Of a stretch of DNA of 64,000 nucleotides, positions 1-64,000 are shown one piece after another. A program made the position numbers and the translations under genes. Numbering within the stretch: position 1 is the first letter of the stretch; each line of letters begins with the position of its first letter. The DNA comes from Belliella buryatensis (GTDB lineage: Bacteria > Bacteroidota > Bacteroidia > Cytophagales > Cyclobacteriaceae), in assembly GCF_900188245.1 (NCBI RefSeq), contig NZ_FZOK01000007.1, positions 124,001 through 188,000 of the forward strand, given 5' to 3'. Below the pieces are notes generated by a model, which worked only from the letters and a program-made list of their open reading frames with translations, searched no databases and was not told the origin of the DNA.

Positions 1-941
1 TGATGGATGAATGGGAGGCCAAAATTGATAAAATGGCACGTGAGGTAATGGATGAAAACGTCACCAGTATTTCAGGTGTTCCGACTTGGACTATTGTCCT
101 GCTTCAACGCATCATGGAATTAAAAAACGCAAATAATATTCTAGAAGTTTGGCCAAACCTTGAGGTGTTTTTTCATGGAGCAGTTGCGTTTGGTCCATAT
201 AGAAGTCTTTTCAAAGAGATGATCCCTTCTGACAAAATGCGCTATATGGAGACCTACAATGCTTCGGAGGGATTCTTTGGTATTCAAGATCAAAAAAATT
301 CTGATGAAATGCTTCTTATGCTAGACTACGGTATCTTTTATGAATTCATCCCTATGGATGAATGGGAAAGTGAAAAACCCAGAGTTATTCCTCTCAATGA
401 AGTAGAATTAGGTAGAAACTATGCCATATTGATTACAACAAATGCGGGTTTGTGGCGATATAAAATTGGTGACACAGTTAAGTTTACTAGCATAGAACCA
501 TACAGAATCAAGATTTCGGGTAGGACCAAACATTTTATCAATGCATTTGGAGAAGAGGTGATCGTAGAGAATGCTGAGAAAGCAGTCCAGGAAGCAGCTG
601 ATGCTACAGGCGCAACGATAACTAACTTCACGGCTGCGCCAGTTTACTTTGGAGACTCTAAGTCTAAGGGAGCACATGAATGGGTTGTGGAATTTAAAAA
701 AATGCCCAACGACAAGGAGCTATTTGCTCAACATTTAGACGACACACTTCGCAGGATTAATTCTGATTATGATGCCAAGAGATACAAAGACTTGGCGTTA
801 ACAAAGCCTAAAGTACATCTTGTATCAGAAGGGATTTTTGAGTCTTGGATGCGTTCTCGCGGGAAGCTGGGTGGTCAAAATAAAGTTCCTAGGCTTTCAA
901 ATACCAGAGAGTATTTGGACGAAGTTTTAAAATTGATTTGA
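1..941 (+). CDS. GH3 family protein (C-terminal part, 5' end outside window)
   Basis: The 312 visible residues match the C-terminal two thirds of bacterial GH3 auxin-responsive-promoter-like proteins, adenylate-forming enzymes that in plants conjugate acyl acids to amino acids. Visible family motifs are YNASEGFFGIQ near residue 85, YEFIP near 113, the GLWRYKIGDTVKF block near 150 and GRTKHFINAFGEEV near 173. Full bacterial members are about 500 residues and the frame is open to the first base of the window, so the Met at base 3 is probably internal. The gene converges on the permease gene, with stops 8 bp apart. The substrate of bacterial GH3 proteins is unknown to me; family assignment is firm, function is not. 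Confidence 0.85.
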   Translation, partial: MDEWEAKIDKMAREVMDENVTSISGVPTWTIVLLQRIMELKNANNILEVWPNLEVFFHGAVAFGPYRSLFKEMIPSDKMRYMETYNASEGFFGIQDQKNSDEMLLMLDYGIFYEFIPMDEWESEKPRVIPLNEVELGRNYAILITTNAGLWRYKIGDTVKFTSIEPYRIKISGRTKHFINAFGEEVIVENAEKAVQEAADATGATITNFTAAPVYFGDSKSKGAHEWVVEFKKMPNDKELFAQHLDDTLRRINSDYDAKRYKDLALTKPKVHLVSEGIFESWMRSRGKLGGQNKVPRLSNTREYLDEVLKLI

Positions 942-948
942 TGATTAT

Positions 949-2172
949 TTAAAATTCTGTCAGCTTGACCTTGGCGGCAATCACAGCAGGTCTGTAGGAG
1001 GCCAAAAATGTAATTGTGATTACTGCAATGCTCGTCCATAAAAAATCAGTCCAAATCATTTTGACTGGGTAGCTATCTATCACTGAAGAGCTAATGCCTA
1101 AGGTAACCAAACCATAGCTGTCCTGAATCCAACAAACCATATAGCCTAACACTAAACCGATAATGGCGCCAGAAAAAGCTATTATTGCACCTTGCTTGAT
1201 GTAGATCTGTCGGATAAGTTTCTCTGTTGCACCCATAGCAAAGAGAACTGCGGTATCTTTTTTCTTTTCAATAGCCATCATAGAAAGTGAAAAGAATATA
1301 TTGAATGAAGCTACGGCTAGGATAAAGCTTAGTGTAATGAATACAAAAAGCTTTTCTATCTTGATCGTTCTGAGCAAACTGGCGTGCTGTTCGTCTGTGT
1401 CCTTTACTGTGAATTCTTCTCCTAGGAGCGTTTTGAGTCGCTTTTTTACTGTGGATATTTTGGTTCCATCTTGGACTTTTACTTCTAAAGAAGTCCGTTT
1501 ATTTCCATAATTCAAAAGGCCTTGGACAAAACTAATTGGGGCAATGATGTAATTGTCATCAAACTCTTTCTCAATGCTGAAAAATGCAGTTGGTTTGATG
1601 ACTTCTCTGGAATAAAGTTGTCTTGGATCTAAGGTTCCAGCATTTCTAGGTGCCTTAGGGTAGAAAACTTGTAAGAGTTCGAATTCATTATCTAAATCAA
1701 TGGATAGAAAAAAACCTACTCCTCGCCCAATAATAGCTTGTGGTTGATTACTAGTTCCAAGGCTCAAATCCCCCCATACATAACCCTCTTGGAATCTACC
1801 TTGATCTAGGTAATTTTCACTGACACCTTTGATTTTAGCTAAGTGTTGGTAGTCCCTGTACTTGAAAAGCGCGTTGTCCTCTATCACCTCTGTCAATACA
1901 GCGACTCCTTCCATATTTCTTATTTGATCGAGCCAAGCTTCATTCACTTGGAAAGATTTACCTTGTGAAGCTTCGATTTTTAGTTCAGCATCAAAAGAGG
2001 CATAGAGACTTCTGACCAAATCTTCCAGACCATTGAATACTGACAATACAATCACCAAAGCCATAGTACCTACTGCTACACCGATCATCGAAATCCGAGA
2101 CAGAATGGTGATGAAATTCCGTTTTTTCTTACTTCGGAAGTACCTGGACGCTATGAAAAATGAGAGGTTCAA
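949..2172 (-). CDS. LolC/LolE (FtsX-like) ABC transporter permease
   Basis: A 407-residue inner-membrane permease of the MacB/FtsX/LolE type. It starts with a short cytoplasmic RYFRSKKKRNF segment, a first membrane helix around residues 25-48, a large periplasmic domain of roughly 220 residues, then three C-terminal helices (about 275-300, 320-345, 370-395). The conserved GVAVGTMALVIVLSVFNG stretch is typical of lipoprotein-releasing permeases. Members work with a LolD-like ATPase to move lipoproteins from the inner membrane; no ATPase lies beside it here. It is 11 bp downstream of rbfA on the same strand and probably shares its transcript. Whether it is LolC or LolE cannot be said, because Bacteroidota usually use one protein type. 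Confidence 0.85.
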   Translation of the reverse strand: MNLSFFIASRYFRSKKKRNFITILSRISMIGVAVGTMALVIVLSVFNGLEDLVRSLYASFDAELKIEASQGKSFQVNEAWLDQIRNMEGVAVLTEVIEDNALFKYRDYQHLAKIKGVSENYLDQGRFQEGYVWGDLSLGTSNQPQAIIGRGVGFFLSIDLDNEFELLQVFYPKAPRNAGTLDPRQLYSREVIKPTAFFSIEKEFDDNYIIAPISFVQGLLNYGNKRTSLEVKVQDGTKISTVKKRLKTLLGEEFTVKDTDEQHASLLRTIKIEKLFVFITLSFILAVASFNIFFSLSMMAIEKKKDTAVLFAMGATEKLIRQIYIKQGAIIAFSGAIIGLVLGYMVCWIQDSYGLVTLGISSSVIDSYPVKMIWTDFLWTSIAVITITFLASYRPAVIAAKVKLTEF

Positions 2173-2183
2173 AAGTAAAGCAA

Positions 2184-2564
2184 TTAATCTTCTTCTTCCT
2201 CCTCTTCATCAGAGGCTTCTGGGATGTCCAAAGATGAGATGATTTTATCCATATGCTGTGCATAAGATGCAGATTCATCCATGAAAAATGCTAGTTCTGG
2301 CACTATTCTCACACTTTTGCCAATTCTCAAGCCAAGATGCTTTCTAATCTCCTTTTTATTTTCATTAACTTTTTCAAAAAGAACTTCATTGTTGGCTAAT
2401 AAAAAGCTGAGGTTGATTTTGGCCACACTCAAGTCTGGGCTCATCAATACCCTCACTACAGTGACCATAGCATTGCCTACCAAGTGTTTGGCTTCTTTTT
2501 GAAAAATCTCTCCTAATTCCTTTTGTATGAGTTTGGAGTATTTCTGTTGTCTTTTACTTTCCAT
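2184..2564 (-). CDS. rbfA: Ribosome-binding factor A
   Basis: RbfA is a small KH-fold protein that binds the 30S subunit late in its maturation. The 126-residue protein opens with ESKRQQKYSKLIQKELGEIF, the standard N-terminus of the family, followed by the VTVVRVLMSPDLSVAKI strand-helix region and RIVPELAFFMDESA. The C-terminal tail is a run of acidic residues (DEEEEEED), as often seen. An exact Bacteroidota -7 element on the minus strand sits 18 bp before the ATG. It is the first gene of a likely two-gene transcript with the permease gene. Confidence 0.93.
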   Translation of the reverse strand: MESKRQQKYSKLIQKELGEIFQKEAKHLVGNAMVTVVRVLMSPDLSVAKINLSFLLANNEVLFEKVNENKKEIRKHLGLRIGKSVRIVPELAFFMDESASYAQHMDKIISSLDIPEASDEEEEEED

Positions 2565-2581
2565 ATCAATAATTGTTGGTA

Positions 2582-2589
2582 CAAATTTA
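2582..2589 (-). promoter_or_regulatory. Bacteroidota -7 element (TAAATTTG) before rbfA
   Basis: The minus strand reads TAAATTTG, an exact match to the TAnnTTTG -7 consensus of Bacteroidota primary sigma factors, placed so that transcription would start about 10 bases before the rbfA ATG. I see no clear -33 TTG at the usual spacing, so this is a moderate call. Confidence 0.5.
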
Positions 2590-2656
2590 GTGAATTAAAT
2601 GAGTTACCTTTAATTTCGTGAGTTACGATTGTCCCACCTCTCAATATTAATATATT

Positions 2657-4060
2657 TTGCTACGTTTTTTTAAGATCAATGACCCTTTCAGACTGATTGG
2701 CATCCTCATCCTTTTGATGGTATATAGCAGTATTTATTATTTTCTTTTGAAGGCCCCAATGATCCAGCCAGAATTGATTTGGATGCTTGCTGGGGAAAGA
2801 TTAAGTGAAGGTCTACATATGTACAAAGATGTAGTAGATGATACAGGACCTCTATCAGTGGGAGCGTATTGGGTGATTCATTTGATTTTTGGAAGAAGTC
2901 TAGTTATGTATAAGTTGCTAGCTGCTCTATTGATTATTTTCCAAATAGCCTATATCAATGCGCTATTTATTCGGTATAAGTCATTTGAAGAAAACACCTA
3001 CATACCCGCAGCAGTGATGGTGGTTCTATTTCATCTTTCTTTTGATTTGTTGACCTTGTCTCCGTCTTTGATGGGGGGTACTTTTTTGATAATGGCGTTG
3101 GGACAGCTTTATGCGCAAACTGTACTTCAGAAAGAAGGATCGGATTCTGTTTTATTGGCAGGCATGTTTGGAGGAGTTGCAGTACTTTTTCATTTTCCCT
3201 TGATTGTATTTCTGCCATTCTTGGTAGTTGCGGGGATTGCTATCAGTGGATTTACTTTCAGGCAGTTTATTCTCTCCTTATTCGGATATTTTTTACCAAT
3301 ATTTCTATGTGCACTTTATTATTTTTGGATAGACTCCTTACCTGAGTTTGTCCTTGAATACTTGTTTGCTAGTAGAATTATTGACGTATATACCCATGTA
3401 AGTCTTTTGTATATTCTCCTTGCTTTTGCACTGCCTCTGATATTGGCGATGGTAGGATATTTAGTTGGACTCCTCTTTAAAATGATTACAGTCAATCAGC
3501 AAAAGCAAAGACAACTAATATTTCTTTATTTGATTTTTGCCATACTCTCCATCTTACTTACAAATAGACAGACTCCATATCAGTTTATTATTATTTTACC
3601 TGCATTGACCTATTTTATTACACAGATTTTTATCTATTTGAGTAATAAGAAGGCCTTGGCTATATTCTCTTTTATTCTTTTTCTTGGAGTGCCAGCCTCT
3701 GGATATTTATGGTTAGTTTTTGGTATGCAGTCTGGACAATTTACGTCTTATATTATTGAAATAGAAAACAAGCACGAAATTTCAAAAGGTAAATCAATTG
3801 TAGTTTTAGGAGATGACATAGCTTATTACAAGCATGCAACTTTAGCAACACCTTACCTCAATCAAAAGCTTTCTAAAAGGATCTTAAATGACTTTGATGA
3901 TTTTGCAGATATGGCTTCAGTCTATCAACAGTTTTTGATTGAACAACCCGAGTTGATCATCGATCAAGAGGGGTTATTTGCAGATTTATTGGTAAGGATT
4001 CCATTGTTGTCTGATTTATATCAAATAGAGGAAGAAGGTCTATATCGCTTAAGGAAGTGA
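2657..4060 (+). CDS. Polytopic membrane protein of unknown function
   Basis: A 467-residue inner-membrane protein with about eleven hydrophobic segments and a short soluble C-terminus (from about residue 370). The first periplasmic stretch, GERLSEGLHMYKDVVDDTG, resembles the first loop of GT-C fold glycosyltransferases, and the general layout also resembles the DUF6427 group of Bacteroidota membrane proteins; neither is certain. Translation appears to begin at TTG (LRFFKINDPF), since no ATG occurs earlier in frame and the family-like start RFFKINDPF follows directly. It is divergent from rbfA, and the DnaA-box cluster lies just downstream. Confidence 0.6.
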   Translation: MLRFFKINDPFRLIGILILLMVYSSIYYFLLKAPMIQPELIWMLAGERLSEGLHMYKDVVDDTGPLSVGAYWVIHLIFGRSLVMYKLLAALLIIFQIAYINALFIRYKSFEENTYIPAAVMVVLFHLSFDLLTLSPSLMGGTFLIMALGQLYAQTVLQKEGSDSVLLAGMFGGVAVLFHFPLIVFLPFLVVAGIAISGFTFRQFILSLFGYFLPIFLCALYYFWIDSLPEFVLEYLFASRIIDVYTHVSLLYILLAFALPLILAMVGYLVGLLFKMITVNQQKQRQLIFLYLIFAILSILLTNRQTPYQFIIILPALTYFITQIFIYLSNKKALAIFSFILFLGVPASGYLWLVFGMQSGQFTSYIIEIENKHEISKGKSIVVLGDDIAYYKHATLATPYLNQKLSKRILNDFDDFADMASVYQQFLIEQPELIIDQEGLFADLLVRIPLLSDLYQIEEEGLYRLRK

Positions 4061-4512
4061 CCCTATTGAAATTAGACAAATCCAAGAAATACCTGATTGG
4101 AATAAAATTTTGTTTCTCTCCTTTATCCACTTCTACAAATTTTTTATAAAAAGTAAAAAAGCTCATTTACAGTATATTATCCACAAAATCCATAAATCAA
4201 AACTTTACATAAGTAATTGATATACAGTGACTAAAGCCAATTTTTTATGCTTGTGTGGATAACTGTGGATAAATGTGGATAAAAAAAGCTTGCTTTTTTC
4301 CATCATTAAATACGGTTCGGAATACGGGTTTTTGATGAGTGGTCAAACAATTTTATTGCTCAAACGTAGCTTAATAATAGGCAAAAATTAGCATTTCAAA
4401 TAGAAGAAAATTTTGTTTGCTAATTCTTCTAAAACAGGATTAGTGATACCCGTAATCAAAATCAAGAATTATGGATTTAAAATATCTATATCATAGTTGA
4501 AATAATACAAAT
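4061..4512. other. Intergenic region with DnaA-box cluster (candidate oriC)
   Basis: This 450 bp gene-free stretch contains three perfect TGTGGATAA boxes at 4254-4262, 4264-4272 and 4274-4282, spaced exactly 10 bp apart, a perfect inverted box TTATCCACA at 4177-4185, and a one-mismatch box TTATCCACT at 4123-4131. An AT-rich segment follows up to the next gene and includes TAATAATAG at 4372-4380, which could act as a DnaA-trio-like element. A short A/T-flanked hairpin lies at 4282-4299. Clustered, phased DnaA boxes beside AT-rich DNA are the hallmark of a bacterial replication origin; dnaA itself is often not adjacent to oriC in Bacteroidota. The origin call is inference. Confidence 0.6.
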
Positions 4513-5025
4513 ATGCAATTCAAAATTAAATTTTCAACTTCATTAAAAACTGCTTTCACCCTATTCTTAATAGCAAATTTATCCTCGTTCGTTCAAAGGG
4601 AAAAGCCAATTACCGAGACTTTCAAAATCATTACGTTTGAGGAATTTGAACTTATGATGAATAAAGATTCTGAAAAGCTGCGTGTTTTCAATTTCTGGGC
4701 TACTTGGTGTGCACCTTGCGTGAAGGAAATGCCATATTTTGAAAAAGTGGCCGCTGAATACCCTGAAATCGAGCTTATTTTTATTTCTATGGATGATGGC
4801 CGTAAACCAGAAAGAGTGACAAACTTCATAGAAACAAGGAAAGTAAAGTCACCGGTATATTTGCTAAATGATATTGATTATAATAAATGGATCGATAAAG
4901 TCAGCGAAGATTGGTCTGGTGCAATCCCAGCTACACTCTTTATCAAGGCTGATGGTAGTAAGCTTTTCCATGAAGGAGAAGTCAATGAATCAGAGCTTAG
5001 AGCGCTAATAGCAGGCATAAAATAA
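4513..5025 (+). CDS. Exported thioredoxin-like protein (TlpA/ResA type)
   Basis: A 170-residue protein with an N-terminal membrane/signal segment (about residues 8-28), then a TlpA-like thioredoxin fold. The active site WATWCAPCVKEMPYF lies near residues 63-77, with the CxxC pair needed for thiol-disulfide exchange, and the cis-proline loop is GAIPATLFI near residue 136. Such proteins act in the periplasm, reducing or oxidising thiols, for example in cytochrome c maturation. It sits 24 bp before a second thioredoxin-like gene and likely shares its transcript. The partner is unknown; a role in the Ccm pathway encoded at 46.8-51.7 kb is possible but not shown. Confidence 0.85.
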   Translation: MQFKIKFSTSLKTAFTLFLIANLSSFVQREKPITETFKIITFEEFELMMNKDSEKLRVFNFWATWCAPCVKEMPYFEKVAAEYPEIELIFISMDDGRKPERVTNFIETRKVKSPVYLLNDIDYNKWIDKVSEDWSGAIPATLFIKADGSKLFHEGEVNESELRALIAGIK

Positions 5026-5049
5026 CTATAAACCATAAACACTTAAATC

Positions 5050-5673
5050 ATGAAAAAGATAACAAAAACATTATTTGCACTAATGCTCATATTTGCCCTA
5101 TCACCATTGGTCAAAGCGCAAACTGAGGGATATCAAATCGGAGATAAAGCCACAGATTTTAATCTTAAAAGCGTGGACGATTCTTGGGTATCTTTATCAG
5201 GAATCAATGGAGCCAAAGGAGCTATAGTTATTTTCTCTTGCAACACATGTCCTTACGTAGTTGCTTATGAAGACAGAATGATAGATTTGCATAATAAATA
5301 CGCCGCTAAAGGATATCCAGTGATCGCTATCAACTCTAACGATGACAAGGTAAGTCCAGGTGATAGCTTTGAAAAAATGCAGGAAAGAGCAAAGGACAAA
5401 GCTTTTCCATTCCCTTATGTATATGATAAATCTCAAGACGTGATCAAAGCCTATGGCGGTTCTAGAACGCCTCACGTTTATTTGCTCAACAAAGAAGGTG
5501 ATGATTTTATAGTAAAATACATAGGTGCTATTGACAATAATTACCAAGATGCTTCTGCTGTTACCGAAAGGTATGTAGAGGATGCGATGGATGCCTTATT
5601 ATCAGGAAATAAAATAGCAGTAGAAACAACAAAAGCTATTGGATGTACAATTAAATGGACCAAAGCTGAGTAA
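5050..5673 (+). CDS. Exported thioredoxin/redoxin-family protein
   Basis: A 207-residue protein with a clear signal peptide ending near KAQ (residue 24). The remainder is an AhpC/TSA-like redoxin fold: the DKATDFNLKSVDDSWVSL entry, then VIFSCNTCPYVVAYEDRM with a CNTC pair, and the SRTPHVYLLNKEG loop holding the cis-proline. The CNTCPYV motif marks a subgroup often annotated as thioredoxin family protein; the peroxidase Thr/Cys arrangement of true peroxiredoxins is not obvious. It is probably co-transcribed with the upstream TlpA-like gene and ends at a strong bidirectional terminator. Confidence 0.8.
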   Translation: MKKITKTLFALMLIFALSPLVKAQTEGYQIGDKATDFNLKSVDDSWVSLSGINGAKGAIVIFSCNTCPYVVAYEDRMIDLHNKYAAKGYPVIAINSNDDKVSPGDSFEKMQERAKDKAFPFPYVYDKSQDVIKAYGGSRTPHVYLLNKEGDDFIVKYIGAIDNNYQDASAVTERYVEDAMDALLSGNKIAVETTKAIGCTIKWTKAE

Positions 5674-5691
5674 AAAACCAAATACTCTATT

Positions 5692-5731
5692 AATAAAAGG
5701 GCTGATTTGAATTCGAATCAGCCCTTTTATT
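5692..5731. terminator. Bidirectional terminator between redoxin and kmo genes
   Basis: A perfect 16 bp stem (5692-5707 with 5716-5731) around an 8 nt loop, with A-runs on one side and T-runs on the other, so it can end transcripts from both converging genes. It overlaps the kmo stop codon. Confidence 0.85.
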
Positions 5732-7082
5732 ATACAGTTTTTGCAGCATCTAATTGATCTATGATATCCTCGTAGTCTAGTTTATCCCAGTTTTGAGTAA
5801 TCAATGGATTAGCCATCACGCGATCCATGATTTTCTCTTGAAGTTTACCTTGCGCATAAGCTTCGGAGTAAGGTATGTTAGAGAAAGTAACCATGGTGTA
5901 TAGCGGGATCCAATCTTTTGGATAAAGGTCGTGAAGTTTGGCTTCAATTTTTTTTCTGAGCATAAACTTTGGGTCGGCTACAGAGTCTCTCATTTCCACA
6001 AAATTCTCCAAGGCTAGCTGACAGATAGCATCTGTATCAGGTTTCCTGATTTTTTGGAACTTAGCGAAAACCAAATCCCAAACATTGGTCCCAAGTTTGT
6101 CTATTAAGCCGTCTAAGATAAAGACATCTTCGAATCCACAATTCATACCTTGTCCATAGAAAGGAACCATGGCATGAGACGCATCACCAATTAATAAGGC
6201 TTTGTTTTGTACCCAAGGATAGCATTCAATATTTATGAGAGCTGATGTAGGATTATTTTGGAATTCATCCACCAAATTTGGCATCAATTGGAAGGCGTCA
6301 TCAAAATAAGTCTTGAAGACTCCTTCTATGTCTTTTTTATCATTGATTTTATCAAAACAAACTTTGGTTCCTTCAAAGGGTAAAAAGAGTGTGCAAGTAA
6401 ACGATTTATCAGGGTTGGGTAAGGCAATGAGCATAAATTTTCCCCTAGGCCATATGTGGAGTGCGTTAGGGTCCATGGCAAACTCCCCGGTTTCAGAAGC
6501 AGGAATCGTTAACTCCTTATATCCATGCGAAATGTATTCCTGACGGTAATTGAATCTAACTTGTTTTTGCATAGCCATGCGCAAAGAACTGTATGCTCCA
6601 TCCGCACCGATAATTACCTCAGATTCTACTTCCTGCTTTGATTCGCCGTTGAGGAATTTGATGCTATGTTTTTGAAGATTGACGTCTTCGCACTTATGAG
6701 AAAACTCTAGCTTTACGCCGACTTTTTCCGCTTCGTCTATCAATATTCTATTGAAATTCCCTCTTGAAATTGAGTAAATGGCCTGATTATCTTTTCCATA
6801 AGGAATAAAAGTAGTATTACCATGCTCGTCATGAACCTTTCTGCCGTACATGGGAATGGCCAATGGCATGACTTTTTCTTTCAAACCGATTTTTTCAAGC
6901 GCTTTCCATCCGCGGTCGCTAAGAGCCATATTGATCGATCGTCCTTCTTCTTTGTACAAGGATTTTCTATTGTCAGCTCTTTTTTCATATATGGTTACAT
7001 CCAACCCACGTTTCTTGAGATAAATACTCAAAAGTGAACCTATCAGCCCAGCACCAAGGATGCTTATTTCATTTTTTTTCAT
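5730..7082 (-). CDS. kmo: Kynurenine 3-monooxygenase
   Basis: FAD-dependent aromatic hydroxylase that turns L-kynurenine into 3-hydroxykynurenine using NADPH and O2. The 450-residue length is normal. The dinucleotide-binding GAGLIG motif is at residues 10-15, the second FAD block EVIIGADGAYSSLR near 160, and the GDASHAMVPFYGQGMNCG block near 300, all typical of KMO. It is the last gene of a haao-kynU-kmo series on the minus strand, separated from kynU by 28 bp. Together these genes make 2-amino-3-carboxymuconate semialdehyde, which cyclises to quinolinate for NAD synthesis. kynA (tryptophan dioxygenase) and nadC are not in the window. Confidence 0.93.
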   Translation of the reverse strand: MKKNEISILGAGLIGSLLSIYLKKRGLDVTIYEKRADNRKSLYKEEGRSINMALSDRGWKALEKIGLKEKVMPLAIPMYGRKVHDEHGNTTFIPYGKDNQAIYSISRGNFNRILIDEAEKVGVKLEFSHKCEDVNLQKHSIKFLNGESKQEVESEVIIGADGAYSSLRMAMQKQVRFNYRQEYISHGYKELTIPASETGEFAMDPNALHIWPRGKFMLIALPNPDKSFTCTLFLPFEGTKVCFDKINDKKDIEGVFKTYFDDAFQLMPNLVDEFQNNPTSALINIECYPWVQNKALLIGDASHAMVPFYGQGMNCGFEDVFILDGLIDKLGTNVWDLVFAKFQKIRKPDTDAICQLALENFVEMRDSVADPKFMLRKKIEAKLHDLYPKDWIPLYTMVTFSNIPYSEAYAQGKLQEKIMDRVMANPLITQNWDKLDYEDIIDQLDAAKTV

Positions 7083-7110
7083 TGTATCTTATTCAGATCC
7101 CACTTAAAGT

Positions 7111-8400
7111 TTAAGCGAATTTTTGAAGGGATTGTTTCAGGATCTCCGCAAATTGGTAGATATCCATGAAGCTATTGTACAAAGGTGTTGGAGCTATGCG
7201 AATGACATTGGGATGCCTCCAATCTCCAACGATTCCATTGCGATAAAATTCATCAAAGACAGCTTTTCCTCCTTTATGAACCAGCAAAGATAACTGACAG
7301 CCTCTTTCATCCTTATGATTGGGCGTAATTATTTCTAATACACCACTATCTCCGCTGATTTCTTGAATCAAAAATTCTAAGTAAGCGGTTAGTTTTTCAC
7401 TTTTAGCTCTTAGCCGATCTATTCCAGCTTCTTGAAAAATATCCAAGCTTGCCTGATGTGCTGCCAAAGCAAGGACATTGGAATTGGCAAGCTGCCAACC
7501 ATCGGCTCCAAACATGGGTTTGAACCCTTTTTCCATTTTGAACCGCTCCTCTTCATCATGTCCCCACCAACCAGCAAAACGAACCAAGTCTGGTTTTTCT
7601 GCGTGTCTCTCGTGGACGAATATGCCTGAAATATTTCCTGGACCTGAGTTCATATATTTGTAGCTGCACCAAGTAGCAAAGTCCACACCCCAATCATGAA
7701 GGTTTAATTTTACATTGCCAGCAGCATGTGCCAAATCAAAACCTGCTTTTGCTCCAACTTGGTGGGCCGCTGAGGTGATGGTCTTCATATCGAATACCTG
7801 ACCAGTGTAATATTGCAAGCCAGCCATCATAACTAGCGCAAGGCTATCTCCTGCCTCCTGAATGGCTGCTACTATATCTTCGGTTCTAAGCGTATGCTCA
7901 CCTGCTCTAGGTGAAAGTTCTATAATAACTTCATCAGGGTTTAAGCCTCTAAATTTGACTTGTGTCTCTAGCATGTACATATCCGAAGGAAATGCCCCAG
8001 CTTCTGTGATGATCTTAAACCTATTATCTGTTGGTTGATAAAAAGAGACCATCAAGAAGTGCAGGTTCGACGTGAGGTTATTCATAGCCACTACCTCATG
8101 TTCATGTGCTCCTACTAAAGTAGCGAGTGCTGGTTTTGATTTTTTGCGGATATGATACCAAGCATCTTCACCATGAAAGTGACCATCTACAGCCTTTTCT
8201 GCCCAGTTTTCTAATTCTTTTTGGATATAGTTTTGTGTTGATTTAGGCTGAAGTCCTAAGGAGTTGCCACAAAAGTAAATTGCCTCTTTTCCATCAACTT
8301 TTGGAAAGATGAATTTATCGCGAAATGATCTGATAGGGTCTGCCTTATCCATACTAGCAGCAAAGGATTGACTAAATTCAAATTTTAAAGGAGTACTCAT
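7111..8400 (-). CDS. kynU: Kynureninase
   Basis: PLP enzyme that cleaves 3-hydroxykynurenine to 3-hydroxyanthranilate plus alanine. The 429-residue protein shows the FCGNSLGLQPKST substrate loop near residue 43, the DLAHAAGN aspartate region near 223, and the PLP-lysine motif CSYKYMNSGPGN near 245. The HPNVIRIAPTPLYNSF C-terminal motif is also typical. It lies between haao (31 bp upstream) and kmo, consistent with one operon for the lower kynurenine pathway. Confidence 0.94.
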   Translation of the reverse strand: MSTPLKFEFSQSFAASMDKADPIRSFRDKFIFPKVDGKEAIYFCGNSLGLQPKSTQNYIQKELENWAEKAVDGHFHGEDAWYHIRKKSKPALATLVGAHEHEVVAMNNLTSNLHFLMVSFYQPTDNRFKIITEAGAFPSDMYMLETQVKFRGLNPDEVIIELSPRAGEHTLRTEDIVAAIQEAGDSLALVMMAGLQYYTGQVFDMKTITSAAHQVGAKAGFDLAHAAGNVKLNLHDWGVDFATWCSYKYMNSGPGNISGIFVHERHAEKPDLVRFAGWWGHDEEERFKMEKGFKPMFGADGWQLANSNVLALAAHQASLDIFQEAGIDRLRAKSEKLTAYLEFLIQEISGDSGVLEIITPNHKDERGCQLSLLVHKGGKAVFDEFYRNGIVGDWRHPNVIRIAPTPLYNSFMDIYQFAEILKQSLQKFA

Positions 8401-8431
8401 AAAGAGAAAAGGATTAATTTTAATTGAGATT

Positions 8432-8944
8432 TTATTTGGTCATAACAGTGCCACAGCTTTTACAAGTTGTATTGGCAGGATTGGACCAAAAGCGCTCCAT
8501 GATAGGAGGGAGTTGATTGACAATGTCAGTCACTTCGGCATATTCTTCGTAGAGTTTTTCGCCACAGTTTTCACAATGCCAAATGAAACCATCTTTTTCT
8601 CCTTTTCTTCTATATCGCTCAAATACCAGTCCAATGGTATTTGCAGGTCTTCTTGGACTATGGGGAGTGCGAGGAGGTAACAGAAAAATCTCTCCCTCTT
8701 TGATTGATACATCAATAGGCTTGCCATCCTCAATGACCTTTAGAGTGATGTCACCTTCAATTTGATAGAAAAACTCCTCCCCTTCGTTGTAATGGTAATC
8801 TTTCCTAGCATTTGGCCCACCTACCACCATGACGATAAAATCTTCATTGTCTTTGAATATTTGCTGATTACCGATGGGTGGTTTAAGAAGGTGTCTATTG
8901 TCTTCGATCCACTTGGTGAAATTAATAGGTTTAGTTATTGACAT
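8432..8944 (-). CDS. nbaC: 3-Hydroxyanthranilate 3,4-dioxygenase
   Basis: Cupin-fold non-heme iron dioxygenase that opens the ring of 3-hydroxyanthranilate. The 170-residue length fits the bacterial enzyme. The cupin core is seen in GGPNARKDYHYNEGEEFFYQ (iron ligands His and Glu) and LLPPRTPHSPRRPANT (third His), and the C-terminus has the rubredoxin-like second metal site with CENC and CKSC pairs typical of bacterial enzymes. It is the first gene of the kynurenine operon. The family is also named haao in eukaryotes. Confidence 0.93.
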   Translation of the reverse strand: MSITKPINFTKWIEDNRHLLKPPIGNQQIFKDNEDFIVMVVGGPNARKDYHYNEGEEFFYQIEGDITLKVIEDGKPIDVSIKEGEIFLLPPRTPHSPRRPANTIGLVFERYRRKGEKDGFIWHCENCGEKLYEEYAEVTDIVNQLPPIMERFWSNPANTTCKSCGTVMTK

Positions 8945-9059
8945 GATGTCGTGGTTTGTGATTTGCTATAATTCTATCTTACTAACTCAAAAGAAGTCTA
9001 AAAGTATAAAAAAACTCTCATTTTTTGAGTTTCTTTGAATTGTCAAACGATATATTCCC

Positions 9060-10049
9060 ATGAAGCTTCCCATCATTGATACTCACTGTGATTTACTTTC
9101 TTACCTAGCAAAAGTCCCTGATGCTAGGGCTGATCGCACTGATGATATTGCTTGTGCTTTACCATTCTTGAAACAAGGGAATGTGAAAATGCAGATACTT
9201 GCGATTTATACTGATGTATATTCTGGAAGTATGGAGATGGCTAAATTACAAGGACAAAAATTCAAACAATTGCTAGAAGATTTTAAGGAAGATCTATGTC
9301 TTGCAAATGTTGAGTTCCTTCAGCGTATAACTGAGCAAGACAGATTATCAGTCGTTGCGGCCATAGAAAATGCTGCCGGATTGGCTTCAGAAAAGGCTCC
9401 GATTCAAGCTGCTTTCGACAATCTTGATGCTTTGATAAAGGAAACTGGAAGGATTGCTTACATCAGTTTGACCCATCATACGGAAAATAGATTTGGTGGC
9501 GGCAATTACACAGAGGGCATTGGACTAAAAGCAGATGGGAAGAAGCTTTTGGACTATATTGATGGCAAGAAGATAGCGATTGATCTTTCACATACTTCCG
9601 ATTCTTTGGCTGAAGGAATCTTAAATCACATCGACAAAGGAGGTTTAGAGATTCCTGTAATTGCTAGTCATTCTAACTTCAGGGGGATTTGGGAACATAA
9701 GCGTAATTTAAGTGATGAATTTGCTCAGGAAGTTATGATGAGAGGGGGAATTATAGGAGTGAATTTTTTAAGAGCATTTTTGGATAATGACGAGCCTACT
9801 CGGATTTTGGATCATATTCTCTATGCATTTGAAAGCGGTTTTGAAGATCAAATCTGCTTTGGGGCTGATTTTTTTTACACCAAGGATTTCCCAGATAAGA
9901 GTAGGCATCCATTTTATTTTCCTATTGTAGAAGATGCCAGCAGGTATCCAGCTTTATTGGAGAAGTTGGCTGACAACCTTACTTCTGGACAATTACAAAA
10001 GCTTGCATATCAAAATGCTCAATCATTTTTTCTAAAAACATGGGTTTGA
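9060..10049 (+). CDS. Membrane dipeptidase family (M19) metallopeptidase
   Basis: A 329-residue zinc dipeptidase of the renal-dipeptidase family. The zinc-binding DTHCDLL motif is at residues 7-13, the SLTHHTENRFGGG loop near 137, the second metal His motif DLSHTSD near 177 and SHSNFRGI near 203, and GADFFYTKD near 277. No signal peptide is visible, so it is probably cytoplasmic; family members hydrolyse dipeptides, sometimes with D-residues at the C-terminal side. It is divergent from the kynurenine genes and is followed after 21 bp by a TPK-like gene on the same strand. Confidence 0.85.
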   Translation: MKLPIIDTHCDLLSYLAKVPDARADRTDDIACALPFLKQGNVKMQILAIYTDVYSGSMEMAKLQGQKFKQLLEDFKEDLCLANVEFLQRITEQDRLSVVAAIENAAGLASEKAPIQAAFDNLDALIKETGRIAYISLTHHTENRFGGGNYTEGIGLKADGKKLLDYIDGKKIAIDLSHTSDSLAEGILNHIDKGGLEIPVIASHSNFRGIWEHKRNLSDEFAQEVMMRGGIIGVNFLRAFLDNDEPTRILDHILYAFESGFEDQICFGADFFYTKDFPDKSRHPFYFPIVEDASRYPALLEKLADNLTSGQLQKLAYQNAQSFFLKTWV

Positions 10050-10070
10050 TCGTTTCTAAATTATTTTAGT

Positions 10071-10688
10071 ATGTCTTCACATCATTTTGTCAAAGAACAA
10101 CAGGAACCAGCGCTATTGATATTGAGCACTAAGGGCTTGGAATATGAAAATTTAGCGCCTCTTTTGGAATGGTCACCTACGGTGGTGGTTGCTCAGGAGG
10201 AAGTTAATAAAGTGATTTCTTGGGGGATTAAGATCGATCTTATTTTAGCTGATTTGAATTTTCAGCAAGAGAATTACAAGCTACTGGAAGCACAGTATCC
10301 AGTCAAATTTATTGGAGTCACAGAGGAAGCTTATTTAGAAGAGGCACTTCAATATTTGGTTGCTACCAAGCATGAAGCGGTCAATATTATTGGTTTTCCG
10401 CACCAGAAAGTATTCACATTAGAGCAAAAACTGGAGTTTATTGATTTGGTGGTTTGGGATGCTCCGCTTCGGTACTTTCCTGTGAAAAATGGCCAGTTCA
10501 AAAAGTGGTTTACTACTTGTTCAATCCAAATTCATGCGCCTGAGGGGACTTTTGTGGAAGTTATTGCAGAAGATCAAAACCAAATCCATCAAATTTCTTA
10601 TGCCACCTTTATCGAAGTCGAAGAAGGGTTGTTGACTTTAAAATCAAATCAGGTTTTCTGGATTGGTGAGTTTGTTGCGGAAGACTAG
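10071..10688 (+). CDS. Thiamine pyrophosphokinase-like protein, probably degenerate
   Basis: A 205-residue cytoplasmic protein whose N-terminal half follows the TPK layout: an early strand-helix ALLILSTKG, the WGIKIDLILADLNF segment that corresponds to the PDLIIGDFDS motif, and the EALQYLVATKHEAVNIIGF segment that corresponds to the TD..KAL region. The key acidic residues of the GDFDS and TD motifs are partly replaced (ADLNF, TEEAYLEEAL), so catalytic activity is doubtful. It ends with overlapping stop codons against the histidine kinase gene on the other strand. The family assignment is from remembered motif order only. Confidence 0.5.
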   Translation: MSSHHFVKEQQEPALLILSTKGLEYENLAPLLEWSPTVVVAQEEVNKVISWGIKIDLILADLNFQQENYKLLEAQYPVKFIGVTEEAYLEEALQYLVATKHEAVNIIGFPHQKVFTLEQKLEFIDLVVWDAPLRYFPVKNGQFKKWFTTCSIQIHAPEGTFVEVIAEDQNQIHQISYATFIEVEEGLLTLKSNQVFWIGEFVAED

Positions 10689-12010
10689 TCTTGCTGAATC
10701 GGACAAGTAAAAGTAATCGCTGTGCCATCTGTACTACTCTTGATATCTACCATGACGTCCAGATAGAGTGCAACCTTGAACATGATTTGCAGCCCAAATC
10801 CAGACTTATCTTTTTCAGCATCTTTTAAGAATACAATGCCATCTTTCACTTGTTCCAGTAAGTCATCGCTGATTCCAGGTCCAGTATCTTTGATGATTAC
10901 CTGATGATGTGAATTTGTTGAAGTACTAATGACGCTAATCTTGCCTCCTTTTGGAGTGTATTTAAGTGCATTGATGAAGGCATTTTGGATCATCATTCGG
11001 CACAATGATTCATTGGATGATTCAAAGGAGAAAGGATCATTTTTTTCCAAAGCCAAGACAATTTCTTTATCATCAGCATAATCCTCCCATTCCTCTAGGA
11101 GCTCTTCAATCAGAAGGTTGATTTGAACCGTCTCGGTTTTGATATATTGGGCATTGTTAACTTTGGAAATTAAAAGTAATGCATTAACTGTTTTTTTCAT
11201 TTGCTGAATGGTCATCTGCATATCCAGCAATTTTTCCATTTCCAAATCGCCAATTTCTTCTCGAGAAAAAAGCGCTTCTACCTTACTTTGAAGGACAGAA
11301 ATAGGAGTTTTTAATTCATGAGATGCATGAGAAATAAAAATCCGTTCTTGGTTGAAAGCTTTTTGTATTCTTCGCATCATATCAGAAATCGCGTTGTCCA
11401 AAAGTTTGAATTCCTCAGTATTCGTTTTGATTAGCTGATAGGAGAATTGTTGTGGCTCGTTGATTTGAGAGATTTTTTGATTGATGATTTTCTTGAAGGG
11501 CTGTAAAATTTTTTCAGTGAAGGCCGTATCCAAGAAAAATGTCAAGGCTAAGAAAATTACTAAAGTTCCTATCAAGATATTATAGATAATTCTTTCTATA
11601 GCTTTGATAGTCTCTAAACTTCGGCCAATTTCTAGGATATAGGTATCTCCTCCGTATTCGAAAGTATTAGAATATACGCGATAAGTGACTGTTTCTCGTT
11701 CTAGGATTCTATCTTCTACAAAAATTGTATCCACTTTCAAGCCTTGTTCCCAAAGCTCTAGTAGGATATATTCTTCTTTCAGGATGTTATAAGACCCAAA
11801 TCCAATTTCTGGATTTTCAGAAGAAATAAATTTCTCCATCCCATCTTCAACAATGATGGAGATTACCTCATCTCTTTTTTCACGAAGTTGGTTGTCGGTG
11901 TTTTTGACAGCGAAATATTTGAGAACAAAAGGTGCGGCTGAAATAAAAATCAAAAGGATAAGTCCTTTTGCTAATAAGTTATAAATAAGCAGTTTTGCTG
12001 ACAGCCGCAT
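10685..12010 (-). CDS. Sensor histidine kinase
   Basis: A 441-residue membrane sensor kinase. Membrane helices span about residues 8-30 and 138-160 with a periplasmic sensor of about 105 residues between; a HAMP-like linker follows. The H-box FISHASHELKTPISVL places the phosphorylated His at 231, the N-box is QNAFINALKYTPKGG, and the G-boxes are KDTGPGISDD and GFGLQI. It follows the response regulator by 4 bp on the same strand and is surely its partner. The signal is unknown; the outer-membrane protein encoded first in the operon may belong to the same response. Confidence 0.92.
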   Translation of the reverse strand: MRLSAKLLIYNLLAKGLILLIFISAAPFVLKYFAVKNTDNQLREKRDEVISIIVEDGMEKFISSENPEIGFGSYNILKEEYILLELWEQGLKVDTIFVEDRILERETVTYRVYSNTFEYGGDTYILEIGRSLETIKAIERIIYNILIGTLVIFLALTFFLDTAFTEKILQPFKKIINQKISQINEPQQFSYQLIKTNTEEFKLLDNAISDMMRRIQKAFNQERIFISHASHELKTPISVLQSKVEALFSREEIGDLEMEKLLDMQMTIQQMKKTVNALLLISKVNNAQYIKTETVQINLLIEELLEEWEDYADDKEIVLALEKNDPFSFESSNESLCRMMIQNAFINALKYTPKGGKISVISTSTNSHHQVIIKDTGPGISDDLLEQVKDGIVFLKDAEKDKSGFGLQIMFKVALYLDVMVDIKSSTDGTAITFTCPIQQD

Positions 12011-12014
12011 AGCT

Positions 12015-12689
12015 TTATTTTTGAATTTTGTAGCCCAAACCCCTTACAGTTTGTAGCCAGTCTGTAGGAGCAAATTCTCCTAATTTCTTTCTGATGTTTT
12101 TGATATGCACATCAATATAGTTGGATTGGTGGTCATCATCCAAATGGTCCCCCCATAAATGTTCAGCAAGCTGGAAGCGGTTGAGTACTCTTCCTTTGTT
12201 GATCGACATAAAATGGAGGAGTTTATATTCTTTTGCTGTTAGTGGAATGTCCTGATTTTCAAATTGGATCGTCTTTGCATTTAGGTCAAGATGAAAGTTG
12301 CCAATTTCTAAGGAGTTGGAATTCCATCCCCCTTTTCTTCTAGAAATAGCCTGCATTCTAGCTTTTAATTCAAGAAGAGAAAAAGGCTTGGAAAGGTAAT
12401 CATCAGCACCACGTTCCAAGCCTTCAACTTTATCATTGATTTCTGATCTTGCTGTAAGGATGATTATAGAGCTTTCTTTCTGATTCTCTTGAATCTCCTC
12501 CATCAAATCTAATCCATCACCATCTGGAAGTCCAAGATCCAATAAGATGAAGTCATAAGGATTGATAGCAATGTCTTCTGAGGCTTCAGCAAAAGATGTA
12601 GCCCAATCACATAGGAAGCTTTCCCCTTCCAAGAATTTTTTAATTTCTTTTCCTAGGGAGTTTTCGTCTTCTACCAGTAATACTCTCAT
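12015..12689 (-). CDS. OmpR-family response regulator
   Basis: A 224-residue two-domain regulator: receiver domain with acidic pocket VEDE at 6-9, phosphorylation site Asp51 in LLDLGLPDGDG and the SKPF lysine near 101, then a winged-helix DNA-binding domain with LTAKEYKLLHFM and the terminal IRKKLGEFAP...VRGLGYKI pattern. Its start overlaps the stop of the upstream outer-membrane protein gene by 4 bp, implying translational coupling. Confidence 0.93.
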   Translation of the reverse strand: MRVLLVEDENSLGKEIKKFLEGESFLCDWATSFAEASEDIAINPYDFILLDLGLPDGDGLDLMEEIQENQKESSIIILTARSEINDKVEGLERGADDYLSKPFSLLELKARMQAISRRKGGWNSNSLEIGNFHLDLNAKTIQFENQDIPLTAKEYKLLHFMSINKGRVLNRFQLAEHLWGDHLDDDHQSNYIDVHIKNIRKKLGEFAPTDWLQTVRGLGYKIQK

Positions 12690-13516
12690 TTTGATTTGGT
12701 TTTTTTGATTGGAATAGCATAGGATAATTGAAAACCAAAAATGAATCTGTTGTTTGACTCATCAAAACTTGGAAGATTAAGTGGGTTGATATACTTCGCC
12801 TGAAACTCTAAGTCCCAGTAGCCGATTCCAAAAGTAATGGGGATCATAGCTTCCCAATTTAGTAACTGGAATTTTTGAAAATCAGAAATGTTATCATTAG
12901 TCAGATCAAACCCTCCCATTCTATAAAACTCAGATGTACCTGCCATCAAAGTGAATTTAGGCTCAAAGGATAGGGTGATTTTTTTAAATAGTTTTTGATC
13001 AAATTCGAAATACCTAGAATGGCTTGAATTGATAAAAAAATCAGTTCTTTCATTGAAAAGAGTCTGAAATTGAATGTTGCTGTATAGGAGACCCCACTCC
13101 CATCCAAAAGTAGCTTGTGCAAAACCTAAGTCCTGTATGCCTGTAATTTCGCTTTGTCCGTCAATCAAAAATTGTGAATAACTCAAATTGATATCAGTTT
13201 TAGTACCCAATTCTTTATTGTAACCTAATGTGCCACCATATTGCCAAGGCAGCCCCTCTTGTAGAAACTTGATTGCTGAAACATTAAAGTAAATTCCAGA
13301 ATTAAAATAATACATTAAATCTGTTGAAATCAGGCCAATATCTACTCCAAAGTCCCGACCCAAAAAATTGAAAGCATTTTGATACCTTGAGCTTAAAAGA
13401 ATAAAATCATATACCTCTTTTTTAGTTTCTTGCTCAGAGGAATCTCTTTCTTGTGCCAATGAAGGTACGCTATAAGAAAAGACAACGAGTAAGAATACTA
13501 ACAAGTGGGTTTTCAT
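12686..13516 (-). CDS. Outer-membrane beta-barrel-like protein
   Basis: A 276-residue exported protein: signal peptide of about 21 residues ending SLAQ, then alternating aromatic/polar strands (for example YDFILLSSRYQNAF, FIFGFQLSYAIPI) typical of small outer-membrane barrels, with an aromatic-rich final strand near the C-terminus. I do not recognise the family. It is the first gene of an overlapping three-gene unit with a response regulator and kinase, so it may be the regulated target or a sensor partner. Confidence 0.55.
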   Translation of the reverse strand: MKTHLLVFLLVVFSYSVPSLAQERDSSEQETKKEVYDFILLSSRYQNAFNFLGRDFGVDIGLISTDLMYYFNSGIYFNVSAIKFLQEGLPWQYGGTLGYNKELGTKTDINLSYSQFLIDGQSEITGIQDLGFAQATFGWEWGLLYSNIQFQTLFNERTDFFINSSHSRYFEFDQKLFKKITLSFEPKFTLMAGTSEFYRMGGFDLTNDNISDFQKFQLLNWEAMIPITFGIGYWDLEFQAKYINPLNLPSFDESNNRFIFGFQLSYAIPIKKTKSK

Positions 13517-13561
13517 AAAAAGGGATTGATATGCTAGTCAATATAATTTTTTAAATATAAA

Positions 13562-13592
13562 AACAGGTGCCAATTATAAAAAGGCACCTGTT
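13562..13592 (-). terminator. Terminator after low-complexity protein gene
   Basis: A 10 bp stem (AACAGGTGCC at 13562-13571 with GGCACCTGTT at 13583-13592) around an 11 nt loop, followed on the minus strand by a T-rich tail. It ends the transcript of the 13.6 kb gene before the outer-membrane protein gene. Confidence 0.75.
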
Positions 13593-13626
13593 AGAATTAA
13601 TATAAGGATGGTCAATTAATTTTACT

Positions 13627-14115
13627 TTAAATTCCACCAGGAACCCCACCTGGCCTACCAGGAGGTGTCGCTGGTCTACCACTAGGTTTTTCTGGTTTCC
13701 CTGGTCGTACTATAGGGAGATTTGGCCTAGCTTGTGGTACAGTGATATTAGGTCTTGCACCATTGACTGGCTTGTCTGGTCTCATTTGACCTGCTCTTGC
13801 TTGATTGGAGATTTCTTTACCCTTTTCGGAATTTGTAGCTCCCATTTCGGCTCTTTCTCTTCCAGTCTCTGCATTCTCAGCCCCTTTCGTAGCTCTTTCA
13901 CGCATCAAAGTACTTCTTCTTGCAGCACTTGAGATGCTAAGTCCTTTTTCTTTACCACCTTCGATAGTAGTAGCCATTTCGCTTATTTCAGAACCTTTTT
14001 CTGCTTTTTCAGGAAGTTCGGTCTTGGTTGGTTTAGTTTCTACTTTCTTTTCAGATTGGGCGTTTGCCAATCCTATAATGAAAAAGAAAGATAGGATGAT
14101 TGCTGTCGTTTTCAT
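13627..14115 (-). CDS. Secreted low-complexity protein with degenerate Gly/Glu/Ala repeats
   Basis: About 162 residues starting at the Met that opens a clean signal peptide (MKTTAIILSFFFIIGLANAQ); an in-frame ATG nine codons earlier would spoil it. The middle part repeats variants of a charged motif (EKGSEISEMA, EKGLSISSAA, TKGAENAETGRERAEMG, EKGKEISNQA), and the last 50 residues are rich in Pro, Arg and Gly (RPNITVPQARPNLP, GRPGGVPGG). Such composition suggests an extended or disordered secreted protein. I know no family; function unknown. A terminator follows. Confidence 0.6.
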   Translation of the reverse strand: MKTTAIILSFFFIIGLANAQSEKKVETKPTKTELPEKAEKGSEISEMATTIEGGKEKGLSISSAARRSTLMRERATKGAENAETGRERAEMGATNSEKGKEISNQARAGQMRPDKPVNGARPNITVPQARPNLPIVRPGKPEKPSGRPATPPGRPGGVPGGI

Positions 14116-14197
14116 GACTAATACTTTTAATTTACACTTCAAAGTAAATCACTGTAAATGAAGTGAAAATGAAGATAAGTGTTTTTTCTCAAAAGTT

Positions 14198-15040
14198 TTA
14201 ATTTTTCACTATCGCTTTCACAATTCGTTCTTTCCCGTTGAGGTCTTGATGTACTACTACATTATGATAGCCTAAGCTTTCTAATAATTCCTTGGTAGCT
14301 TTTCCATGGGCTTCGTTGATTTCAAAATATAGCTTGCCACCAGATTTTAGGTTTGATTTGGCCTTGTCAGCAATTACTCTGTAAAATTGAAGTGGATCCT
14401 GATCAGTAACGAACAAAGCCAAATGTGGCTCGTATTGGAGCACATTGTCATGCATCAGTTTTTTCTCTGATTCACATACATAAGGAGGATTACTGACGAT
14501 GATATCCAAATCCCTTACAGGTATATCTTCAGTTAGTATATCTATTTTGTAGAATTCAATATTAGCTTCAAGTGTATTGGCATTGCTTTGAGCTACTTCA
14601 AGAGCAAGCTCACTGATGTCTAGGGCAATGACCTTGGAGGAATGAATCTCCAAAGCCAAACTTATAGGAATACAACCCGAGCCAGTTCCGATATCTAAAA
14701 TTCGTAGATTGAGTTGTTTGTTTTCTTGAATGATCAAATGAACCAGTTCTTCGGTTTCATTTCTTGGAATCAAGACATGTTCATTGACAAAAAAATCTCT
14801 CCTATAGAATGGAGCCTTTTGAAAAATATATTGGATTGGTTTTTTTTGTTGTAATTGTTGTAAGACTTCATCGAAATTATCGGGGAGGTGTTTTATTTCA
14901 ATATCCTTCAGTATATCAAATCGCTTCACTGACAACAATTCCTCTAGCAGCCACATACTGAGACTTTCTGCTTCTTGATTATCATAGAAGCTTCCAAGCT
15001 GCTCCACACAGCGCTGATATAATTGTCTCAAAGTTTTCAT
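14198..15040 (-). CDS. prmC: Release factor glutamine N5-methyltransferase
   Basis: PrmC methylates the Gln of the GGQ motif of peptide release factors. The 280-residue protein has the SAM-binding motif RILDIGTGSGCIPISLA near residue 113, the diagnostic NPPYV at 184-188, and the helical N-terminal domain ending in the typical PIQYIFQKAPFYRRDFFVN and LIPRNETEELV. Its start overlaps the stop of the upstream small membrane protein gene by 4 bp. Confidence 0.94.
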   Translation of the reverse strand: MKTLRQLYQRCVEQLGSFYDNQEAESLSMWLLEELLSVKRFDILKDIEIKHLPDNFDEVLQQLQQKKPIQYIFQKAPFYRRDFFVNEHVLIPRNETEELVHLIIQENKQLNLRILDIGTGSGCIPISLALEIHSSKVIALDISELALEVAQSNANTLEANIEFYKIDILTEDIPVRDLDIIVSNPPYVCESEKKLMHDNVLQYEPHLALFVTDQDPLQFYRVIADKAKSNLKSGGKLYFEINEAHGKATKELLESLGYHNVVVHQDLNGKERIVKAIVKN

Positions 15041-15405
15041 TTAGGATCTGAAATTGGATAATTGATCAATTTGTAAAATAAAAGGGTGCCAATTGCATAG
15101 CACAAGACATCCCATGGATCTGCTGTGTAAATATCAGATCTTCTAGGTAGGAATACTTCAAATATTACAGAAAAATATGCCCAACCGATAAGCAATTGTA
15201 CTTTGGAAAATACAAATCTACTTTTCAATGGATGAATCCATCGGAAGATTTGAAGGGTAATTCCAAAGATGACAGGCATAGCCAGCAGATCATCCAAATA
15301 AGCATGAATCCAAGGGATAAATATACCCCAGAGGCGCTCTATGGCTTGATTGACCCAAAACAATAGACAACATAAAAGGAAAAGCGGGTTACGAATGACT
15401 GACAT
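15037..15405 (-). CDS. Small integral membrane protein
   Basis: A 122-residue protein with about four membrane segments and the C-terminal DPWDVLCYAIGTLLFY stretch, which recalls the last helix of VanZ-like proteins. Relatives in Cytophagales are often labelled magnesium citrate secondary transporter, a name I consider unsupported. It begins directly after the stop of the zinc-ribbon gene and overlaps prmC, so all three are translated from one message. Confidence 0.6.
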   Translation of the reverse strand: MSVIRNPLFLLCCLLFWVNQAIERLWGIFIPWIHAYLDDLLAMPVIFGITLQIFRWIHPLKSRFVFSKVQLLIGWAYFSVIFEVFLPRRSDIYTADPWDVLCYAIGTLLFYKLINYPISDPK

Positions 15406-15690
15406 TTATCCCGGAAGTGCAGCCACGACCCAAGCCAAAAAGGTAATAATGGCCATGTAGATGGTGTAAAAAAAGTTTCCGACTTTTTTCATTCCTTTGA
15501 CAAAATCAGAATCCGTTTCTTTGATATAGAAAATCCACTGCTCTTCATTAGCTTTGGTGTCTCTTTCTCGTCTTTCCTTATATTCTAAATCACGACCGCC
15601 TAAAGGCTTTCCGCAATGTTCACAGGTATCGTTGACATCAGTAGTCCATTTGGACCATTCCCCACAGTGAGGGCATTTTTTCTCTCCCAT
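15406..15690 (-). CDS. Small zinc-ribbon membrane protein
   Basis: A 94-residue protein with two Cys pairs at the N-terminus (CPHC and CEHCG) forming a probable zinc ribbon, a charged linker (RERRERDTKANEE), and a C-terminal membrane helix of about 20 residues. It is first in the operon with the small membrane protein and prmC. No function is recognised. Confidence 0.65.
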   Translation of the reverse strand: MGEKKCPHCGEWSKWTTDVNDTCEHCGKPLGGRDLEYKERRERDTKANEEQWIFYIKETDSDFVKGMKKVGNFFYTIYMAIITFLAWVVAALPG

Positions 15691-15694
15691 GATT

Positions 15695-15702
15695 CAAAAT
15701 TA
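15695..15702 (-). promoter_or_regulatory. Bacteroidota -7 element (TAATTTTG) before zinc-ribbon/prmC operon
   Basis: An exact TAnnTTTG on the minus strand only 4 bases before the ATG. If used, the message would be nearly leaderless, which lowers confidence. Confidence 0.35.
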
Positions 15703-15817
15703 AGTTTTTTGATTTAAAAGTACTGATCTAATCCATCAGAATGGTCACAAAGATCAATCCAGATCCCCGCAGTTTTTTGGAATTATTGAATTTAACCCTA
15801 TTCCTTTCAATTCTTCC

Positions 15818-15825
15818 TATCTTTG
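15818..15825 (+). promoter_or_regulatory. Bacteroidota -7 element (TATCTTTG) before rsmB-like gene
   Basis: An exact TAnnTTTG 19 bases before the ATG at 15845, giving a short leader of about 13 bases. No -33 TTG is visible at standard spacing. Confidence 0.5.
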
Positions 15826-15844
15826 CAAGTTCAAAATCAGAATT

Positions 15845-17035
15845 ATGAAACTCCATACCAGTACAGTCAATGGTGTAGTCACTGCGATTGACGAAATATT
15901 CAAAAATAATAAATATGCTGACAAAGTTATCGAGCGTACTTTGAAATCTAACCCGAAATGGGGAGCAAGAGATCGCGGTTTTATCGCAGAGTCTGTCTAT
16001 GACATGGTTCGCTGGTGGAAATTGATCAATGCTGTCAGTCCATCTTCGGACACTTATCATCTTTTTGGAACTTATTGGTTATTGCAAGGAAAAGAGCTTC
16101 CAGAGTGGAGAGAATTTAAAGGAATCAATGCTGAGGTAGTCGAGCGAAAGTACAAAAGAATCACAGACAGGGCTACTTTGCAATCGATTCCAGAATGGTT
16201 GGATAAAATGGGTGAGGAGCTTCTTGGAGAAAAATGGGAGGAAGAGCTCACAACCCTCAATACTCAAGCTGACGTCGTTTTGCGGGTAAATACTCTTAAA
16301 ATCAGCCGAGAGGATTTGATGAATAGATTAGCACAAGATGATATAGAAACCTATGCGCCTAAAGGGTACAAGGATGCGCTTGTCCTTGGGAGAAGGCAGA
16401 ATATATTCAAAAATGTAGCATTCAAAGAGGGGCTTTTTGAAGTACAAGATGCTTCTTCCCAACTTGTAGCGCAGGCATTAGAAGTAGAGCCTGGAATGCG
16501 AGTGATTGATGCTTGTGCTGGGGCAGGTGGTAAATCCCTACATCTGGCAGCACTGATGGAAAACAAAGGCCGAATCATCTCTATGGATGTGGAAGGCTGG
16601 AAGTTGCAGAATACAAAACTAAGGGCAAGAAGAAATGGCGTAAGCATCATCGAGCCTAGACCAATAGAAGGAAATAAAACCATCAAAAGACTAAAGGAAT
16701 CAGCAGATAGACTACTTTTAGATGTGCCTTGTACAGGTCTAGGTGTGTTGAGAAGAAATCCAGATACCAAATGGAAAATCTCTCCAGAATCAGTAGCTAA
16801 AGTACAACAAATACAACAAGAGATCCTTCAAAACTATTCTGCAATGCTGAAGCCCGGTGGAATTATGGTTTATGCGACTTGTAGTATCTTGCCAAGCGAA
16901 AATCAAGATCAAGTAGCCAAATTCCTTGCTTCAGAAAAGGGAAAGCCTTTTGAATTGATTGAAGATCAAAAAGTGCTGGCTCAAGAAAGTGGTTTTGATG
17001 GATTTTATATTGCCAAACTCAAAAAGAAAGCTTAA
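15845..17035 (+). CDS. RsmB/NOP-family RNA cytosine-C5 methyltransferase
   Basis: A 396-residue class I methyltransferase that methylates cytosine C5 in RNA, most likely 16S rRNA. The NusB-like N-terminal helical part contains KWGARDRGFIAESVYDMVRWW; the catalytic domain has the SAM site VIDACAGAGGKSLHLAALM near residue 220, the DVPCTGLGVLRRNPDTKW motif near 292, and the nucleophile motif YATCSILPSENQ near 343. Both conserved Cys residues are present. The exact target base (for example C967) is assumed from family. Confidence 0.88.
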   Translation: MKLHTSTVNGVVTAIDEIFKNNKYADKVIERTLKSNPKWGARDRGFIAESVYDMVRWWKLINAVSPSSDTYHLFGTYWLLQGKELPEWREFKGINAEVVERKYKRITDRATLQSIPEWLDKMGEELLGEKWEEELTTLNTQADVVLRVNTLKISREDLMNRLAQDDIETYAPKGYKDALVLGRRQNIFKNVAFKEGLFEVQDASSQLVAQALEVEPGMRVIDACAGAGGKSLHLAALMENKGRIISMDVEGWKLQNTKLRARRNGVSIIEPRPIEGNKTIKRLKESADRLLLDVPCTGLGVLRRNPDTKWKISPESVAKVQQIQQEILQNYSAMLKPGGIMVYATCSILPSENQDQVAKFLASEKGKPFELIEDQKVLAQESGFDGFYIAKLKKKA

Positions 17036-17081
17036 GCACCTTTTTATTCCATAATTAATCTGCCTTTCAATCAGAATCTTT

Positions 17082-17089
17082 TAGATTTG
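17082..17089 (+). promoter_or_regulatory. Bacteroidota -7 element (TAGATTTG) before pheS
   Basis: Exact TAnnTTTG 24 bases before the pheS ATG at 17113. It overlaps an in-frame GTG, which argues that this GTG is not the translation start. Confidence 0.5.
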
Positions 17090-17112
17090 TGATTTCCAAA
17101 ATTCTTGATCCG

Positions 17113-18141
17113 ATGCAACAAGAGAAAATAGACGCAATAAAATCTGAAATAGCCGCCACAGATGCTCAAAACGCAGATGAGCTGGAGGCTTACAGAATGA
17201 AATATATCAGTAAAAAAAGTGTCGTTGGGGAGCTTTTTGCTGAAATGAGAAATATCCCTAATGAAGAAAAGAAAGCTTACGGTCAGTTGATCAATGAGGT
17301 GAAAGTTCTTGCTGAAGAGAAATTCCAAGAATTGATCGATAAGGTAAACAACAGCCAAAAGCAATCTAAATCTCAAGATATTGACCTGACACTTCCGCCA
17401 ACAAATGTGGGCGTTGGAGGGATTCATCCTTTGACAGCTACACGTCAGCGGATCATCGAGATTTTTGAAAGAATTGGCTTCAACCTTTCCGAAGGACCTG
17501 AAATCGAAGATGATTGGCATAATTTCACAGCTCTGAATTTTCCTGAAAATCACCCTGCAAGAGAAATGCAGGACACTTTTTTCATTGAGAAAAATCCAGA
17601 CATCGCTTTGAGAACACATACTTCCTCTGTGCAGGTGAGGGTGATGGAAAATCAAAAACCACCTATTCGGACACTTTCGCCAGGAAGGGTTTACAGAAAT
17701 GAAGCGATCTCAGCAAGAGCACACTGTATCTTCCATCAAGTGGAAGGGCTTTATGTGGATGAAAATGTGGGATTTGCTGATTTGAAGAATACACTATATC
17801 ATTTTGCGAAGGAAATGTTTGGCAAAGAGACCAAAGTACGATTCAGACCTTCTTATTTCCCATTTACCGAGCCAAGTGCGGAGATTGACATCTCCTGCCA
17901 ACTCTGTGGTGGTTCTGGCTGCAATGTCTGCAAAGGTACAGGATGGGTAGAAATCGGTGGCTCTGGGATGGTAGATCCAAACGTCCTTGAAAACTGCGGT
18001 ATTGATTCCAAAAAATACACAGGATTTGCTTTTGGTATGGGAATCGAGCGAATCGCGATGCTCAAGTATCAAATCAAAGATTTAAGACTCTTCACTGAGA
18101 ATGATGTCAGATTTTTGAAGCAGTTTAGGCCGATGCTGTAA
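17113..18141 (+). CDS. pheS: Phenylalanyl-tRNA synthetase alpha subunit
   Basis: Catalytic subunit of the (alpha-beta)2 enzyme that charges tRNA-Phe. From the chosen ATG it is 342 residues and begins with MQQEKIDAIKSEI, followed by the N-terminal coiled coil and KSVVGELFAEM. Class II motif 1 (HPLTATRQRIIEIFERIGF), motif 2 (RTHTSSVQVRVM, GRVYRNEAISARAHCIFHQVEG) and motif 3 (GFAFGMGIERIAMLKY) are intact. A Cys-rich insert (CQLCGGSGCNVCKGTGW) lies before motif 3, as in several Bacteroidota PheS. pheT is not adjacent. A strong terminator follows. Confidence 0.95.
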   Translation: MQQEKIDAIKSEIAATDAQNADELEAYRMKYISKKSVVGELFAEMRNIPNEEKKAYGQLINEVKVLAEEKFQELIDKVNNSQKQSKSQDIDLTLPPTNVGVGGIHPLTATRQRIIEIFERIGFNLSEGPEIEDDWHNFTALNFPENHPAREMQDTFFIEKNPDIALRTHTSSVQVRVMENQKPPIRTLSPGRVYRNEAISARAHCIFHQVEGLYVDENVGFADLKNTLYHFAKEMFGKETKVRFRPSYFPFTEPSAEIDISCQLCGGSGCNVCKGTGWVEIGGSGMVDPNVLENCGIDSKKYTGFAFGMGIERIAMLKYQIKDLRLFTENDVRFLKQFRPML

Positions 18142-18173
18142 TTTGTTATTGAATAAAAAGTATAAATAATTCG

Positions 18174-18203
18174 AGAGCTTGGGTTTTATTAAATCCAAGC
18201 TCT
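18174..18203. terminator. Terminator after pheS
   Basis: Stem AGAGCTTGG (18174-18182) with CCAAGCTCT (18195-18203), extended inward by A-T pairs, followed by a T-rich tail. It overlaps the 3' end of the converging rhuM remnant and may serve both strands. Confidence 0.8.
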
Positions 18204-18650
18204 TATTTTTTCAGTCTTTTGATTTCTTTGTCGAAAAAGTGTTTCCCCTTGCTTCAATCGGTTATCATCAAGCACAAATCCCTTGATGATATATTCTCGC
18301 AATGTTTTAGTCGCCCAGATTCTGAATTGGGTAGCTTTAGCAGAATTTACCCGGTAGCCTACAGAAATAATTGCATCAAGATTATACATTTTGTATTTTC
18401 TTGATACTTCTCTGCCACCCTCTATTTGAACCTGTAAAAATTCTTTACAAGTTGATTCTTCATCTAATTCCCTGCTTTGAAATATATTTTTGAGGTGAAT
18501 AGTGATATTTTGTGGAGACGTTTCAAAAATCAATCCCATTGATTTTTGTGTAAGCCAAATGGTGTCATTTTGTATCAAAACTTTAAGCGACACCTCTCCA
18601 CTCGGAGCTGTGTAAAGAATGAAATTATTTTCTGAAGCGAGGTCTGTCAT
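18189..18650 (-). pseudogene. Truncated RhuM-family gene
   Basis: The 153 residues match the N-terminal half of RhuM virulence-island proteins: TIWLTQKSMGLIFETSPQNI, LKNIFQSRELDEEST, KYKMYNLDAIISVGYRVNSA, FRIWATKTLREYIIKGFVLD. Family members are usually about 330 residues; here similarity stops after RLKQG, where the frame runs into RQRNQKTEKIRAWI and the pheS terminator. A +1 shift near 18226 would give FFDKEIKRLKK and a stop at 18203. The gene is therefore C-terminally truncated and probably broken. RhuM genes are commonly found on islands and with restriction systems; none is seen here. Confidence 0.65.
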
Positions 18651-18808
18651 TGTAGATTTTGATTAAAATGGCACTAATTTCCATCAATAAAAAAGCTTAC
18701 TAAACTCTAAAATACGTGTTTTTAAGAGAAAAAAGGCAATATCATAAACTTAATTTAGCGGGAATATAAAATATTTTTGTGCTAAAGTCTCAAATTATTT
18801 TCGATGAT

Positions 18809-20002
18809 TTATCTAGCTAATTCCGCCAAATACAATGCATACTTTTCCCCGGATTTGGTCCCAATCAAGAATTGTGTACCACCGTCTTTGAGTTTATATT
18901 TTTTCTTAAAATCGTCTGGAGAGAGTATATAATTTCTCGTGATGATATTGATTTTTCCAGATGGAACTAGCTGTTTCAATTCCTTTTTGGGGTTTTGGAC
19001 TTCTTGTAAAATTTTAAAAATTCGTCCAGGAATCTGTTTGGCTGGCAATGCATCACAAGTAAAAATATGACTATTAGGGTGTAGTTTTTTCAATCCAAAT
19101 TGCTGTCCAAATAGCTTAAAAGCACCCGCTTTGAGGATACTTGACGTGGGTTCGATAAGATAGCTCCCCGCCGCGCCAAAAACACTTTCTGCTTCTTCTT
19201 CCGCTTCAAAAGTGAAAGAGAATTCTCTTTTTCCATCGGGGTGTAGATCGACAGCAATGATTTTTCGGTCGTCTACTTTGGATTCTTGCTGCCATTTGAG
19301 GAGCACTTCCTTGACTTCATTGCGGACAGAGATGACCCACACTTGTTGGATTTCTGGAATCTCAATCAGTGCTTGCTTGATGTCAAGCATTGGAGAGGCT
19401 TTGATCAGAATGGTTTTAGCTTTAGATGTTAACAAACCCCAATGCTGTACGACATCAGGTTCACAATCCGCCAATTTGTAAAGCTTTTGGTTTTGTCCGC
19501 CACGACGCGCAGGGTCTGCATAAATCAGGTCGAAATTTTCTTGACTTTTGGAAAGGAAATCCAAGCTATCGCCATGGATGACTGTGAATTTATTGTCAGA
19601 GAGTTGCTTGAAGTTATGTTCAGAAAGTTTAGCTAGATCTTCCTGTCTTTCGCAGTAGATTGCTTTTTCGAAATTCTGCGCCAAATAATAAGTGTCAATT
19701 CCCAGACCTCCGGTTAAGTCGATCATGGATTTTCCTTTTACCAATTCAGCCTTAAAAAGAGCTGTATCTTCTGAGGAAGCCTGTTCCATGGATATGGATG
19801 GAGGAAAAAGTAAATTTGGGTTTACAGCCCAAGAGGGGATTTTGTTTTTGGCTTTTTGCCTTGCATGGATTTGTTGTATTGCAAATTTGAGATCAAATTC
19901 GGTCTTTCCAGCGTATTTTAAAAGCAATTGTGCAGGATCTTCATGAAGATGATCCTGCACAAATTGTTTAAAGGTTTCAGTATCGAATTGGCTTAAATCC
20001 AA
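18809..20002 (-). CDS. THUMP-like-domain class I SAM methyltransferase
   Basis: A 397-residue protein with a Rossmann methyltransferase core: SAM-binding MIDLTGGLGIDTYYLAQ near residue 93 and the catalytic-region motif DLIYADPARRGGQNQK near 158. The C-terminal third matches the THUMP-like domain with the ITRNYILSPDDFKKKYKLKDGG segment. Relatives are annotated as RNA methyltransferases without known target. It lies 1 bp downstream of the asd stop on the same strand and is likely co-transcribed. Confidence 0.75.
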   Translation of the reverse strand: MDLSQFDTETFKQFVQDHLHEDPAQLLLKYAGKTEFDLKFAIQQIHARQKAKNKIPSWAVNPNLLFPPSISMEQASSEDTALFKAELVKGKSMIDLTGGLGIDTYYLAQNFEKAIYCERQEDLAKLSEHNFKQLSDNKFTVIHGDSLDFLSKSQENFDLIYADPARRGGQNQKLYKLADCEPDVVQHWGLLTSKAKTILIKASPMLDIKQALIEIPEIQQVWVISVRNEVKEVLLKWQQESKVDDRKIIAVDLHPDGKREFSFTFEAEEEAESVFGAAGSYLIEPTSSILKAGAFKLFGQQFGLKKLHPNSHIFTCDALPAKQIPGRIFKILQEVQNPKKELKQLVPSGKINIITRNYILSPDDFKKKYKLKDGGTQFLIGTKSGEKYALYLAELAR

Positions 20003-20003
20003 A

Positions 20004-20993
20004 TTATACCAAGTTGTGTTCTACTAAATATTCTGCAATCTGCACCGCATTGGTAGCAGCGCCTTTTCTCAAGTTATCTGCTACAATCCACATATTCAAA
20101 GTGTTTGCTTGAGATTCATCTCTTCTCAATCTACCAACAAACACTTCATCTTTTTTATGCGCTGTCAATGGCATTGGATATACATTGTTAGCTGGATCAT
20201 CTTGTACGATTATTCCAGGAGCAGATGCTAATAAATTTCTAACTTCATCAAGGTCAAAATCTTTGTGGAATTCCACATTGACAGCTTCCGAGTGACCTCC
20301 CATTGTCGGGATTCTTACTGTCGTTGCCGTGACTTGGATACTGTTATCGTTGAAGATTTTTTTGGTCTCGTTGATCATCTTCATTTCCTCTTTGGTGTAT
20401 CCGTTTGGCTGGAATACATCAATGTGAGGAAGTACATTCAAGTCAATTTTATGTGGATAGACCATTTCGGCTTTTTCTCCAGCGCGCTCGGACATCATTT
20501 GGTCCACGGCTGCTTTACCAGTTCCTGTTACAGACTGATAAGTAGACACCACGATTCTTTTGATGCCATATTTTGCTCTCAATGGCTCAAGTGCCAAGAC
20601 CATTTGGATGGTGGAACAGTTTGGATTTGCTATGATTCTATCGTCGATTCGAAGATCTTTAGCATTGATTTCTGGTACAACCAATTTTTTACTTGGGTCC
20701 ATTCTCCAGGCCGAGGAATTGTCAATGACAATAGAGCCAGCTGCTGCAAATTGTGGTGCCCATTCTTTGGAAGTGTCTCCTCCTGCCGAAAAAATAGCGA
20801 TGTCAGGCTTCTCAGAAACTGCCTGTTTAAGTCCAATTATCGAGTATTCCTTACCCTTAAAAGTCATCTTTTTCCCTGCGGATCTTTCACTTGCGACCAA
20901 GAGTAATTCATCAAATTGGAAATCGTGCTCTGCCAGCACTTCTAGGATTTCTGAGCCTACCAATCCGGTAGCTCCTACAACGGCTAGTTTCAT
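20004..20993 (-). CDS. asd: Aspartate-semialdehyde dehydrogenase
   Basis: NADPH-dependent enzyme that makes aspartate semialdehyde for lysine, diaminopimelate, threonine and methionine synthesis. The 329-residue protein has the N-terminal nucleotide-binding GATGLVGSE, the catalytic Cys126 in NPNCSTIQMV, the SVTGTGKAAVDQM loop, and the RIPTMGGHSEAVNVEF region with the catalytic His. It is the first gene of a probable pair with the THUMP-like methyltransferase. Confidence 0.95.
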   Translation of the reverse strand: MKLAVVGATGLVGSEILEVLAEHDFQFDELLLVASERSAGKKMTFKGKEYSIIGLKQAVSEKPDIAIFSAGGDTSKEWAPQFAAAGSIVIDNSSAWRMDPSKKLVVPEINAKDLRIDDRIIANPNCSTIQMVLALEPLRAKYGIKRIVVSTYQSVTGTGKAAVDQMMSERAGEKAEMVYPHKIDLNVLPHIDVFQPNGYTKEEMKMINETKKIFNDNSIQVTATTVRIPTMGGHSEAVNVEFHKDFDLDEVRNLLASAPGIIVQDDPANNVYPMPLTAHKKDEVFVGRLRRDESQANTLNMWIVADNLRKGAATNAVQIAEYLVEHNLV

Positions 20994-21031
20994 TTTTAAA
21001 GTTTTTGAATTGATTTTTATGAAATGAATGG

Positions 21032-21039
21032 CAAATGTA
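21032..21039 (-). promoter_or_regulatory. Bacteroidota -7 element (TACATTTG) before asd
   Basis: Exact TAnnTTTG on the minus strand, 39 bases before the asd ATG, giving a leader of about 33 bases. No clear -33 element at standard spacing. Confidence 0.4.
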
Positions 21040-21186
21040 AGGCAAGAATTTTCAAAATGAAGGGTTTTTGCCTTGACAATTAGCTAAACATCAAATAAAT
21101 GTCCAGAGTTTTGCCGTTTTTAAAACATTTCACAATTAGCCGTTTCAATTACCGTTTATTTATTGGTTGATTTTTAATTTAAAGGC

Positions 21187-24100
21187 ATGAGGATATTCCA
21201 AAATGTATGGAGTTTCTTTGCTTTTTCCATACTAGGTTTCGGCTGTTTGCTTTCAGCTGAGATTTTTGCCCAGGTTCAGGACTTTGAAAGCAATTTTGAG
21301 ATTGTAAACCATCCTGAAGAGTTTTTGCCATTTTGGTCTGCTAACGAGGTTAGAAGTACCGCTGCACGTGTTTTTCAAGCTAATGGGGAAGGGAGAAATG
21401 GCTCAAGAGCGTTAGGTGTACAACCTATTTCTACTTTTGATGGAGAAATTCATACTAGCTATGACCTTAGTGGATTTGATGCCCCCAAAATCGCTCTTTT
21501 TGCAAAAACTCGTCAAAATGGTTCTGGAAATAGACCTGCTACTGTTTTTATTTCTTTTGGTAAGGAAATTGGGAATTATGGACAAGCAGTACAAATTGGG
21601 GACAACAACACTTTTCCTAATCAGCATACGGACTATAAACTCTATGAACTGGGTGTACCCGTAGAATATTGGAACAATAGGGTCTTTATTAAGATTGAAG
21701 TCAAATATGGGCCTGGAGTAGGCTCTGCCGCTAGATTTTTTTTGGATGATTTTGGTTTTTATGAAGTTGAAGAGCAGGTAGACCCCATCAAAGTCGTAGA
21801 AGCTAGATTACTCAATCCATTCGAACTGTACTTGTCATTTGATCGACCAATTATACCTTTTGAACAAACTCAAATTAGCTTTTCTAGTCCAAAGGTAAGT
21901 GGGCTTTATTTTCCTGTGGATTATGAAGCAGTTATTGAATTTGAATCGGAGGTTCTATCTGGAATATTAAATTTACAATTGGTTGACTTAGAAGCTCAGG
22001 ATGGACAATTGACAGCAGAAATTGGGATTGAACTGGATCATCGATTGATCAGGATGGGGGATATTTTGATCAGAAGTCCTGAATTGATTGAGCTCAGCTT
22101 TTCTCAATTTTACGAGGCATCATCCGTCAGTCAAGCTAACAAATTCCGTATCAATGGAGCTGTGCCTTCTGGCTTAACCCTTTCGGAAGATGGCTTTTCA
22201 TTGACCTTAGAATTGTCTCAAGTTCTTCGCCTAGAGGAAGAAATCAAAGTAGAAGCAGAGGCCGTTCAAAACAAAAATCAACTGATGGGAGAGCCTTCAG
22301 AAATTCTATTAGTCTACGAAGATGGGGTATCAGAATTTTTCGCCATATCCGAATCAAGACTCGTGATGAATCATCAAGAGTCCTTAAATCAAAATTCCTT
22401 TTCGATTTCTGATTTTAAGCTACTTGAATCTGAGATTACTTTTTCGACCGAACAAGATCAAGACAATAATCAAATAGTATTAATTCCAGGAGAAGTATTT
22501 GAAGAAAATATCAATTATACATTGGCTATTCCACCGCGTTGGACAGTAAGGGGGAAACTATTGCATGGCAGTTACAGGGACTTTGTATGGGACGCTACCG
22601 CTCCTGAGTTGACCCAAGTTCTGATAGTAAGCAGTCAAGAGATTATGCTTCTATTATCAGAGCCCCTAGACCCTATTTATGCTGGTATATTGAGTAATTA
22701 CACCATCGAGAATCAACAGCCTATTCAAGCCCAATTGCAGGAAAGTGGGGCAGCTGTATTACTTAAGTGGGGATTTAATTTCATTGAAGGTCAAACTTAT
22801 CGTGTCACTGCCAACCAAATAGCAGATCTTGCAGGCAATTTTTCAGGGCTACTCAGTTTTGATTTTACTTTTGAATTACCTCCTCAGGTTGGTTTTAAGT
22901 CCATCATAATCAATGAAATCATGCCAGCTCCAAGAGCAGGAAACACTCTTCCCAATGTAGAGTATGTAGAACTGTACAACAGAAGTGGCATAGCTGTCAA
23001 TCTGGGAGGGTTTCAACTGGCTAATTCAAGAAGGACTACTACTATTCCAAATGAAATCCTGCTTCCAAATGAGTATGTGATTCTTTGCCCGAGGACTAGA
23101 GTAGCTGAATATGCTCCTTATGGTAGAGTCATAGGTTTAACCAATTGGCCTACTTTACTTAATAGTGCCGACCAATTAAAGCTTTGGGATGCTACTGATC
23201 AAATCATTGACAGTTTGAATTATACCACAGCTAGTTTTGGAGGGAGTGCGTTTGCTTCTGGCGGCTACAGCTTAGAAATAGTTAATCCCTTTATAGATTG
23301 TAATATCAGTAGTAATCTTAAATCATCTACAAGTCCAGCAAGAGGTACCCCTGGTCTAGTGAATGCGGTATTTGATGAATCCCCTGATCTTACAGCACCA
23401 GAGATAATCAACGCAAGAGTAATTGATTATAACCAGGTAACAGTTACTTTTTCTAAAATACTGAGTCCAATTCTACAAGTTTTGAATATTGAATTTTCGC
23501 CAAATCTTGATTTAAGAAGTGTTGAATTGAGCCCAGATCAATTGACAATACTTTTATCTTTTGATGCTGAGCTAAAAGAAGGCATCAAGTATGAAGGGAA
23601 AATCACTGGGCTAAGAGATTGTGTTGGAAATGAAATCAAAGCAGATCAGGAAACTTTCTTCTTTACCATTCCATCAGATCCGGAAGCTGGGGATATTGTA
23701 ATCAATGAGGTGTTATTCAATGCCAGGACTGGAGGCCCGAAATTTGTTGAGATGTATAACCAATCCAATAAATTTATCAATCTCAAAGACTGGAAGCTAG
23801 CTAATCTTAATAGTGATGGTGAAATCGCCAACCGACGTGTTGTGTCTACAGTTGATTTAATCATAGAGCCCTTTAGTTTTTTGGTTTTTACAACTGACTC
23901 AGAAAGGCTTAAGAGTGAATATCCAAAAGGAGATAAGGCAAAATTCATTGAGCTCAGCACACTTCCAAGCTACCCGCAGTCGCAAGGGAATGTGGTTTGG
24001 TTAGATCCTGAGGAGCAATTTCCTGAGATATTCTCCTACAACGAGCGAATGCATCACCGCTTACTACGCGAACCGAGAGGAGTTTCTTTAGAGCGTTTGA

Positions 24101-24528
24101 GCGCAACTGCTCCAGTAGATCAGGCGGACAATTGGCAATCAGCCTCAGCGGCGGTAGGATATGCCAGCCCGGGGTTCAAAAACTCGAATACCTTTGAAGG
24201 TTCAGATAGGTTTGGAATTGAAATTAATCCAAAGGTATTTGTCCCAGATGCAGCTGGAGAGCAGAATATTACCACCATCAGCTATCAAGTGGATCAGCCT
24301 GGATTGTTAGCTACGCTGAGGATTTTTGCTACAAATGGCTCACTAGTCAGAGAGATCTGTCAAAATGAGATTTGGGGGACTTCAGGATTTTATATTTGGG
24401 ATGGAACAGATTCCTCTGGGAGGAAAGTAAGGACAGGCTATTACATCTTAATTGCGGATGTATTTGATCTAGATGGAAATGTATCTCAAACAAAGAAAAC
24501 TGTTATTGTCGGCACAAAAATCAGGTGA
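21187..24528 (+). CDS. Large secreted lamin-tail-domain protein
   Basis: A 1113-residue exported protein. A signal peptide ends near FAQ (residue 29). An N-terminal jelly-roll-like region reaches about 195. Ig-like (Big_5/SbsA-type) stretches follow around 200-300, 465-560 and 725-830. Two lamin-tail domains lie at about 568-715 (IIINEIMPAPRAG, EYVELYNRSG) and 830-990 (IVINEVLFNARTG, KFVEMYNQSN). The last 90 residues form a FlgD/CHU_C-like Ig module (IWDGTDSSGRKVRTGYYILIADV) of the kind often found in T9SS cargo. Lamin-tail proteins in Bacteroidota are often linked to surface nucleases or adhesion, but no catalytic domain is visible. Function unknown. Confidence 0.75.
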   Translation: MRIFQNVWSFFAFSILGFGCLLSAEIFAQVQDFESNFEIVNHPEEFLPFWSANEVRSTAARVFQANGEGRNGSRALGVQPISTFDGEIHTSYDLSGFDAPKIALFAKTRQNGSGNRPATVFISFGKEIGNYGQAVQIGDNNTFPNQHTDYKLYELGVPVEYWNNRVFIKIEVKYGPGVGSAARFFLDDFGFYEVEEQVDPIKVVEARLLNPFELYLSFDRPIIPFEQTQISFSSPKVSGLYFPVDYEAVIEFESEVLSGILNLQLVDLEAQDGQLTAEIGIELDHRLIRMGDILIRSPELIELSFSQFYEASSVSQANKFRINGAVPSGLTLSEDGFSLTLELSQVLRLEEEIKVEAEAVQNKNQLMGEPSEILLVYEDGVSEFFAISESRLVMNHQESLNQNSFSISDFKLLESEITFSTEQDQDNNQIVLIPGEVFEENINYTLAIPPRWTVRGKLLHGSYRDFVWDATAPELTQVLIVSSQEIMLLLSEPLDPIYAGILSNYTIENQQPIQAQLQESGAAVLLKWGFNFIEGQTYRVTANQIADLAGNFSGLLSFDFTFELPPQVGFKSIIINEIMPAPRAGNTLPNVEYVELYNRSGIAVNLGGFQLANSRRTTTIPNEILLPNEYVILCPRTRVAEYAPYGRVIGLTNWPTLLNSADQLKLWDATDQIIDSLNYTTASFGGSAFASGGYSLEIVNPFIDCNISSNLKSSTSPARGTPGLVNAVFDESPDLTAPEIINARVIDYNQVTVTFSKILSPILQVLNIEFSPNLDLRSVELSPDQLTILLSFDAELKEGIKYEGKITGLRDCVGNEIKADQETFFFTIPSDPEAGDIVINEVLFNARTGGPKFVEMYNQSNKFINLKDWKLANLNSDGEIANRRVVSTVDLIIEPFSFLVFTTDSERLKSEYPKGDKAKFIELSTLPSYPQSQGNVVWLDPEEQFPEIFSYNERMHHRLLREPRGVSLERLSATAPVDQADNWQSASAAVGYASPGFKNSNTFEGSDRFGIEINPKVFVPDAAGEQNITTISYQVDQPGLLATLRIFATNGSLVREICQNEIWGTSGFYIWDGTDSSGRKVRTGYYILIADVFDLDGNVSQTKKTVIVGTKIR

Positions 24529-24591
24529 AAATTTTTATCAATGGAATATTATCCTTATTTTCATTGCTCTAACCGTAAAAACCTACCTAAA

Positions 24592-24747
24592 ATGAACCAC
24601 GACCTAATCGCCCAAACCCTGAGAACCTATTTTCTCGAAAAAGGAAAGACCATCAAATTGATACAGAGATACTTACGGATGAAGTATCATCTGATTATGG
24701 ATGAGAAGTTATTGGAAAAGAGATTACAGAATCTGTCAGTGAATTAA
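24592..24747 (+). CDS. Small basic hypothetical protein
   Basis: A 51-residue charged protein (MNHDLIAQTLRTYFLEKG start) rich in Lys, Arg and Leu, predicted helical. An in-frame ATG 51 bp upstream would add EYYPYFHCSNRKNLPK and is less likely. It ends 1 bp before a strong terminator and could be the last gene of the lamin-tail transcript. No family recognised. Confidence 0.45.
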   Translation: MNHDLIAQTLRTYFLEKGKTIKLIQRYLRMKYHLIMDEKLLEKRLQNLSVN

Positions 24748-24748
24748 G

Positions 24749-24774
24749 AACCGCCAAATTGGCGGTTTTTTTAT
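24749..24774 (+). terminator. Terminator after lamin-tail gene unit
   Basis: Stem AACCGCC (24749-24755) with GGCGGTT (24761-24767), AAATT loop, followed by a run of T. Confidence 0.85.
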
Positions 24775-24863
24775 TTTTGGAAATCCAAAACCTAGCTGTA
24801 TTTTAGGGGCTTTTAAAACCCGGGGTGGGTTAATCTAGTATACCACTAATAAATTAGAAAGCT

Positions 24864-25247
24864 ATGAGCATAGAAGAAAAAACAGCTTATTCTCCTGATG
24901 AATTGAAGGAGTTTGAAGAGATCATCCTACAAAAACTAAGTGTTGCTAAAGAAGAGTTGAATTCATTAAAGCAGACACTAAGCAAGAGTAACGATAGTGG
25001 TACGGATAATACAGCTTCTACGTCCAAGCTATTGGAAGATGGAGCAGATACTTTAGAAAGAGAAAGTCTCAGTCAGTTGGCAGGAAGACAGCAGAAATTT
25101 ATCATCAACCTTGAAAATGCTTTGGTAAGAATCAAGAATGGAACTTATGGTGTTTGCATTGATACGGGAAAATTGATTTCCAAAGAAAGATTGAAAGCTG
25201 TCCCTCACACCATGCATTCTATAGAGGCTAAATTGGCTAAAAAATAA
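24864..25247 (+). CDS. DksA/TraR-family protein lacking zinc-finger cysteines
   Basis: A 127-residue protein: a long N-terminal coiled coil (about 10-80) with a typical DNTASTSKLLEDGADTLERESLSQL region, then the DksA signature region NGTYGVCIDTGKLISKERLKAVPHT. In true DksA this reads YGxCxxCGxxI and is followed by a second Cys pair; here only one Cys remains, so zinc cannot be bound by the usual four. Many Bacteroidota homologs share this state. It may still contact RNA polymerase through the secondary channel; function inferred. It abuts scpB. Confidence 0.78.
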   Translation: MSIEEKTAYSPDELKEFEEIILQKLSVAKEELNSLKQTLSKSNDSGTDNTASTSKLLEDGADTLERESLSQLAGRQQKFIINLENALVRIKNGTYGVCIDTGKLISKERLKAVPHTMHSIEAKLAKK

Positions 25248-25248
25248 T

Positions 25249-25809
25249 TTGGACTTTTTACACAGACATATTGAAGCTTTGGTATTTTGTTCTCCTTCGC
25301 CCATTGCTGTAGAGGAGATTCAAAAATGCTTAACTGAAATGTTTGAAACAGAAGTTCCAACAGAACATATTTTGACTGCAATCACTGAATTGCAGTCAAA
25401 ATATGAAGCTGATGATTTTTCGTTTGCAATAGAACAAATTGCCGGAGGCTATCAATTCTTGACCAAGCCAGCTTATCAAAGCAGCATTTCAATCCTGCTC
25501 AAACACCAATCACAAAAAAGACTTTCTACAGCACAGCTTGAAACTCTTTCCATCATCGCTTATAAGCAACCAGTCACAAAGACTGAAGTTGAGCAAATCA
25601 GAGGAGTGAGTTGTGATTATTCTATTCAAAAATTGCTAGAAAAGGAATTGATTACTATCAAAGGAAAATCAGATAGCATTGGTAGACCAATTCTTTATGG
25701 AACAAGTGAAAAGTTCATGGAATATTTTGGTATTAATTCTATTTCTGACTTACCACAACCAAAAGACTTCACTGCTGAAGAAAACCAAATTGGTGAGGCC
25801 AAAGATTAA
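25249..25809 (+). CDS. scpB: Segregation and condensation protein B
   Basis: ScpB is the winged-helix kleisin partner of the SMC-ScpA-ScpB condensin that organises and segregates chromosomes. The 186-residue protein shows HIEALVFCSPSPIAVEEIQKCL at the N-terminus and the diagnostic LSTAQLETLSIIAYKQPVTKTEVEQIRGV block, then the second winged helix with GRPILYGTSEKFMEYFGI. Translation starts at TTG one base after the stop of the DksA-like gene, with no upstream ATG; the downstream residues fit the family start, so the TTG is credible. smc and scpA are not in the window. Confidence 0.9.
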   Translation: MDFLHRHIEALVFCSPSPIAVEEIQKCLTEMFETEVPTEHILTAITELQSKYEADDFSFAIEQIAGGYQFLTKPAYQSSISILLKHQSQKRLSTAQLETLSIIAYKQPVTKTEVEQIRGVSCDYSIQKLLEKELITIKGKSDSIGRPILYGTSEKFMEYFGINSISDLPQPKDFTAEENQIGEAKD

Positions 25810-26432
25810 TCTTTTTTCAACTTCACCTCGGCATGGCCTGAGATCAAAAACTTTCTACCAGAATTTATTTCTAGGCAAAGTACTCTTGTTCGTTTAACTT
25901 CCAGTTTTTCAAAAACCCTTCCACTAATCTCAAATTGAGATCCGACTTTGATTTGTTGAAGAAATTGTAGATCCATATTCTTGATTTCTTCATCAAATTT
26001 CCTCAATTCCATCATCAGCCAAGGGTCGGCTCCCGTACTAGCCTTAGGGTTGATGATGTATCTCTTGAGAGGGATAAGAATATCTCTGGGAAAAATATGC
26101 GGGTCTAGTAGTGGATCCAGTAGCTCTTGAAATGCACGCTTCCATTCTATGCCATGCGGCTTGATTTTAGTTCCATACTTATTGAAGGCCCTATAGTGGG
26201 CGACTTCATGCACATAAGTGATCAGAAATTGATAGGGATTGAGATTGTGATTGATGGTGATGGTTTGGACTTTTTGATTATTTCGATATCTGAAATCTCC
26301 CAATTTGGTCTGCCTCTCTCTTGTAATATAAAAATTAAAAGGATCAGCTTTCCAAAGGTCAAAGCAATAGTTGACAGCTCCTTCAGGGAGGTGTTTTTTA
26401 AATGCCTCGTAGAATTTTTGATCCTTATTCAT
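25806..26432 (-). CDS. SprT-like zinc metallopeptidase domain protein
   Basis: A 208-residue protein counted from the Met before NKDQKFYEAFKKHLPEG; a longer in-frame start 39 bp upstream adds a hydrophobic stretch without family support. The zinc-binding HEVAH motif is at residues 75-79 with HGIEWKRAFQ downstream, as in SprT/Spartan domains. The C-terminal part (about 150-208) is a small beta-rich region, and no Cys4 zinc ribbon is seen. Its stop overlaps the scpB stop by a few bases in convergent orientation. The substrate is unknown. Confidence 0.8.
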   Translation of the reverse strand: MNKDQKFYEAFKKHLPEGAVNYCFDLWKADPFNFYITRERQTKLGDFRYRNNQKVQTITINHNLNPYQFLITYVHEVAHYRAFNKYGTKIKPHGIEWKRAFQELLDPLLDPHIFPRDILIPLKRYIINPKASTGADPWLMMELRKFDEEIKNMDLQFLQQIKVGSQFEISGRVFEKLEVKRTRVLCLEINSGRKFLISGHAEVKLKKD

Positions 26433-26555
26433 CAAGCGAAATATAATCAAGCTACTTGAAATCATGGACACCTTTTTATCTTATTTTTTCAAATGATTTC
26501 AAAATCCCAATTATTTTCTCAAATTGAAACTTAGCATCTCAATTAACCCTATTGT

Positions 26556-27794
26556 ATGAATTCAAAATTACTGGTAAGACTTTCACTAATTTTCAATTAT
26601 ATGGTCTTCGCTGTCCTGCTCAACTCAGTAGGTGCAGTGATTCTTCAGGTACAACGCACTTTTGATGTGACAAAGGCGGAAGCCTCTGTCTTAGAAGGCT
26701 TCAAGGACTTGCCTATTGCTATATTTTCTTTCATCGTAGCTTCTTTTTTGCCAAAAGTCGGCATTAGAAAAGGAATGCTAATTGCTTTGTTTGCAGTAGC
26801 GGGATTGTGTTTTATGATGCCTGTAGTGGCTGATGAATTTTGGTATTTTAAGATGTTATTTGCTGTAGTGGGAATTTCCTTTGCGGTGATCAAAGTATCG
26901 GTGTTTGCCACCATTGGCTTGGTGACTGAAAACACGAAGGAACATAGTAGCTTGATGAGTACTATAGAGGGTTTTTTTATGGTGGGGGTTTTGTTAGGAA
27001 ATGTGTTTTTCAGTCTCTTTGTCAATGATGCAGACCCAAGCTCAAGAACTTGGTTGAACATTTATTGGTATTTGGGTGCGATGACATTATTGGCAGCTGC
27101 CTTATTATTCTTCGCCCAGATTAATGAATCTGAATCCAAAAGAGAGGATACAAATGCCAAAGAGGAGTTTCTTGACATGTTGCGCTTGGTGATTAAGCCA
27201 TTGGTTTTGGTATTTGCAGCATCTGCGTTTTTATTTGTTTTGATAGAACAGAGTTTCATGACATGGACTCCAACCTTCTATCAAGATGTACTACAAGTAC
27301 CGGCTAGTATGGGTATCCAAGCAGGAGCAATATTGGCGGGGGCTTTAGCGATTGGGAGACTTCTTGCTGGGTTTGTCTTAAGGAAGATTCATTGGTTGAC
27401 ATTTACACTAGCATGTACAGTTTTGGTGGGTGTATGTGTTACGCTGACCTTACCACTGACAGCAAATCAGCCTGAACTTACAGAAGCCATCACATGGTTC
27501 AATGCACCCTTTGTGGTTTACCTTTTTCCCATCTTAGGAGTTTTTCTAGCGCCTATTTATCCTACAATCAACTCGGTAGTCCTCAGCGCACTACCTCGGT
27601 ATATGCAAAGCTCCATGTCGGGACTCATAGTTGTGTTTTCTGCCTTGGGGGGTACTACTGGCTCGATTGTGACTGGTCATATCTTTGAGTCATATGGTGG
27701 AACCAATGCTTTTTATTTTTCATTGATTCCCATATTAGCCCTATGTTTGGTGTTGATATTATTAAATAGACAAGTCAAAATGCAAATAGCATGA
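26556..27794 (+). CDS. MFS transporter, probable sugar uptake with trehalase
   Basis: A 412-residue permease with twelve membrane segments in two halves around a charged central loop (ESESKREDTNAKEEF, about residues 190-205). The loop after helix 2 shows PKVGIRKGM, the expected MFS motif region. The stop codon overlaps the trehalase ATG (ATGA), so the two are translationally coupled and the likely substrate is trehalose or a related disaccharide; this is inferred from context. It is the first gene of a six-gene plus-strand operon. Confidence 0.8.
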   Translation: MNSKLLVRLSLIFNYMVFAVLLNSVGAVILQVQRTFDVTKAEASVLEGFKDLPIAIFSFIVASFLPKVGIRKGMLIALFAVAGLCFMMPVVADEFWYFKMLFAVVGISFAVIKVSVFATIGLVTENTKEHSSLMSTIEGFFMVGVLLGNVFFSLFVNDADPSSRTWLNIYWYLGAMTLLAAALLFFAQINESESKREDTNAKEEFLDMLRLVIKPLVLVFAASAFLFVLIEQSFMTWTPTFYQDVLQVPASMGIQAGAILAGALAIGRLLAGFVLRKIHWLTFTLACTVLVGVCVTLTLPLTANQPELTEAITWFNAPFVVYLFPILGVFLAPIYPTINSVVLSALPRYMQSSMSGLIVVFSALGGTTGSIVTGHIFESYGGTNAFYFSLIPILALCLVLILLNRQVKMQIA

Positions 27795-29311
27795 AATATT
27801 ACGAACAACCAGAATATATATATCCAGGACTTTTTGAATTGGTTCAGGGCAGTGGGCTTTTTCCCGACTCTAAGACTTTTGTAGATGCTATTCCCAAGAG
27901 AGACCCAAAGGATATCATTACAGATTTCTATAGGTCTGTAAGATCGGGAAGGCTCAATCTCAAAGGCTTTTTGGCTCAAAACTTTATTATCCCTAAGGAA
28001 GAGGATCCTGTAAAAATTGCTTATCCAGCTGACATCACTTTGGAGGAACGTTTGAAACTGCAATGGGATGTGCTAAAAAGAGATGCTGATGAAGAATTGG
28101 AAGGCTCCAGTCTAATTCCCTTGCCAAATCCTTATGTAGTACCAGGAGGTAGGTTCCGCGAAATATATTATTGGGACAGTTATTTCACCATGCTAGGGCT
28201 TAAGGAATCTGGGAAGGTAGATTTGATTGAATCTATGGTGGAGAATTTTGCCTATTTGATTAGGACATTGGGGCATATTCCCAATGGAAACCGTACCTAC
28301 TTTATTTCTCGTTCTCAACCTCCTTTTTTTGGTAAAATGGTTGAGTTGCTAGCAGAAGCTAAGGGAGATGAGAATGTTTATGAAACCTATCTGCCAGAAC
28401 TCTGGGTAGAATACCTTTATTGGATAGAAGGAGAGCAAGAAATCCCTCTACCTGGGAAATATTACAATAGAGTAGTGCGAATGGATGATGATACTTCTCT
28501 GAATAGGTATTGGGATGATGAAAACGAACCACGTGCAGAATCCTACATAGAAGATGTGGAAGTCTCCGAAAAAAGCCGTAGGTATCCAGAAAAGATCTTC
28601 AGAAATATCCGAGCAGCCTGCGAATCTGGTTGGGATTTCAGCTCAAGGTGGTTGTACGAACCAACAGAACTCAAAACTATCCAAACCATTGCTTTGATTC
28701 CTGTGGACTTGAATGTTTTGATTTCGGAAACTGAGCGTATCATCATTGAGTCAATGGAGAAATTTGGAGAGGATGAATTTATCATCAATCGGATGAAAAA
28801 CTTCCGAAAAAATAGAATTGAAGGTATTGAACGCTATTGTTGGGAAGAGGAAAGAGGGATTTTTCTGGATTATCACATCAAGTTCAAAACCAAGAATGAC
28901 AGACCATCACTGGCCATGCTTTATCCACTTTATGCCAAAACTGCAACAAAGCAGCAGGCTGAGCGAGTACTGGATTTTGTAGAGAAAAACTTTCTCAAGC
29001 CAGGTGGATTAGTCACTACTTTGATCAATTCCGGTCAGCAATGGGATGCTCCCAATGGCTGGGCTCCATTACAGTGGATTGGATTTCAAGCTATGCTAAA
29101 TTATGGTAGGGAAGACTTGGCCAGATCTTTGGCAGAGCGATGGACCAAACTGAACGAGGATGTATTTGCCCGTACCGGCAAAATGATGGAGAAGTACAAC
29201 GTAGAAGACCTTAGCCTAGATGCTGGCGGCGGTGAATATCCAGTTCAAGATGGTTTTGGATGGAGCAATGGTGTATATTTAGCTATGAAAGCGTGGTTGA
29301 AGAACAATTAG
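27791..29311 (+). CDS. treF: Trehalase (GH37), probably cytoplasmic
   Basis: A 506-residue glycoside hydrolase family 37 enzyme that splits trehalose into two glucose. The first signature PGGRFREIYYWDSYF is at about residues 117-131, RGIRAACESGWDFSSRW-like GWDFSSRW near 280, and the second signature QWDAPNGWAPLQW near 416; the C-terminal GGGEYPVQDGFGWSNG is also canonical. No signal peptide is visible, so it should act inside the cell after uptake by the coupled MFS permease. The symbol follows E. coli cytoplasmic trehalase. Confidence 0.93.
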   Translation: MKYYEQPEYIYPGLFELVQGSGLFPDSKTFVDAIPKRDPKDIITDFYRSVRSGRLNLKGFLAQNFIIPKEEDPVKIAYPADITLEERLKLQWDVLKRDADEELEGSSLIPLPNPYVVPGGRFREIYYWDSYFTMLGLKESGKVDLIESMVENFAYLIRTLGHIPNGNRTYFISRSQPPFFGKMVELLAEAKGDENVYETYLPELWVEYLYWIEGEQEIPLPGKYYNRVVRMDDDTSLNRYWDDENEPRAESYIEDVEVSEKSRRYPEKIFRNIRAACESGWDFSSRWLYEPTELKTIQTIALIPVDLNVLISETERIIIESMEKFGEDEFIINRMKNFRKNRIEGIERYCWEEERGIFLDYHIKFKTKNDRPSLAMLYPLYAKTATKQQAERVLDFVEKNFLKPGGLVTTLINSGQQWDAPNGWAPLQWIGFQAMLNYGREDLARSLAERWTKLNEDVFARTGKMMEKYNVEDLSLDAGGGEYPVQDGFGWSNGVYLAMKAWLKNN

Positions 29312-29319
29312 AGATTTGA

Positions 29320-29766
29320 ATGAAAAAAATATTTATAATTCTGATCTTACTTACCTTTGGTGCTTGTGTTACCTCTAAAGATTTATTGAGCAATAGAGAA
29401 TTGAAAAAATTAGGATATGTGGAGCTCGAAGGCTCTTTCATTACTAACCCTACGAGGAAGGATAAACCACTCAGGCAAGTGATGTACATTGGAGGCATGG
29501 AACAAATATTTAAAGAAATTAGTGAAGAAATCCAGTATCCTAGAACAGAACGGTTGTTGGGGATTTAAGGTACAGTTTTAGTTAGCTTTATCGTTAATGA
29601 AGATGGGAGTTTATCGGGTGTTGAGGTTCTGAAGTCGGTTTCTAGAAACACCGATAATGAAGCACTTCGAGTTATAAAAACATTAGACAAATGGTATCCT
29701 GCTGTGGTAAAAGGAAAACCTGTAAATGTACGCTTTAGGATACCTATAAAATTTGCACTGACATGA
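29320..29766 (+). pseudogene. TonB-C-terminal-domain lipoprotein gene with in-frame stop
   Basis: The first 82 codons encode a lipoprotein signal (lipobox FGAC, Cys16) and the start of a TonB C-terminal domain (EEIQYPRTERLLGI). A TAA at 29566-29568 interrupts the frame. The same frame then continues without other damage: GTVLVSFIVNEDGSLSGVEV, NEALRVIKTLDKWYPAVVKG, KPVNVRFRIPIKFAL, ending at TGA 29764-29766, where it overlaps the next gene's ATG. In the family the position of the stop is normally a charged residue between I and GTV, so one base change explains it. This is a recent nonsense mutation, a sequencing error or a read-through site. Confidence 0.85.
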
Positions 29767-30992
29767 AAAATAATAATCTCAAATTAGTTTTAACTTTTGC
29801 TTTTCTCCTGATTAGCTTATGGGGTGTATCCCAATCAGCCCCCCACGCTTTTTATTTGACATGGGTGGAGGATCCGACGAGTACGATGACCGTAGATTGG
29901 CATAGCGATGATGCAGCCCCATCAGCACTGGAAATCCGGAGAAAAGGTACGAGCAACTGGGCTGCCATGGAAAGTGATGTGTTGCCTTTTCCATTTTCTG
30001 ATCGTACAGTACACCGTGTCAGCCTTCAAATGCTCCGATCAAATACGGCTTATGAAATCAAATTTCCAGGTTCAGATAAGATTTATTATTTCAGAACTAT
30101 GCCTGAAAACATCAATGAGCAGCCGATCAAAATCGCTATTGGTGGTGACTCCATGCACAAAAAAGAATGGCTGGAAAAGACCAATAAGGTAGTCGCCTCT
30201 TACGATCCTGATTTCATCATCATAGGCGGAGATATGGCCTATGAAAATGGGCTGGCTGAAAACATCAATAGAATTTATGATTTTTTTGACAGTTATAAGA
30301 ACACTTTAGTGACCGCTGACTGCAGGATTCTTCCTGGTATAGTAGCCATAGGGAACCACGAGGTGGTCGGTGGCTATTATGGCAGAAATGAAGGTTATGA
30401 ACAGACGGATGAGTTTAGAAGAAGAATCGCTCCCTATTTTTATGCCTTGTTTCCATTTCCAGGACAGCCAGGGTATCAAGCATTGGATTTTGGAACATAC
30501 CTCAGCTTGGTTATTTTGGATACCGAGCATTCCAACCCCATTGCGGGAGTACAGACAGAGTGGTTAGAAAAAACCTTGGAAGCTAAAAAAGATTTTCTAC
30601 ATACGATTCCTATCTACCATGTGCCTGCTTATCCATCGGTAAGGGAATATGATGGAAAAACCCAATCATTGGTAAGAAATAACTGGGTACCGATTTTTGA
30701 AAAGTATGACATCAAGATTGCTTTCGAGAATCATGATCATGCGTATAAGAGAACCTTTCCGATCAGAGCTGGCCAAGTAGATCAGTCTGGGGTAGTTTAT
30801 GTTGGAGATGGCTCTTGGGGTACAGAACCCAGACCTATCCATGATGTACCGAGCACTTGGTACCTCAAAAAAGCTCAGTCTATCAATGCCTTTACACTAT
30901 TGACCATTGAGGGAAGGCAATTCAGTCTAATCTCTATAGACTCAGAGGGTAATATCATCGATAGCTTCCCCGAAAACCCACTTCAACAATAA
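29763..30992 (+). CDS. Exported purple-acid-phosphatase-like metallophosphoesterase
   Basis: A 409-residue protein with a signal peptide (ending SQSA near 26), an N-terminal fibronectin-III-like domain as in purple acid phosphatases (AFYLTWVEDPTSTMTVDWHS), and a metallophosphoesterase domain with metal motifs GGDS near 127, GGDMAYENG near 155, GNHEVVGG near 197, HVPAYPS and ENHDHAYKRT near 323. The Tyr and second-metal residues look intact. It probably releases phosphate from organic phosphates in the periplasm. Its ATG overlaps the stop of the TonB-domain pseudogene. Confidence 0.82.
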   Translation: MKNNNLKLVLTFAFLLISLWGVSQSAPHAFYLTWVEDPTSTMTVDWHSDDAAPSALEIRRKGTSNWAAMESDVLPFPFSDRTVHRVSLQMLRSNTAYEIKFPGSDKIYYFRTMPENINEQPIKIAIGGDSMHKKEWLEKTNKVVASYDPDFIIIGGDMAYENGLAENINRIYDFFDSYKNTLVTADCRILPGIVAIGNHEVVGGYYGRNEGYEQTDEFRRRIAPYFYALFPFPGQPGYQALDFGTYLSLVILDTEHSNPIAGVQTEWLEKTLEAKKDFLHTIPIYHVPAYPSVREYDGKTQSLVRNNWVPIFEKYDIKIAFENHDHAYKRTFPIRAGQVDQSGVVYVGDGSWGTEPRPIHDVPSTWYLKKAQSINAFTLLTIEGRQFSLISIDSEGNIIDSFPENPLQQ

Positions 30993-31042
30993 GCAAGGGC
31001 AATTTACTTTTCGATCCTGAAGAAATATTTTTAGCTTAGGGC

Positions 31043-31804
31043 ATGGAAAGAAAAATTGCGCTAATCACTGGGGCTACTTCTGGGATTGGCAAGGCTACAG
31101 CTATCGCCTTGTCTAATTTGGGTTATCACATCATCGCTACTGGGAGAAGGGCGGATAGGCTAGAGGCTTTGAGATCAGAACTGCCATCTGATATAGAATT
31201 GCTTACTTTGACTTTTGACGTCAGAGACAAAGATGCCGTGAAATCCAACCTTTCTTCCCTTCCTAATGATTGGAAAAACATTGCTATTCTTGTTAATAAT
31301 GCCGGGAATGCCCATGGCTTAGATCCTATACAGCGTGGTTCTCTTGAAGACTGGGATGCCATGATGGACATCAATGTCAAAGGTCTCCTGTACGTCTCCC
31401 ATGAAATCATCCCAGGGATGGTCGCTCGAAATTCAGGAACGATTGTCAACATAGGCTCCATAGCAGGCAAAGAAGTATATCCCAATGGAAATGTCTATTG
31501 CGGCTCCAAGCATGCCGTGGATGCGATCACCAAGGGTATGAGGATGGACTTGAATCCACATGGCATCAGAGTGATTGGGATACATCCAGGCCTAGTGGCT
31601 ACTGAATTTTCTTTGGTGAGATTCAAGGGTGATGCCGAAAGGTCAGAGACGGTTTACCAAGGTTACGAGCCACTTTTGGCTGATGATATTGCAGATACCA
31701 TTGCCTTTGCTGTAAGTAGACCCAAGCATGTGGTCCTTGCCGATATAGTTATTCTACCTACTGCCCAAGCTTCCGCAACGCTAGTCAAAAAGAATCTCCT
31801 ATGA
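31043..31804 (+). CDS. SDR-family oxidoreductase (YdfG-like)
   Basis: A 253-residue short-chain dehydrogenase with cofactor motif TGATSGIGKA at residues 9-18, an Arg-rich ATGRRADRL suggesting NADP preference, the NNAG motif near 89 and the catalytic YCGSK near 151. Overall it resembles YdfG-type 3-hydroxy acid/serine dehydrogenases. It is in the trehalase-phosphatase operon, and its stop overlaps the next gene by 4 bp. Confidence 0.85.
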   Translation: MERKIALITGATSGIGKATAIALSNLGYHIIATGRRADRLEALRSELPSDIELLTLTFDVRDKDAVKSNLSSLPNDWKNIAILVNNAGNAHGLDPIQRGSLEDWDAMMDINVKGLLYVSHEIIPGMVARNSGTIVNIGSIAGKEVYPNGNVYCGSKHAVDAITKGMRMDLNPHGIRVIGIHPGLVATEFSLVRFKGDAERSETVYQGYEPLLADDIADTIAFAVSRPKHVVLADIVILPTAQASATLVKKNLL

Positions 31805-32565
31805 AAAGTCTGTTCCAGTTATCTACCTTTGTTTTTAGCTTTTTACTTATGAGTTCCTGCGTGAAGAAGTATGAAGCTAACTATGACTTAGAATTGGAGG
31901 ATTTAGGCCAGCAAGTAGAAGTCGAGCTTGAAAAGGAGGATGAAGGACATGTTGGTGAGCTAGAGCAAAGCTTGATTGATGCTGGTTTGGTGGATATCGA
32001 GACAATCATTCCTGAGGTTTATGTGGATTTGAAATATTCTACCTCAGATAATTTTTTTGGTCAAGATGTTTATGGAGAGTTGACCCGCTGTTATATCCAA
32101 CCTGTAGTAGCTGAAATGCTTCTCAAATCTTTCGAAAAACTCAAAGAAGAGCATCCTGAATTGACTTTTCTAGTGTATGATGGCGTACGTCCTCAGTCTG
32201 TTCAGCAGATTTTGTGGGATAATTTGGATAAGCCTGACAGCATCAAGCCACTTTATGTTGCTGATCCGAAAGTTGGGGGATTGCATAATTTTGGTGTTGC
32301 CGTGGACTTGACATTGGCTTATCAGGATTCAGGAGAGACTTTAGATATGGGAACGGGTTATGATTATTTCGGCTATCCTGCATATCCCGACAGAGAAAGT
32401 CAAATGCTCAAGGAAGGAAAAATCACAATAGAACATATTACAAATAGAGAAATTCTCAGGAAAGTGATGAAGCATGGCGGTTTCACTGGCATCGGATCTG
32501 AGTGGTGGCATTTCAATGCTTTTTCGAGAAAAGAAGCTGCGGAGAAATTCGGAATGGTAAAGTAG
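31801..32565 (+). CDS. D-alanyl-D-alanine dipeptidase (M15D) lipoprotein
   Basis: A 254-residue lipoprotein (lipobox LMSSC near residue 20) with an acidic linker and then a VanX/DdpX-type zinc dipeptidase domain: VYVDLKYSTSDNFFGQDVYG, the DGVRPQSVQQ Arg region, the first zinc motif GGLHNFGVAVDLTL and the SEWWHFNAF catalytic Glu/His motif near 238. It likely cleaves D-Ala-D-Ala in the periplasm for peptidoglycan recycling; vancomycin resistance is not implied. It is last in the six-gene unit. Confidence 0.88.
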   Translation: MKSLFQLSTFVFSFLLMSSCVKKYEANYDLELEDLGQQVEVELEKEDEGHVGELEQSLIDAGLVDIETIIPEVYVDLKYSTSDNFFGQDVYGELTRCYIQPVVAEMLLKSFEKLKEEHPELTFLVYDGVRPQSVQQILWDNLDKPDSIKPLYVADPKVGGLHNFGVAVDLTLAYQDSGETLDMGTGYDYFGYPAYPDRESQMLKEGKITIEHITNREILRKVMKHGGFTGIGSEWWHFNAFSRKEAAEKFGMVK

Positions 32566-32776
32566 GTCTCACGCAGATTCCGCGGATCCTCCCTAAAGTC
32601 AGGTAAATACGCGGATTTTAATTTACCACAGATAAACACGGATGAACACTGTTTAATGAAAATTAAATATATTCTACCCAGAGATGTTTCTAAAACTTTG
32701 CGCCCTTAGCACCTTGGCAACCTTTGCGAGAGTCTAAATCTAAAATCTACAATCTGAAATTTTAACCAAACCTATT
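32566..32776. repeat. Dispersed intergenic repeat fragments
   Basis: This gap holds low-complexity words typical of dispersed intergenic repeats of environmental bacteria: CGCAGATTCCGCGGATCC-like text near 32572, ACCACAGATAAACACGG near 32622, and at 32692-32740 a block starting AAAACTTTGCGCCCTTAGC. The last block is clearly related to 39880-39930 (shared GCGAGAGTC end). No gene is visible. Confidence 0.6.
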
Positions 32777-33523
32777 ATGAAATTGAAAAATGCTATCATC
32801 CCCTTTCTAGCCTTATTTCTGACCGTAATTTCAAGTGCGGAAAGCTTTTCTCAGAATCAATTCAAAGCTTTGGTGTTTAGCAAGACAAAGGGTTTCAGGC
32901 ATCAATCCATTCCTGATGGGGTAGTAGCTTTGAAGAAATTGGCTAGGGACAATGTTTTCCAGATTTAGACGACGGAAGATGAAGATTTTATTTCTGACAA
33001 AAATCTAGCAAGTTTTGATGTGATCATTTTGATGAGTACAACTGGGACGATTTTCAACTCGGAGCAGAAAAGAAGCATAGAGAAGTTTGTCCAAAGCGGA
33101 AAAGGAATCGTGGGAATTCACAGTGCCACAGATACAGAATATGAATGGGAGTGGTATACCAAGCTAATTGGAGCACACTTTCTCAACCATCCCCATCAGC
33201 AAACATTAAAGCTCAATGTAGTCGATAGGAATCACCCTGCGACTTACCATCTTCCTGAAAGTTGGGTTTGGTCGGATGAAATCTACGCCTTCAAAAACTT
33301 CAACAAAGACGTCAATGTCCTAATCACTGCTGATGAAAGAACGTATGATGCCAAAGACGGCATGGGAGATTTTCATCCCATTTCTTGGACCAATAAATAT
33401 GACGGAGGCCGCATGTTTTACACTGCTCTTGGCCATACAGATTGGGCTTTTCAAGATGACAACTTTATGAAACACATCCTTGGAGGCATCTGGTGGGCTG
33501 CGAAGGGATATCCAGTGGAGTAA
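32777..33523 (+). pseudogene. ThuA-like domain gene with in-frame stop
   Basis: The 5' part encodes a signal peptide (ending SFS near residue 25) and ALVFSKTKGFRHQSIPDGV, the start of a ThuA (trehalose-utilisation-like) domain. A TAG at 32966-32968 interrupts the frame, which then continues undamaged: TTEDEDFISDKNLASFDVII, the STTGTIFNSEQKRS block, GIVGIHSATDTEYEWEWY, and the C-terminal GRMFYTALGHTDWAFQDD. The whole frame is about 248 residues, a normal length for ThuA. The 3' part could also start at GTG 33020. Recent nonsense mutation is the simplest reading; sequencing error or read-through are alternatives. Confidence 0.85.
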
Positions 33524-33750
33524 GTAGAGGGTTAGAAGGTTTTAGATTTGAAAATTTTAAAATTGAAAGATTGAAATATTTTGCAGAATTTTCAATTTTG
33601 AGGTTAGGATTGACTCTTTGATGTTACTTTTTTACCCTGTCTTGCCTCTTGCTTCTCGCTTCTTGTGTCTCAAATCTCATGTCTCCCATCTCAAATCTAT
33701 TTTCCTCACCCTGTCATATATTTTGTATTTTTAGACACTAACCTTTAGAT

Positions 33751-34242
33751 ATGACAGCAGCGCTACTGGAAGAGTTTATCAAATCACATCATCGGGAGTC
33801 CTTTCTTTGGGCTCGGCAGTGCTGTAATTTTGATAGTCAACTGGCAGAAGATGTGCTTCAGCAATCTTATCTCAAAGTGTTGGAAGGAAAAGCTAAGTTT
33901 CATGAACAGTCTAGCCCAAAAACATGGCTATTTTCTGTTATCAGGTTTACAGCTTTGGAGTGGCTCAGAAAGAATCACAAGGAAATCCCACTGAGGTCTG
34001 ATTTTGATTTGGAGGAGGCAGAGCATATTCCTGAGGCAGCAACTCACGAGGAATTGATTCAAAGGCTTCCTGACAGACAAAAGGAGATTTTGCTTTTGGT
34101 GTTTTACCACCAAATGACTTTGGAAAAAGCTGCTACAGTCATGGAAGTGAGTTTGGGGACAGCGCGGACACACTACGATAGGGGAAAGAAAAAACTCAAA
34201 GAACTAATTCTAAAAAAACAAAGCTATGAAGCGACAAGATGA
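33751..34242 (+). CDS. ECF-type RNA polymerase sigma factor
   Basis: A 163-residue sigma-70 family factor with region 2 (DSQLAEDVLQQSYLKVLEG, PKTWLFSVIRFTALEWLRK) at about 27-72 and region 4 (LPDRQKEILLLVFYHQMTLEKAATVM, SLGTARTHYDRGKKKLKE) at about 105-155. Its end overlaps the start of a short membrane protein that looks like the cognate anti-sigma factor, so the unit is probably self-regulated and responds to an envelope signal. Confidence 0.9.
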   Translation: MTAALLEEFIKSHHRESFLWARQCCNFDSQLAEDVLQQSYLKVLEGKAKFHEQSSPKTWLFSVIRFTALEWLRKNHKEIPLRSDFDLEEAEHIPEAATHEELIQRLPDRQKEILLLVFYHQMTLEKAATVMEVSLGTARTHYDRGKKKLKELILKKQSYEATR

Positions 34243-34552
34243 AAGTGCAGATCAGGAGCTTGAAATGTTTTTTGCAGAGCTCAAGCATCAAGATAGTGAA
34301 ATCGCTATTCCTCCTTATAAAAAAAGAACTCCATCTAGGATTTGGAAACTGCTTCCATTAGGGATCGCTGCTTCTGTATTGTTAGGATTTTGGATATGGA
34401 ATCATGAGGAAAAAGAAGAGCCATTGTACCAAGATTTGATTATCATTTCCTTGGAGGAAGGGGAAAATCAGGAACAAAAATTTGTCATTGAACAAGCAGC
34501 CTCCATGGATGTTTGGGAATCGCCTACGGCGTCTTTATTAGATACTTACTAA
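34226..34552 (+). CDS. Short anti-sigma-factor-like membrane protein
   Basis: A 108-residue protein: charged cytoplasmic N-terminus (about 1-38), one membrane helix (LLPLGIAASVLLGFWIW, about 43-60), and an acidic periplasmic tail. It lacks a zinc-binding anti-sigma motif, but its overlap of 17 bp with the ECF sigma gene and its topology fit an anti-sigma factor or membrane tether. Function inferred from context. Confidence 0.6.
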   Translation: MKRQDESADQELEMFFAELKHQDSEIAIPPYKKRTPSRIWKLLPLGIAASVLLGFWIWNHEEKEEPLYQDLIIISLEEGENQEQKFVIEQAASMDVWESPTASLLDTY

Positions 34553-34564
34553 ACCAATTATACG

Positions 34565-35335
34565 ATGATGAAAAAATTATTCACAGTTTATTTATTACTT
34601 TTGGCTGGCATGGTGCAAGGTCAGGACTTATTTCAGGGAACTTTGTTCCCCGCTGATCTGGTCATGAAGAACAGAGACAAAATTTCGCTTTCTGATCAAC
34701 AAGCAGATAAGATCAAGGCTATTCATAGCAAGAATGCTGGCGAATTCAGTACCCTCAGGTGGGATTTGGATGCAGAGAATGAAAAGCTGAAAAAAATGCT
34801 ACAAGAGCCAAAGATCAATTCAGAAGCTGCGCAAAAGCAAATGGACAAAATCCTCAATTTGGAAAACCAACTCAAAAAGAAGCAATTCAGTAATTTGTTG
34901 GCAATAAGAGGGGAATTGAATGAAAAGCAGGCAGCAGAGTTAGCTTCTATAAGCAAAAAGACAACATCGACTTGGGTGATGCATAATAGCGGAAGAGTTC
35001 AGGGTGTTGGTGCTACTTCGGTGAAAGGCAGCTCTGCTTTAAATGAGGCTTTTTCTATTTTCTCAACTGTACCAGCGGAAGGAGATAGAAAGGCTAGCGT
35101 TGTTCTAAATGGGAAGAGTTCCTTTTCAGGCAAAACTCAGCCCCCATTATATGTTATTTCTAAGAATGGAAAAGAAACTTTAATTAAGGAATTAGAGGGA
35201 TTGAACCCAAGTGATATAATGGGCATTACTGTTTTAAAAGATGATAGTGCTATTAAGCTTTATGGCGAGAAGGCCTCAAATGGAGTTGTAATATTCAAGT
35301 TGAAAGAAGGATCAAATTTTGATTTTGAAAAGTAA
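34565..35335 (+). CDS. Exported Spy/CpxP-like protein with TonB-plug-like C-terminus
   Basis: A 256-residue exported protein (signal peptide to about residue 19). Residues 30-135 are helical and charged with two LTxxQ-like words (LSDQQADKIKAI, LNEKQAAELASI), as in the Spy/CpxP/heavy-metal-sensor family. The C-terminal 75 residues (PPLYVISKNGKE, LNPSDIMGITVLKDDSAIKL, YGEKASNGVVIFKLK) resemble the plug-domain signature of TonB-dependent receptors without any barrel. It is the last gene of the ECF sigma unit, 12 bp after the anti-sigma-like gene, and may be the regulated periplasmic output. A terminator follows. Confidence 0.7.
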   Translation: MMKKLFTVYLLLLAGMVQGQDLFQGTLFPADLVMKNRDKISLSDQQADKIKAIHSKNAGEFSTLRWDLDAENEKLKKMLQEPKINSEAAQKQMDKILNLENQLKKKQFSNLLAIRGELNEKQAAELASISKKTTSTWVMHNSGRVQGVGATSVKGSSALNEAFSIFSTVPAEGDRKASVVLNGKSSFSGKTQPPLYVISKNGKETLIKELEGLNPSDIMGITVLKDDSAIKLYGEKASNGVVIFKLKEGSNFDFEK

Positions 35336-35343
35336 GAATTAAT

Positions 35344-35384
35344 AAAGCCCTTCATACAGAGTAAGTTTGAAGGGCTTTTTTCAT
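35344..35384 (+). terminator. Terminator after sigma-factor operon
   Basis: Stem AAAGCCCTTCA (35344-35354) with TGAAGGGCTTT (35368-35378) followed by T-run. Confidence 0.85.
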
Positions 35385-35419
35385 TATGTTTTTAATGTTT
35401 TGATTTTTTCATGTATGTT

Positions 35420-35710
35420 TTATTTTAAGATTTGACTAATATCTTGTCTTCCTACAATGGTCATTATGTCTGCGAACTCACCATTTATTCTAAAATAAAT
35501 ATTATCTGAGCCACACAGACAACGTCTATATCCTTCTTTTATATAATCCATCGCTTCAAATGAATAGGGTCTTTCAGCTATTGCCTCAAAACAAATAAAG
35601 AAGGAATTAAAATACTTATCAGCTTGAACCATCCCAAAATTTCTAACTCCATAGTGATGAATCCTGATCAAATCTTCTTTAGCCGCTTGACTAAGTCTAT
35701 ATCTAGCCAT
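35420..35710 (-). CDS. parE: ParE/RelE-family toxin
   Basis: A 96-residue toxin with the ParE-like start RYRLSQAAKEDLIRIHHYG, central ADKYFNSFFICFEAIAERP and C-terminal YRRCLCGSDNIYFRI...IMTIVGRQDI. ParE toxins poison DNA gyrase; RelE members cut mRNA, and the sequence favours ParE. Its start overlaps the stop of the antitoxin gene by 8 bp, the usual arrangement. Confidence 0.85.
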   Translation of the reverse strand: MARYRLSQAAKEDLIRIHHYGVRNFGMVQADKYFNSFFICFEAIAERPYSFEAMDYIKEGYRRCLCGSDNIYFRINGEFADIMTIVGRQDISQILK

Positions 35711-35942
35711 TTAGCCTTGATTTTGACTCTTCAAGAATCTTACCTATACTATCTTCAGTAAATCCGCTTTTTTCAGCCAAATCCAATTTTTTTCTAATCC
35801 AATCTATTTGTGCTTGTTGATTTCTTGCCTGTCTGATCAAATCATTTACCAATTCACTTTTGCTGCTGTACTCCTTGCTTTCCACTTGTGATTTCAACCA
35901 CTCATCATTCGGTTCTGTTAAACTGATACTTTGTCTATTCAT
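35703..35942 (-). CDS. parD: ParD-type antitoxin
   Basis: A 79-residue protein with an N-terminal ribbon-helix-helix (RQSISLTEPNDEWLKSQVES, SSKSELVNDLIRQAR) and a C-terminal toxin-binding tail (EKSGFTEDSIGKILEESKSR). It precedes and overlaps the ParE-like toxin gene; the pair should repress its own promoter. Confidence 0.85.
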   Translation of the reverse strand: MNRQSISLTEPNDEWLKSQVESKEYSSKSELVNDLIRQARNQQAQIDWIRKKLDLAEKSGFTEDSIGKILEESKSRLNG

Positions 35943-36173
35943 ATCTAAAATATTTGATGCTAATTTACATCACTATCGAACCAATGTAAAGTAAAATTTT
36001 CAAATTTTTCATTCCAACTCAATCTAACGCCATTTTTCAAATCTCTATTGGCATTCGCAGGTGACAAGTCTTGGTAATGTTTGGGATATTGTTTACTCGT
36101 AGAGTCCCCTTACAAAGTTTCTAAAAATAAATTGAGTCTCTCAGTTTCATCTTTTTGATAGTATCATTTGATA

Positions 36174-37322
36174 CTATGAATCCTTTTTAAGTGTCACAAC
36201 TTCCAAAAAATAATAATCCATCAAATCTTCACTGCTTTGTGATTTGGCTTTGATCAAGAGTTTCCCAGTGAGCGGAATCGTAAAATTGCTGACATTCGGA
36301 TTGATTGCTGACAAGTTTACTTCGTCTTTTTTATTGAAGTTTTCATCGAATATTTCTAAATAGACATCAAAGTCCTGCAATTTTTCGCTTTTGATTGGTC
36401 CTTTTACGGTTCTGTAAAAACAGCCACAAGATTCCCAATATTGCAATTCTCCAAAAGCAACTTCTCCTTCCCTATCATCAGTTAAATCCCATGCCTCCAT
36501 AATCGTTATTCCTTGAGGAAATATGGGTTTGATTACTTTTCGATCAGGGTAAGCTTCAGTTTTGATTTCACGAGTTAGTGAACTTTGCGTGTTTAAATCA
36601 AAGACTTCAATCTTAGAGTGATAATAATAAGAGATTATGAGTTTATTGTTTTCATGTAAAATAAAAGGAAGATGATCTAAGCTAAAGCCTTGATATTGGA
36701 TTTTTTGACTTTTTATAAGCGCCTTATCATAAAAAGTAGGCAAAACTTCTAGTCTTTCATTCGCTACATCATAGGAAAATAAACCTATCGAGTCATCTAG
36801 GATATCAGTAGCAAACAGATATAGCCTATCACTAGAGTTATCAATGCCATTAAAAGCCAAACCAATTTGGAAGCTATTTGGTCCTTTGAAGTATGGAGAG
36901 TCATATTCTTTGATGATGTCCAATTCATTAAGGTTTACTTTCTTCAATAATGCCAGCTTATTGTTATAGAAATTTACTTTTTGTGAATTCCAGATGCCAA
37001 TATTATTTTTGGAAATAGTCAAGAAAAAAGGTGTCCCATTTACACTTTCGCCAAACTCCTCAAAGGCTCCAATTTCATCATACCTGAAGTCGTCTTTCAC
37101 CAGTTTAAGACTAGCTAACCCTAATGTAAATGAATTATAAAAAACGATGGAATCACTTTTTTGAAATACTTGATAAGGAGGAAAGGGATATCCTGGCACC
37201 AATGAGAGTTAATCCAGAACAATCGACTTCTTTTCAGAAAGCTTGTAAGAAAAGTGCGGGTCTTCCTTTTGAGAAGCGGAGCAGGAAAAGAGGGTTAAGA
37301 TGAAAAGAATATTTTTGACCAT
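36174..37322 (-). pseudogene. DUF4221-type lipoprotein gene with in-frame stop
   Basis: A complete reading frame of about 383 codons starts at ATG 37322 with a lipoprotein signal (ILTLFSC, Cys14) and DPHFSYKLSEKKSIVLD, is interrupted by TAA at 37211-37209, and continues in the same frame with LSLVPGYPFPPYQVFQKSD through beta-propeller-like repeats to the natural stop. The main body resembles DUF4221 proteins of Bacteroidota. No frameshift is present. The 3' part might be translated from TTG 37202, but would lack export signal. Third single-nonsense gene in this region. Confidence 0.8.
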
Positions 37323-37410
37323 GAATCGAATTTTACAAAGAAAAGCTCAATTCATCAAACTTGCTGAAAATTAAACTATCATCTTGAGCGTATTTATTGC
37401 ATACACGAGA

Positions 37411-37453
37411 AAAAACCTCGAAAATCTCCAACTATGGAATTAACGGGGTTTTT
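37411..37453. repeat. Hairpin repeat, copy 1
   Basis: Arms AAAAACCTCG and CGGGGTTTTT with about 23 bases between that include TCCAACTATGGAATTAA. One arm mismatch is a G-T wobble in RNA. The inner sequence is related to copy 2, so this is a repeat family rather than a chance terminator. Confidence 0.6.
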
Positions 37454-37635
37454 GAAGTTTTTCATATTCATGGTAAGATGCATACAATCATCACCTATTT
37501 TATCTTTACAATTGAAAACAATATAAGGATAGCCTTCCATACGATCCAAGCTTTCTACAAATTTATAACCCCAACCTGCAGAAGTACCCAATGAAAAAAT
37601 TAGAATGTAATTTTTGTCTTAACTCCTTATCAAAT

Positions 37636-37677
37636 AAAAACCCCGAAAATATCCATTCTTGGAATTCTCGGGGTTTT
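37636..37677. repeat. Hairpin repeat, copy 2
   Basis: Arms AAAACCCCGA and TCGGGGTTTT pair perfectly. The interior AAATATCCATTCTTGGAAT parallels copy 1. It could terminate transcripts, but the gene 3' ends nearby are not close. Confidence 0.65.
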
Positions 37678-37713
37678 GAAATTTAGGTTAGAAGCCTTTG
37701 GTATCATAAAGAC

Positions 37714-37794
37714 ATCAAAGTTCAATGGAAAAAACCTTCGGGGTCGGAAAAATATCAAAGATCAATAGAAAAAAACCTTCGGGGTCTGAAAAAG
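37714..37794. repeat. Tandem repeat, 2 units of about 40 bp
   Basis: Two units begin ATCAAAG at 37714 and 37754, and both contain AAAAAACCTTCGGGGTC. They differ at only a few positions. A partial third unit (CACAAAGGTTGAAT) follows. Confidence 0.6.
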
Positions 37795-37897
37795 ACCACA
37801 AAGGTTGAATGTTTAAATCATCCCAACAGATCGCTTCACCAATGTACAAGTGAAAAGATATTAAGAATCTGTAAAAAAAATTAGATATAATTAATTT

Positions 37898-39058
37898 TTA
37901 CGATCCAATATCATCTTTAACCGTAAGCAAAATCAATACATAACTATCTTCATTAAGCTTACCTCCATTTCTGACCATGAAATTGTATAGATTGCTGCCT
38001 TTTACAGGTTCTTTCCCTCCGCCAAACTTTTTCAAATACTGGTTCAAAAAATCTCTTGAACTTGCAAGATAACCTATTTGATCTACAGTAGCAAACCATG
38101 GAATAGTTGCTATTGGTAATTCATCAATGTCATTCTTATAAGATTTAAAGTGCTTTATTACATTGAAATCCTTATCCAGAAATACCTGATGAGACTCTCT
38201 GATTCCTCTTCCAAACGAAAGAAAATAACAATTTTTAAAGGCATAAAAAGATGATATATGCTCTACGATTTTTCCATCCAAAAGCAATTGATTCACTTGC
38301 TCTTGAGTCATCGTGTTTCTATCCTTTACCGAAAGAGAGAATTCCCCGAAATCAATCTCATAGATATCTTTAACCTTCCCATCAGGTTCAAACATAGCAA
38401 AATGATAACTAAATGGTATTTTGAATAAAACTTGGTTGGTCCAAACATGCTTTCTAAAACCATCTTTATCAGCGAACGCAACATCTTCTCCCGTAGGTTC
38501 TACTGGCATCATTTTCTCAAGTTCATTGCTTCTTTCCAGATAAAAATTAAAAAGACCATGATCAAAGACGTTTTTCGAATAATGAAGTATAAAGTCTTCA
38601 CCTATAAAAAAGTCGCTATTCTTAACTACAGATTTCTGCTCTGAAACAAACCCTCCTCTATGATTATAGGTTAGCATTTTACCCAAATATGAATCCTTTA
38701 CAACTATCGATTCTTCTAAAATTTGGAAATCTTCTGTGCGAACAAAACTCCCAGGGCCATCTCCTGATGCCTCAATTTGAAACTGTGGTGTCCCATCCAA
38801 AGAATAAAATATATATTTTTCGATTCCTCGATCTTCTACACCAATAAGGCCTTCATCCACTTTTATTCTAACAGGACGAACTAATGGAAAATCACCAGAA
38901 CCGTCTAAAAACACATAATCAATATCCTCATAAACCTCCGATAATACCCCTGATGAAGCTTGGTTTACATCTATATAAATGCTTTTGTGGATTTCTGGCT
39001 CTGTATTAAGATTACATGAATTTAACCCAATTAGTAAAGGAATTAGTGTTTTTTTCAT
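37898..39058 (-). CDS. 6-bladed beta-propeller lipoprotein
   Basis: A 386-residue lipoprotein (lipobox LNSC, Cys15). The first part shows the characteristic order IDVNQASSGVLSEVYEDIDY, then VRPVRIKVDEGLIGVEDRGI and FQIEASGDGPGSF, which matches the 6-bladed beta-propeller family common in Bacteroidota. These are surface or periplasmic lipoproteins with unknown ligand. The gene follows a small Cys-rich peptide gene, with a perfect palindrome between them 12 bp before its ATG. Confidence 0.75.
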   Translation of the reverse strand: MKKTLIPLLIGLNSCNLNTEPEIHKSIYIDVNQASSGVLSEVYEDIDYVFLDGSGDFPLVRPVRIKVDEGLIGVEDRGIEKYIFYSLDGTPQFQIEASGDGPGSFVRTEDFQILEESIVVKDSYLGKMLTYNHRGGFVSEQKSVVKNSDFFIGEDFILHYSKNVFDHGLFNFYLERSNELEKMMPVEPTGEDVAFADKDGFRKHVWTNQVLFKIPFSYHFAMFEPDGKVKDIYEIDFGEFSLSVKDRNTMTQEQVNQLLLDGKIVEHISSFYAFKNCYFLSFGRGIRESHQVFLDKDFNVIKHFKSYKNDIDELPIATIPWFATVDQIGYLASSRDFLNQYLKKFGGGKEPVKGSNLYNFMVRNGGKLNEDSYVLILLTVKDDIGS

Positions 39059-39070
39059 AATTCTAAGAGA

Positions 39071-39102
39071 TAATTAGGGTTGTAAATTTACAACCCTAAT
39101 TA
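39071..39102. terminator. Perfect 32 bp palindrome between peptide and propeller genes
   Basis: Arms TAATTAGGGTTGTAAA (39071-39086) and its exact complement (39087-39102) meet with no loop. On the minus strand it lies 7 bp after the peptide stop and 12 bp before the propeller ATG. It may partly terminate or attenuate read-through, or bind a dimeric regulator. Confidence 0.6.
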
Positions 39103-39109
39103 TGTGAAA

Positions 39110-39325
39110 TTAATAAATACTTGCCTCTGCCATTCCATACCCAGGACACAGGGTTTGCGCAGAGACACTACAAGTTGTATATCCGTCATAGGGTCTACAA
39201 ACATAAAAAGACGAATCATTCTTATTGCATGGTTCTCTCTCCATCTTATACCTATACGCATCTCCATAACTTGATAAAGAAGAAAATAGCATAGACATGA
39301 TCAAAATACTTAGAAATTTTTTCAT
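39110..39325 (-). CDS. Small secreted Cys-rich peptide
   Basis: A 71-residue precursor with a strong signal peptide (MKKFLSILIMSMLFSSLSSYG) and a mature part of about 50 residues with four Cys (EPCNK, YVCRP, TTCSV, TLCPGYG). Position next to a 6-bladed propeller lipoprotein parallels the short NVEALA-type peptides of Bacteroidota, but no NVEALA motif is present. Function unknown. Confidence 0.6.
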   Translation of the reverse strand: MKKFLSILIMSMLFSSLSSYGDAYRYKMEREPCNKNDSSFYVCRPYDGYTTCSVSAQTLCPGYGMAEASIY

Positions 39326-39928
39326 ATAATTTTTAAATTTAAAACATTAACAAATTGATTAAAAAGCTTTTAGCGCCAAAAACTTGCACTAAACATACCC
39401 CCCCCTCTAATTAAAAGTCAAGTTTTAATTAAAAAAATATTTCAATATTTTAGATAAGTAGTTGATTTTCAGCTAGAAAAATTTTCACATAGGAATAGTA
39501 ATAAATCGTTATAAAATTATCCCCAAAATAGATTAAAAATGAATATTATGATGATAAGTGTTATTTTATTGTAAATAGGATGACTGTATTAAGAAATAAT
39601 CTGCAAAAAGCTTTAGTTATCTACCTCTAAGTCTAATTTTTTAGATAAGATTGACTTGTTATCAATTAGTGACCCGATATTATATTTGGTTATGGAATGA
39701 ATTTGGGGAAGGTTGTGACAATAATTTTTATAAAAGTGCTCTTTGCAAAACACGAACATTAGGAGTTTACCTCATTATTTTAAGTCTCCCTATTAAGACA
39801 AAAAACCCCAGAAACATCTCCAATAGATATTCCCGGGGTTTTTTTAAAACTCATATTTTCTCTGTGTCTCTGAGTGCAAAAAACTTCCGCGCACTTTGCA
39901 CCTCAGCCTAACTTCGCGAGAGTCAGAC
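39326..39928. other. AT-rich gene-free region with repeats
   Basis: About 600 bp with no convincing gene. It holds the promoter region of the small peptide gene, a poly-C run near 39401, hairpin repeat copy 3 at 39800-39845, and a dispersed-repeat block at 39860-39935 that runs into the end of htpG. Confidence 0.55.
39800..39845. repeat. Hairpin repeat, copy 3
   Basis: Arms AAAAACCCC and GGGGTTTTT with interior AGAAACATCTCCAATAGATA, related to the copies at 37411 and 37636. It could also act as the htpG-side terminator. Confidence 0.6.
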
Positions 39929-39930
39929 TT
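39880..39930. repeat. Dispersed intergenic repeat, copy 2
   Basis: Aligns with 32692-32740: both begin AAAACTT, contain GCACCT, and end GCGAGAGTC. The preceding TCTCTGTGTCTCTGAGTG is part of the same repeat type. It overlaps the htpG stop codon. Confidence 0.55.
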
Positions 39931-41812
39931 ATATCATCCCTACAGATCGCTTCACAAATTCAGTCAAGTCCTTACCTGTTAGCAAGCCTTGGGCAAGGAG
40001 TGCCAAGTCGAAAGATTGCTTGGCAAGCTTGGTTTGTTCTTCTTCGCTTTCTGCTTTGAGGATTTTGTCGATGACGCTATGATTTCCGTTGATCGCTACT
40101 TTGTAGCTATCAGGTAGTGAACCGTAGAAGCCCATACCGCCGCCTGTTGCAGCCATGTCTTTCATTCTGCGCATAAACTCATCCATCGTCACAGTCACCG
40201 GAAGTTCCTCAGGATTTAAGCCCTCCACTTCTACACTGTAAGATTTGTTGTCGATCGCTTTTTCGAAGATTTCCTTCACTTTTGTCGATTGCTCCTCAGA
40301 AAGCAAGTTCGCATAAGCATCGTCCTTTTGAATCAACTTTTCTACCACATCAGCATCTACACGCTTGAGTTGCGTTTTCTCTTCCTTGCCTTCCAAATGT
40401 TGGATAAAGTGGCTATCGATCGGAGAATCCATCACCAAGACATCATAATCCTTTTTGTTTGCTGACTGAATGAAAGCATCTTGCTTGTTGACATCCGTAG
40501 CATATAGATAGATCGTCTGCTCGTTTTTGTCCGTTTGGATAGCTTTTACTTTCTCTTTATACTCAGGAAGAGTGTAGAATTCCCCTTTGGTGTTTTTCAA
40601 CAAGACGAAATCCTTTCCTTTTTCGGCAAATTTCTCCTCAGAGATCATTCCGTACTTTACAAATAGACCGATATCGTTCCATTTCTCTTCATAGACTTTT
40701 CTATCCTTCTTGTAAAGCTCCGCCAACTTATCAGCAACTTTCTTGGTGATGTAGTTGTTGATCTTTTTCACATTTCCATCAGCCTGCAAGAAACTTCTCG
40801 ATACGTTCAATGGGATATCAGGAGAATCGATCACCCCATGTAGCAACATCAAGAATTCAGGGACAATGTCCTTCACTTCGTCCGTGATAAATACCTGTCT
40901 GCTGTAAAGCTTGATCTTGTTTTTCTGGAAATCGAAGTCATTTTTCACTTTTGGGAAATACAAGACTCCGGTCAAGTTGAATGGATAATCCACATTCAGG
41001 TGAATCCAGAAAAGCGGATCTTCACTCATTGGATAAAGCTCCTTGTAGAAAGCAAGGTAATCTTCATCTTTCAGATCATTTGGCGACTTGGTCCAGATCG
41101 GTGAAGTAGTATTGATGATGTTGTCAACTTCGATAGATTTCCACTTTTTCTTTCCTTCTTCATCTTCACCATCTTCTACACTTTCGGTCTTTGTTCCGAA
41201 CTTGATCGTAACAGGTAGGAATTTGCAGTATTTGTCCAAGATTCCCTGAAGCTTCCACTTGTCCAAAAACTCTTCGGATTCTTCATTGATGTGAAGGATA
41301 ATATCTGTACCTCTTTCTGTTCTACTTCCTTCGGAAATCTCAAATGAAGTACTTCCATCGCATGTCCATTTTGCAGCTTCAGCACCTTCTTGATAAGAAA
41401 GGGAATTGATCTCTACAGTGTGCGCCACCATAAATGCAGAGTAGAAACCCAGACCAAACTTACCAATGATTTCATTTGCATCTTTGGCGTCTTTGAATTT
41501 CTCTACGAATTCTGTAGCACCAGAGAAGGCGATCTGATTGATGTACTTTTTGATTTCTTCAGCAGTCATCCCAAGACCTCTATCGGAGATGGTGATGGTC
41601 TTTTTGTCCTTGTCGAAAGACACTTCGACGGTGGTATCACCAAGTTCTCCAGTATATTGGCCGAGGGTGGCCAATCTTTTGATTTTTTGGGTGGCATCTA
41701 CCGCATTGGAAACCAATTCGCGGAGAAAAATCTCATTGTCGGAGTATAAGAACTTTTTGATGATCGGGAAAATATTCTCGGTATGTATCGAGATGGTTCC
41801 TTTTTCCTGCAT
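39929..41812 (-). CDS. htpG: Molecular chaperone HtpG (Hsp90)
   Basis: Bacterial Hsp90, a dimeric ATP-dependent chaperone of the cytoplasm. The 627-residue protein has the GHKL ATPase motifs FLRELVSNAVDATQKI near residue 28, SDRGLGMT near 77 and GKFGLGFYSAF near 117; the middle domain has the catalytic-loop Arg region VSRSFLQADGNVKK near 328. A charged insertion after 215 (VEDGEDEEGKKKWK) is typical of the family. Its 3' end touches a dispersed repeat. No CIRCE element is seen upstream. Confidence 0.95.
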   Translation of the reverse strand: MQEKGTISIHTENIFPIIKKFLYSDNEIFLRELVSNAVDATQKIKRLATLGQYTGELGDTTVEVSFDKDKKTITISDRGLGMTAEEIKKYINQIAFSGATEFVEKFKDAKDANEIIGKFGLGFYSAFMVAHTVEINSLSYQEGAEAAKWTCDGSTSFEISEGSRTERGTDIILHINEESEEFLDKWKLQGILDKYCKFLPVTIKFGTKTESVEDGEDEEGKKKWKSIEVDNIINTTSPIWTKSPNDLKDEDYLAFYKELYPMSEDPLFWIHLNVDYPFNLTGVLYFPKVKNDFDFQKNKIKLYSRQVFITDEVKDIVPEFLMLLHGVIDSPDIPLNVSRSFLQADGNVKKINNYITKKVADKLAELYKKDRKVYEEKWNDIGLFVKYGMISEEKFAEKGKDFVLLKNTKGEFYTLPEYKEKVKAIQTDKNEQTIYLYATDVNKQDAFIQSANKKDYDVLVMDSPIDSHFIQHLEGKEEKTQLKRVDADVVEKLIQKDDAYANLLSEEQSTKVKEIFEKAIDNKSYSVEVEGLNPEELPVTVTMDEFMRRMKDMAATGGGMGFYGSLPDSYKVAINGNHSVIDKILKAESEEEQTKLAKQSFDLALLAQGLLTGKDLTEFVKRSVGMI

Positions 41813-42238
41813 AGCTATATTGAATTTTAATTATTGATAAACAATTTTGACAATACAGCCTTATCAATGCCTGTTCCAAAGGGTAAAAAATGTCATTTTG
41901 GCAGAAGATTATACTTTGGAACTATTTGAAGGGTATGCTGAGACACATTGTGAAATCAGTGAATGTATCGGCTAATCCTTTTTACTAACTTTTTAAGCAT
42001 ATTTCGGGTTTTAAATTAACATTATGAAAATCAATTATATAAATAAAATATAAAAGTCTAGGAATTGGTTGGATTATTGTAACTTTCAATTATCAATCAG
42101 AAAAATTTTAGATTTATATATTTTTCAATACAGCACTTCAAAAATACTTTTAAAGTTAGGGTTAGCTGCTTTGAATACAAGATGATTTGACTTTCAAAAG
42201 CGTAAAGCCAATGTTTTTATAATTTTAACGACAACAAA
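41813..42238. other. Divergent intergenic region between htpG and cheBR hybrid
   Basis: About 425 bp, AT-rich, which must carry promoters for both divergent genes. I found no exact TAnnTTTG box near either start, no CIRCE inverted repeat and no gene. Confidence 0.5.
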
Positions 42239-45200
42239 ATGATTCAGAAAACCCAGTACCCTGAAAATGATTTGTTTATAATAGCTATAGGAGCCTCTGC
42301 TGGAGGAATGGAGGCTATCCATTTGCTATTTGATCACACTCCTGAAGATGACGTAGCCTATGTAATCATTCAACATCTTTCCCCAGATCATAAAAGCTTC
42401 ATGGCTGAGCTATTATCGAAGCACAGCAAATTGGAAATTTTAGTTGCTGAAAGTAATATGCTTGTCAAGGCAAACCGTGTTTATTTACTACCCAAGGGGA
42501 AAAACATGACTATCAACGATAAGAGGTTGTATCTAACAGATATAGAACCTAGGGAGCCCAATCGAGCAGTTGATATATTTTTTGATTCTCTGGCTCAAGA
42601 TTTAGGAGATAGAAGTATCGCGATCATCTTGTCTGGCACTGGTGCCGACGGAACCAAGGGTATCAATTCAATAAAGAAAAGTGGAGGTTTTGTTATTGTT
42701 CAGGATCCTGAAAGTGCCAAATTTCAAGGGATGCCAAATAGTGCCATTGAGTCTGGAAATGTGGATGTTATTCGCCCTCCTGAGTTGATACCTGGAGAGA
42801 TTATCGCTCACCTATCACAAGGAGTTTTGGAAAATAGCTTCAACCGTCAAATTACCCAAAGTGACGATGTGGAATTACTAAAAATATTGAATCAAATTCA
42901 AGCTCACACGCCGTTTGATTTTTCGGAATACAAGCGTCCTACAATTATTAGAAGGATTGCGAAGCGCATGACTAAGAATAATATTTCATTTTTGAAAGAT
43001 TATGGCCAATTTTTGGATAATAATCCTGAAGAAATCAATATTCTGGCGAAGGAATTTTTGATTAGTGTCACCAAATTTTTCAGGGATAAGGATGCTTTTG
43101 ATGTCATCAAAGAGTCTTCATTGAGAGAAATAATTCAGAAAAAACTTCAAGTAGATACTTTAAAGATTTGGGTTGTAGGCTGTGCAACAGGAGAAGAAGC
43201 ATATTCTATGGCTATTCTTATTATAGAGGAGTTGACAGAATTGAAGAAAAATCTTGAGGTAAAGATATTTGCCAGTGATATTGATAAAACAGCCTTACAG
43301 CATGCCTCAAAGGGGGTCTATTCCGAATATATAGAAAGGGATGTATCTCAAGAGCGACTAGACAAGTATTTTATCAAACAAGGGAAAACATATAAAATCA
43401 GGGAGAATGTCAGGAAGATGATCATTTTTGCTGAGCATGATATAGTTAAACAACCACCTTATGGAAAAATTGACTTGATCAGCTGTAGGAATTTACTGAT
43501 TTACATTAATCCAATATTGCAAAGAAGGATACTTACTTCACTTCATTTCTGCCTAAATCTCGGGGGCTATTTATTTTTAGGTCCCAGTGAAAGTTTGGGA
43601 GAATTAAAGAAATCCTTTGTTGAAATAGATAAGAAATGGAAAATTTACAAAAGTATTGAAGTGGTAAGAAACCTGCGAAACACCACCTACAGCACTCCAG
43701 GCTTAGAGAGGCATATGATAAATCCTAATCCGAGTGTGACACCTCAAAAAAGTATGGCGAAAAGTAATTTGACAGAACTCACTAATAATGCGCTTTTGGA
43801 AGAAACAGGCTATCAAGCTGGTATTTGGGTGGACATAGATTTTGAAATAATTCAAACCTCAGGAGACTATGAAAAATTTCTATTACCTAAGATATTCAAT
43901 TTCAATTTACTTGAAATGTTGCCTGAAGAGTTGGCAATAGCCACCTCAACCTCTCTAAAAAAGGCATTTAAATCCCAGCAAAAAGTAATTTTGGAACAGG
44001 TACATTTCTCTAAAAATAATTCGGTTCATTTCGTGAATATACTTGTTAAGCCATTTCTTTCGGGGAAGGAGTCTATTCAAGATGTATTCTTGGTCATGTA
44101 TCTTGACAATGAAGAGGATCAGGGCAGAACCATAGATATTGAATCATTTCAATTAGAGCGGCATACAGCTCAGTTTTTTGAGGATATGAAACTAGAGTTG
44201 GCAGATACAAAATCAAGGTTAAAGGATGCATTTGAGGAGTTAGAAGTATCAAATGATAATATTTCGTCCTACAATGAAGAGTTGATCTCTGGAAATGAAG
44301 AGATGCAAAGTACTAATGAAGAACTTCAGTCTGTGAATGAGGAATTACAAACAGTTAACAATGAATATCAATTGAAAATCAAAGAGCTGGCCGAATTGAA
44401 TGATGACTTAAATAATTATTTTAAGTCTACCATCAATGCTCAACTTTATGTAGACAAAGATCTTATTCTTCGCAAATTCACTCCTTCGGCAATCTTACAA
44501 ATCAATCTCAAAGAATCCGATTTGGGTAGGCTTATCAGTGATATATCTACCAATATTAGGTTTTCCACATTGATGGATGACATAGCAAAGGTGGTATCTA
44601 CATCTGAGACAATCAAAAAAGAGGTTCAAACCTTGGATGGCAAATGGTACCAAATGGCTGGAGTTCCCTATATCAAGCAACAAGACAATCAAAAAGATGG
44701 TGCGATCATCACTTTCAATGATATCACTGAATTGAAAAAGGTACAAGATAAATTATCAAGAATCAATCAGGATCATGATACTTTCATTTATTCCGTTTCT
44801 CATGATCTAAAAGGACCACTGAATAATCTGAGATCTTTGATCACCATCCTAGAAGAGTCTATAGTCATCACCTGCGAAGAGGACAAAGAAGTGCTTGACA
44901 TGATCATGCTATCTACCACTAATCTTGGTGCTATTATCCATGAGTTGACTGATATCGTCAACATTGAGAACGAGATAGATATTCTTGAAAATATTGATGT
45001 AGAGGCTATGCTTAAGGAAATAGAGGCTAGCATGAAAGATAAGCTTGTGATTTCAAATGCAAAAATTAATTTAGATTTGAAGGTTTCTGAAATTCCCTTT
45101 TCCAAGAAAAATTTAAGGAGTATTCTGACAAATATCCTGAGTAATGCTATAAAATATTGCTCTCCTAACAGAGCACCTGAGGTAAGTTTTAGTACACAGT

Positions 45201-45439
45201 TGGTAGATGGATGTATTGTCTTGTCAGTCAAAGATAACGGTCTCGGAATCCCTGAAAGTAAAAAACAGGAGATTTTCGCTAGATTCAAAAGAGCTCACGA
45301 CCATGTAGAAGGCAGTGGGGTGGGTTTATTTCTGATTAAGAAAATAATCAATCTGGCTGGTGGCGATATTGAAGTAGAAAGCGAATTGGGTAAAGGATCG
45401 ACTTTCAAAGTCTATTTCAAATGCATTGATGCAGCCTAA
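42239..45439 (+). CDS. CheB-CheR-PAS-histidine kinase hybrid
   Basis: A 1066-residue soluble signalling protein. Residues 10-195 form a CheB methylesterase domain (catalytic Ser20 in IGASAGGMEAI, His in IIQHLSPDHKS, Asp in SGTGADGTKGI) without a receiver. Residues 205-475 form a CheR methyltransferase (SVTKFFRDKDAF, WVVGCATGEEAYSMAI, DLISCRNLLIYI). A coiled coil of NEELQSVNEELQTVNNEYQ type is near 680-725, then a PAS domain, then a kinase with SVSHDLKGPLNNLRSL and an ATPase domain (NILSNAIKYCSPNR, DNGLGIPESKKQ, GVGLFLIKKI). No chemotaxis genes are nearby, so it probably works outside chemotaxis. A terminator follows. Confidence 0.9.
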   Translation: MIQKTQYPENDLFIIAIGASAGGMEAIHLLFDHTPEDDVAYVIIQHLSPDHKSFMAELLSKHSKLEILVAESNMLVKANRVYLLPKGKNMTINDKRLYLTDIEPREPNRAVDIFFDSLAQDLGDRSIAIILSGTGADGTKGINSIKKSGGFVIVQDPESAKFQGMPNSAIESGNVDVIRPPELIPGEIIAHLSQGVLENSFNRQITQSDDVELLKILNQIQAHTPFDFSEYKRPTIIRRIAKRMTKNNISFLKDYGQFLDNNPEEINILAKEFLISVTKFFRDKDAFDVIKESSLREIIQKKLQVDTLKIWVVGCATGEEAYSMAILIIEELTELKKNLEVKIFASDIDKTALQHASKGVYSEYIERDVSQERLDKYFIKQGKTYKIRENVRKMIIFAEHDIVKQPPYGKIDLISCRNLLIYINPILQRRILTSLHFCLNLGGYLFLGPSESLGELKKSFVEIDKKWKIYKSIEVVRNLRNTTYSTPGLERHMINPNPSVTPQKSMAKSNLTELTNNALLEETGYQAGIWVDIDFEIIQTSGDYEKFLLPKIFNFNLLEMLPEELAIATSTSLKKAFKSQQKVILEQVHFSKNNSVHFVNILVKPFLSGKESIQDVFLVMYLDNEEDQGRTIDIESFQLERHTAQFFEDMKLELADTKSRLKDAFEELEVSNDNISSYNEELISGNEEMQSTNEELQSVNEELQTVNNEYQLKIKELAELNDDLNNYFKSTINAQLYVDKDLILRKFTPSAILQINLKESDLGRLISDISTNIRFSTLMDDIAKVVSTSETIKKEVQTLDGKWYQMAGVPYIKQQDNQKDGAIITFNDITELKKVQDKLSRINQDHDTFIYSVSHDLKGPLNNLRSLITILEESIVITCEEDKEVLDMIMLSTTNLGAIIHELTDIVNIENEIDILENIDVEAMLKEIEASMKDKLVISNAKINLDLKVSEIPFSKKNLRSILTNILSNAIKYCSPNRAPEVSFSTQLVDGCIVLSVKDNGLGIPESKKQEIFARFKRAHDHVEGSGVGLFLIKKIINLAGGDIEVESELGKGSTFKVYFKCIDAA

Positions 45440-45472
45440 ATTTTTTGCAAAACACTAACAGTTTCCTTTATA

Positions 45473-45508
45473 AATCCTGATCATCGAATTGATCAGGATT
45501 ATTTTTTT
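45473..45508 (+). terminator. Terminator after cheBR hybrid gene
   Basis: Perfect 11 bp stem AATCCTGATCA (45473-45483) with TGATCAGGATT (45490-45500), 6 nt loop, followed by ATTTTTTT. Confidence 0.88.
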
Positions 45509-45518
45509 GAATGAACTT

Positions 45519-45863
45519 TTATTCTGCATGTTCAGAATCAGCTTCTTTAGGTAGAATCCTTAAAAGAATAAATGGTATTACAATACAGATGATGCCTATG
45601 ATGGTTTTGATTTCAAAACTAGGAAGAAAGTTCATGATGATCACGTAAACCCCACAGCTTAGAAAGGTGAGTTTCAGCACAGGATTATCATAAGCCCAAG
45701 CAAAAGTCAAATAGGCAATCCCAATCAAGCAAAACATGATGGTTCTGATCAATGCATCTATTTCATCTCCAAAATCAATGAAATAGCCAAGAACTATAGC
45801 CACTAAAACTAAAAATAACACTACTCTGTAAATTTGTATAATGTGTTTTTTAAAGAAATCCAT
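45519..45863 (-). CDS. Small four-helix membrane protein
   Basis: A 114-residue protein with four membrane segments (about 10-30, 37-57, 62-80, 85-104) and charged ends. It converges on the cheBR hybrid. No family recognised. Confidence 0.55.
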   Translation of the reverse strand: MDFFKKHIIQIYRVVLFLVLVAIVLGYFIDFGDEIDALIRTIMFCLIGIAYLTFAWAYDNPVLKLTFLSCGVYVIIMNFLPSFEIKTIIGIICIVIPFILLRILPKEADSEHAE

Positions 45864-45940
45864 AAATATACTTTTCGTGGATCAACTAAATAAAGCCTTT
45901 AAGGTAATAGATTTAAACTAAATTCAAAAGAATTGACTGC

Positions 45941-46140
45941 CTCAAATATTTCAAAGTATTTTCAACCTATTTCTATTTATTTCAAACCACCGAAGAAATA
46001 TCCCAATATCCACTTATATCCAATAATATCCCCAATATATTTCAATTATATATCTATCTTATTTCTATTTGTTTCCACCATATCTCTATGAATATCATAT
46101 TCTTGAAAAATATCCCAATAGCCATCAATATCAATTAATT
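45941..46140. repeat. Degenerate ATATCC/TATTTC repeat patch, roughly 11 bp period
   Basis: Words such as TATTTCAA, TATTTCTATT, ATATCCCAAT and ATATCCAATA recur with spacing near 10-12 bp. A similar patch occurs at 46691-46765 on the other side of the DUF2200 gene. No gene lies here. Confidence 0.5.
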
Positions 46141-46141
46141 A

Positions 46142-46501
46142 TTACCTCAATATCTTCTCCATTTTCTTTCCTTTCGCTAATTCATCGACCAATTTATCCA
46201 GATATCTAACTTGCTTGGTGAGTGGATTATCGATTTCTTGGATTTTGTAACCACAGATGGTACCGGTGATCAATTCGGCCTTGGGATGGAGCTTTGCCTG
46301 CGCAAAAAACACTTCGAAAGTTACTTTTTCATCTATCAAAGCCTGAATCTTTACATCGTCAAAACCAGTGAGCCATTTGATCACTTCATGCAGTTCTTCT
46401 TTCGTTCTTCCTTTGCGTTCTACTTTAGTGACATAGTGTGGATAGACCGAAGCGAAGGTCATTTTTGCCATTCTTTCGTTGTGTTCTGGGGTAGGGATCA
46501 T
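46142..46501 (-). CDS. DUF2200 family protein
   Basis: A 119-residue cytoplasmic protein that follows the DUF2200 pattern closely: FASVYPHYVTKVERKGRTKEEL, VIKWLTGFDDVKIQALI, ICGYKIQEIDNPLTKQVRYL and the terminal LVDELAKGKKMEKILR. The domain is widespread, sometimes linked to YdhG/DUF1801-like proteins, but its function is unknown. Flanked on both sides by similar degenerate repeats. Confidence 0.88.
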   Translation of the reverse strand: MIPTPEHNERMAKMTFASVYPHYVTKVERKGRTKEELHEVIKWLTGFDDVKIQALIDEKVTFEVFFAQAKLHPKAELITGTICGYKIQEIDNPLTKQVRYLDKLVDELAKGKKMEKILR

Positions 46502-46690
46502 AATCTACATTGTTTTTCACGAAGTTTAAATTTATGATTCTTTGAAATAAAGTGGAAATATAACCTCCAAAAAAGCAGGCAGGTTCGTGAAATATGCTTT
46601 GAGAAAACTCTTGAAATAGATATTTACATGGTGATATGATTGTACGGAAAATTATGTATTGCTTATCAAGAAACAAGTTTTGGAGCTGTG

Positions 46691-46765
46691 TCTACTTTAT
46701 TTCCATCATATTTCAACTTTATATCCAACTTATTTCCTATCTAAATCCACCTTGTATCTATCATT
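46691..46765. repeat. Degenerate 11 bp tandem repeat, second patch
   Basis: Six successive units of 11-12 bp: TATTTCCATCA, TATTTCAACTT, TATATCCAACTT, ATTTCCTATCT, AAATCCACCTT, GTATCTATCAT. The patch ends at the ccmB promoter. Confidence 0.55.
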
Positions 46766-46769
46766 TTCA

Positions 46770-46777
46770 TAACTTTG
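46770..46777 (+). promoter_or_regulatory. Bacteroidota -7 element (TAACTTTG) before ccmB
   Basis: Exact TAnnTTTG 26 bases before the ATG at 46796, with TTG at 46752-46754 at a shorter-than-usual spacing (15). It overlaps an in-frame TTG, which argues against that codon as start. Confidence 0.5.
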
Positions 46778-46795
46778 ACCTTGAAAAGTAAGAAT

Positions 46796-47461
46796 ATGCT
46801 CCAACAAATCCGTACCCTTATCCTCAAAGAACTCACACTAGAGTGGAGGCAGAAGTATGCCCTCAATGGGATTTTGTTGTATGTGGTTTCGGCAGTATTT
46901 ATCACTTATCTGAGCGTAGGTGCTAAGCAGGGTAATATTGGAGTGCCCACTTGGAATGCTTTGTATTGGATTATTATCCTTTTTTCAGCTGTGAATGCAG
47001 TGGCCAAAAGCTTCGTACAAGAGCATCAGGGTCGGCAGTTGTACTATTATATGATTGCTTCTCCTGAAGCCATCATTGTTTCCAAGATCATATATAATTC
47101 GATTTTGACATTGGTTTTGGCACTTTTGGGATACTTGGTATTTAGTGTCATCTTGGGGAATCCTGTACAGAATCAAGGGCTGTTTGTATTGAACTTGGTG
47201 CTAGGTGGTTTGGGTTTTTCAGCTTGTCTGACCATGGTGTCTGGTATCGCTTCCAAAGCCAGCAACAATGCCACTTTGATGGCTATATTAAGCTTCCCAG
47301 TGATCATCCCGATTTTACTGATGGCCATTCGGGTATCCAAGAACGCCATAGATGGATTGGATTGGAGTGTCAGCGTAGACAAAATCATCACCTTATTGGC
47401 TATCAATGCCATTATTTCTGCCACAGCTTATATTCTGTTTCCTTATTTGTGGAGGAGTTGA
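46796..47461 (+). CDS. ccmB: Heme exporter protein CcmB
   Basis: Membrane subunit of the CcmAB heme/energy module in system I cytochrome c maturation. The 221-residue protein starts MLQQIRTLILKELTLEWRQK, as CcmB proteins do, and has six membrane helices; LVLGGLGFSACLTMVSGIAS matches the conserved central region. First of the ccm genes here, but the partner ATPase gene ccmA is absent from the window. A gap of 254 bp separates it from ccmC. Confidence 0.9.
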   Translation: MLQQIRTLILKELTLEWRQKYALNGILLYVVSAVFITYLSVGAKQGNIGVPTWNALYWIIILFSAVNAVAKSFVQEHQGRQLYYYMIASPEAIIVSKIIYNSILTLVLALLGYLVFSVILGNPVQNQGLFVLNLVLGGLGFSACLTMVSGIASKASNNATLMAILSFPVIIPILLMAIRVSKNAIDGLDWSVSVDKIITLLAINAIISATAYILFPYLWRS

Positions 47462-47546
47462 TATCGTGAAATTATCTTTTCATCCACATTCCTTTGGCAC
47501 TGTTCAAATAAGTAACAAAAAGCACAGGAATCAGGAACTTATGCCT

Positions 47547-47554
47547 TATTTTTG
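47547..47554 (+). promoter_or_regulatory. Possible -7 element (TATTTTTG) for a ccmC transcript
   Basis: Exact TAnnTTTG in the ccmB-ccmC gap, 162 bases before the ccmC ATG. A hairpin CTACGG (47644-47649) with CCGTAG (47660-47665) lies in the putative leader. Both are weak individually. Confidence 0.3.
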
Positions 47555-47715
47555 CCCCTGAAATGTAAAATTCTTACCGATGAACTGCCCAAGTCAATTG
47601 TATCATAAATATCGCATACAGTCAATCTAAGCATTCTCCTAAAACTACGGTAGTAAGAAGCCGTAGCATGTTTGGGATTCGGTAATTAACCATCATCAAC
47701 ACAAACGAAATCAAG

Positions 47716-48396
47716 ATGAAATCAAGCTGGTGGAAAATTCTCACTATTGCATTGCTGGCTTATACCATCATCGCAGGTCTCCTGCTAGACGTACCAAGAC
47801 TTCCCATCCTTAACGAGACGATCAGGGCATTATATTTTCATGTCACTATGTGGTTTGGGATGATCATCATGCTGATAGTAGCAGTGATCTACAGCATCAA
47901 GTACCTCAAGAGCAACGACCTTCGACATGATGACATCGCCATAGAGTTCACCAATGCTGCTATTCTCTTTGGTGTATTAGGAATTGTAACAGGGATGCTG
48001 TGGGCGAGATATACTTGGGGGGATTATTGGTCTGGAGATCCCAAGCAAAATGCCTCTGCCATTGGCCTATTGATGTATTTTGCATATTTGATTTTAAGAA
48101 ACTCACTCACAGACGTGCATCAAAGAGCGCGAATTGGCGCTGTTTACAACATCTTTGCTTTTGCTGCATTTATCCCTTTGATATTTGTATTGCCTAGACT
48201 TACAGACAGCTTACATCCAGGTAATGGTGGAAACCCTGGGTTCAATGCTTACGATTTGGATAGTAATCTGAGAAAAGTATTTTATCCGGCAATCATCGCT
48301 TGGACCCTACTTGGGACTTGGCTCAGTGTAGTCAGGGTAAGATTGAAACGAGTAGAACGAAAAATCGAAGACAAATTGATCAATCAGATCTCTTAA
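47716..48396 (+). CDS. ccmC: Heme exporter protein CcmC
   Basis: A 226-residue six-helix membrane protein of the heme-handling family. The Trp-rich heme-binding motif appears as YTWGDYWSGDPKQNASAIG near residue 96, and the flanking His residues are present (YFHVTMWF near 41 and LHPGNGG near 163). CcmC loads heme onto CcmE. Followed by ccmD-, ccmE- and ccmF-like genes in order. Confidence 0.93.
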   Translation: MKSSWWKILTIALLAYTIIAGLLLDVPRLPILNETIRALYFHVTMWFGMIIMLIVAVIYSIKYLKSNDLRHDDIAIEFTNAAILFGVLGIVTGMLWARYTWGDYWSGDPKQNASAIGLLMYFAYLILRNSLTDVHQRARIGAVYNIFAFAAFIPLIFVLPRLTDSLHPGNGGNPGFNAYDLDSNLRKVFYPAIIAWTLLGTWLSVVRVRLKRVERKIEDKLINQIS

Positions 48397-48469
48397 CTAG
48401 CATTACAAATAATATCATAGCGCATCAAGCCTGGCGGTGATAGGCGCGTCATCATCAACTGAAAATATT

Positions 48470-48715
48470 ATGAAAAAGTGGTTTGTCATTTTATTTCTTC
48501 TTGTGAGTTTACAAGGAATCGCACAAGAGAAAATTGCCATTACGAAAGAGGATTATCAAAATTCAAAAATAGAGATGGCCGACTTGATGCGGTCTGAAGG
48601 TAAAATTTATGTGTTGGTAGGTGTGATCGGGATTGTTTTTGCAGGAATCTTGGTTTATGTAATCAGTACAGATCGCAAAGCTGCTCGATTGGAGCAATTG
48701 ATCAAAGAAAAATAG
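48470..48715 (+). CDS. ccmD: CcmD-family small membrane protein
   Basis: An 81-residue protein from the Met opening MKKWFVILFLLVSLQGIAQ; an earlier in-frame ATG adds 11 residues before this signal peptide and is unlikely. After the signal peptide a short region (EMADLMRSEGKIYVLVGVIG) leads into one membrane helix and a charged tail (STDRKAARLEQLIKEK), as in Bacteroidota CcmD. It should release holo-CcmE from CcmABC. Unlike proteobacterial CcmD it carries a signal peptide. Confidence 0.75.
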   Translation: MKKWFVILFLLVSLQGIAQEKIAITKEDYQNSKIEMADLMRSEGKIYVLVGVIGIVFAGILVYVISTDRKAARLEQLIKEK

Positions 48716-48769
48716 TATCCAATAACTTGAAATTTGCGTAAGCAAATGCTAGTAATAAATAAATAGAAA

Positions 48770-49186
48770 ATGAAAAAAGGACATATTCTAGGCTTGGGGA
48801 TCATCGCCATTGCGATCGTCATCATCGTTTCCATGTTGGGAGATGCGAGTACGTATGAAAGCTTTGCTACAGCCAAAGCGATGAAGGAAAGAGGAGAGGA
48901 CAAGGCTATTCACGTAGTAGGTCAGTTGAAAAAGACAGATTCAGGCCAAGTGGTGGGCATAGAAGTCAATGAAGATAAGACCTCTTTTTATTTTATGATG
49001 GTAGATAATGATGGTACGGAGCAGCGGGTATTTTACAACGAGCCTGTTCCTGCCGATTTTCATAGATCAGAGCAGGTTGTAGTGATTGGTGGCTACAAAA
49101 GTGATGAGCTATTTATGGCGGATAAGATCCTGATGAAGTGTCCATCCAAGTATCAGGAGAACGAAGTCAATACTGCCGGAATGTAA
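48770..49186 (+). CDS. ccmE: Heme chaperone CcmE, Cys-type
   Basis: A 138-residue membrane-anchored OB-fold protein: helix at about 5-23, then VVGQLKKTDSGQVVGIEV and VFYNEPVPADFHRSEQVVVIGGY, both typical of CcmE. The covalent heme attachment motif reads LMKCPSKYQEN, that is CxxxY instead of the classical HxxxY. CxxxY forms are known from archaea and some sulfate reducers. It lies between ccmD and ccmF, 19 bp before the latter. Confidence 0.9.
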   Translation: MKKGHILGLGIIAIAIVIIVSMLGDASTYESFATAKAMKERGEDKAIHVVGQLKKTDSGQVVGIEVNEDKTSFYFMMVDNDGTEQRVFYNEPVPADFHRSEQVVVIGGYKSDELFMADKILMKCPSKYQENEVNTAGM

Positions 49187-49205
49187 ACCTGAATTCAATT
49201 AAGAT

Positions 49206-51734
49206 ATGATCAATACCTTTGTGGGTAATCTTGGCCATTTTGCCACTATTCTTGCTTTTGTAAGTGCAGTGCTGACGGCCTTTTCCTATTACAAATATCA
49301 CCAAGCCAACGAGCTTGAGAAGTCCAATTGGAAGAATTTTAGTAGAATACTTTTCTATATTCATGCTGTAGCCTCGGTAGTCATCGCGGCGACTCTTTTT
49401 GAAATCATCTACAATCATCGATTTGAGTATTTCTATGCCTATTCTCACTCCTCTATGGCACTACCTGTGCATTACATGGTGTCGAGTTTCTGGGAAGGAC
49501 AAGAAGGGGCTTTTATCTTGTGGATAGTCTGGAATGTTGTGCTCGGTCTAGTGATTATACATACCAATAAAACATGGGAAGCACCCGTGATGGTGGTATT
49601 TGCATTGGTTCAAGCCTTCTTGGTTTCCATGATCCTTGGTGTGGTGATTGGAGATTTGAAAATTGGCAGTTCACCATTTATTCTTCTTAGAGATGCTGTG
49701 ACAGCTCCTATTTTCCAGATCAATCCTGATTTTGTTCCAGAAGATGGGACGGGTTTGAATCCACTTCTACAAAATATTTGGATGGTGATTCACCCTCCTA
49801 CTTTGTTTTTGGGATATGCTAGTACACTGGTGCCTTTTGCCTTTTTAATGGCAGGGCTTGCTTCAAAAAGATATTCTGAATGGATTCGTCCTGCGCTACC
49901 GTGGGCGATATTCTCTGCTATGGTATTGGGTATGGGGATTATCATGGGTGCTTATTGGGCCTATGTGACCTTGAACTTTGGAGGCTATTGGAACTGGGAT
50001 CCTGTTGAAAATGCGGTATACGTTCCTTGGTTGATTTTAGTAGCAGGTATTCACACGATGATTACCTATAAGAAAAGTGCCACAGCGCTCAAGACCTCCA
50101 TCGTATTGATCATTGCTTCATTTATCCTCGTGCTATATGCTACATTTCTAGTAAGAAGTGGGGTATTGGGTGACTCATCAGTTCACTCCTTTACCGACTT
50201 GGGGCTATCAGGTCAGCTATTGATTTACATGCTATTCTTTTTGTTTGCAGCTATTTTCCTGTCAGTTCGAGCATGGAAGCATATCCCAAGCTCGGAAAGG
50301 GAAGCTTCTGTATATTCAAGAGAGTTTTGGATTTTTATAGGGGCGACTACCTTGGGTCTGATGGCATTTCAGGTGATCTTACCTACCTCTATTCCGGTAT
50401 GGAATGCGATTGTTGAGAGTTTCGGTGGGATATCCAATATGGCTCCTCCAGCTGATCAAGTCGGGTTTTATACCAAGTTTCAGCTTTGGTTTGCAGTAGC
50501 GCTAGCACTATTGACAGCTGTAGGGCAGTTTTTTTGGTGGAATAAGATGGATTCTAAGACGCTGAAAGACACCTTGACGGTTCCATATGTGGTTTCTGTT
50601 TTAATTTCTGCAGCGATCATTGTTATAGGCAAAGTCTATGATATTAGCTATATCGTGGTAGTTCTTGCAGGGACGTTTACCATCGTTGCAAATGCTACTA
50701 TTCTGACTAAGTTGATAAGAAAATCTACGTTCAAACTTGCAGGAGGATCTTTGGCACATATTGGTCTTGGGATGATTTTGATCGGGGTGATGTTCTCATC
50801 AGGTTATTCAGAAGTGATTTCTTATAACCTTTCTGGCCTGACTTATAGCAATAGCTTCGAAGACGAGATCAACAAAGAACACGTCTTACTTTGGATCAAC
50901 AAGCCAACGCAGATCAAAGATTATACTGCCATCTACAGAGGTAGGCAGAAAAAAGTAGTGGGAGTGCCAGGACTTGTTGATGCTAAGTTGCTCAAGTCTA
51001 CTGGAGAGGTCAACCAAGCTATTGCTTTAGCTGATATTGTTGTCAATGGCAAAACATATCATAGGGAAGGAGAATTTGTCAATATTGTATTGGAGGAAAA
51101 TGACTACTTCAAAATAGACTACTACCAAGAAGACGATCTCAAATTTTCACTCAGCCCAATGGCACAGTATAATACTTCTATGGGCTTGATTTCTTCTCCT
51201 GATTCGAGGAGGTTTCTCAATAGGGATCTGTACACCTTTGTCTCTGTCATCAATGATTTCGATGATCCTGAGTGGAGAGAAGATGAGCTATTCGAAGTGG
51301 CACCTGGAGATACTTTTTACCTCGCTGATATGGTGACTAAGTTTGAAAGTGCTGATGTGGTCAGAGAGTTGGACGGAATGCAATTGTTTGATGGGGATGT
51401 CGCCGTCAAAGCAAAATTGACAATACAGGATTATGATGTGGAGAAGGTACTGGAACCGATATTCATCATCCGTAATAATCAAGTAGGGCGTGTTCCTGTA
51501 ATAGAAAATGAATTGGGTCTGAAGGTGGAATTGACTAATATCCTACCTGAGGAGAATAAATTCGTATTTACTGTGAATAGAAATCAGAAAGATTATGTGG
51601 TACTCAAGGCCATGGTCAAGCCACAAATCAATATCCTTTGGGCTGGAACCATCATCATGTTGATCGGATTCTGTGTGGCTATTTACAGAAGATATGATGA
51701 ATTTTCCAAAATGAGGGATAAAGGATTAGAATAA
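49206..51734 (+). CDS. ccmF: Heme lyase CcmF
   Basis: An 842-residue polytopic membrane protein that attaches heme to apocytochrome c. The WWD motif region reads FGGYWNWDPVENAVYVPWL near residue 258; HPPTLFLGYAS near 195 and HYMVSSFWEGQEGAF near 88 supply expected His/Trp positions. It is longer than the E. coli protein because of a large soluble C-terminal part (about 560-800) before the last helix. Last ccm gene here; no ccmG or ccmH follows. Confidence 0.93.
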   Translation: MINTFVGNLGHFATILAFVSAVLTAFSYYKYHQANELEKSNWKNFSRILFYIHAVASVVIAATLFEIIYNHRFEYFYAYSHSSMALPVHYMVSSFWEGQEGAFILWIVWNVVLGLVIIHTNKTWEAPVMVVFALVQAFLVSMILGVVIGDLKIGSSPFILLRDAVTAPIFQINPDFVPEDGTGLNPLLQNIWMVIHPPTLFLGYASTLVPFAFLMAGLASKRYSEWIRPALPWAIFSAMVLGMGIIMGAYWAYVTLNFGGYWNWDPVENAVYVPWLILVAGIHTMITYKKSATALKTSIVLIIASFILVLYATFLVRSGVLGDSSVHSFTDLGLSGQLLIYMLFFLFAAIFLSVRAWKHIPSSEREASVYSREFWIFIGATTLGLMAFQVILPTSIPVWNAIVESFGGISNMAPPADQVGFYTKFQLWFAVALALLTAVGQFFWWNKMDSKTLKDTLTVPYVVSVLISAAIIVIGKVYDISYIVVVLAGTFTIVANATILTKLIRKSTFKLAGGSLAHIGLGMILIGVMFSSGYSEVISYNLSGLTYSNSFEDEINKEHVLLWINKPTQIKDYTAIYRGRQKKVVGVPGLVDAKLLKSTGEVNQAIALADIVVNGKTYHREGEFVNIVLEENDYFKIDYYQEDDLKFSLSPMAQYNTSMGLISSPDSRRFLNRDLYTFVSVINDFDDPEWREDELFEVAPGDTFYLADMVTKFESADVVRELDGMQLFDGDVAVKAKLTIQDYDVEKVLEPIFIIRNNQVGRVPVIENELGLKVELTNILPEENKFVFTVNRNQKDYVVLKAMVKPQINILWAGTIIMLIGFCVAIYRRYDEFSKMRDKGLE

Positions 51735-51785
51735 AAAATGGTATTGAAAGTCATTAAAAGATTTCGATAGCATAATTAAAAGAAG

Positions 51786-51823
51786 CCTAAAGTCGAGAGT
51801 TAATCGAGATTTTAGGTTTTTTT
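51786..51823. terminator. Terminator between ccmF and converging gene
   Basis: CCTAAA (51786-51791) with TTTAGG (51811-51816) plus inner TCGA pairs, followed by a T-run on the plus strand. It overlaps the stop codon of the minus-strand gene. Confidence 0.6.
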
Positions 51824-52278
51824 ATGACTTTTTTCCAATACATATATCCCAGTCCCACTGTGGATAAAAAGAAAATAAAGGAAGTCCACTCGTAAGTTCT
51901 ATTGTTGCTTTTTCTTTCCTCTATGTTTTGTTCTTTTTCTTGGAGGGCTCTTTTGAGTGTAGCGATCTCTCGTTCCTGTTTTCTAGAGATGAATTTGTAA
52001 TCGTTTTTTTCGTAGGTAATTTCTGTCTTTTCAATTTCGCTGAGCATCTTGAGCTCATCCATGATCTGATTATCCTTATTGATGATCCTTTCCATCCAAT
52101 TGTTAGTTTCGACCATGTCTTTTTTTGTCCTATTTCCAAAAATCCCCGACTTTTTACTTTCAGAATTTTGCCATTGCTGATGAAGGGCTTGTCTTTCCTC
52201 CATAAGTTTTTCCAATTTGGCTTGTGAAAAAACAAGTAGGGGTGCAAAAAAGAAAAGAAGGAATAAAGTCTTTTTCAT
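51787..52278 (-). CDS. Exported coiled-coil protein with C-terminal membrane helix
   Basis: A 163-residue protein: signal peptide to about residue 19 (PLLVFSQ), a long charged, probably coiled-coil region (20-130; ISRKQEREIATLKRALQEKE), a membrane helix (131-148; WTSFIFFLSTVGLGYMYW) and a short basic tail. No family recognised. Confidence 0.6.
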   Translation of the reverse strand: MKKTLFLLFFFAPLLVFSQAKLEKLMEERQALHQQWQNSESKKSGIFGNRTKKDMVETNNWMERIINKDNQIMDELKMLSEIEKTEITYEKNDYKFISRKQEREIATLKRALQEKEQNIEERKSNNRTYEWTSFIFFLSTVGLGYMYWKKVIKKPKISINSRL

Positions 52279-52351
52279 AAATTAAAGATTTTATTCCTCT
52301 GAAAAACAAATAATGTGCCGAGTATCTGAATTGAATCAATGATGGAGTAGA

Positions 52352-52729
52352 TTATCGCATCTTCATTTTCTTTCCAGTCCTTCTTTTAAATGATCCTTGC
52401 CTTCTCTTGTTGTTTGTATAAAAGTTGTACAAGAAATTTACCGCAAATACAGCTATGGTTAAAGGAATGAAAAATCCTGCTGCCATGGTCTTGATGCCCA
52501 ATAGAATCAAAAGCGAGGCGATGATGCCCATCTTAAATGAAGTGTGACTCTCTGGATAAACTTTGCCTACCAAATAAAGGCTAAGTGATTCTATAAAAGC
52601 GACTAAGATGATGAGGTAGAAAAGCATCTGAGCCATAGTGGTATCAGCTGACCATACCACCCAAGCAAGTCCAGCAGCTACCAATATCAAGCTGAGGGAT
52701 TGAATCGATGTGTTTAATCTTTCTTTCAT
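52352..52729 (-). CDS. Small four-helix membrane protein
   Basis: About 125 residues from MKERLNTSIQSLSL; an upstream in-frame ATG adds 13 residues and is less likely. Four membrane segments and a strongly basic C-terminus (NNKRRQGSFKRRTGKKMKMR). No family recognised. It lies between the coiled-coil protein and the dipeptidyl peptidase on the same strand. Confidence 0.55.
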   Translation of the reverse strand: MKERLNTSIQSLSLILVAAGLAWVVWSADTTMAQMLFYLIILVAFIESLSLYLVGKVYPESHTSFKMGIIASLLILLGIKTMAAGFFIPLTIAVFAVNFLYNFYTNNKRRQGSFKRRTGKKMKMR

Positions 52730-52807
52730 AGGTTTTAATTTCGGGGTTATGCCAAATAAGTTATACATAAAACCCCAAATAAAAAAACATGCTTCGTTGA
52801 AAAGAAA

Positions 52808-52834
52808 AGCCCCATTTGAAATTCAAATGGGGCT
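52808..52834 (-). terminator. Terminator after dipeptidyl peptidase gene
   Basis: Near-perfect palindrome with arms AGCCCCATTTG and CAAATGGGGCT, followed on the minus strand by a T-rich tail. Confidence 0.8.
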
Positions 52835-52844
52835 ACATGAGTTT

Positions 52845-55025
52845 TTAAAGCTTTCTCTTGATGAAATCTGTCATCATATTGTATAGATGCCAGCTGGTAT
52901 TTCCACCTGAGATCCCATGATTTCTATTGGGATAATAGAAAGATTCAAATTGCTTATCTGCCTTGATTAATGCATCTACAAGGTCGACAGCATTTTGAAA
53001 ATGTACATTGTCATCTCCTGTACCATGGATCAACAACAAGTTGCCCTTCAATTTGTCGACATGGGTGATGGGGGAATTGTCGTCATAACCTGATGGGTTT
53101 AGTTGTGGAGTTTGTAAATAGCGCTCAGTGTAGATCGTGTCATAGTATCTCCAAGTCGTCACTGGTGCCACAGAAATAGCAGCCTTGAACACATCATTGC
53201 CGATCATCAATGCCAATGATGACATGTAGCCACCATAGGACCAACCCCATATACCAATTCGGGATTTATCTACAAAAGGGAGCGTGCCCAAATGTCTTGC
53301 ACCAGCAATCTGGTCTTCAGTTTCGATTTTTCCTAAGTTGGCATAGGTGCTATGCTTGAAGTCTCTGCCTCTAGCGCCTGTTCCTCTATTGTCTACACAA
53401 ACCACAATATAGCCTTCTGCGGCCAGGTGGTGATGCCAAAAGTCCCTAGTTCCTCCCCAGCTGTTGGTAACATTCTGGGAGCCGGGACCGCCATATACGT
53501 ACATCAATACAGGATATTTTTTTGCTGGATCGAAATCCGCAGGTTTGATCATATAAGCATTGAGCGAAGTGCCATCTATAGTTTTGAAATCGAAGAATTC
53601 CTTTTCAGCCAAGGCAAAATTCTTCAATTTATCTCTCAGCTCTTGGTTATCTTCCAATACTTGCAATTCTTTCCCTGCTGCAGTATTCAAAGTAATTCTT
53701 GCAGGACTATTTGCTTGTGTATGGGTAGCGATGTAGTATTTGAAATCCTTACTCATGTTGATGCTATGCGTACCGCTAGCAGGGGTTAGGATCTTTTTAT
53801 TTTTGCCATCCATGTTGATGACATAGAGGTTTCTTTCAAGTGGGGAAGCTTCCGTAGAAATGAAATAGATTTTTTTGCCTTTTTCATCTACACCGATTAA
53901 GCTACTTACTTCCCAGCTGCCGCTTGTGATTTGCTTGATCAGCTTACCAGACATGTCATGGTGGTAGATATGCTTAAATCCATCCTGCTCGGAGGTTCGA
54001 ATGAAACCTTTATCTCCTGCCAAGAAGTAGAAGTTGTCATTGTAGTTGAGATCAACGTAGGTTTTTGATTTTTCCTGTAGGATCAAATTGCTTTCTCCAG
54101 TAGCAGTATTGGCAGCAAAAAAATCAAGCTGGTTTTGAAGTCGGTTGAGTCTGATATACGCTAGGGTATTTGAAGTAGCAGTCCAGTAGATTCTAGGTAA
54201 GTAGATGTCTTTTTCTGTACCAGTGTCTACTTTGATGGTGTTTTGAGAAGCCAAATCATAGACGTGGATACTCACCTCAGCATTTTTTTCCCCTGCTTTA
54301 GGATATTTGAACCTATAATCTTGCGGGTATAGCTCGCCCCATGTTTGCATATTGAATTCAGGAACATCGGTTTCATCAAATCGGATAAAGGCAAGTTTCT
54401 TCCCATCTGGAGACCACTCAAATGCTTTGGACATGGAAAACTCCTCTTCATAAACCCAATCAGCAGCCCCATTGAGGATGTGGTTCCATTTACCATCCTC
54501 GGTTACTTGAGTGATCTGGTTATTATCAAGCCTTACAATAAAAAGGTTGTTGTCCCTCACATAAGCGACTTTGTCATTATCTGGAGATAAGGTAGCGTAC
54601 ATGATTTTTTCACCATTCACGAGCAGTTGTGCATCGCCTGTCTGAAGGTCTACCACATGGTTGACTGCCTTGCTAGATCTTCTGTAAATACGTTCAATGT
54701 TAGAGGATAGTAGCGCTTTGGTTTCATCTGCATTGAAACTATAGCTGGAGAAGTTGACGCCGATTTTTGTACCATCTATAAGGGTAGCTTCTTGCTTTCC
54801 AGTAGCGACATTGATTTTAACTACAGATGGACCTGATGCAGACCTTACTAGTGAACTATAGTACTGCCCATCTTTCATCCAATTGATACCATAGACTCCC
54901 TTCGCAGAGAATGAATTGGACTTGAATACGTCCTCTAAGCTTACTTTTTTCTTTTGTTGGGCAAGAGCCGAAAAGCACAGCATAAGCAATGCAAACAGTG
55001 CCCAAGTTTTTTTGATTTGGTACAT
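52845..55025 (-). CDS. Dipeptidyl peptidase IV family serine peptidase (S9B)
   Basis: A 726-residue exported peptidase counted from MYQIKKTWALFALLM, which opens a proper signal peptide ending ALAQQ; a longer start 66 bp upstream would bury it. The N-terminal beta-propeller contains NGAADWVYEEEFSMSKAFEW, the double-Glu motif that binds the substrate amino terminus. The alpha/beta hydrolase domain has the nucleophile GWSYGGYMS near 608, the Asp in IHGTGDDNVHFQ and the His in NRNHGISGG. It removes X-Pro dipeptides from peptides in the periplasm. Directly upstream lies a fragment of ridA. Confidence 0.92.
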   Translation of the reverse strand: MYQIKKTWALFALLMLCFSALAQQKKKVSLEDVFKSNSFSAKGVYGINWMKDGQYYSSLVRSASGPSVVKINVATGKQEATLIDGTKIGVNFSSYSFNADETKALLSSNIERIYRRSSKAVNHVVDLQTGDAQLLVNGEKIMYATLSPDNDKVAYVRDNNLFIVRLDNNQITQVTEDGKWNHILNGAADWVYEEEFSMSKAFEWSPDGKKLAFIRFDETDVPEFNMQTWGELYPQDYRFKYPKAGEKNAEVSIHVYDLASQNTIKVDTGTEKDIYLPRIYWTATSNTLAYIRLNRLQNQLDFFAANTATGESNLILQEKSKTYVDLNYNDNFYFLAGDKGFIRTSEQDGFKHIYHHDMSGKLIKQITSGSWEVSSLIGVDEKGKKIYFISTEASPLERNLYVINMDGKNKKILTPASGTHSINMSKDFKYYIATHTQANSPARITLNTAAGKELQVLEDNQELRDKLKNFALAEKEFFDFKTIDGTSLNAYMIKPADFDPAKKYPVLMYVYGGPGSQNVTNSWGGTRDFWHHHLAAEGYIVVCVDNRGTGARGRDFKHSTYANLGKIETEDQIAGARHLGTLPFVDKSRIGIWGWSYGGYMSSLALMIGNDVFKAAISVAPVTTWRYYDTIYTERYLQTPQLNPSGYDDNSPITHVDKLKGNLLLIHGTGDDNVHFQNAVDLVDALIKADKQFESFYYPNRNHGISGGNTSWHLYNMMTDFIKRKL

Positions 55026-55138
55026 ATTTATATTTGAGTTTATGATTTTCGGGAAAATTATCTGAACGTAAAAAAAGTCAATTATTAACAATTAACCCAA
55101 ACTTTTACAGCAGAGGTTTTTATTTCAATTCAAGCCAA

Positions 55139-55299
55139 TCAAACCAGCTCAAACATAGCCTCAATTTCTACGGGAATATTATCTGGAAGTGAATTGAAAC
55201 TCACTGCACTTCGAGTTCCGATACCATTTTCCTCACCCCATACTGCTGCAAAAAGTTCACTACAGCCATTGATGACATAGGGATGCTTTTCAAATCCAT
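55139..55299 (-). pseudogene. Partial duplicate of ridA 3' end
   Basis: Aligns without gaps to 61162-61322 with 11 differences in 161 positions (about 93 percent). It encodes the last 53 or so residues of the RidA-like protein in intact frame (GFEKHPYVINGCSELFAAV to the stop) and then diverges abruptly at 55300. Same orientation as the intact gene, so the two copies are direct repeats around the SusCD block. Confidence 0.9.
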
Positions 55300-55473
55300 G
55301 TCTGAAAGCCTTTCTTCCAGATCAAAAAAAGTCTTGTAATGAAGGAATTTCTTCAAAACGCAAAGTATTAGTCCACCTCTCAAGTACTCTAAGGCATAAT
55401 ATAGGCTAATAGCTATTATATATGCTCACATGGAGAATAAAAGAGAGGCGGTCTCATACATCTCTTAAAATTT

Positions 55474-55501
55474 AAGGCTAGTTGATTTCTCGGCTAGCCT
55501 T
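55474..55501. terminator. Hairpin inside MITE-like element
   Basis: AAGGCTAG with CTAGCCTT around a 12 nt loop, followed by TTTCTTG. Could end transcripts on the plus strand. Confidence 0.4.
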
Positions 55502-55620
55502 TCTTGTTTAACTCAAAATGCTTATTTGGAACACTTTAAGACTATTTACTAACCTTTAACGGAGACAAAATTTTAAAAAAAGAAAAGAAGAATTTTTCGA
55601 CCTAAAGTCAAAAAAATAAA

Positions 55621-55643
55621 GGCCGAAATCTAAGAAATCGGCC
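55621..55643 (-). terminator. Hairpin downstream of the SusCD operon
   Basis: GGCCGA with TCGGCC around an 11 nt loop, followed on the minus strand by a short T-rich stretch (TTTATTTTTTT). A plausible terminator for the SusC-SusD-lipoprotein transcript. Confidence 0.5.
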
Positions 55644-55736
55644 TCCATTGCTTAAAATTAGCTGTCAGAATTTACATTTTGAGACAGCCTCTTTTTTATT
55701 ATTGAATCAATATTAAAAACTTGTGGCAATAAGTAA

Positions 55737-56210
55737 TTACCTCACGATATTCATACCAATTCTCTTTTTATTATTGCTAGCAGCAACAATATCAGTAGAC
55801 TCAAGTTCGAAAACTAATCTTACGGCCTGAGTATTTGTCAATTCAGGAATATTTATAGTTAGAAATCCAAATGCTTCGTTAGCAGGAATTCTAACATTCA
55901 AACCTTCAGGTAAAGAGTAATGAACTCCTTCAACTGCTGTAGTGCTTTCTGCCACTACTCTCACAGGAATAGTCAAATCCTGTCCATGTAAACCGCCAAA
56001 AAGATTGATTCTGAAAGTTCTGTTTCCTGCATTGTTTCTTAATTGTGGCAGCAAAGGATAGTTTACGCCAGGAGCGTTATTTCTAGCCACAGCGTCCTCG
56101 AATTCAACAGTTAATGTTCTGAAGAAATGTTGTTCAGAGTAATCCTCAAAGCAACTCGTTGCTACAAATGACACCATTAGTGCAACTAAAATTACATATA
56201 TTCTTTTCAT
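55737..56210 (-). CDS. SusCD-associated lipoprotein (DUF4843-like)
   Basis: A 157-residue lipoprotein (lipobox VATSC, Cys20). The body reads RTFRINLFGGLHGQDLTIPV, VEGVHYSLPEGLNVRIPANEA, FGFLTINIPELTNTQAVRLVFEL, a Calx-beta/DUF4843-like pattern frequently found after SusD genes. It is 14 bp downstream of susD and probably a surface glycan- or protein-binding accessory. The call rests on pattern and context. Confidence 0.7.
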   Translation of the reverse strand: MKRIYVILVALMVSFVATSCFEDYSEQHFFRTLTVEFEDAVARNNAPGVNYPLLPQLRNNAGNRTFRINLFGGLHGQDLTIPVRVVAESTTAVEGVHYSLPEGLNVRIPANEAFGFLTINIPELTNTQAVRLVFELESTDIVAASNNKKRIGMNIVR

Positions 56211-56224
56211 AGCATTAGTCTTAA

Positions 56225-57634
56225 TTAATAGCCTCTATTTTGAACTAGATTTGTGTTGACATCAATTTCACGGTTTGGAAGATTTCCAAGAACTCTAAAA
56301 TCTGTAAATTCTAAAACACCGTTCATTTTTGTGATATCTCTACCTAATCTCTTTAGGTCAAAGAACCTGTGACCTTCAAATGCAAATTCCCTTCTCTTTT
56401 CTGCCAAGATTTCTTCAAGGACTTGAGGACCGGTAATGTCCGCCAAAGCCACTAAACCTGCTCTAACTCTAAGTTTATTAATTTCTGTCAAAGCAGATCC
56501 AAACTGACCCAAATGATAATGAGCTTCAGCTTTGTTGGTAATTGCTTCTGAATAACGGATTACTGGTACGTTATCAAGGTTAGCTACACCATTCTTACCT
56601 GCAAATTTATTAATCTCAGTCAAAGCGGAGTTGACTGCAAGTCCTCTTTGCTGCAATTGTCTTCTCAAGTCTTCTTCTGGGAACGCTGCTACGAGCCCAT
56701 CAGAGAACACAACGTTACCATGAGATGCGGGGTTCGGATCATTCAAGAAGTTTCTAGTCATAAATGTCGCTCTCAACGATTCATTTACTCCGATGTTATC
56801 AGGAGTAGTAAATACAATCTCAAAGAATGACTCCGGATGAATTGGTGTTCTCCAACCACTAACAGGATCACTTGGGAACGTAGCTCCACCGCTTGCCATA
56901 GCTAAGTCAGCCTGCACGATTGAACGTTGATAATCTCCTCTGTAAAGAGCCACCCTAGAGAAAAGAGCAGCAACAGCTCCAGCAGTCACAAAATGAGGAC
57001 TTCTTTGATTTCCTAAGTTTTGTAGCAAAGAGTAAGATTCCTCCAAATCGCTATAAATAAAATCATAAACTTCTGTAACACTTGCTCTAGCAGGATAAAT
57101 TACATCAGCAACTGCCAATGAACCATTTTCGAGAATAGGAACACCACCATTATTGAATTGTGGAATATCTGCCGTAGGATCATAAGCATACACTCTTGCC
57201 AAATCATGGTAAAGCAATGCTCGAAGGAAAAGCACCTCTCCTCTTATTCTATTTCTAAATGTAGTAGGCAATTCAACTTCACCTAACGCTTTCAGAACTA
57301 AATTGATTTGGTTAATTGTAAAATATGCAGTGCCCCAGTTACTCATATGAGATCCTGGCTGATTATTGAATTGACCTACCAAGCGGTTACCAGCCCCTGT
57401 ATTGAACGCATTATCTGCAAGAAGTTCTGGGATGGCAATGAAATCCCTACCATAAAGAGCTACAGCTCTAAACCTGGCATAAATTCCATTAGTTGCAGCA
57501 GTAATAGCTTCTTCGCTGCTCAAAGCTGTCGCTGAGTCAATCGATTGTCTTGGTTCTACATTCAACCACTCAGCACATGAGCTTATGGTTAAGATAAGCC
57601 CTATTGCAAAACATTTTAATATATTCTTTTTCAT
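56225..57634 (-). CDS. SusD/RagB-family outer-membrane lipoprotein
   Basis: A 469-residue surface lipoprotein (lipobox TISSC, Cys20) starting the mature part with AEWLNVEPRQSIDSATALSS, as SusD proteins do. TPR-like helices follow, and the C-terminal motif EILAEKRREFAFEGHRFFDLKR is the family signature. It captures substrate and acts as the lid of the SusC channel. It lies 9 bp after susC. The substrate cannot be read: no glycoside hydrolase or peptidase is inside the operon, although a dipeptidyl peptidase is nearby. Confidence 0.93.
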   Translation of the reverse strand: MKKNILKCFAIGLILTISSCAEWLNVEPRQSIDSATALSSEEAITAATNGIYARFRAVALYGRDFIAIPELLADNAFNTGAGNRLVGQFNNQPGSHMSNWGTAYFTINQINLVLKALGEVELPTTFRNRIRGEVLFLRALLYHDLARVYAYDPTADIPQFNNGGVPILENGSLAVADVIYPARASVTEVYDFIYSDLEESYSLLQNLGNQRSPHFVTAGAVAALFSRVALYRGDYQRSIVQADLAMASGGATFPSDPVSGWRTPIHPESFFEIVFTTPDNIGVNESLRATFMTRNFLNDPNPASHGNVVFSDGLVAAFPEEDLRRQLQQRGLAVNSALTEINKFAGKNGVANLDNVPVIRYSEAITNKAEAHYHLGQFGSALTEINKLRVRAGLVALADITGPQVLEEILAEKRREFAFEGHRFFDLKRLGRDITKMNGVLEFTDFRVLGNLPNREIDVNTNLVQNRGY

Positions 57635-57643
57635 GACGATTAA

Positions 57644-60600
57644 TTAAAAACCAATTTGAACACCTAACGTATACGCCCTCGTTTGAGGCAATGCACCTTG
57701 GGTAGAAGTAAAGCTGCCTTCTCCAATTACCAATTCAGGATCATATCCTTTCCATGCAGTCCAAGTCAAAAGGTTAGCACCTTGGGCATAAACCTGAGCA
57801 GATCTCAATTTCATTCTAGAAAGGAATTGTCTAGGGATATCATAATTTATTGCCAACTGTCTCAAACGAATGAAGGAAGCATCTTCCAAGAAACGTGAAC
57901 TTCCTGCATTTTTATTTCTAGCGCCAGTTTCGGCACCACCACCAATAGGTCTTGGAACATTAGTAACTTGACCAGGCTCGGTCCAGCGATTAGCATAAAC
58001 ACTCTGCAAACTGTTCCTGTTATCCTGTCCATTTCTAGACCAGAACTGCATTTGACCAGCGTTGCTTAACTCTCTACCATAGTCATAGATAAACAATGCA
58101 CTTACAGATAACCCCTTGTATGTGAATGTATTTGTCAACCCACCAAAAAAACTACTCAGTGAATTTCCAAAAGTATAAAAATCACCTGGAGAAACTGGGT
58201 TGTAAGTCACATCACCATTAGCATCAAACCACATTGGCTTGCCTGTAGCGGAGTTTACACCTGCATATTTTGCAGTAAAGTTAGTTCCTATTGAATAACC
58301 AACTCTTACAGATTGATTACCTGGAAGGACATCATCACCACCCAAATCAAGTACTTCATTATTGATAAATGTAATGTTGAAATTAGTAGTCCAAGAGAAA
58401 TCTCTTTTAACAATGTTTCTTGTTTGGATTTCAATTTCAACACCTTCATTTTTCAATAAACCAACGTTTTGAGTTACGTTGCTGAACCCCGAAGTCCAAG
58501 GAAGAGGAGTATCCAATAATAAGTCTTTACTCAATCTTCTGTAGACTTCCAAAGCTCCACTTACTCTTCCTCCAAAAAACGCATAGTCTATACCTATGTT
58601 AGTAGTAACATTTCTTTCCCATCTCAAGAACGTGTTTGCTATTGCAGATGGTCTGATACCTGGCTCTTGATTGTAGTTAGCTGCACCCAAACCTTGATAC
58701 AAACCTCTCGAGTCAAAGTTACCTATAGCATCATTTCCTGTCTCTCCGTAACCAGCTCTCAACTTGATCTGATCAATCCATGATTTATCAGTCAACCAGC
58801 CTTCTTCATGAAGGTTCCAACCAGCAGAAATCGCAGGGAACCAACCGAATAAATTATCTGCTCCAAATCGAGAAGATCCATCGTATCTTAATACACCACT
58901 CACCAAGTATTTTTTGTTAAAATCGTAATTCACTTGGGAGAACACACCGACTCTTCTAAAACCAGTCCAGTTAGCAGAAGCTGAAGTAATCACAGCAGCA
59001 GCTTGCATTGTTCTAAACTGGAAAGTAGGAAATCCTTGAGCGTTGGCTGATGATAACTCTTGAGAATCACTTCTATATTCAGCACCAAGCAACACAGTCA
59101 TATTATGACCTCCATCAAACTTTTTGTTATAGTTTAATGTCTGATTAGTGATAAAGTTTACATTTTGTCTGTTGGCAATACCTAATGAACCTTGTACCGC
59201 AAAACCTGAACGGGTTCTTGGGTCAGTGTAAGTATTTTGGTCAACAACTCTGTAATCTAGTCCATAGAAACTTCTGAAGGTCAAGTTGTCTAATATTTTG
59301 TAAGTGACATTAAAGTTACCTACAATGGATTTTGTTCTACTTTCTAAATCATTCAACAAAGTCTCAGAAATAGCATTTCTATCCATATTTCCAGGAAAAC
59401 CAGCAACAGGAGCATTATAAGACCCATCTTCCAAGAATATCGGAATCCAAGGCAACATCATAGGAGAAGAATATTGAGGTGCTGCAAAAGCTCCAGTAGA
59501 ACCCGAACTTCCCGTAGAACCATTCTGAAGAATGCTTGCCAAGTTCACATCGAAACCAAAACTTAAACGCTTGTTTTCTTGGTGATTCAATCGGAATTTA
59601 GCAGTGGAGCGCTGAAAATCAATACCGACTACGTTACCTTCTGTATAATTGTGAGAACCTGAGATCAAGAATGTAGTCTTATCATTACCTCCACTCGCGC
59701 TCAATTCAATATTTTTAGTAGTACCTGTTCTAAACGCTTCTCTCTGCCAATCGTATGTAGGTAATGCTGCAATATCAGCATCTGAGAAATCAGCAGGAAA
59801 ACCTAATTGAGGCAATAAAATAGCTCTGTTCGCAGCCGCAGTTCTATTTGGAAACTGATTATTGAAAGCAGTCAGCCTTGCATCAAAAAACTCTTGGCTA
59901 TTCATCATCTGTACTACTGGCATTGGCTCAGTGATACCAGTAAACACATTTAGATTATATTGCGTCTTACCTGCTTTACCAGACTTGGTAGTTACCAAGA
60001 TTACACCGTTTGCCGCCTGAGCTCCATATATAGATGCTGCAGCACCATCTTTAAGAACTTCAATAGACTCAATATCATTAGTATTTAAGAATGCCAAGGG
60101 GTTACTTGCTGTATTGGTAGCTGAAGAAGACATATTCAATTGAACGCCATCTACAATGATCAAAGGCTGAGAACCTGCTGTGATGGAACCAACTCCTCTG
60201 ATTTGGAATGTGACTGGACCACCTGGCACGCCATTGTTTGCCATTACATTCACCCCAGATATCTGACCTTGTAGCGCTCTATCCATGGATACTACTGGAA
60301 AATTTTGAATTACTTCTCCTTTCACAGAAGACATCGCACCAGTAATAGCTCTCTTTTCTTGAACTCCATAACCTGTCACCACGAACTCGCTTAAATCAGA
60401 TAAATCTTCTTGGAGAATGACGTCTAATACGCTTCTATTACCAACATTGAGTTCTTGTCTTTTAAAGCCAATAAAGGTAAATACCAATACATCATTATCG
60501 TTCACTTGTAATGAAAAGTTACCATCTAAATCACTTGATGTTCCTCTAGTAGTTCCTTTTACCAATATGCTAACACCTGGAATAGGCTCACCGTCTTCAC

Positions 60601-60820
60601 CTTTGACCACTCCACGTATATTTCTGTTTTGAATATCTGCCCATGTCAACTCAGTACTTGAGTATAAGTGGTTTTCTGGGGTCACATTTTTGTTGTTGCG
60701 AACAGTCGCAAAATTTTCTCCTGATAAGAAAAGTAATGTCCCTGTCAATGCAACAAATGCCCTGATTTTTGGTTTAAAACCAATAAAGGTTTTATCACAA
60801 GATTGGTATTTGTTTGTCAT
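57644..60820 (-). CDS. SusC/RagA-family TonB-linked outer-membrane receptor
   Basis: A 1058-residue TonB-dependent importer. After a signal region, residues 68-140 form a carboxypeptidase-D-like domain (IRGVVKGEDGEPIPGVSILV, GTTRGTSSDLDGNFSL). The TonB box region and plug follow (EFVVTGYGVQEKRAITGAMS, FQIRGVGSITAGSQPLIIVD, IESIEVLKDGAAASIYGAQA, NGVILVTTK), then the 22-strand barrel ending in Phe. It is the first gene of the SusCD operon. No ECF sigma/anti-sigma, hybrid two-component or FecR gene sits beside it, so control must be elsewhere or constitutive. Confidence 0.95.
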   Translation of the reverse strand: MTNKYQSCDKTFIGFKPKIRAFVALTGTLLFLSGENFATVRNNKNVTPENHLYSSTELTWADIQNRNIRGVVKGEDGEPIPGVSILVKGTTRGTSSDLDGNFSLQVNDNDVLVFTFIGFKRQELNVGNRSVLDVILQEDLSDLSEFVVTGYGVQEKRAITGAMSSVKGEVIQNFPVVSMDRALQGQISGVNVMANNGVPGGPVTFQIRGVGSITAGSQPLIIVDGVQLNMSSSATNTASNPLAFLNTNDIESIEVLKDGAAASIYGAQAANGVILVTTKSGKAGKTQYNLNVFTGITEPMPVVQMMNSQEFFDARLTAFNNQFPNRTAAANRAILLPQLGFPADFSDADIAALPTYDWQREAFRTGTTKNIELSASGGNDKTTFLISGSHNYTEGNVVGIDFQRSTAKFRLNHQENKRLSFGFDVNLASILQNGSTGSSGSTGAFAAPQYSSPMMLPWIPIFLEDGSYNAPVAGFPGNMDRNAISETLLNDLESRTKSIVGNFNVTYKILDNLTFRSFYGLDYRVVDQNTYTDPRTRSGFAVQGSLGIANRQNVNFITNQTLNYNKKFDGGHNMTVLLGAEYRSDSQELSSANAQGFPTFQFRTMQAAAVITSASANWTGFRRVGVFSQVNYDFNKKYLVSGVLRYDGSSRFGADNLFGWFPAISAGWNLHEEGWLTDKSWIDQIKLRAGYGETGNDAIGNFDSRGLYQGLGAANYNQEPGIRPSAIANTFLRWERNVTTNIGIDYAFFGGRVSGALEVYRRLSKDLLLDTPLPWTSGFSNVTQNVGLLKNEGVEIEIQTRNIVKRDFSWTTNFNITFINNEVLDLGGDDVLPGNQSVRVGYSIGTNFTAKYAGVNSATGKPMWFDANGDVTYNPVSPGDFYTFGNSLSSFFGGLTNTFTYKGLSVSALFIYDYGRELSNAGQMQFWSRNGQDNRNSLQSVYANRWTEPGQVTNVPRPIGGGAETGARNKNAGSSRFLEDASFIRLRQLAINYDIPRQFLSRMKLRSAQVYAQGANLLTWTAWKGYDPELVIGEGSFTSTQGALPQTRAYTLGVQIGF

Positions 60821-61161
60821 AACTTAATCGATTAATAAATTTAAATATTATTTACGGAAATTTTTTGAGGTTACTACAGCACCTCTTTTTTACTCAATTA
60901 TCTTTGACTTTTCTTTTTATCACTACCTCCTTTCATTTCATTGTTTTACACAAAAATCGATTGCCAGATTAAAATTAAAAATTATTTCCAAAAAAAAATT
61001 GTCTAACTGTTAAGAACAATGATTTTTATTATAAAGGATAGCTAAAATGCTTTGAATGGATGATGATTGATTGAATTATAATGATGAAAAGCAGATTTTA
61101 AGAATCTGACCGATCACTAATCCTGAATCTTTGGGCTTTATTTTTTAATTTTTAGGTATTT
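60821..61161. other. Upstream region of susC
   Basis: About 340 bp between ridA and susC, AT-rich, expected to hold the susC promoter. The nearest -7-like word on the minus strand (GATTTTTG near 60953) deviates from TAnnTTTG. A short hairpin CAGATT/AATCTG at 61092-61108 may weakly terminate ridA. No gene. Confidence 0.45.
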
Positions 61162-61629
61162 TCAGACCAGCTCAAACATAGCCTCAATTTCTACCGGGAT
61201 ATTATCTGGAAGTGAATTGAAGCCTACTGCACTTCGAGTTCCTATACCATTTTCCTCTCCCCATACTGCTGCAAAAAGTTCACTACAGCCATTGATAACA
61301 TAAGGATGTTTTTCAAATCCATCAACACAATTGACCATACCAAGTACTTTGATGACACACTTAACTCTATTTAAAGAGCCTAGATTGGCTTTGATGGTGG
61401 CTAGCATGGCCAGACCAACTTGTCGGGCAGCCATTTTGCCACTTAGTAAATCTAAGTCTTTGCCTACTTTGCCAATGATCAAACTCCCATCTTCCTTGAA
61501 AGAACCATGACCTGATAGGTAAAGGTATTTACCATCTACAAGACAAGGACGGTAGACGCCAATTGGTTTGGGTGGTGGAGGTAGGACTAATCCTAAAGCT
61601 TCAAAATTTGATTCAGGGCTGTTCATCAT
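61162..61629 (-). CDS. RidA/YjgF-family protein
   Basis: A 155-residue member of the RidA superfamily starting at ATG 61629 (MMNSPESNFEALGL); a longer TTG start is unlikely. Family features are GVYRPCLVDGKYLYLSGHGS, ARQVGLAMLATIKANLGSL, the VKVLGMVNC-like strand, and RSAVGFNSLPDNIPVEIEAMFEL, with the Arg residue that binds substrate carboxylate. RidA proteins deaminate reactive enamine/imine intermediates; the longer subgroup here may differ. Its last 53 codons are duplicated at 55139-55299. Confidence 0.88.
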   Translation of the reverse strand: MMNSPESNFEALGLVLPPPPKPIGVYRPCLVDGKYLYLSGHGSFKEDGSLIIGKVGKDLDLLSGKMAARQVGLAMLATIKANLGSLNRVKCVIKVLGMVNCVDGFEKHPYVINGCSELFAAVWGEENGIGTRSAVGFNSLPDNIPVEIEAMFELV

Positions 61630-61676
61630 TTTGTTTTTTAAATTGAGCAAAAGATAGTCAAAAAATTAAAGAGCAC

Positions 61677-63995
61677 TTAATTTTTGATCAATTTCAATAC
61701 CTCAAGATGCTTACCATCATAAGCATGTATCAGATACATCCCAGTTTGCAGTGAATCTCCATTGAAATTATTATTAAAATCCTCGTAACCACATATGTTT
61801 ATCAGGATTCCATTAGAGTCATAGATTTGGATGGTGGAAGATGCTGGATCAAAATAGTTAGGCAGGGTCAGGTGTAATTGTTCGGTTTTGACTGGATTGG
61901 GATAGATACTCGCTTTGGGACTGAATTCGTTTAGTCCCTCTAGCCGAAAGACTCGGCTGTAAACGCTCTTACCTTCAAGGTTGGTGAATTTGATTCTAAA
62001 GAATATTCTTCCTTTTGGTTTTTCCCAGGAGTATAGGAAGTGGTGGACTAAAATATCTTTTTCAGAAGGTAGCTTTGCAACGCTTTTGAAATGCTCTACT
62101 TGGTCTATGGCCTTTTCGATTTCAAAGACTCCTTGCTCTTCACTGGCTGCTATTTTCCAAGAGATATTTACCTCACCTGATTTCCAGATTGCTTTATGAT
62201 TAATAAAATTAATTGGTAGGATAGAAAGATATCGGTAACTACCAATGGTGAAAGTTTGATTATTGAGCTCGTCATAAGTTAGATTTCTTCTAGCCCAAAG
62301 TGTATCTGCATCCACTCCGGGCAAATGTAGACCAGGTGCGGGGATGCCATTGCTGACAATCCTCAAATCGTCTACTGCATCGACTATGAGATTTTCTGCA
62401 GCCAATTCCATTTCGATGGGGTCTGACCCGGCTGACAGACCTTCGATTTCGAAGTAAGAGTTGAGTTGATAGAGAATGGGTGTACCGTCCGTATCATCGA
62501 AGTCTGGCTCCCAATTTGAGCCAGGAATCTCAATGTACCGCACTTGAAAGTCACCACCAGGAGATGTCCCAGATAGTCGTAGCCTCCTCACTCCACCCTG
62601 ATAGATATCTTCAAAAGGAAAATGTGCATTTTCATTGGTCAATATCGAAGGGAAATTATTATAAAAAAGTCTGTGGATATTTCTCCAAGTACCACCTAGG
62701 TATCTAAATACACCAGCCCCATCTGTATTGACATACAGGTCGTAGCCGTTGAAGTCAATTTGCCCACTTTCCATGATCCAATTACCTAGACTGCGGAGAT
62801 CGTTGAAAGTTACAATTCTGCCGCTTGGTTTGTTTACATGTATTTGGCTTAAGTCAAGTTCCCAATTGACAATTTGCTGCTCTCCCATACCTTGAAATCT
62901 TAGCAAGGTTGGGCCATCACTTGGGGCTGGCCCTGTTAGTCTGCCAATATCCCCGGTGAGAAAAACTGAATCGGGAAGAAGTTTTACGGCAGTATTTTCA
63001 AAAAAAAGGTTATGATAGGTTTTTGGATTGCCAGAACTGGCAAAAGTAGTGCTGATTAAGCGTTGTGTACCTGCATTGGAGCGGTAGTAGGTATTGCCTT
63101 CAAAGCGAAATTCAGCCACATCCATTTGCGGGTTATTGCCAAGCAGTACGAGATTAGCTCCTGGCTTCAGGTGAAAAAGTGCTGCAGGGATCGTATTCGT
63201 TCGTCTGATAATCTGCTCTTGAGGAGGTCCAGGGCATTGAGAGATAAAGGTAGCGCCGGGTTCTATGATAAAGTCTCCATAAGGGCCTGTACCATTGAAC
63301 ATCGCTTGTACATTATAAGAAAAAGTAGAGCAAGCTGGAATACCATCTGTGTTAAGTGTTTGAACTACTGTTCCCGATTCAATAATGAAAGCATTTGCTT
63401 TGAAGCCTGAATTGACGGTGAGTGATTGTCCAGGATTTGCTCTGAATCGAACTTGGAATCTACTGTTAAGTGTATTCGCACTCCAAGAAGATCTATCTAC
63501 TACATTTCTACTGTTTCCAATGAAAACAATACTTCCTGTTTGTGGATAAATCCAATCCGTAGTGGCATTGGAGACATTATTGATCGTGAACTGCCCTAAT
63601 TCCAATCTAAAAGCTCTCAGCGCTCCATTAACTCTAAGTTCAAAAGTTTGCAAGTTCAAAAGCCTTCCTGGGCTAGCGGCACTAAAAAGATAAAGGTTAT
63701 TGACTGATTCATTTGCTCTAATTCTGATTTCATTGCCTTGCTGAAAAAACACATTATTCCCAATTTCAGGCTTAGTAGCAGCGGGTAGCCATGCTAACCC
63801 GTCCCACCTTTCCCAAATAGCAGGATTATCAAAGTCCCCAGAACTGATTGTTCTGTAATCTCCTATTTCTAAGGCTATCTGAGAAAAGCTAACGTAGGAA
63901 TATCCCATCTCTAAAAAAATAAACAAGATAATCCTGTAAATTCGTGCTGAATTTAAGGTCAACTGCGTGCCATATTTTCTTTTCAAAAAGTCCAT
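61677..63995 (-). CDS. T9SS type A sorting-domain secreted protein
   Basis: A 772-residue protein that begins 5 bases from the window end, with a signal-like segment (RIYRIILFIFLEMGYSYVSF) after a basic start, so it is probably complete but a start farther upstream cannot be excluded. The body is repetitive beta-rich, like G8/autotransporter-style repeats (PAIWERWDGLAWLPAATKPE, NNVFFQQGNEIRIRANES). A predicted Ig-like part precedes the C-terminal sorting domain ASIYPNPVKTEQLHLTLPNY ... TGMYLIHAYDGKHLEVLKLI, the type A signal for T9SS export and cell-surface attachment. Function unknown. Confidence 0.8.
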   Translation of the reverse strand: MDFLKRKYGTQLTLNSARIYRIILFIFLEMGYSYVSFSQIALEIGDYRTISSGDFDNPAIWERWDGLAWLPAATKPEIGNNVFFQQGNEIRIRANESVNNLYLFSAASPGRLLNLQTFELRVNGALRAFRLELGQFTINNVSNATTDWIYPQTGSIVFIGNSRNVVDRSSWSANTLNSRFQVRFRANPGQSLTVNSGFKANAFIIESGTVVQTLNTDGIPACSTFSYNVQAMFNGTGPYGDFIIEPGATFISQCPGPPQEQIIRRTNTIPAALFHLKPGANLVLLGNNPQMDVAEFRFEGNTYYRSNAGTQRLISTTFASSGNPKTYHNLFFENTAVKLLPDSVFLTGDIGRLTGPAPSDGPTLLRFQGMGEQQIVNWELDLSQIHVNKPSGRIVTFNDLRSLGNWIMESGQIDFNGYDLYVNTDGAGVFRYLGGTWRNIHRLFYNNFPSILTNENAHFPFEDIYQGGVRRLRLSGTSPGGDFQVRYIEIPGSNWEPDFDDTDGTPILYQLNSYFEIEGLSAGSDPIEMELAAENLIVDAVDDLRIVSNGIPAPGLHLPGVDADTLWARRNLTYDELNNQTFTIGSYRYLSILPINFINHKAIWKSGEVNISWKIAASEEQGVFEIEKAIDQVEHFKSVAKLPSEKDILVHHFLYSWEKPKGRIFFRIKFTNLEGKSVYSRVFRLEGLNEFSPKASIYPNPVKTEQLHLTLPNYFDPASSTIQIYDSNGILINICGYEDFNNNFNGDSLQTGMYLIHAYDGKHLEVLKLIKN

Positions 63996-64000
63996 GTTTT

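Follow-up and report, generated by a model that had tools for sequence, protein, structure and literature searches.

A direct repeat of the 3' end of a gene brackets a SusC-SusD operon in the 64-kb window, i.e. the whole stretch of DNA analyzed: does it mark the site where a mobile element integrated, or did it arise by another route? The last 161 bp of the gene, called ridA in the preliminary description, were indeed found twice in the same orientation, at 55139-55299 and 61162-61322; the copies align ungapped with 150 of 161 positions identical, in line with the 93% first reported. The match is far beyond chance: the two copies are the sole places listed when the repeat is searched in its own genome (E 1.6e-79 and 8.8e-65), and they form the sole direct repeat of at least 60 bp reported across the window. 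Between them lie susC, susD, a gene for a DUF4843-like lipoprotein, a 270-bp element and 133 bp without known relatives (Table 1).

Table 1. Features of the locus, in window coordinates; identities refer to G004, the relative used for comparison.
Feature	Position	Strand	Evidence
G004-like tract: peptidase gene, upstream spacer and Rid 3' fragment	52690..55299		2560/2610 identical to G004
Dipeptidyl peptidase IV-type S9 peptidase	52845..55091	-	PF00930, PF00326
Orphan 3' end, most likely of a second Rid allele (last 52 codons and stop)	55139..55299	-	160/161 to G004 gene
Proposed non-homologous joint	55299..55300		abrupt end of identity with G004 Rid gene
133-bp sequence, origin unmatched in genomes searched	55300..55432		no relatives at E 0.001
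Internally deleted IS1182-family element ("MITE")	55433..55702		both ends match full-length G004 element
DUF4843-like lipoprotein	55737..56210	-	PF16132 E 9.4e-8, just below cutoff
SusD	56225..57634	-	PF07980, PF14322
SusC TonB-dependent transporter	57644..60820	-	TIGR04056, 817 bits
Intact Rid-family gene, most likely background-type allele	61162..61650	-	PF14588 45.6 bits
T9SS-sorted protein	61677..63995	-	PF18962; itself mosaic vs G004

The intact gene scores above the cutoff of 35 bits for PF14588 (YjgF_endoribonc) and below that for PF01042 (21.1 bits, cutoff 27.3), so that "Rid-family" is a safer name than "ridA". The gene content of the interval agrees with the preliminary description: the TonB-dependent barrel of SusC and the SusD protein are recognized by their Pfam and NCBIfam models, while the DUF4843 match of the accessory lipoprotein falls just under the cutoff (32.2 bits, cutoff 34.5). 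Order and domains are those of a standard SusC/SusD pair with accessory lipoprotein; no glycoside hydrolase or regulator is present among the ORFs of the interval, and the substrate therefore cannot be named.

The three genes are arranged in the same order, susC-susD-lipoprotein, in G005 (two loci), G006, G007 and two Sphingobacterium species, with SusC proteins 57-62% identical; the nearest SusC relatives thus include members of another family. In a tree built from 15 of the 16 matches of one search (own SusC included) and 7 of the 37 loci of another, the SusC of the window groups with one G005 copy and with Sphingobacterium (support 100/99), the fork among them being weak (85/78). This grouping suggests that the trio moves laterally between families. 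Of the earlier proposal of a mobile or island-borne nutrient cassette, lateral mobility is retained as likely, while integration at a gene end, as detailed below, is not supported.

The small element had been described as MITE-like. It aligns in two parts, 55433-55530 (91%) and 55515-55701 (88%), with opposite ends of a G004 element of 1.85 kb (G004:C14:105788-107637); the parts overlap by 16 bp at the deletion point. The G004 element encodes a 513-aa protein, identified as an IS1182 transposase (NF033551, 436 bits, cutoff 270). The window copy is thus an internally deleted IS1182-family element: it differs from the full-length form in lacking a transposase (no ORF of at least 70 aa is listed within it) and has no other copy in its own genome, where only matches of about 20-30 bp at E 0.03 or worse were found. 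A MITE family is accordingly rejected for this sequence (about 55433-55702). Further copies related to the IS1182 element occur in G003. For the adjacent 133 bp (55300-55432), no match at E 0.001 other than itself was found in 39 genomes (own included; up to 17 candidates scored per genome), and for the 27-aa open stretch within it, a search of 98 genomes gave nothing convincing (best E other than itself 0.34).

Is there a genome in which the interval is empty? The preliminary description had proposed to look for a single Rid gene directly before the peptidase gene, and this arrangement is found in G004, which on the genes compared is the closest relative and is the one close relative in the comparison. 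There, 48 bp separate the peptidase ORF from the Rid stop codon; in the window, 47 bp separate it from the stop of the fragment, and the two peptidases are 99% identical as proteins. The SusCD block is therefore a presence/absence segment, although an empty arrangement in G004 is also expected under models other than gene-end integration. Within the genus, the peptidase is present in 8 of 8 genomes, the Rid protein in 4 of 8 (31 of 59 genomes overall, own included), so that in 4 of the 7 relatives the search gave no Rid match at all, and adjacency as in G004 is seen in 1 of the 7. In G003, about 66 kb separate the Rid gene from the peptidase gene. In G001, the SusCD pair found between them is another one, with a SusC 31% identical and the opposite orientation, and is accompanied by a gene that, judging from its N-terminus, we take to encode a D-Ala-D-Ala ligase-like protein. 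The same SusCD genes between Rid gene and peptidase, with no duplicate, would have spoken against integration; the G001 pair, being different, neither refutes nor confirms it.

Two side observations concern these neighbors. The ligase-like gene has the Rid gene as its neighbor in G001 and G003; in G006 and, judged by its N-terminus, in G027, it lies next to the peptidase gene. It is placed elsewhere in G000 (G000:C50:137990-138970) and in G004 (G004:C39:382202-383182), where, comparing 4-kb loci, 1076 bp, roughly the gene itself, align at 95% while the flanks do not. As called, the peptidase ORF starts with a TTG. Similarity to other members of the genus sets in around residue 22 of that ORF, close to an ATG at 55025, the probable start codon, which would leave about 113 bp between the gene and the orphan tail.

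The two sides of the locus differ sharply in their affinity to G004. Over all aligned blocks used (45.2 kb), the contig containing the window is 87.6% identical to G004 (39551/45151). The tract 52690-55299, whose left limit was placed by eye after viewing the identity profile, reaches 98.1%; without it, the background is 87.0% (36991/42541), and none of 482 other 2.6-kb windows (overlapping, step 50) attains 95%, the maximum being 93.1%. Of 12 aligned blocks, 10 enter this background; 33712-34914 (76.7%) and 35223-35467 (70.2%), both lower, were omitted, which raises it. Within the tract, 54865-55299 matches G004 at 434 of 435 positions, plus one single-base gap, and 52690-54548 at 1836 of 1859; a 316-bp patch between them (54549-54864) falls to 91.8%. 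The intact copy departs from G004 at 10 sites, and at each of them the fragment carries the G004 base. Its one private change affects a base identical in ten other aligned sequences, as may be expected for a decaying remnant.

On the other side, identity to G004 is near or below background, at 84.2% (276/328) for the intact Rid body and 81.8% (1071/1309) for the half of the T9SS gene next to it; the last 161 bp of the intact gene match G004 at 151 positions. Third codon positions, compared for the peptidase, Rid and T9SS genes only, are identical to G004 in 712 of 749 cases for the peptidase (95.1%), 65 of 109 for the intact Rid body (59.6%) and 277 of 424 for the 3' part of the T9SS gene (65.3%): given the distance between the first two values, conservation of the protein alone does not explain the tract. 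The last diagnostic site in the fragment lies 14 bases from the joint, and the first difference of the intact body from G004 lies 17 bases beyond it. Allele switch and structural joint thus coincide at a resolution of about 30 bp. Most likely, judging from these alignments, the two ends of the locus derive from two alleles: the fragment is of G004 type, the intact gene of background type.

Taken together, these data make it probable that the duplicate is the scar of a recombination between two alleles of one locus, in an HFIR-like exchange between sister lineages. One parent would have been G004-like, its Rid gene lying next to the peptidase gene; in the other, the SusC-SusD-lipoprotein genes and the decayed IS1182 copy would have followed a Rid gene of background type. 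The exchange would have fused them through homology at one side, either near 52.69 kb or within the T9SS gene near 62.96 kb, and through a non-homologous joint at 55299/55300, which would have truncated one Rid allele 161 bp from its end, stranding the tail upstream of the peptidase gene. At the joint, identity to the G004 Rid gene ends abruptly. In HFIR-type products, the non-homologous joint often features microhomology. Allele switches without structural change, such as the homologous boundary of an HFIR product should show, are found both near 52.69 kb and near 62.96 kb. A single exchange, homologous on one side and non-homologous on the other, produces structure and allele switch together; we infer that one such event made both here, by a mechanism with one-sided homology.

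The direction of the exchange may be read in two ways, about equally probable. The G004-like peptidase side may have entered a strain already having the Rid gene and the SusCD genes, with a left boundary at about 52.69 kb; or the Rid-SusCD segment may have entered a locally G004-like strain, displacing its Rid gene. The right boundary would then lie in the T9SS gene at about 62.96 kb, beyond which a stretch of 1.4 kb (62960-64360, 1330/1401) again shows 94.9% identity; 9 of 611 1-kb windows elsewhere reach 95%. This flank is suggestive, but is clearly less G004-like than the peptidase side. Its high identity, together with the 91.8% patch in the left tract, indicates more than one exchange here, or a patchy one.

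Similar changes are observed elsewhere in the region. The T9SS gene (61677-63995) is itself divided, its 3' half being 81.8% identical to G004 and its 5' part belonging to the 94.9% tract. Short tracts of about 93-98% identity lie in lower background at 36745-37344, 39800-41199 and 48500-49400, suggesting, on alignment grounds, repeated exchange between the two lineages. The stretch 10396-33524 aligns to the same G004 contig in inverted orientation, in two blocks, at 85.0%, compared to 87.6% for all blocks used.

Some evidence runs against a single exchange between two uniform alleles. The tail of the intact gene is closer to G004 (151/161) than its body (267/318; Fisher P 0.002), also at third positions (43/53 compared to 65/109), a contrast not expected if the gene were one uniform allele. 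Elsewhere, 174 of 1848 comparable window pairs show contrasts at least as large; since they are that common, the contrast is read as local mosaicism. It would also fit a separately acquired tail, as implied by two of the other explanations.

In the first of these, the duplication came first, e.g. when a circle with the Rid tail and the SusCD genes inserted by a single crossover, or by unequal exchange, and a later exchange with a G004-like strain overwrote peptidase and fragment. The visibly mosaic region, with its several G004-like tracts, makes overwriting plausible, and insertion of a circle could leave the intact gene with a tail unlike its body, as the contrast above hints. A report on transformation (PMC3784515) also describes duplications arising in its course, by unequal crossing-over between repeats. 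The overwriting tract, however, would need to have ended in the final 13 bases of the fragment or right at its edge, because a diagnostic site 14 bases before the joint is still of G004 type. This takes one more event as well as a coincidence, and this course of events is rated unlikely.

Integration at the gene end, the reading given in the preliminary description, supposes that an element used the Rid 3' end as attachment site and restored the coding end, its integrase being since lost. A gene-end direct repeat bracketing probably mobile genes, the empty arrangement in G004 and the differing tail of the intact gene, which the element could have brought, are all as it would have them. A gene split and restored in this way, however, should leave its displaced tail and its intact body equally distant from G004, or an allele switch at some unrelated place. 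What is observed is an identity to G004 of about 98% for fragment, spacer and peptidase and of 84.2% for the intact body, with the switch at the joint; the copies do not behave as border repeats from one attachment site. A tail of 161 bp is also long for an attachment core. No integrase or recombinase lies between the repeats, as already noticed in the preliminary description: the ORFs of at least 70 aa listed there are susC, susD, the lipoprotein gene and short ORFs antisense to susC and susD. Nor does the pattern recur, a point that the preliminary description had proposed to check: among nine other SusC/SusD loci (six with a related trio, three with another SusC/SusD beside the peptidase or Rid gene), none has a direct repeat of at least 60 bp within the stretches examined, and a family of SusCD cassettes bounded by gene-end repeats is rejected. 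The related trios of G005, G006, G007 and Sphingobacterium are without a Rid gene in the stretches inspected. Gene-end integration is accordingly disfavored and considered very unlikely.

There is hardly more to be said for the Rid-peptidase boundary as a preferred landing place of SusCD genes, where a recombinase may use the Rid tail: the different pair found there in G001 would fit, but the probability is very small. An assembly artefact, joining sequences of two strains in one contig, would explain why the joint links two allele types, but is highly improbable, as the joint is internal to a contig of 213 kb, the genome has ratings of 100% for completeness and 0.12% for contamination, and several other allele switches in the region occur without structural change, as real recombination predicts.

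A recombination scar between two alleles, the preferred explanation, has published parallels. In HFIR, as outlined in PMC3240628, linear DNA is added at a homologous anchor, with one homologous and one non-homologous end; the locus shares this proposed configuration and differs in that the process is deduced from one finished product. Among the literature considered, the nearest parallel is the displacement of T6SS effector modules in Vibrio cholerae, for which HFIR was proposed (PMC5361080): there too an anchored, one-sided exchange can leave an orphaned (shifted-back) 3' end downstream. The present exchange would instead involve a Rid gene and a SusCD trio, without identified genes for effectors or immunity proteins, and its two possible polarities are about equally probable. 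Finally, clusters of short donor segments following single transformations, described in PMC13344027, fit the patchy tracts observed here.

The locus is best read as ordinary genome mosaicism, and nothing in it requires an integrase. Accessory genes flanked by a directly repeated gene end are not necessarily an integrative element: comparing each copy of the repeat with a relative can reveal two alleles joined by exchange, and scars of this kind, resembling attachment sites, could be miscalled as islands in scans of single sequences. For the SusCD trio, the locus adds one example of its presence in one of two sister species.
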